From the IMG/VR virus record IMGVR_UViG_3300023184_000626, positions 1 to 20,180 of that record: 20,180 nt of DNA. The stretch is one strand, 5' to 3'. This DNA is from a virus. The notes under the pieces are model-generated. The model did not search any database. It worked only from the letters and a program-made list of their open reading frames with translations, and was not told the DNA's origin. A program made the position numbers and the translations under genes. Numbering within the stretch: position 1 is the stretch's first letter; every line of letters starts with the position of its first letter. This document shows positions 1-20,180 of the stretch, piece after piece.

Positions 1-45
1 ATAAAAGGAACAAATGAATTAAAAGTTAAAATAACTAAATTATAA
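1..45 (+). CDS. C-terminal end of an upstream gene (partial)
   Basis: Frame 1 is open from the window edge to a TAA at 43-45 and would encode IKGTNELKVKITKL. The other two forward frames are closed by stops within the first 20 bases. The gap to the next start is only 16 bases, matching the tight packing of the following genes, so this is probably the last 14 codons of another structural gene. Too little is present to name a function, and a non-coding leader cannot be excluded. Confidence 0.35.
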   Translation: MKGTNELKVKITKL

Positions 46-61
46 TAATATTTATTATATT

Positions 62-784
62 ATGGGCGCAGCAGCAGGACCAAATTTAAATAGATCAGGA
101 TTAACACTTTGCGCGGATGTATCTAATCCTAAAAGTTATTCAGGCACTGGTACTACTTGGTCTGATTTAGTACAAAATTTGATATTTAATTCTGTAGGTG
201 TAACTCAAACGCCATATACAACACTATCAAATGTAAAATGTTTTGATTTTAATAGTTCTGGTTATTGGGAATGCAGTAGTGGATTTGGCCTAGTAGATTT
301 AGGAGGAGATTGTACAATTTCTATTTGGTTTTATAGTGAATCACCATCTATAAGAAGAACTATTTTTCAAAAAGCAGGAACATCATATCAATCTTATGAA
401 CAAGAAATAGCAGTTACATGGGAACTTGATACTGCTCCTAACTGGAGTTATTATTGTAGACAAAATCCGGCATATGATTATGCAACAGTTGCCGGTGGTA
501 GTCATAATAAATGGAATATGATGACTATAACAATGACCACGGGTAAAACTACAAGTGCAAGAGTAGGTCAATCATATATTAATGGAACTACTCCAACAAC
601 ATCATATTACAATTCACGTAGTAATGTGGCTCTTGTTGCTGCTGGCGCAATACAAATAGGAAGCGGTTATGCAGGAACAGTTGATGTTGGTTATATTAAC
701 AGTATATATTGTTATAATAGAGTATTAACTGCAAGTGAGGTATTACGTAATTATAATGAAACAAAATCAAGATATGGATTATAG
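62..784 (+). CDS. LamG/concanavalin-like adhesin, paralogue 1
   Basis: Predicted phage structural protein of 240 residues with the look of a concanavalin A-like (LamG) jelly-roll lectin fold. The N-terminal signature SGLTLCADVSNPKSYSGTG-TTW-DL (about residues 12-36) and the C-terminal signature LTASEVLRNYNETKSRYGL recur in the next two genes. Between them lie beta-strand-like stretches such as CTISIWFYSESPS, typical of LamG domains in phage adhesins and decoration proteins. No signal peptide or membrane segment is seen. The start follows an A/T-only leader without a Shine-Dalgarno sequence. Position just before the neck genes, where T4 carries wac and gp12, suggests a virion-surface or fibre-associated protein that binds carbohydrate; this is inference. 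The core is the most divergent of the three copies. Confidence 0.72.
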   Translation: MGAAAGPNLNRSGLTLCADVSNPKSYSGTGTTWSDLVQNLIFNSVGVTQTPYTTLSNVKCFDFNSSGYWECSSGFGLVDLGGDCTISIWFYSESPSIRRTIFQKAGTSYQSYEQEIAVTWELDTAPNWSYYCRQNPAYDYATVAGGSHNKWNMMTITMTTGKTTSARVGQSYINGTTPTTSYYNSRSNVALVAAGAIQIGSGYAGTVDVGYINSIYCYNRVLTASEVLRNYNETKSRYGL

Positions 785-793
785 TTATAATGT

Positions 794-1501
794 ATGGCTA
801 CAAGATATTCACCGGCAATTGTTACATCAGGTTTAGTATTAGCTTTAGATGCGGCTAATGTAAAAAGTTATCCTGGATCAGGTACTACTTGGACAGATTT
901 AAGTGGAAATGGCAATGACGTATATGCTTCTACAACAATATCATTGACGCAGTTTGGAGGTGCAATAGCTTTTAATTTGGATGCAGTTGGAAAATATTTT
1001 GGCAGAGGCCCTTATTATGGAAGTTCAAATTTTGTTAATAGTCCTTCAACTGACGCTACATTAGAAGCTTGGATATATCCAGCAGCTGCAGAAGTTAGTG
1101 TTGGTGATCGTGGTACAATTATATTAAATACTGGAACTAATGGACTTTATATGAGTTGGAATAAAAGTACTCAACAATTATCAAATTATTGGTATGGACA
1201 TCCAACAGAAGGATATTGGGAAAATGCATCAGCTTCTAATAGGTCTGTTTGGACACATTGGTGTAGTGTTTGGAATAATGCTGATGGGAAAATATATCAA
1301 TATACAAACGGAGTTAAAGCCTCAACTGATGGAAGCAGCGTAGGAAACGCTAATGCCGGTGTAAATATTAATATAGGAAGAGAATCTGATAGCAGACAAT
1401 TTGCTGGCGGAATTGCTATTATAAGAATGTATAATACACCACTCACATCTACACAAGTGTTACAAAATTATAACGCAACAAAATCTAGATTTGGATTATA
1501 A
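794..1501 (+). CDS. LamG/concanavalin-like adhesin, paralogue 2
   Basis: Second tandem member, 235 residues, starting 9 bases after the stop of paralogue 1. The N-terminus SPAIVTSGLVLALDAANVKSY and the end LQNYNATKSRFGL match its neighbours. The core differs but keeps the LamG pattern, with TDATLEAWIYP (about residues 90-100) resembling the usual strand that packs the jelly roll. An ATG at 790 lies in another frame and gives no family match, so 794 is the start. Likely exported only as part of the virion, since no signal peptide is present. The ligand is unknown; a surface glycan is plausible from the fold. Confidence 0.75.
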   Translation: MATRYSPAIVTSGLVLALDAANVKSYPGSGTTWTDLSGNGNDVYASTTISLTQFGGAIAFNLDAVGKYFGRGPYYGSSNFVNSPSTDATLEAWIYPAAAEVSVGDRGTIILNTGTNGLYMSWNKSTQQLSNYWYGHPTEGYWENASASNRSVWTHWCSVWNNADGKIYQYTNGVKASTDGSSVGNANAGVNINIGRESDSRQFAGGIAIIRMYNTPLTSTQVLQNYNATKSRFGL

Positions 1502-1506
1502 AATAT

Positions 1507-2142
1507 ATGGGATTAACACATTCACCAAAAATAGTTACATCAGGGTTAGTTTTATGTTTGGATGCGGCTAATCCAAGAAGTTATTCAGGAACAGGTACTA
1601 CGTGGGTAGATTTAACAGGTAATGGAAACAATGGCACATTGGTAAATAGTCCAACATTTAGTCAAGGAACATTTACATTTGATGGATCAACAAATTATAT
1701 AAATGTATCTGGCGTAAATTTTGCAACTGGAACTTCTACTATAATGGGCGCTGCACGTTATAACGGAGCAACAAGAGGCAGAATTATTAATGGATTGAAC
1801 AATAATTGGTTGATGGGTCATTGGTCAAGTACAACTCAAAATTATTATGCAGAAGGATGGGTTTCTGCTGTTAGTTCTGGTGCAAGTGATACTAACTGGA
1901 GAATACTGACATCAACATCTAATACTACATCCCCGTCTTATTCTTTATATGTTAATGGTAGTCTTTCTGTAAGCAATACAAATGGTACTGCGGGGCCAAA
2001 TGGTCTACGTATAGGTGCATATGGAGGCGGCGGTGAATATTCAACAGGTCAGTGTGGATTTGTTTTAGCATATAACAGAATATTAAGCGCATCAGAAATA
2101 TTACAAAACTATAATGCTTTAAAATCAAGATTTGGATTATAA
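1507..2142 (+). CDS. LamG/concanavalin-like adhesin, paralogue 3
   Basis: Third tandem member, 211 residues, starting 5 bases after the previous stop. It has the most canonical form of the family signature: SGLVLCLDAANPRSYSGTG, TTWVDLTGNGNNGTLVNSP (about residues 12-50), then FDGSTNYINV, and ends LSASEILQNYNALKSRFGL. The shorter core lacks insertions seen in paralogues 1 and 2. Conserved ends around variable cores in three adjacent genes point to duplication followed by diversification, as expected of receptor-binding or decoration proteins under selection. It is followed by a 37-base gap with a promoter-like element before the endonuclease gene. Confidence 0.77.
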   Translation: MGLTHSPKIVTSGLVLCLDAANPRSYSGTGTTWVDLTGNGNNGTLVNSPTFSQGTFTFDGSTNYINVSGVNFATGTSTIMGAARYNGATRGRIINGLNNNWLMGHWSSTTQNYYAEGWVSAVSSGASDTNWRILTSTSNTTSPSYSLYVNGSLSVSNTNGTAGPNGLRIGAYGGGGEYSTGQCGFVLAYNRILSASEILQNYNALKSRFGL

Positions 2143-2164
2143 AACGTAATAAACTTAATTGATT

Positions 2165-2175
2165 TTATATTTATA
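2165..2175 (+). promoter_or_regulatory. TTATATTTATA element before endonuclease/gp13
   Basis: The 11-base sequence TTATATTTATA sits in the short gap after the third LamG gene and ends 4 bases before the endonuclease ATG. The same 11-mer stands before each of the three large fibre genes. It is probably a phage promoter or leader element. The T4 late box TATAAATA would be its reverse complement, so it is not that box in the expected orientation. Before the endonuclease arrived it would have served gp13. Confidence 0.5.
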
Positions 2176-2179
2176 ATCA

Positions 2180-2191
2180 ATGAGTGCTAAT
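2180..2191 (+). repeat. 12-base direct repeat, left copy (matches 2938-2949)
   Basis: ATGAGTGCTAAT at the start of the endonuclease is identical to the first 12 bases of gp13 at 2938-2949. The two copies bracket the endonuclease exactly, like a target-site duplication or a recombination scar. Confidence 0.85.
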
Positions 2192-2941
2192 AAATATCTT
2201 TATTTAATGATAAAGACACATATGATCACTGGATTAAAGTATCTTTGCAAAAAAGTTACTACCAGTGATTCTAAAGCTATTTCATACTTGGGATCTGGAA
2301 CAAGATGGAATAATCATTTAAAAGTCCACGGTAAACACATAAATACAGAAATACTTGCTAAATATAATCTAGATAAAATTGAAGAATTTAGTAAATTGTG
2401 TATAGAATATAGTAATAAATTTGATGTAGTTAAAAGTAATGATTGGGCAAATTTAATCATTGAAACAGGCAAACCAGGAACTAAAATAGATATTTATTGC
2501 GGTGATAAAGGAACTTTTTTTGGAAAGAAACACACTGAAGAAACAAAAGAAAAAATAAGTATTGCAAATCGTGGAGATAACAACGCAATGAGAAGAAATA
2601 AAATTGCGTTGGAAAAGATGATTTGTACAAAAAATAAACCAGAAAATAAAGAAAAACAAAGATTAATTGCAATTGAGGTTAATAATAGACCAGAAGTAAA
2701 AGAAAAGATCAGACAATCAAAATTAGGATTAAACAATCCTGCCGCAGATAAAAATATCTATACCCTCAAAAATAAATTTACCGGAGATACTATCAATGGA
2801 ACAAGATTTGATTTAATTGAACAAATGAAAAAATTAAATAGTAACAATCCATCTATTAATATATTAACAAATGGAGATATTGGTTATTTTTTAAAAAAAG
2901 ACAGAGTTGTAAAAAACGTGAAAGGATGGACTAAAATATGA
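2180..2941 (+). CDS. GIY-YIG-type homing endonuclease with NUMOD3 motifs
   Basis: Free-standing homing endonuclease, 253 residues. The N-terminal part has a GIY-YIG-like layout: KYLYLMIKTHMITGLKYL (residues 5-22) followed by the YLGSGTRWNNHLKVHG region (36-51), as in the phage family that reads YLY-K-TGLKYLGKT-KGSG-YWK-H. Two NUMOD3-like DNA-binding motifs follow, FFGKKHTEETKEKIS (113-127) and RPEVKEKIRQSKLG (170-183), then a basic C-terminal region resembling other nuclease-associated modules (NIYTLKNKFTGDTINGT). Such enzymes nick or cut an endonuclease-free allele and spread by repair. Its stop overlaps the gp13 start (ATGA), and its first four codons (MSAN) equal those of gp13. The position where the second motif would have YLG reads YLC, so activity is uncertain. 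Confidence 0.82.
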   Translation: MSANKYLYLMIKTHMITGLKYLCKKVTTSDSKAISYLGSGTRWNNHLKVHGKHINTEILAKYNLDKIEEFSKLCIEYSNKFDVVKSNDWANLIIETGKPGTKIDIYCGDKGTFFGKKHTEETKEKISIANRGDNNAMRRNKIALEKMICTKNKPENKEKQRLIAIEVNNRPEVKEKIRQSKLGLNNPAADKNIYTLKNKFTGDTINGTRFDLIEQMKKLNSNNPSINILTNGDIGYFLKKDRVVKNVKGWTKI

Positions 2942-2949
2942 GTGCTAAT
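2938..2949 (+). repeat. 12-base direct repeat, right copy (matches 2180-2191)
   Basis: ATGAGTGCTAAT forms the first four codons (MSAN) of gp13 and also contains the endonuclease stop TGA at 2939-2941. It equals the first 12 bases of the endonuclease gene. Recombination between the copies would remove the endonuclease and restore an intact gp13 behind its promoter. Confidence 0.85.
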
Positions 2950-4152
2950 CTCGACGCTGACAGAGTAAGATGGCCAGGAAGTGGTAGTGCTGTTACTTCT
3001 AGTAACATACCATTTGGCTTTTATTTGGATGAACCAACTCCTTCTACATTAACTGCAAGCATAGGTTATTTTGAATATGACTGTGAAAAAAGTGCGGAAT
3101 GGGCTGCAAAGAGATTAGGATATCCAATCATTGATATTGAAATGATTGACGTTAATTTTTATGCATGTTTTGAAGAAGCTGTAAATGAATATGGCGCTCA
3201 AGTAAATCAATTTAATATCAGAAATAATCTATTAAATTTACAAGGATTAAGTACCGCAGATAATCCTAATATCACTGGTAAAAACGTTACTGGCACAGGA
3301 TTACCTTATATAATTCAATTATCAAAAGGATATGGCAGTGAAGTTGGTGTAGGTGGATATGTTGAAATCAAAAAAGCACCAGTTGAATTGAGTTCAAGTC
3401 AACAAACATATGATTTACAAACAATAATTGGAGCTGATATTGAAAGTGGAAGTAGAGTTGAAATTAGAAGAGTGTTTCATTATCCTCCTCCAGCATTTGC
3501 ACGTATTTATGATCCATTTAGTATGACTGGTATGAGTTATAGTAACGTACTAAATGAAATGGGATTTGCTGGATATAGTCCTGCTACACAATTCTTGATG
3601 ACTCCAATCTTTGAAGATTTATTGAGAGGTCAAGCAATTGAATTTAATGACATGGTACGTAAAAGTGCTTATAGTTTTGAAGTTGTAAATAACAAATTAA
3701 AGATATTTCCAATTCCAACTTATAATCATAAAATTTATGTAGAATATGTTGTTGAAAAAGACAAGTTAAATAATGCATCCACATTTAGTAGTGGAAGTAA
3801 TTATGATGTAGTTAGTGATTATAGTAATGTTCCTTATCAAAACGTAACTTACTATAAATTGAATGCGGTTGGTAAACAATGGGTCAAGAAATATTTCTTG
3901 GCATTGTGTAAAGAATTATTGGGTGCAATTAGACAAAAATATAGCACAGTTCCTATTCCTGGCGGTGAAGTTACATTAGACGGTGCAGAATTAAGAAGTG
4001 AAGCGTCTACTGAAAAAGAAGCACTAATAACACAATTAAGAGAAAATCTTGAAGCAACCAGTCGTAAATCTCAGATGGAAGCTAAAGCAGATGAAACTGA
4101 AAAAATGACATCAATCATGAAGACTGTTCCACTCCTGATTTATATCGGATAA
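2938..4152 (+). CDS. 13: T4 gp13-like neck (head completion) protein
   Basis: Neck protein of contractile-tailed phages; in T4, gp13 and gp14 form the collar that seals the filled head and docks the tail. Recognition rests on AAKRLGYPIIDIEMIDVNFY (residues 56-75) followed by the CFEEAVNEYG helix (77-86), which matches the T4 gp13 pattern of RRLGAPIINVEL followed by YDCIQRALELYGEYH. Gene order with gp14 and gp15 supports it. At 404 residues it is about 95 longer than T4 gp13 as I recall it. The extra length includes an N-terminal leader of about 45 residues and a Lys/Glu-rich, probably helical C-terminus (about 345-395). The start is fixed by the overlap with the endonuclease stop and by the repeated MSAN codons. 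An AGGA at 2923-2926 lies too far upstream (11 bases) to be a convincing ribosome site. Confidence 0.8.
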   Translation: MSANLDADRVRWPGSGSAVTSSNIPFGFYLDEPTPSTLTASIGYFEYDCEKSAEWAAKRLGYPIIDIEMIDVNFYACFEEAVNEYGAQVNQFNIRNNLLNLQGLSTADNPNITGKNVTGTGLPYIIQLSKGYGSEVGVGGYVEIKKAPVELSSSQQTYDLQTIIGADIESGSRVEIRRVFHYPPPAFARIYDPFSMTGMSYSNVLNEMGFAGYSPATQFLMTPIFEDLLRGQAIEFNDMVRKSAYSFEVVNNKLKIFPIPTYNHKIYVEYVVEKDKLNNASTFSSGSNYDVVSDYSNVPYQNVTYYKLNAVGKQWVKKYFLALCKELLGAIRQKYSTVPIPGGEVTLDGAELRSEASTEKEALITQLRENLEATSRKSQMEAKADETEKMTSIMKTVPLLIYIG

Positions 4153-4158
4153 AAAAAT

Positions 4159-4632
4159 ATGCCATTATTTGGAAGATATTTTAGTCAAAGAGACATTAAT
4201 TTTGTTAATCAAATTAATGCTGAATTATTGCGTGATATCATTGAAACATATGTTGTTTGTTTCAAGATTTGTGCTGCTGAAACCAGAGTAAATATGTATG
4301 GTGAAGCTGCACCAACTGAAGGCAAATCATTTTTTCCTGGTGTTGAATTGACTGCTCTTATTGATAGAGGAGATATTACAACAAATGATGAAGGATTTGG
4401 TCCTGATAGAGATCAAAGTGTTGTATTTAAGTTTAGAGAATTGGCATTGAAAGATGCAAATTTCTATCCAGAAGTTGGTGATTTTATCTTATTTAATGAC
4501 CGTTATCATGAAGTTGATAACGTGGTACAAGAACAATTCTTGGGTGGTCAAGCAAATAAATCTCACAGTATAATTTGCAATACTCACTATAGCAGACTCA
4601 GCCAAATCAACTTGGTTGATAGACAATTTTAA
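4159..4632 (+). CDS. 14: T4 gp14-like neck protein
   Basis: Small neck protein of 157 residues, beginning 6 bases after gp13. The pattern LLRDIIETYVVCFKICAAET (23-42), then the segment around FFPGVELTALIDRGD (58-72), then VVFKFRELALKD and GDFILFNDRYHEVDNV (107-122) follows the layout of T4 gp14, where an ILADVLVAESIQMRG helix is followed by GDLIYFPMDNSLFEINWV. It lacks the roughly 100-residue C-terminal extension of T4 gp14 (256 residues), so it is a minimal form. Its partner in the collar would be gp13. It ends RQF-stop, and the last codons belong to a 16-base sequence repeated before the gene at 5687. Confidence 0.68.
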   Translation: MPLFGRYFSQRDINFVNQINAELLRDIIETYVVCFKICAAETRVNMYGEAAPTEGKSFFPGVELTALIDRGDITTNDEGFGPDRDQSVVFKFRELALKDANFYPEVGDFILFNDRYHEVDNVVQEQFLGGQANKSHSIICNTHYSRLSQINLVDRQF

Positions 4633-4638
4633 TTTATG
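4623..4638 (+). repeat. 16-base repeat at gp15 start, copy 1 (matches 5674-5689)
   Basis: ACAATTTTAATTTATG, ending in the gp15 start codon, is identical to 5674-5689, which ends in the start codon of the next gene. Here it also encodes the last residues and stop of gp14. It may be a shared translation leader or a scar of a duplication. Confidence 0.7.
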
Positions 4639-5616
4639 TGGACAGGAAATAAAAACAATCCAGTACCTAATTACACGGATAAAACACAGATTAATCCCGT
4701 ATCTGCTAATGTTGTAAATCCTGCATTAGATACTAGAAGAGATCAAGATCCGAGAAAAAATAAAACAATTACATTATTGGATATTGATACATCTGTATTG
4801 GAATATCTACAAAATGTAATCAATCCAACTGTTGTAGACGCTGGTCAAAATGTTAAAGTACCAATTTTATATGGTAATCCTGAAAGATGGAAAGCTGGAA
4901 AGGTTGATGGATTTTTAAGAGATTATCAAGGTAAAATTCAAATACCAGCAATAATGTTCAAAAGAAATACATTTGGTAAAAATGAAAGTTTAACCACTTT
5001 AAATAGGTATTTAACTTATCCAGTCATCACAAAATTCAGTGAAAAGAACAAGTATGATAAATTTAGTGTGTTAAATAATAAAAGCGCACCTACCAATCAA
5101 ATATTTGCAGTAACATTGCCTGATCACGTTAAAGTTGAATATGAATTCATGGTGTGGACTGAATATGTTGAACAAATGAATTATGTTTTGGAAAAAATTA
5201 ACTTTGCATCAGAGGATTATTGGGGTGATCCACAAAGATTCAAGTTTAGAGTAAGTGTAGGAAGTTACACCAACAACATTGAAGTGTCAAGTGATAAAGA
5301 CAGAATGGTAAGAACTACATTTCCAATGACAGTATATGCATATTTGTTGGCTGATAGTTTTGAAGATAGAAAATCAACCGTTCAAAGACTTTTAACACCA
5401 AGAAAAGTAAATATTGTAGCAGAAACTGTCACCAGTGCGCAAATGGATGCAATAAACAAAGAAGTTAAAAACAAGAGTTATAACAATCCATCTGAACCTT
5501 ATTATAATACTGGCGTGGGTATGTCTTCTAATGATGATAGTTATAGAATTCCTGTCCCAGAAATTATTGATAATATAGAAAAATCAACTGAAGTACAAGG
5601 TTATACAAAATCATGA
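4636..5616 (+). CDS. 15: T4 gp15-like tail sheath terminator (tail completion) protein
   Basis: Tail-terminator protein, 326 residues, expected to form the ring at the head-proximal end of the tail tube and sheath that binds the neck. Evidence: QNVKVPILYGNPERWKAGK (71-89) resembles the KFIRVPITYASKEHF region of T4 gp15. It is followed by QIPAIMFKRN and LTYPVI (102-131), then HVKVEYEFMVWTEYVEQMNY (164-183), matching the T4 IKMIYELSIFTRYEDDM segment, and a strand RTTFPMTVYAYLL (226-238) near the end of the core. It is longer than T4 gp15 (about 272) because of a polar N-terminal extension of about 65 residues. Gene order after gp13 and gp14 is as in T4. The leader has no Shine-Dalgarno sequence. 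Confidence 0.78.
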   Translation: MWTGNKNNPVPNYTDKTQINPVSANVVNPALDTRRDQDPRKNKTITLLDIDTSVLEYLQNVINPTVVDAGQNVKVPILYGNPERWKAGKVDGFLRDYQGKIQIPAIMFKRNTFGKNESLTTLNRYLTYPVITKFSEKNKYDKFSVLNNKSAPTNQIFAVTLPDHVKVEYEFMVWTEYVEQMNYVLEKINFASEDYWGDPQRFKFRVSVGSYTNNIEVSSDKDRMVRTTFPMTVYAYLLADSFEDRKSTVQRLLTPRKVNIVAETVTSAQMDAINKEVKNKSYNNPSEPYYNTGVGMSSNDDSYRIPVPEIIDNIEKSTEVQGYTKS

Positions 5617-5634
5617 TCTTTTTATTAATTACTT

Positions 5635-5645
5635 TTATATTTATA
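5635..5645 (+). promoter_or_regulatory. TTATATTTATA element before first fibre gene
   Basis: Exact copy of the TTATATTTATA element, in the 70-base gap between gp15 and the gene at 5687, 41 bases before that ATG. This is the one instance with room for a normal transcribed leader. No hairpin terminator is visible after gp15, so the fibre gene may be read both from this site and by readthrough. Confidence 0.5.
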
Positions 5646-5673
5646 GCCAACCATTATAACGTAAACTAATTCA

Positions 5674-5689
5674 ACAATTTTAATTTATG
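5674..5689 (+). repeat. 16-base repeat at fibre-gene start, copy 2 (matches 4623-4638)
   Basis: ACAATTTTAATTTATG ends in the ATG of the fibre gene and is identical to the sequence ending in the gp15 ATG. Here it is wholly non-coding, whereas copy 1 overlaps the end of gp14. Confidence 0.7.
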
Positions 5690-7627
5690 CCATATCCGAA
5701 TGACAACAAACTAAACATAGTAATATCCCAAACAAGCGGAAGCGCAGATAATACTGGGAAATTTCCATTTACAGAAAGAATAATTAGCGGTAGTAATCTT
5801 TTTATACTTACTGATGCAAATGGTAACTTGACAGGAAGCACAAGTATTCCTGGCGGAAGTTTTACAAATTTGACAGTAACCTCTTTGACTGCAAGTTTTA
5901 TTAGTTCAAGTGGTGGAATCACAAGTTCAGCTGAATATATTACTGGACCATTAACTGTTCTAGGTACTTCTACATTATCAACATTAAATGCAACAAATAT
6001 CACCGCAAGTACCGGATTAAGTGCAAGTAATATTTGGTTTAGTAATAGTATGAACTATTCAGAAACCATGGCAACTGGTTCACTTACTGCACCTGATCTT
6101 AATTTTATTAGCACTGCTACTACAGGCTCTGATGTTATGTTTAATATCAGTGCAACCGCATTAACTGGTAGTGCAGTTGCAGTATTAATCAATGCTGTAG
6201 GATCTCAAACATCATATGCAATTAGTGCAAGTAATGGTATAATTGCTGGTACAGATTTTATTGCTAGAAATATCACATCAAGCAATTTGACTGTTACTGA
6301 TAACGTTACTTTTGGTACCGCAACATCAGATGTTATTCAAATTACTGGTTCAACTAGTATAAGTGGTAGTTTAACTATCACAGGAAACATTGCTGGTACA
6401 ATTGATAGTGCAAGTGCAGTATTGATTACTGATACTCCAACTACTGCAGGAACATATTATGTGACTTTTGTGGACGGAACTACTGGTGTAAGAGCTTTAA
6501 GAACTGATAGCTCTACACTAACATGGAATCCATCAACAAATACATTATCTAGCAGCGGAAATTTATATGTAGGTGGTGGAACAATTGATGGACCAAATGG
6601 TACAGTAAATTTATTTGCATCTGCAACAGGAATAAATGTTGGTAATTCTCTTAATACTCCTTTAACTACATTTTTTGGTGATGTAAAATTAGCCACCGGA
6701 TTAATTAAAGGAAGTGATGGTTCTTCAGGATTACAAGTTCAAAGTTATGGTATTCAAGTTTATGGAAATTCAATTAGTTCTTCTGCTGGCACTACTAACA
6801 TCATCCTAAGTACAAATCAAGATATAACTTCTAGTCGTAATTTGAGTGTTGCTGGTACAACTCAAGCAACTGCATGGAATAATGGTGCTTTGACTGTTGC
6901 TGGTGGTGTTGGAATTGGTAAGAATTTGTATGTAAGTGGATCAACATTCTTATATGGTGATTTAACAATTTACGGTACTGGTTCAGTAGTTAATATCAGC
7001 TCAAGTACAATAATAATTGGTGATAACAGAGTTGTATTAAATGCAGCTACTCCAATTCAACGTTATGCTGGCATAGACGTATTTGACAGTGGTAGTGGTA
7101 CATATACAAACAGCGTAACCAGTTCTCTACTATGGGACGGATTAAATGATAATTGGCTGTTAGTAAGCAACAATCAATTGACTGGAAATCCATTAACACA
7201 ATCCAGTGCAATAATGATTGGTGGACCAAGTGGAAGTTTTGGAAATGAACAATTGTTAACTACAAATTATATTCCAAAAGCACAATCCACAGGTAAAAAT
7301 TTACAAAACAGTTCATTGATTGATGATGGTATTACACTATCTTATGCTGGTACTGGTATATCTTCTTCACAAGTTACTTCATCACAACTAACTGTAGCTT
7401 ATACAGGCAGCATTACTTATGCTACTGGTGTGTATATTACATATTCAACTGGTTCATTTACAACAATTACTATTACCACTGGAAGTAGTCCTGGTGTAGG
7501 TGCTCAAGTTCCTTCAAGTCCAACTGCAACTGGATTAGCTGGTCAAATAAATGTGGATAATAACTTTATTTATGTTTATACAAATCAAGTTTGGAAGAGA
7601 GTTCCACTATCAACTTGGTTAGCGTAA
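5687..7627 (+). CDS. Beta-rich tail-fibre/virion structural protein
   Basis: Predicted fibre-type structural protein, 646 residues, very rich in Ser, Thr, Gly and Asn and almost free of Cys. The N-terminal part (about 1-60, VISQTSGSADNTGKFPFTE then IISGSNLFILTDANGNLTGS) resembles the corresponding part of the next gene. It is followed by short beta repeats of the type NLTVTSLTAS and TLNATNITAS. Residues about 106-184 form a module shared with the next gene. Further on come ALTVAGGVGIGKNLYVSGST (about 400-420), a VVNISSSTIIIGDNRVVLNA stretch, and a C-terminus reading QINVDNNFIYVYTNQVWKRVP. Such proteins form trimeric beta-helical shafts or baseplate and fibre attachments in T4-like phages; the exact place in the virion is unknown. 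It lacks an S74 domain. A hairpin follows the gene. Confidence 0.7.
   Translation: MPYPNDNKLNIVISQTSGSADNTGKFPFTERIISGSNLFILTDANGNLTGSTSIPGGSFTNLTVTSLTASFISSSGGITSSAEYITGPLTVLGTSTLSTLNATNITASTGLSASNIWFSNSMNYSETMATGSLTAPDLNFISTATTGSDVMFNISATALTGSAVAVLINAVGSQTSYAISASNGIIAGTDFIARNITSSNLTVTDNVTFGTATSDVIQITGSTSISGSLTITGNIAGTIDSASAVLITDTPTTAGTYYVTFVDGTTGVRALRTDSSTLTWNPSTNTLSSSGNLYVGGGTIDGPNGTVNLFASATGINVGNSLNTPLTTFFGDVKLATGLIKGSDGSSGLQVQSYGIQVYGNSISSSAGTTNIILSTNQDITSSRNLSVAGTTQATAWNNGALTVAGGVGIGKNLYVSGSTFLYGDLTIYGTGSVVNISSSTIIIGDNRVVLNAATPIQRYAGIDVFDSGSGTYTNSVTSSLLWDGLNDNWLLVSNNQLTGNPLTQSSAIMIGGPSGSFGNEQLLTTNYIPKAQSTGKNLQNSSLIDDGITLSYAGTGISSSQVTSSQLTVAYTGSITYATGVYITYSTGSFTTITITTGSSPGVGAQVPSSPTATGLAGQINVDNNFIYVYTNQVWKRVPLSTWLA
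6003..6239 (+). repeat. Module shared between the two fibre genes, copy 1
   Basis: This stretch aligns without any gap to 9621-9857 (constant offset of 3618 bases) and is in the same reading frame. Shared landmarks include the Trp-containing SNIWFSNSM / SNVWFGNSM, TGSLTAPD, ATALTGSAVA and GSQTSYAISASNG. Flanking sequence diverges quickly. Confidence 0.85.
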
Positions 7628-7654
7628 AATAACTTGAAAATGTTTAAGTAATTG

Positions 7655-7686
7655 ATAACCCAAGATAATAATAAGTCTTGGGTTAT
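7655..7686 (+). terminator. Perfect 11-bp hairpin between fibre genes
   Basis: ATAACCCAAGA (7655-7665) is perfectly complementary to TCTTGGGTTAT (7676-7686) around a 10-base loop, 28 bases after the fibre-gene stop. The stem is stable for this AT-rich DNA (GC core CCC/GGG). The following bases ATATTTATA are AT-rich but not a clean T-run, so it is probably a terminator or RNA-processing/stability hairpin. The right arm runs directly into a TTATATTTATA element. Confidence 0.65.
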
Positions 7687-7696
7687 TATATTTATA
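7686..7696 (+). promoter_or_regulatory. TTATATTTATA element, first of a pair
   Basis: Exact TTATATTTATA, beginning at the last base of the hairpin arm and followed by CAAA. A second copy lies 26 bases further on, so the gap before the 1568-residue fibre gene has the element twice. Confidence 0.42.
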
Positions 7697-7711
7697 CAAA
7701 CTGAAATAGTC

Positions 7712-7722
7712 TTATATTTATA
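7712..7722 (+). promoter_or_regulatory. TTATATTTATA element before second fibre gene
   Basis: Exact TTATATTTATA followed by G, ending 4 bases before the ATG at 7727. If this copy acts as a -10 box, the transcript would start at or inside the start codon. The pair with 7686-7696 may mean the upstream copy is the promoter and this one has another role, for example in the leader. Confidence 0.45.
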
Positions 7723-7726
7723 GAAT

Positions 7727-10700
7727 ATGCCAATTGGAAGCACAAATGTATATAACTCAGGAGATTTAATACTCAGCACAGTAAGTGGTTCTGGTACATC
7801 TTTCATTGAAACAAAAATAATAGCGGCAACTAGTAGTTTAATTTTATTTAATGCGTCAGGAACGCTTACTTCTCAATCTTTAAATAGTACTACCGTTGGC
7901 ACATCCAGTTTTGTAAGTGGCAGCACCTCAATAATTACAAATCTTACCGCAAGTAATATTAGTGCAAGTAGTAAAATTCAAGCAAATCAGTTAACTGCTA
8001 GTAGTATTCTTGCTAGTAATGGACCGTTGATAGTTACTGGTAGTAATGCTTATGTACAAATGTTTCCTGTTGGAGGATATTCATTACCATCTAATTTAAC
8101 TGCAAGTTATATTTACACCAGTGGAAGTACAAATGATATGTACTTCACACAATACAACGGTCCATATACCAATACAACACGTTTAAGATGGATAGAAAGT
8201 AACTTATATACTGGAATATTACATGGTGGTGTATTGACTAGTACTCCTGGTTCAACAACGTTTACAGTTACTAATGGTGAGGGTATAATTGTTACAATGA
8301 ATGCGTTTACGGCAAGTGCTCCGTATCCAACCGTCAAATTAGTTAGTTGGCCTACATCAACTCAACCAATTATTAACAGTGGAAGTGCTAAGATAACATA
8401 TGTTGGTATTGATAATGTAGGAGCAATAGTACAACAAACAAACGCATGGGGCAGTAGTGATATAAATCAGTGGGATAATCAAATTGCTTTGGGTGTTGTA
8501 TTACATTTGAGTGGAAGTGTAAGTAACGGTGTATTTAATAGTCCTCAGATATCATATGCAAATCCACAACAAGCAGATGACTTTTTCAGATCATTTGGTC
8601 CGTTAAAAATTAGTGGACACACACTACAAGCAAGTGGAAGCAGTCCAACATTAAGTATTAAAAAATCAGGCGGTACTGCTTATAGAGAAGGTGCAAATTA
8701 TTTAATAAATCCAAATCATCCAAGTACTGTTGTTGAAAATGCAATAACTTCTAGCAAGATTTATAGATATTATCTTTCAGGATCTACACCCGTAATTGAT
8801 ACGGGCGTAGCTAATGCAGGTTATACAACAATTGATAATGATAATTATGTAAATACCGCAACTGGTCAATTGACATCTGTTGGTAATAGTAATTGGACAG
8901 TACAAAGAGTATTTTGGATTCCTAACAGTCCTACCAATGCATTTCTGGTATATTATGGTAATGCAAGTTATCCAACTTTATTGGATGCAGTAAATGCAAA
9001 AGATAGTGAACCATTTACAGAAGCACCAAATACTGCATTAAATGGTATATTTGTTGGTTATATTATTATTGAAGGTGGTGCAGGTAGAGATTTATTAGAT
9101 TCTACAGAATGTACAATAATTCAAGGTGGGTTGTTTAGAAATGTTGGTGGTGTTGGTAGTAGTGGTACAGCTCCTGTGTCTACTACATTGGCTGGATTGA
9201 GTGACGTAGCTTTATCAGGTTTATCTGCGGGTGATTTATTGGTATATGGTGGCGGTCAATGGAACAATAATAAAACATTAACAGGAAATTATATTGTTAG
9301 TGGATCATTGAGTGTTACTTCAGGCGTTACTGCAAATTTGACAGGCACAAGTAGTTGGGCAACAAATGCGGTAACATCAAGTTTTGCATTAACTGCAAGT
9401 TATGTGAATGGCAGTACGTCAATAATTACCAATCTTACTGCAAGTAATATTAGTGCAAGTGGTACAATAATTGCAAATTCATTTACAGGTTCATTTAGTG
9501 GTAGCATAACAAATGCAGTAACTGCAATATCAGCAAGTTTTTCAACAAACAGTTTAACCGCTTCATATTTAACACCAACCAACAGTTATACAATCACAAA
9601 TCTTACCGCAAGTAATATTAGTGCAAGTAACGCATTAAGTTCAAGTAATGTATGGTTTGGTAATAGCATGGTTTATGTTGAAACCATGATAACAGGTTCA
9701 TTAACTGCTCCTGATGTTAATTTTACAAGCACTGCTATAACTGGTTCTGATGTAATGATGAAAATTGATGCCACTGCATTAACTGGTAGTGCAGTTGCAT
9801 TACAAATCAATGCATCAGGATCTCAAACGTCATATGCAATTAGTGCAAGTAATGGTACTATTATTGGTACAATATTTAGCGGTAGTGCATTTAGTGGAAA
9901 TTTTACAGGCAGTGTTTTTGGAACAAGCAGTTGGGCCACAAACAGTTTGACTGCTTCATATTTAACACCAGCAAATAGTTATACAATTGCCGGATTGACC
10001 AATAATGGAAGTTTGTCACAACAAGGTACATTATCAATGGGATCTGGCTATCAACTTCTTGCTACAACAGGTACCGCACCAATTCCTGGAATTTCATTTG
10101 TTGGTGATACTAATACTGGCATATATGCACCAGCAGCAGATACACTTGGATTTTCTATAAGCGGAAGTGAAAGAGTCCGAATTGACAGTAATGGCAACGT
10201 TGGTATTGGTACAAGTAGTCCAGCCGCAGGATTAGATGTGAGCAAAGCAACATCTTACGTGGGTATTAATGGAACTGATACATTCCTTTATTTGAGAGGA
10301 TACAATACCGGCAGAACTGCAATTATAACAAATGCCGGTTCTTCAGGCAACTATAATGGTTTAGCAATAATTACCAATGAAACAAATGCCAATTCATTAT
10401 CTAGTTGGAGAATGGATATTGGTGGATATGATGGCATAAGTTATGGTACAGATAACTTTTGGATTGGTAGAACTCCATCAGGCGGATCATTGTCAAGATT
10501 TTTCTTTATTAACAATAGTGGCAACGTTGGTATTGGTACAACCTCACCTGGTGAAAAATTATCTGTAATATCTGGTTCAACAAGAATTGCATCAACATCT
10601 TTAGCTGGTGCACTTTTTCTTGGTAATGATAACAGTAATATATACTTACAAAGAGATAACAGTTATGATTTAAGTTTGGTTCAAAATGGTGATTCAAATA

Positions 10701-12433
10701 GTTCTTTATATTTAGCAAGTGCTGGTAGCGTATATGTAAACATTGATGCTAATAATAATGATACAGATAAGGCATTTATTGTACAAAATAATGCGCTTAA
10801 AGCTGGAACTGAATTGTTCAGAGTAAGTGAAACAGGTAATGTTGGTATAGGTTCTAGCAGTCCAGGTTCTAAATTAGAAGTAATTGGTGGTACAAACACT
10901 AGAATTAATTTGGGTAATATTGATGATGTTAATAGAGGCGGTAAATTAGAAATTATTTCTGGTAGTGTAACAGCTAGACAATTTTATGTTGGTACAAATA
11001 GTGCAATTTATAATTTAGTATTTGGCATTGATTCAATTGAAAAAATGCGTATTGATACGGCAGGTAATGTTGGTATTGGAACAACAAGTCCTGCTACTAC
11101 ATTAAACGTAAGCGGATCAACCAGAATAAGTGCTGGTGAATTGCAAATTGAAGGTGATAATGCATCAATAAGATTGTATAGAACCACAGGAATAAATTAT
11201 TTTGATTGGGCTAGTGGTCAAAATCTTTATTTTGGAACAGTCACATCCATTGGAGGTGCAGGTAGATCCAATAAAATGGTTTTATTGGATGGTGGTAACG
11301 TTGGTATAGGTACAGGAACCCCAGTTGATAAATTGCATGTATTAGGTTCAGTTACTGCTGGCGCAAATACATCAACCAGTGGAACTACAATACTTCAAGG
11401 ATATTATAATAATGGAAGTTTGACAGTATTAGGCTCTGAATTTAGTAGTGGTGGTCCATTTTTAGGTTACGGTGTATCACCATCAACCGCATCAGTAGCT
11501 TCATTTTTTAGTTCAACAGGAATAAACATTGTAAGATCTGCTTATATTCAAGATGGTGGCACCCATCGTTGGTATACAGGTCCAACACAAACTGTTGCTA
11601 TAGGAAGTTTAGCTTCATTGAGTGAAAGAATGCGTATTGACGGTAATGGTAATCTAGGTATAGGTACTACAAGCGGTACTACCAAATTATATGTATCCGG
11701 TTCAATTACAGCAACTGACGGGGCTTTTATATCAAATGTAACTACCGGCACTGATAGATATTTCTTGAATTTTTATGGTACTGCCACAAATCAAATATTT
11801 ACATTATATGAAAATAATAGCACTGCTTATTTAAATTCTTATAATACCATGGCTTTCAGAGCCAATCAACTTGGTGGATCTAACGGATATTTTGTATTTT
11901 CAGGAGCAAATGTTGGTATAGGAACAAGTAGTCCTGGTGCTAAATTAGAAATAACAGGATCATCAAGTGATGTATTATTTAATATAAATTCACCAATTAG
12001 TGGAAATATAATATATGTAAGTGGAAGTGGTCGTGTTGGTATAAATAAATCCACCCCAATATCAGCACTTGATGTCAGTGGAAGTGTAACAATAACTGGT
12101 TCATTGAATCTAACTACAAATATAACTTGTTTATCATTAACAGAAACATCTACAGAAGCAGTTAAATATAATATATCACCACTTCCAAGTCAATTGGAAA
12201 ATGTTTTGAAATTAAAACCCGTATCATTTAATTATAAAACTAACAATAAACATAGTATTGGTTTAATTGCAGAAGAAGTGGCTAAAATATATCCTGAATT
12301 TACATCTGAAACCAATGATTCAATTAGTTATGGTAAAATAACCTCCGTATTAATTCAAAGTATTAAAGAATTAAAAAATATCATAGATAATCAACAAAAA
12401 CAAATTGAGGATTTATCCAACAAATTGAAATGA
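7727..12433 (+). CDS. Large tail fibre with C-terminal S74 intramolecular chaperone
   Basis: Fibre or tailspike-type protein, 1568 residues. In order: an N-terminal part with SLILFNASGTLTSQSLNS and LTASNISAS repeats (1-105); a less repetitive, probably globular region (about 105-480) including LLDAVNAKDSEPF and GIFVGYIIIEGGA; a GLSDVALSGLSAGDLLVYGG segment (about 489-515) common in phage fibres; GTSSWAT/TASY repeats and a module shared with the preceding gene (about 632-710); eight GNVGIG(T)-type shaft modules (Gly at 823, 932, 1037, 1113, 1190, 1308, 1393, 1435); and an S74 endosialidase-type chaperone (about 1468-1568) with IGLIAEEVAKIYPEF and a terminal coiled coil. In known S74 proteins this domain trimerises the fibre and then cleaves itself off using a Ser-Lys pair; here S1475 and K1480 have the right spacing. 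Receptor specificity is not visible. Confidence 0.82.
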   Translation: MPIGSTNVYNSGDLILSTVSGSGTSFIETKIIAATSSLILFNASGTLTSQSLNSTTVGTSSFVSGSTSIITNLTASNISASSKIQANQLTASSILASNGPLIVTGSNAYVQMFPVGGYSLPSNLTASYIYTSGSTNDMYFTQYNGPYTNTTRLRWIESNLYTGILHGGVLTSTPGSTTFTVTNGEGIIVTMNAFTASAPYPTVKLVSWPTSTQPIINSGSAKITYVGIDNVGAIVQQTNAWGSSDINQWDNQIALGVVLHLSGSVSNGVFNSPQISYANPQQADDFFRSFGPLKISGHTLQASGSSPTLSIKKSGGTAYREGANYLINPNHPSTVVENAITSSKIYRYYLSGSTPVIDTGVANAGYTTIDNDNYVNTATGQLTSVGNSNWTVQRVFWIPNSPTNAFLVYYGNASYPTLLDAVNAKDSEPFTEAPNTALNGIFVGYIIIEGGAGRDLLDSTECTIIQGGLFRNVGGVGSSGTAPVSTTLAGLSDVALSGLSAGDLLVYGGGQWNNNKTLTGNYIVSGSLSVTSGVTANLTGTSSWATNAVTSSFALTASYVNGSTSIITNLTASNISASGTIIANSFTGSFSGSITNAVTAISASFSTNSLTASYLTPTNSYTITNLTASNISASNALSSSNVWFGNSMVYVETMITGSLTAPDVNFTSTAITGSDVMMKIDATALTGSAVALQINASGSQTSYAISASNGTIIGTIFSGSAFSGNFTGSVFGTSSWATNSLTASYLTPANSYTIAGLTNNGSLSQQGTLSMGSGYQLLATTGTAPIPGISFVGDTNTGIYAPAADTLGFSISGSERVRIDSNGNVGIGTSSPAAGLDVSKATSYVGINGTDTFLYLRGYNTGRTAIITNAGSSGNYNGLAIITNETNANSLSSWRMDIGGYDGISYGTDNFWIGRTPSGGSLSRFFFINNSGNVGIGTTSPGEKLSVISGSTRIASTSLAGALFLGNDNSNIYLQRDNSYDLSLVQNGDSNSSLYLASAGSVYVNIDANNNDTDKAFIVQNNALKAGTELFRVSETGNVGIGSSSPGSKLEVIGGTNTRINLGNIDDVNRGGKLEIISGSVTARQFYVGTNSAIYNLVFGIDSIEKMRIDTAGNVGIGTTSPATTLNVSGSTRISAGELQIEGDNASIRLYRTTGINYFDWASGQNLYFGTVTSIGGAGRSNKMVLLDGGNVGIGTGTPVDKLHVLGSVTAGANTSTSGTTILQGYYNNGSLTVLGSEFSSGGPFLGYGVSPSTASVASFFSSTGINIVRSAYIQDGGTHRWYTGPTQTVAIGSLASLSERMRIDGNGNLGIGTTSGTTKLYVSGSITATDGAFISNVTTGTDRYFLNFYGTATNQIFTLYENNSTAYLNSYNTMAFRANQLGGSNGYFVFSGANVGIGTSSPGAKLEITGSSSDVLFNINSPISGNIIYVSGSGRVGINKSTPISALDVSGSVTITGSLNLTTNITCLSLTETSTEAVKYNISPLPSQLENVLKLKPVSFNYKTNNKHSIGLIAEEVAKIYPEFTSETNDSISYGKITSVLIQSIKELKNIIDNQQKQIEDLSNKLK
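9621..9857 (+). repeat. Module shared between the two fibre genes, copy 2
   Basis: Counterpart of 6003-6239, ungapped and in the same frame. It lies between LTASNISAS repeats and a GTSSWAT repeat, about 630 residues into this protein against about 106 in the neighbour, so the module has moved relative to its surroundings. Confidence 0.85.
10193..12060 (+). repeat. Eight GNVGIG-type shaft modules
   Basis: Degenerate protein repeats, each ending in a form of (M)RID-GNVGIGTTSP--KL-V, start near 10193, 10520, 10835, 11063, 11294, 11648, 11903 and 12029. Spacing is 42-118 residues, so the signature is conserved while the inserts vary. The last copy (GRVGINKSTPISALDV) is the most divergent and leads into the S74 chaperone. 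Confidence 0.8.
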
Positions 12434-12460
12434 TTTTAAATGATAAGTAACCAAACTGTT

Positions 12461-12471
12461 TTATATTTATA
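12461..12471 (+). promoter_or_regulatory. TTATATTTATA element before collagen-like gene
   Basis: Exact TTATATTTATA followed by G in the 47-base gap after the S74 fibre gene, ending 9 bases before the ATG at 12481. No Shine-Dalgarno sequence separates it from the start (AGAGTGAATT). Confidence 0.48.
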
Positions 12472-12480
12472 GAGTGAATT

Positions 12481-15400
12481 ATGGCAATTTTACAGTCAAC
12501 CACAATAACAGGTAGTCTAATAATAAGTTCATCTGCTGCAACACAACCATTGCAGATTTTGAATTTATCATCAAGCGCAAGCAATACAACCTTTTTGACA
12601 GTTGATGCAAGTGGCGTTGTATCAAAAACAACATCTGGAGCGTCTGGTTCAAGTGGTACATCTGGTAGTTCCGGCACATCCGGCTCAAGTGGTACGTCTG
12701 GATCAAGTGGATCTTCTGGTACATCAGGCAGTTCAGGTTCATCTGGATCAAGCGGTTCTAGTGGCACAAGCGGATCAAGTGGAACAAGTGGTAGTTCAGG
12801 TACTAGTGGAAGTAGTGGTTCCAGCGGAACATCAGGCAGTTCTGGATCTAGTGGCACAAGTGGATCTTCTGGTACTAGTGGCTCATCAGGCACATCAGGA
12901 ACGCCTGGTAATAGTGGTACATCCGGTTCAAGTGGATCTTCAGGAACAAGCGGATCATCTGGTTCAAGCGGAAGCAGTGGTACATCAGGTACTCCTGGCA
13001 ATAGTGGAACAAGCGGATCTAGTGGTAGTTCTGGAACATCAGGCAGTTCAGGTTCTAGTGGTACAAGCGGGTCATCAGGCAGTAGCGGTACATCAGGCAG
13101 TTCTGGATCTAGTGGCACAAGCGGATCAAGCGGTACTAGTGGTTCCAGTGGAACATCAGGCAGTTCTGGATCTAGTGGAACGTCAGGTAGTTCAGGATCA
13201 TCAGGCACAAGTGGTTCTTCAGGCACATCAGGTTCAAGTGGTTCATCTGGAACAAGTGGATCAAGTGGTACATCTGGAACTCCCGGCAATAACGGAACAA
13301 GTGGATCATCTGGTTCAAGTGGAACGTCAGGCAGTTCAGGATCATCAGGCACTTCTGGTTCTAGTGGATCAAGTGGTACCAGCGGTTCAAGCGGAACAAG
13401 TGGAAGTAGCGGAACATCAGGCAGTTCTGGTTCAAGCGGAACAAGTGGAAGTAGCGGAACAAGCGGATCAAGTGGAAGTAGCGGAACATCAGGCAGTTCT
13501 GGTTCAAGCGGAACAAGTGGAAGTAGTGGTAGTTCCGGATCAAGTGGTACCAGCGGATCATCAGGCACATCAGGTAGTAGCGGAACTAGTGGTGCTCCTG
13601 GTGGTAGCGGAACATCAGGCAGTAGCGGTTCTTCAGGCACATCTGGGTCAAGTGGTACCAGCGGATCATCCGGTACATCCGGTAGTAGCGGAAGTAGTGG
13701 AACAAGCGGATCATCTGGTTCAAGTGGAACGTCAGGCAGTTCAGGTACTAGTGGTAGTTCTGGAACAAGTGGATCAAGTGGATCAAGCGGAACATCAGGC
13801 AGTTCTGGTTCAAGTGGTACCAGTGGTAGTTCAGGCACATCTGGAACTCCTGGTAATAGCGGTACCAGTGGATCATCTGGATCAAGTGGAACAAGTGGTA
13901 GTTCTGGTACATCTGTCACTGTAAGTGGTACAACTGGATATATAGTTAAATTTAGTAGCGCATCTACAATTGCAAACACAGCTACACCAATATTTGAAAC
14001 AGGATCATGTATTGGTATAGGAACTACAGTTCCTGGTTCATTATTGCAAGTTCATGCTGCGGCAGGTGGAAATAACTGGTCATGGTTTAATGGTAATGTT
14101 GGATCTACTTTACCGACTGGATTTACTACGGGTGTATCAATTGGAAGAAATTATAGTAGTGGCACAAGTGAATCAAATTTAGTATGGGCACAAGGTATAT
14201 CTTCAGCACAATATTTTGCAATAGGAAAAGTTTCTGGGAGCAATTCATATTCAGAACAATTAAGAATTGATAGTAATGGCAACGTTGGTATAGGCACAAC
14301 CAGTCCATCTTCAAAATTACATATAGATGATGCAACTGCTCCTTGGATAACCATAAGTAGAAGTGGAACGCCTACATGGCAATTAAGAAATAACTATCCT
14401 ACAAATCAATACGGTTTTAGTTTTAATAATACTACAGCTGGTACTGTTCCATTCTTTATTGGAGCTGGAGGAAATATAGGTATAGGATTAGACAGTCCTG
14501 CTGCTAAATTGGATATAGTAGGTACTAATACTACAATTGCGTTATCATTTGGTACCACAGTTCCAAATAATCCATTGTTTATAAATACTTATGGTGGTTA
14601 TGCTGGTATTGGTATGGATCAAACGACCGCTGGATTAAGATTAGTAGGTGATTATAGTGGCGGTACAAATCCATTAGTAGATATAGGTTATTATACAAGT
14701 GGTACAGTTGCTCATGCAAACTGGGTAAGTAGATTAAAAGTATTAAATAATGGTAACGTTGGTATAGGCACAACAAGTCCTGCTAGTAAATTACATATAA
14801 GCGGATCAGGACAAACGGTACTGCGTCTTGATTCAGACACTACCACAAACATATGTCAGTATCAGGTAAAAGCAAATGGTGATGGCGTACTTATTATGGG
14901 CGTGTATGGTACTGCAGGTGCAGGAAATAATTTTGGAGTTACTGCAGCAGGTCAAGCATATGTTGGTACAACTACACTCAGTTCAGCATATCCAACATCA
15001 TTGGTAATTGGAAATGTATCTGCAATACCAATAGTATTTAGTACAACTAATACTGAAAGAATGCGTATTACCGGTACAGGTGAAGTTGGTATAGGTACAA
15101 CGTCTGCACTTACAACAGGTGGTACTGCTCAAGTTAGTATTTCAACTAACACTAATGCAGTTGCACTTTCATTTGGTGCAAGTAACTCAGATTTGTCTTA
15201 TATAAGAAGACTTTCAACAGGCCTTTTTCAATGGCAAACATTTAATGGTGCAAATGCTGGTGAAATACAATTACAACCATATGGTGGTAACGTAGGTATT
15301 GGCACAACCAGTGCAAATGCTAAACTGAATGTAAATAGTAGCGGTTCACTTGCTGCTGGATCAGTTGTATTTAGAGTAGAAGGATCAAGTGGTTCTCTAT

Positions 15401-17667
15401 TTGCTGTAGATGATAGTTTAAGCGGTTCACTATTCAGTGTAAATGATATCTCAGGTCTACCAATTCTTGAAGTGTTCAGTGACAACAGAGTGGTTGGCGG
15501 AACATTCAATTCAAACGCATTTGTTATTACAGGCAGTTGTGTTGGTATTGGTACATCAGTTCCTGCAAATAGATTACACGTATCTGCTTCATCTAATCCA
15601 GTTAAATTGGACGGTCTAACAGTTAATGCAACAGGTTATTATTTAACAGTAGATAATACTACAGGCGTTGTTTATAAATCAACTGCTACTGCTGCAGGTA
15701 GTAGTGGTACAAGCGGAAGTAGTGGTTCATCAGGCACATCAGGTACTCCTGGTAACAGTGGTACAAGCGGTTCAAGCGGTTCAAGTGGTACATCAGGATC
15801 AAGTGGTTCATCAGGCACATCAGGTACTCCTGGTAATAGCGGAACAAGCGGTTCAAGCGGTTCAAGTGGTACAAGTGGTGCTCCAGGTGGTACAGGTCCA
15901 CAAGGACCACAAGGCCGTCAAGGCGTATCTGGATCAAGTGGTTCATCTGGTTCAAGCGGATCATCCGGATCTTCTGGATCTTCTGGATCAAGTGGTAACA
16001 GCGGATCAAGCGGAACATCAGGCACTCCTGGTAACAGTGGAACAAGTGGTTCATCTGGTTCTAGTGGTACAAGCGGTTCAAGTGGTAGTTCTGGAACATC
16101 TGGAACACCTGGTAATAGCGGTACAAGCGGATCAAGTGGATCAAGCGGAACAAGCGGTTCAAGCGGATCATCTGGAACATCAGGCACTCCTGGTAATAGC
16201 GGTACAAGCGGTTCAAGCGGTTCAAGCGGAACAAGTGGTTCACCTGGTGGTACAGGTCCACAAGGACCACAAGGTCGTCAAGGTGTAGCAGGCAACAATG
16301 GTAACAACGGATCAAGTGGTTCATCAGGTTCAAGTGGATCAAGCGGTAATAGTGGTAACAATGGATCTTCTGGTTCAAGCGGATCAAGTGGTTCATCTGG
16401 GTCAAGCGGATCAAGTGGTAACAGCGGATCAAGCGGAACTAGTGGTACTCCTGGTAACAGTGGAACAAGTGGTTCATCTGGTTCTAGTGGTACAAGCGGA
16501 TCTAGTGGTAGTTCTGGAACATCTGGAACACCTGGTAACAGTGGAACAAGTGGTTCTTCAGGAACAAGTGGTGCTGCTGGTTCACCTGGTGGTACAGGAC
16601 CACAAGGACCACAAGGTCGTCAAGGCGTAGCAGGTAACAATGGTAACAACGGATCTTCCGGTTCAAGTGGATCAAGCGGATCAAGTGGTAATAGTGGTAA
16701 CAACGGTAATAACGGATCTTCTGGTTCGAGCGGATCTTCTGGTTCAAGCGGATCAAGTGGTGTTAGTGGTAACAACGGTAACAACGGATCTTCTGGTTCA
16801 AGCGGATCAAGTGGTGTTAGTGGTAACAACGGTAACAACGGATCAAGTGGATCAAGTGGTACCAGTGGTGCTGCTGGACCTGCTGGACCTGCTGGTTCAG
16901 CAAATGCAAGTGGTACAACAAATTATCATGCTAAATTTACTGCGACTACTACACTTGGTAATGGTATCATTTATGATGATGGTAGCAATATTTGTATTGG
17001 AACAACCACTGCTACAGGAACATTAACTTTACCTACTACTACAGCTTCTGCTACTCCATCTAATATAAGTTTTGGAACTTCTTACGCAGATACAGTTTCT
17101 TTTTCTAAATTACAACTTAAATTTTATCATGATGGTACTAGCGCATACGGTTTAGGAGTAACCGCTGGTCAGCTTAATATAATGGCATATTCCACCGGTA
17201 TACATGCTTTTTATAATGGTGCTACTTTAGTAGCTCAATTCAATGCAAGCGGAAATTTGGGTGTTGGTGTAACGCCATCATCTTATAAAGGAGATTTTAA
17301 CGGTCAAGTTCATGCTACATGTTTTCCAACTTCTTCAGATAGAAGATTCAAGAAAAAGATCGTTCCAATTGAAAATGCGCTAGATAAGGTAATGAAATTA
17401 AAAGGCGTAAAATATGAATGGAATGAATTTATAAATAGTGTTAGAGATGGTTATGCATTAAATGTTCCAGTTATTGGATTTGTAGCTCAAGATTTACAAG
17501 AAGTAATTCCTGAATTGGTTTGTGAGTGGGAATTAAATGATGAAGTCAAGGATGCTCGAGCTGTGGACTATTCAAGAATGGTTGCGGTTTTGACTGAAGC
17601 AATAAAAGAACAACAACATCAAATTGAAGATTTAAAAAACAGATTGACAGTTTTAGAAAATAAATGA
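12481..17667 (+). CDS. Giant collagen-like fibre with S74 chaperone
   Basis: Fibre protein, 1728 residues. Order: N-terminal beta segment (1-52); collagen-like block 1 (Gly53-Gly476, 141 unbroken Gly-X-Y triplets, mainly GSS, GTS, with occasional GTP-GNS and one GAP-GGS); a beta-rich middle (477-1072) with about seven GNVGIGTTSP-type modules; collagen-like block 2 (Gly1073-Gly1472, 133 unbroken triplets with three GTGPQGPQGRQGV inserts and GNN triplets); a short connector containing NLGVGVTPSSYKGDF; and an S74 chaperone (about 1616-1728) with SDRRFKKKI, IGFVAQDLQEVIPELV and a C-terminal coiled coil. Ser1619 and Lys1624 fit the S74 self-cleavage pair. Trimerisation by S74 suits a collagen triple helix, but the blocks are nearly free of Pro, so an extended flexible or glycosylated shaft is also possible. 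Probably a side or tail fibre. The stop overlaps the next start (ATGA). Confidence 0.85.
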   Translation: MAILQSTTITGSLIISSSAATQPLQILNLSSSASNTTFLTVDASGVVSKTTSGASGSSGTSGSSGTSGSSGTSGSSGSSGTSGSSGSSGSSGSSGTSGSSGTSGSSGTSGSSGSSGTSGSSGSSGTSGSSGTSGSSGTSGTPGNSGTSGSSGSSGTSGSSGSSGSSGTSGTPGNSGTSGSSGSSGTSGSSGSSGTSGSSGSSGTSGSSGSSGTSGSSGTSGSSGTSGSSGSSGTSGSSGSSGTSGSSGTSGSSGSSGTSGSSGTSGTPGNNGTSGSSGSSGTSGSSGSSGTSGSSGSSGTSGSSGTSGSSGTSGSSGSSGTSGSSGTSGSSGSSGTSGSSGSSGTSGSSGSSGSSGTSGSSGTSGSSGTSGAPGGSGTSGSSGSSGTSGSSGTSGSSGTSGSSGSSGTSGSSGSSGTSGSSGTSGSSGTSGSSGSSGTSGSSGSSGTSGSSGTSGTPGNSGTSGSSGSSGTSGSSGTSVTVSGTTGYIVKFSSASTIANTATPIFETGSCIGIGTTVPGSLLQVHAAAGGNNWSWFNGNVGSTLPTGFTTGVSIGRNYSSGTSESNLVWAQGISSAQYFAIGKVSGSNSYSEQLRIDSNGNVGIGTTSPSSKLHIDDATAPWITISRSGTPTWQLRNNYPTNQYGFSFNNTTAGTVPFFIGAGGNIGIGLDSPAAKLDIVGTNTTIALSFGTTVPNNPLFINTYGGYAGIGMDQTTAGLRLVGDYSGGTNPLVDIGYYTSGTVAHANWVSRLKVLNNGNVGIGTTSPASKLHISGSGQTVLRLDSDTTTNICQYQVKANGDGVLIMGVYGTAGAGNNFGVTAAGQAYVGTTTLSSAYPTSLVIGNVSAIPIVFSTTNTERMRITGTGEVGIGTTSALTTGGTAQVSISTNTNAVALSFGASNSDLSYIRRLSTGLFQWQTFNGANAGEIQLQPYGGNVGIGTTSANAKLNVNSSGSLAAGSVVFRVEGSSGSLFAVDDSLSGSLFSVNDISGLPILEVFSDNRVVGGTFNSNAFVITGSCVGIGTSVPANRLHVSASSNPVKLDGLTVNATGYYLTVDNTTGVVYKSTATAAGSSGTSGSSGSSGTSGTPGNSGTSGSSGSSGTSGSSGSSGTSGTPGNSGTSGSSGSSGTSGAPGGTGPQGPQGRQGVSGSSGSSGSSGSSGSSGSSGSSGNSGSSGTSGTPGNSGTSGSSGSSGTSGSSGSSGTSGTPGNSGTSGSSGSSGTSGSSGSSGTSGTPGNSGTSGSSGSSGTSGSPGGTGPQGPQGRQGVAGNNGNNGSSGSSGSSGSSGNSGNNGSSGSSGSSGSSGSSGSSGNSGSSGTSGTPGNSGTSGSSGSSGTSGSSGSSGTSGTPGNSGTSGSSGTSGAAGSPGGTGPQGPQGRQGVAGNNGNNGSSGSSGSSGSSGNSGNNGNNGSSGSSGSSGSSGSSGVSGNNGNNGSSGSSGSSGVSGNNGNNGSSGSSGTSGAAGPAGPAGSANASGTTNYHAKFTATTTLGNGIIYDDGSNICIGTTTATGTLTLPTTTASATPSNISFGTSYADTVSFSKLQLKFYHDGTSAYGLGVTAGQLNIMAYSTGIHAFYNGATLVAQFNASGNLGVGVTPSSYKGDFNGQVHATCFPTSSDRRFKKKIVPIENALDKVMKLKGVKYEWNEFINSVRDGYALNVPVIGFVAQDLQEVIPELVCEWELNDEVKDARAVDYSRMVAVLTEAIKEQQHQIEDLKNRLTVLENK
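12637..13908 (+). repeat. Collagen-like block 1 (141 Gly-X-Y triplets)
   Basis: Nine-base units GGN-NNN-NNN repeated without a break in Gly register from codon 53 to codon 476. X is almost only Ser or Thr and Y almost only Ser; rare GTP-GNS, GTP-GNN and GAP-GGS punctuate it. Ser is spelled AGT, AGC, TCA, TCT and TCC in shifting order, so DNA units are rarely identical in tandem. GC content is visibly higher than in neighbouring genes because of Gly codons. Confidence 0.93.
14268..15600 (+). repeat. GNVGIG-type shaft modules between collagen blocks
   Basis: The middle part of the protein carries a series of NGNVGIGTTSP--KLHI-type signatures, near 14275, 14467, 14752, 15079, 15286 and 15538, plus an earlier form (SCIGIGTTVPGSLLQV) near 14005. 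These are the same module family as in the preceding fibre gene, showing that the two genes draw on one set of parts. Confidence 0.75.
15697..16896 (+). repeat. Collagen-like block 2 (133 Gly-X-Y triplets, supermodules)
   Basis: Uninterrupted Gly-X-Y from codon 1073 to 1472. A higher-order unit is visible: the insert GTGPQGPQGRQGV occurs at 15889-15927, 16249-16287 and 16591-16629, that is 120 and 114 codons apart. Each is preceded by SST-rich and GTP-GNS triplets and followed by GSS or GNN triplets. The single Arg of each insert is the only charged residue type in the block. Confidence 0.92.
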
Positions 17668-18374
17668 TAATACATAATATGTTTTCATTTTTTGAAAAAA
17701 TTTATTGTATTAATTTAAGTAGTCGTGTTGATAGATGGAATAACTGCCTTAATCAATTTTCTAAATTTGGTATATCTAATGTGCAAAGATTTGAGGCCAT
17801 AAAGTATAATCACCTCAAACTTTCAGCAAAAGCTAATGCGCATATTGGGTGTGTTCTTTCACATTACAATATAATAAAAGAAGCTAAACTTAAAAATTAT
17901 TCTAATATTTTGGTTTTAGAAGATGATTTTTTGTTTCTTAAAGAACCGGATGAATTTAATATAAAATTGAAAAAAAGCTTAAATGAACTTCCATTAGATT
18001 GGGATCTTTTTTATCTAGGTTCTTATTTTGTAAAAGGATATGATTATGAACCAACTGAAAGATATTCTGATAATTTGGTAAAGGTCAATACTGGATTTTG
18101 CACACATTCATTGGCATATTCTTCTAGAGGAATGGATAAAATATTAAAAAGCTTAAAACTAAACTCAGAATTAGACATTTTACATTATTCTGAGGAATAT
18201 GAATCAATTGCTTGGTATTTAGTCAGAGAATTTCAATATGAAAACAATTGTTTTGCATCAAATGAATTGTTAAGTTCTCAAATATCTGGATTTTCTGATA
18301 TAGAAGGTAAATTCTTAGATTACTCTAATAATTTTAGACAGTGTTATAAACAAATTAACTTACATCAGAAATAA
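17664..18374 (+). CDS. GT25-family glycosyltransferase
   Basis: Predicted sugar transferase of the LPS-biosynthesis/collagen-galactosyltransferase family GT25, 236 residues. Motifs: IYCINLSSRVDRW (13-25), the N-terminal NL-R-DRW signature; GCVLSHYNIIKEA (62-74); NILVLEDDFLFL (81-92), with the acidic EDD expected to hold the metal and sugar nucleotide; and LDWDLFYLGSY (111-121). No membrane segment is seen. The ATG at 17664 overlaps the stop of the collagen-like gene (ATGA), suggesting coupled translation; an alternative start at 17679 (MFSFFEKIYC) is equally good for the fold. The context suggests that it modifies the adjacent fibre or a surface glycan. The family includes collagen beta-galactosyltransferases, but the acceptor here cannot be read from sequence. 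Its 3' end overlaps the converging gene by 20 bases. Confidence 0.82.
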   Translation: MIIHNMFSFFEKIYCINLSSRVDRWNNCLNQFSKFGISNVQRFEAIKYNHLKLSAKANAHIGCVLSHYNIIKEAKLKNYSNILVLEDDFLFLKEPDEFNIKLKKSLNELPLDWDLFYLGSYFVKGYDYEPTERYSDNLVKVNTGFCTHSLAYSSRGMDKILKSLKLNSELDILHYSEEYESIAWYLVREFQYENNCFASNELLSSQISGFSDIEGKFLDYSNNFRQCYKQINLHQK

Positions 18375-19596
18375 TACAAACGTGTTGTTCAGTACTTGGA
18401 TTTGGAATATCTAAATTTGACGTTTGAGTTTTTTCATCATATAAAAAGTCATTGATACCCAATTTTAAAAATCTATTGTGTATTAATGGATCATATGAAT
18501 TTTTTATAATTCTAGTTAATCTTTGTATTTCTTTGTTTCTTTCTGATGTGGTATTACCATCTTTATTTCTGTACTGTATGTATCCTAGTTTTGGTATATA
18601 TGCAATTTTTGTGGTTAGAAATGTTTTGATTATCAATTCATAATCATCACATACATGTAAATTTGGATTGTGTCCTCCTATTTTAAAGTAAATTTCTTTT
18701 TTCCATGATCTAATATGATTGGGAACTCCTACAATGTGTCTAATAGTTTTTGGATTTATTTTTGGACCATTGACTACATCATACATTTTCCCCTTGTATA
18801 ATTCTTTTCTGTATGATCCATAACCGTAAGAAAATCCTTCTGGATATTTAACGCATGTACCATCTTCTTCATATACTTCAGTAGAATCAGTGTATACAAA
18901 TCCGACATCCTTGTATTTTTGAAAAGTTTTTACCACATAATCCAGACATTTTTCTGTGAGTTCATCATCATGATCTAATTCACACAAATATTCACCGTAA
19001 CACAATCCGGCTGCCCATCTTTTGAGTTCACCAATACTTCCTGATTTTCTTGGATTTTTGAATATTTTTATTCTATGATCAATTTCACTTATTTCTTTTA
19101 AAAGATTAAATGTTTGATTGTTGTCATCAGAATCATCAATTATGATCCATTCCCAATTTTGGTATGTTTGATTTAATAGTGATTGTAGTGGTCTAAATAT
19201 TTTTGATCCTGTTTTGTGGGCAGGAGTAAATACAGAAACTAATGGATTATTTGATGCTGCATCATCATAATTTAATGTGGTTTGAAGATAACAATGTATT
19301 ATACTTTTTCCCAATTGATCAAGTGAAGGTGGAGATGGATAACTCAACCATTTTGAACGTACACTAAAAGGTGAACTTGATAATTTTTTATATTTACTCC
19401 AATCACCAAAAGTTACAAAAACGTGAGGATCATATTGTTTTATGATATCATTTAACGCATGATCATTTTCATAATTTAAAATATTAAATGAATTTTCCTC
19501 ATACTCAGGCGCATTTTTGTCAGAGTATAAAACATCTATTTGTCTGCCAAATATACACACAGTAATTTTACTGTTCTTTATAACATCTTTATGCAT
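18355..19596 (-). CDS. GT2-family glycosyltransferase with N-terminal extension
   Basis: Predicted GT-A fold glycosyltransferase, 413 residues. The catalytic domain begins at LVSVFTPAHKTG (119-130), followed by QSLLNQTYQNWEWIIIDDSDD (138-158), the DXD-type LDHDDE (207-212) for metal and sugar nucleotide, VGVPNHIRSWKKE (289-301) and CDDYELIIK (316-324), where an acidic pair near a hydrophobic helix is the usual base region. The first 115 residues form a separate domain with DPHVFVTFGDWSKYKKL (56-72), which I do not recognise as catalytic. It starts 1 base after the stop of the upstream minus-strand gene (TGATATG), so the two are one operon. It converges on the GT25 gene with a 20-base overlap. 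Likely role: protein or surface glycan modification; the substrate is unknown. Confidence 0.82.
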   Translation of the reverse strand: MHKDVIKNSKITVCIFGRQIDVLYSDKNAPEYEENSFNILNYENDHALNDIIKQYDPHVFVTFGDWSKYKKLSSSPFSVRSKWLSYPSPPSLDQLGKSIIHCYLQTTLNYDDAASNNPLVSVFTPAHKTGSKIFRPLQSLLNQTYQNWEWIIIDDSDDNNQTFNLLKEISEIDHRIKIFKNPRKSGSIGELKRWAAGLCYGEYLCELDHDDELTEKCLDYVVKTFQKYKDVGFVYTDSTEVYEEDGTCVKYPEGFSYGYGSYRKELYKGKMYDVVNGPKINPKTIRHIVGVPNHIRSWKKEIYFKIGGHNPNLHVCDDYELIIKTFLTTKIAYIPKLGYIQYRNKDGNTTSERNKEIQRLTRIIKNSYDPLIHNRFLKLGINDFLYDEKTQTSNLDIPNPSTEQHVCIISDVS

Positions 19597-19597
19597 A

Positions 19598-20180
19598 TCA
19601 TTTTTTTATGTTTTTGTATTGTTTATCAAATGTAATCTGATCAGTATCCATGTTTTGTGGATAATCATTACTTGATACGCTTATTCGTCCAACACTTATT
19701 AAATTATCTATATAGTACATATGTTTTCTTTTAATGTCAACAATAGATACAATTAAAATAGTGTCACCATAGAATATTTTACAATCATCATATATGTCAA
19801 AATAATCCTCTTTTTTTAAAAATATACAACAACCATATCCATATGGCACTATACCCGTGGTGTCTACAAGTAATAATTCATCATCATCATTATTTAAGGC
19901 AGTACTATTGTCTCTTATTCTTGAATTTTCATTAAATCCAATCAATCCAAGTTTTGGATTTTGATCTATAAACCTTTGAAAATTATTCAATACTGTAACA
20001 TAGTTGAAATAAATGTCATCATTCAATAAACAGATGTATTTATTTTTTGCTAACTTTACACCTAAATTCCAAGCGGGATTTACAAATATATTATTACTAC
20101 ATTTGACAATTATAATTCTCGGATCACTATCATAGAAATCTGAATGTGTATTGTCTATAATAATTAACTCTACATTCTTA
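19598..20180 (-). CDS. GT2-like glycosyltransferase, partial (start outside window)
   Basis: The reading frame is open from the window edge to the TGA at 19600-19598, giving 193 residues of the C-terminal and central parts. The edge-proximal translation begins KNVELIIIDNTHSDFYDS, then PRIIIVKCSNNIFVNPAWN, LGVKLAKNKYICLLNDDIYF. This is the classic GT2 order: IIIDN strand, NPAWNLGVKLAK helix, LLNDD metal site. A start near 20026 would be a TTG inside LLNDD and would delete the nucleotide-binding half, so the gene must extend beyond 20180. Later parts include GYGCCIFLKKEDY and FYGDTILI, the latter resembling the acceptor-side acidic motif. It is directly upstream of, and probably co-transcribed with, the next glycosyltransferase. 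Confidence 0.75.
   Translation of the reverse strand, partial: KNVELIIIDNTHSDFYDSDPRIIIVKCSNNIFVNPAWNLGVKLAKNKYICLLNDDIYFNYVTVLNNFQRFIDQNPKLGLIGFNENSRIRDNSTALNNDDDELLLVDTTGIVPYGYGCCIFLKKEDYFDIYDDCKIFYGDTILIVSIVDIKRKHMYYIDNLISVGRISVSSNDYPQNMDTDQITFDKQYKNIKK

Follow-up and report, generated by a model that had tools for sequence, protein, structure and literature searches.

Background

O-linked sugars on a collagen-like repeat are known from BclA of Bacillus spores, in which O-glycans are attached to the Thr of Gly-X-Thr triplets; BclA is a cellular spore protein, however, and is glycosylated by other enzymes than those considered here. Among viruses, Mimivirus has collagen-like proteins, and its L230 joins a lysyl hydroxylase to a glucosyltransferase. 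Mimivirus also encodes GT25-like enzymes (R655, PDB 9crz), as does the phage studied here, but it is a giant virus of eukaryotes. In animals, the GT25 family is represented by COLGALT1 (PDB 9evj, 9u7j), which acts on the hydroxylysine of procollagen.

A different type of protein glycosylation is carried out by the BAHT family (TIGR04414), to which TibC and AAH belong (PDB 4rap). TibC transfers heptose from ADP-heptose to protein, an activity that cannot do without its Asp-110 or its four iron-binding Cys, and in the TibC peptide that has been mapped Ser was modified and Thr was not; the known acceptors of the family are autotransporter adhesins, of repeated, beta-helical structure in the case of TibC, and do not include triple helices (PMC4358343). 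The glycosyltransferases of phages, in turn, are commonly interpreted as modifiers of the host surface or of DNA. In T4-like phages, the host-recognition cluster of pelagimyophages and cyanomyophages combines fibres and glycosyltransferases at a hypervariable structural locus, as in the phage described here; unlike our interpretation below, the passages of that report that treat the cluster read it as modification of host LPS, and they describe neither a TibC-type enzyme nor a link to collagen (PMC7029224). Phage-encoded Gly-X-Y proteins are also known from prophages of E. coli O157, for which the published abstract indicates no partner in glycosylation (PMC3368898). In the open-access papers searched we found none that joins phages, the TibC-type heptosyltransferase family and collagen-like fibres.

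The phage analysed here was originally suggested to O-glycosylate its own collagen-like fibre through an adjacent GT25 enzyme. We find support for the broader idea, in that TibC-type genes tend to accompany Ser/Thr-rich collagen, but GT25 as the agent is unsupported in the form first put forward.

Results and Discussion

The phage and its collagen-like fibre

The window, by which we mean the whole stretch of DNA that was analysed, takes up 20,180 bp of a virus record. Both this record and a gene for a head-tail adaptor protein (PHROG connector) confirm that it derives from a phage, as had been assumed; the nearest cultured relatives of the adaptor protein are those of Microcystis phage Mel-JY01 (47%) and Flavobacterium phage immuto (36%). 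Judged by the sequences of its structural genes, the window phage, a water-dwelling virus of bacteria, is a member of the T4 superfamily. In our best reading, the window comprises the fibre end of such a genome and, beside it, three genes that open a hypervariable island for glycosylation. A homing-endonuclease-like gene is located upstream of the fibres, both in the window and in its relatives.

The collagen-like tail-fibre gene (12481..17667, plus strand) encodes 1,728 aa with matches to Pfam Collagen (PF01391, 364 bits), Peptidase_S74 (56 bits) and PHROG tail fiber (415 bits). It contains two blocks of uninterrupted Gly-X-Y triplets on the plus strand, 142 in the first (12637..13914) and 134 in the second (15697..16902), so that the two blocks of the original prediction are borne out with a recounted total of 276 triplets rather than 274. 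The description of the X and Y positions as almost all Ser/Thr is accurate for the first block (95% at X and 96% at Y), but not for the second, in which Ser/Thr account for 67% at X and 72% at Y, and Asn, Pro and Gln for much of the remainder. Lys is missing from both blocks (0 in 276 triplets), as had been stated. When the fibre protein was shuffled (500 copies), the longest Gly-X-Y run was 8 triplets; the long unbroken runs, together with the PF01391 match, identify a collagen-like protein with a predicted triple helix. Ser codons of the TCN and AGY families are intermingled throughout the repeats, which indicates that the Gly-X-Y pattern is maintained by selection on the protein.

The C-terminus of the fibre (aa 1619-1680; 17335..17520, plus strand) carries a predicted intramolecular chaperone of the Peptidase_S74 type (PF13884, 56 bits), a feature absent from the original prediction, and the protein is accordingly an S74-type tail fibre. 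The same domain is found in another S74-type tail fibre, which has no collagen repeats and is encoded just 5' of the collagen-like fibre (7727..12433, plus strand; PF13884, 40.1 bits).

The GT25 gene

The ORF that follows the fibre (17664..18374, plus strand) is a genuine GT25 glycosyltransferase gene, as originally recognised, with a PF01755 score of 44.5 bits against a curated cut-off of 24. Its acidic LEDD motif (metal/sugar-nucleotide) is well preserved, L83, E86, D87 and D88 being invariant across 12 phage GT25 proteins. The predicted structure (pLDDT 75.6, pTM 0.79) adopts a GT-A fold and has COLGALT1 as its best structural match (E 1e-13, TM 0.64), and human procollagen galactosyltransferase 1 is the nearest solved relative by sequence as well as by predicted fold; R655 of Mimivirus is also among the fold matches. 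Unlike COLGALT1, with its chain of more than 500 aa, the window GT25 is a single short protein of about 230 aa, and, because the repeat contains no Lys, the hydroxylysine that serves as acceptor in animals cannot exist there. Cultured phages contain no close relative of this protein: the best identity is 31%, the matches all come from megaphages, Lak phages and cyanophages, and a search at the DNA level returned no match.

The fibre and GT25 genes had been described as translationally joined, the start of the latter overlapping the stop of the former. An ATGA overlap is indeed present at 17664 in the window, but the same bases read ATAA in 5/5 relatives whose GT25 is 83-95% identical. Overlap-based joining is therefore not a conserved trait, and we reject translational coupling through it. 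The start shared by the window and its relatives is ATG 17679 (MFSFF...), 11 nt past the fibre stop, and the two genes are likely co-transcribed.

A gene on the downstream side of the island served as an anchor through which further relatives, with a 98% identical copy of it, entered the comparison. All members of the window's clade (6/6) have retained GT25 beside the S74 collagen fibre. Four near-identical relatives (G036, G037, G041 and G042) retain a Ser/Thr-rich collagen fibre and its neighbours, with a different chaperone tail on the fibre, which here abuts a convergent family 2 transferase; GT25 is missing at the fibre site and has no match elsewhere on these four contigs. GT25 thus tracks one type of fibre 3' end, and not the collagen repeat, and the claim that GT25 glycosylates the fibre is unsupported as it was worded. 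G020, which is less closely related, has fibres without collagen and different transferases at this position, and its GT25 is found about 70 kb away within a cluster of sugar genes; in G049 and G053, too, GT25 is located apart from collagen. A co-occurrence survey, proposed at the outset as the means of checking the idea, returned GT25 above its cut-off in 8/79 contigs chosen for Ser/Thr-rich Gly-X-Y, with GT25 adjoining a collagen ORF in only 4/79, inside larger fused proteins. GT25 is therefore rejected as a general partner of Ser/Thr-rich collagen, an outcome that largely agrees with what had been named at the outset as refuting the idea. Of the properties expected of a procollagen galactosyltransferase, neither a hydroxylysine acceptor nor a steady pairing with a collagen substrate is found here, since some collagen-bearing relatives have no GT25 and others carry GT25 at a distance from any collagen.

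A variable glycosyltransferase island

GT25 is the first gene of an island of glycosyltransferases whose content differs among close relatives. The two genes that follow it in the window both encode family 2 glycosyltransferases on the minus strand, one convergent with GT25 over a 20-bp overlap (18355..19596; PF00535, 61.9 bits), the other truncated by the contig end (19598..20179; PF00535, 27.9 bits). The islands of near relatives contain transferases of families 2, 4, 9 and, in some, 34, a 2OG-Fe(II) oxygenase (PF13661, 65 bits), and proteins of the TibC-type O-heptosyltransferase family, which score 307, 305 and 202 bits against TIGR04414 (equivalog cut-off 200). The TibC-type gene is found in GT25-plus and GT25-minus relatives alike, as would be expected if the TibC-type enzyme, and not GT25, starts the glycan. 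The window contig stops before this gene, and we infer its presence in the window's own phage. Inspection of the gene maps placed the collagen-like fibre beside the island, and no autotransporter gene was noticed on them.

The TIGR04414 cut-off is also passed in unrelated collagen phages (268 and 206 bits). We aligned 41 phage TibC-type sequences, 40 of them fetched and one from the clade of the window, to 4rap/4rb4. The catalytic Asp (TibC Asp-110) is conserved in 41/41; at the four iron-finger positions (Cys-339/342/358/370) the count is 40/41 for every Cys. With a median pairwise identity of 40% and 31 clusters at 60%, the phage sequences do not form a single lineage. The near-relative island proteins share with TibC and AAH both the score and the Asp/Cys residues that mark a BAHT, and they can be regarded as members of that family with putative heptose transfer. 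BAHT targets are Ser-rich, repeated surface adhesins, and the presumed phage target is likewise a Ser-rich, repeated adhesive protein. Unlike the bacterial enzymes, those discussed here are phage-encoded, often fused to GT4, and encoded in the vicinity of collagen-like fibres, with no autotransporter gene noticed beside them and an acceptor that is presumed.

Co-occurrence of TibC-type genes and Ser/Thr-rich collagen

Among 100 viral contigs chosen on no other ground than a nucleotide pattern typical of Ser/Thr-rich Gly-X-Y, 38 contain a TIGR04414 match above the equivalog cut-off. The corresponding numbers are 0/50 for contigs with S74 fibres without collagen, control contigs that are shorter and come from other lineages, mostly not T4-like, and 0/32 for contigs with low-Ser/Thr collagen. 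The search that covered the low-Ser/Thr collagens gave eight hits to the family, none of them on a low-Ser/Thr contig: six are on contigs with collagen that is about half or more Ser/Thr, a seventh is on a relative of the window that lacks GT25, and the last is on G057, which has no Ser/Thr-rich array within the stretch covered. Normalised for length, the association has p = 1.8e-6, for samples of capped size taken without phylogenetic correction, and within the 10-60 kb size class the counts are 16/61 for Ser/Thr-rich collagen against 0/48 and 0/23 for the controls. The TibC-type gene is undetected in 62/100 of the Ser/Thr-rich contigs, many of which are fragments, and because contigs often break within the repeats its presence is under-counted.

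The reverse comparison gave the same picture: a Ser/Thr-rich Gly-X-Y array is present, within the flanks covered, at 30/61 non-redundant viral TibC-type loci and at 0/76 S74 loci. Distances of at most 10 kb between the TibC-type gene and collagen are found in 23/38 cases against 14.4 expected (p = 0.0005), and these distances are upper bounds, since arrays were scored only inside the flanks covered. Proximity within 5 kb shows no excess over chance, and we reject a tight adjacency of the two genes.

A TibC-type match occurs in 4/50,697 named phage records; two of the four, both from megaphages, do not differ in length or in their match. Mel-JY01, the sole cultured phage among the four, is also the closest cultured relative of the window phage by the head-tail adaptor; upstream of its gene with the TibC-type match, at a distance of 1.7 kb, is a collagen ORF of 202 triplets and 79% Ser/Thr (record PP395634, ORF about 2-3052). 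In megaphage LR756501, a 35-triplet array is located less than 5 kb from the TibC-type copy.

Other genes do not follow this pattern. Heptose-kinase-like genes show no clear enrichment (5/50 vs 2/50), so that ADP-heptose kinase is unconvincing as a companion gene. GT2 genes make up 11/62 of the ORFs neighbouring low-Ser/Thr collagens as well; hence the notion that any glycosyltransferase close to a fibre tracks Ser/Thr is unsupported, and only the TibC type does so.

Proposed mechanism and alternative explanations

We propose that the island glycosylates the phage's own collagen-like fibre, with a TibC-type enzyme starting the glycan and GT25 and others extending it, a scenario to which the sequence comparisons lend about an even chance of being correct. 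Glycosylation would take place in the host cytoplasm while the virion assembles. The TibC-type O-heptosyltransferase, encoded farther along the island in near relatives, would add heptose to Ser of the Gly-Ser/Thr-Ser repeats, and other island transferases would lengthen the heptose into a larger glycan, GT25 being an optional, clade-specific member. The resulting coat may stiffen or protect a triple helix that is poor in Pro, or it may serve to mask the fibre. O-linkage to Ser/Thr by a phage that modifies its own fibre is plausible, and Ser/Thr-rich collagen fibres are probably sugar-coated, mostly not by GT25. The TibC-type enzyme is the likely initiator, with GT25 more probably in the part of an optional extender. 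From the genomes we infer the fibre as acceptor, the role of GT25 and the benefit to the phage, all of which should be read, like the TibC-type gene of the window's phage, as candidates.

The main alternative, foreshadowed in the original prediction, is that the island, including GT25, remodels the surface polysaccharide of the host during infection, for instance to exclude competing phages or to stop progeny from sticking to debris; the fibres would then be adjacent because both belong to a host-recognition region. In pelagimyophages, glycosyltransferases and tail fibres do share a hypervariable cluster, read in the passages on it as O-chain modification (PMC7029224), and the PF01755 entry assigns this family to LPS biosynthesis. 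In G020 and G050, relatives that have no collagen fibres, glycosyltransferases are likewise found at the island site, and the large sugar-nucleotide and polysaccharide cluster of G020 agrees with a role at the host surface. Remodelling of the host would, however, leave unexplained why TibC-type genes track the Ser/Thr content of collagen (38/100 vs 0/32), and the activity known for the family is directed at Ser of proteins rather than at LPS (PMC4358343). We consider this explanation possible, though on the unlikely side.

It is improbable, in our estimation, that the island modifies another virion protein, for example the non-collagen part of the fibre or an adjacent beta-structured fibre, and that collagen merely co-occurs. 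The activity of TibC on repeated beta-helical adhesins (PMC4358343) is compatible with such a target, as are the long non-collagen fibres bordering the site in those relatives that were inspected, yet the association is specific to Ser/Thr-rich collagen and does not extend to S74 fibres (0/50).

We assign a marginally lower probability to direct glycosylation of Gly-X-Y Ser/Thr by GT25 alone. The constant position of GT25 beside the S74 collagen fibre within the clade, the similarity in sequence and fold to human procollagen galactosyltransferase 1, and the GT25 domains that adjoin collagen ORFs in four other contigs, within larger fused proteins, are in line with this reading; set against it are relatives that have the same type of collagen repeat without GT25, the rarity of GT25 among Ser/Thr-rich collagen contigs, its location off collagen in G020, G049 and G053, and repeats that lack Lys, the animal acceptor. 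That GT25 and its neighbours are cargo of a recombination-prone region, functionally unlinked to the fibre, would fit the variable island content and the homing-endonuclease-like gene, but is very improbable given that the co-occurrence of TibC-type genes with collagen recurs across divergent phages.

Conclusions

Glycosylation of the fibre by its own phage, begun by a TibC-type enzyme, may extend well beyond the window phage. We tentatively suggest, at slightly less than even probability, a widespread and undescribed viral system in which TibC-type iron-finger enzymes and extenders such as GT25, often together with a 2OG-Fe(II) oxygenase, glycosylate the phages' own Ser-rich collagen-like tail fibres. 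The composition-specific link between the heptosyltransferase and Ser/Thr-rich collagen suggests that glycosylated virions are common among aquatic phages, and offers a possible answer to how Pro-poor phage collagens are stabilised. The BAHT family would thereby widen from bacterial adhesins to viral ones, and its phage members may provide simple tools for the O-glycosylation of recombinant collagens. With Mel-JY01 in culture, the idea of a glycosylated fibre is within reach of ordinary mass spectrometry. If true, it would represent a viral counterpart of animal procollagen modification, built from different enzymes.

Enzymes adjoining collagen-like fibres

Collagen-like phage fibres are also adjoined by 2OG-Fe(II) oxygenases (prolyl-hydroxylase-like), which are commonest beside fibres that contain Pro and are low in Ser/Thr. 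Among the ORFs neighbouring fibres, PF13640 was counted in 13/62 for Pro-containing, low-Ser/Thr collagen, as opposed to 3/145 for Ser/Thr-rich collagen and 0/118 for non-collagen fibres. The Pro residues of the fibre may be the hydroxylation target of the adjoining enzyme. Among the viral stretches compared with the window, such oxygenases lie beside collagen-like fibres at L192:10473-11768, L196:9570-10292, L203:15355-15918, L206:13317-13910, L225:3266-3859, L445:8300-8911, L451:4510-5094, L453:11365-11979 and L481:8346-8963; another is found in a near relative of the window (L128:4289-4996).

In other phage groups, collagen-like fibres are adjoined by large fused transferases of 775-900 aa that combine GT4 with a GT25-like domain and are positioned between the fibre and the tail sheath (L445:8923-11310, L453:9031-11358, L451:5072-7525 and L456:7373-10075).

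Annotation of collagen repeats and neighbouring genes

The 532-aa antisense ORF at 12381-13979 (minus) of the window, rich in Pro-Leu-Val/Asp, is an artefact, being open only because it overlies the Gly-Ser/Thr repeats. In the Microcystis phage Mel-JY01 (PP395634.1), the gene deposited at 739-2298 (minus) is an antisense ORF within the collagen repeats; the real collagen ORF is on the plus strand at about 2-3052, truncated by the start of the record and mostly without annotation. The product deposited in that record as 'methyltransferase FkbM' (4750-8430) has, in its C-terminal part, 42-43% identity to TibC-type O-heptosyltransferases.

Ahead of the head-tail adaptor gene, the window encodes a tandem array of three paralogues (62-2142), 211-240 aa long and with a motif like LVLALDAANxKSYPGSGTTW; their number differs between relatives. 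A NUMOD3/homing-endonuclease-like gene (2180-2941) overlaps the start of the adaptor gene by 4 nt, and homologues occupy the same position in several relatives.

Mobility of the collagen shaft

A close relative of the window carries the same type of collagen repeat in a different fibre gene (L031:7908-10018; MPIGSTYVYN...), which is the homologue of window 7727-12433. The presence of the repeats in this homologue shows that collagen shafts move from fibre gene to fibre gene.
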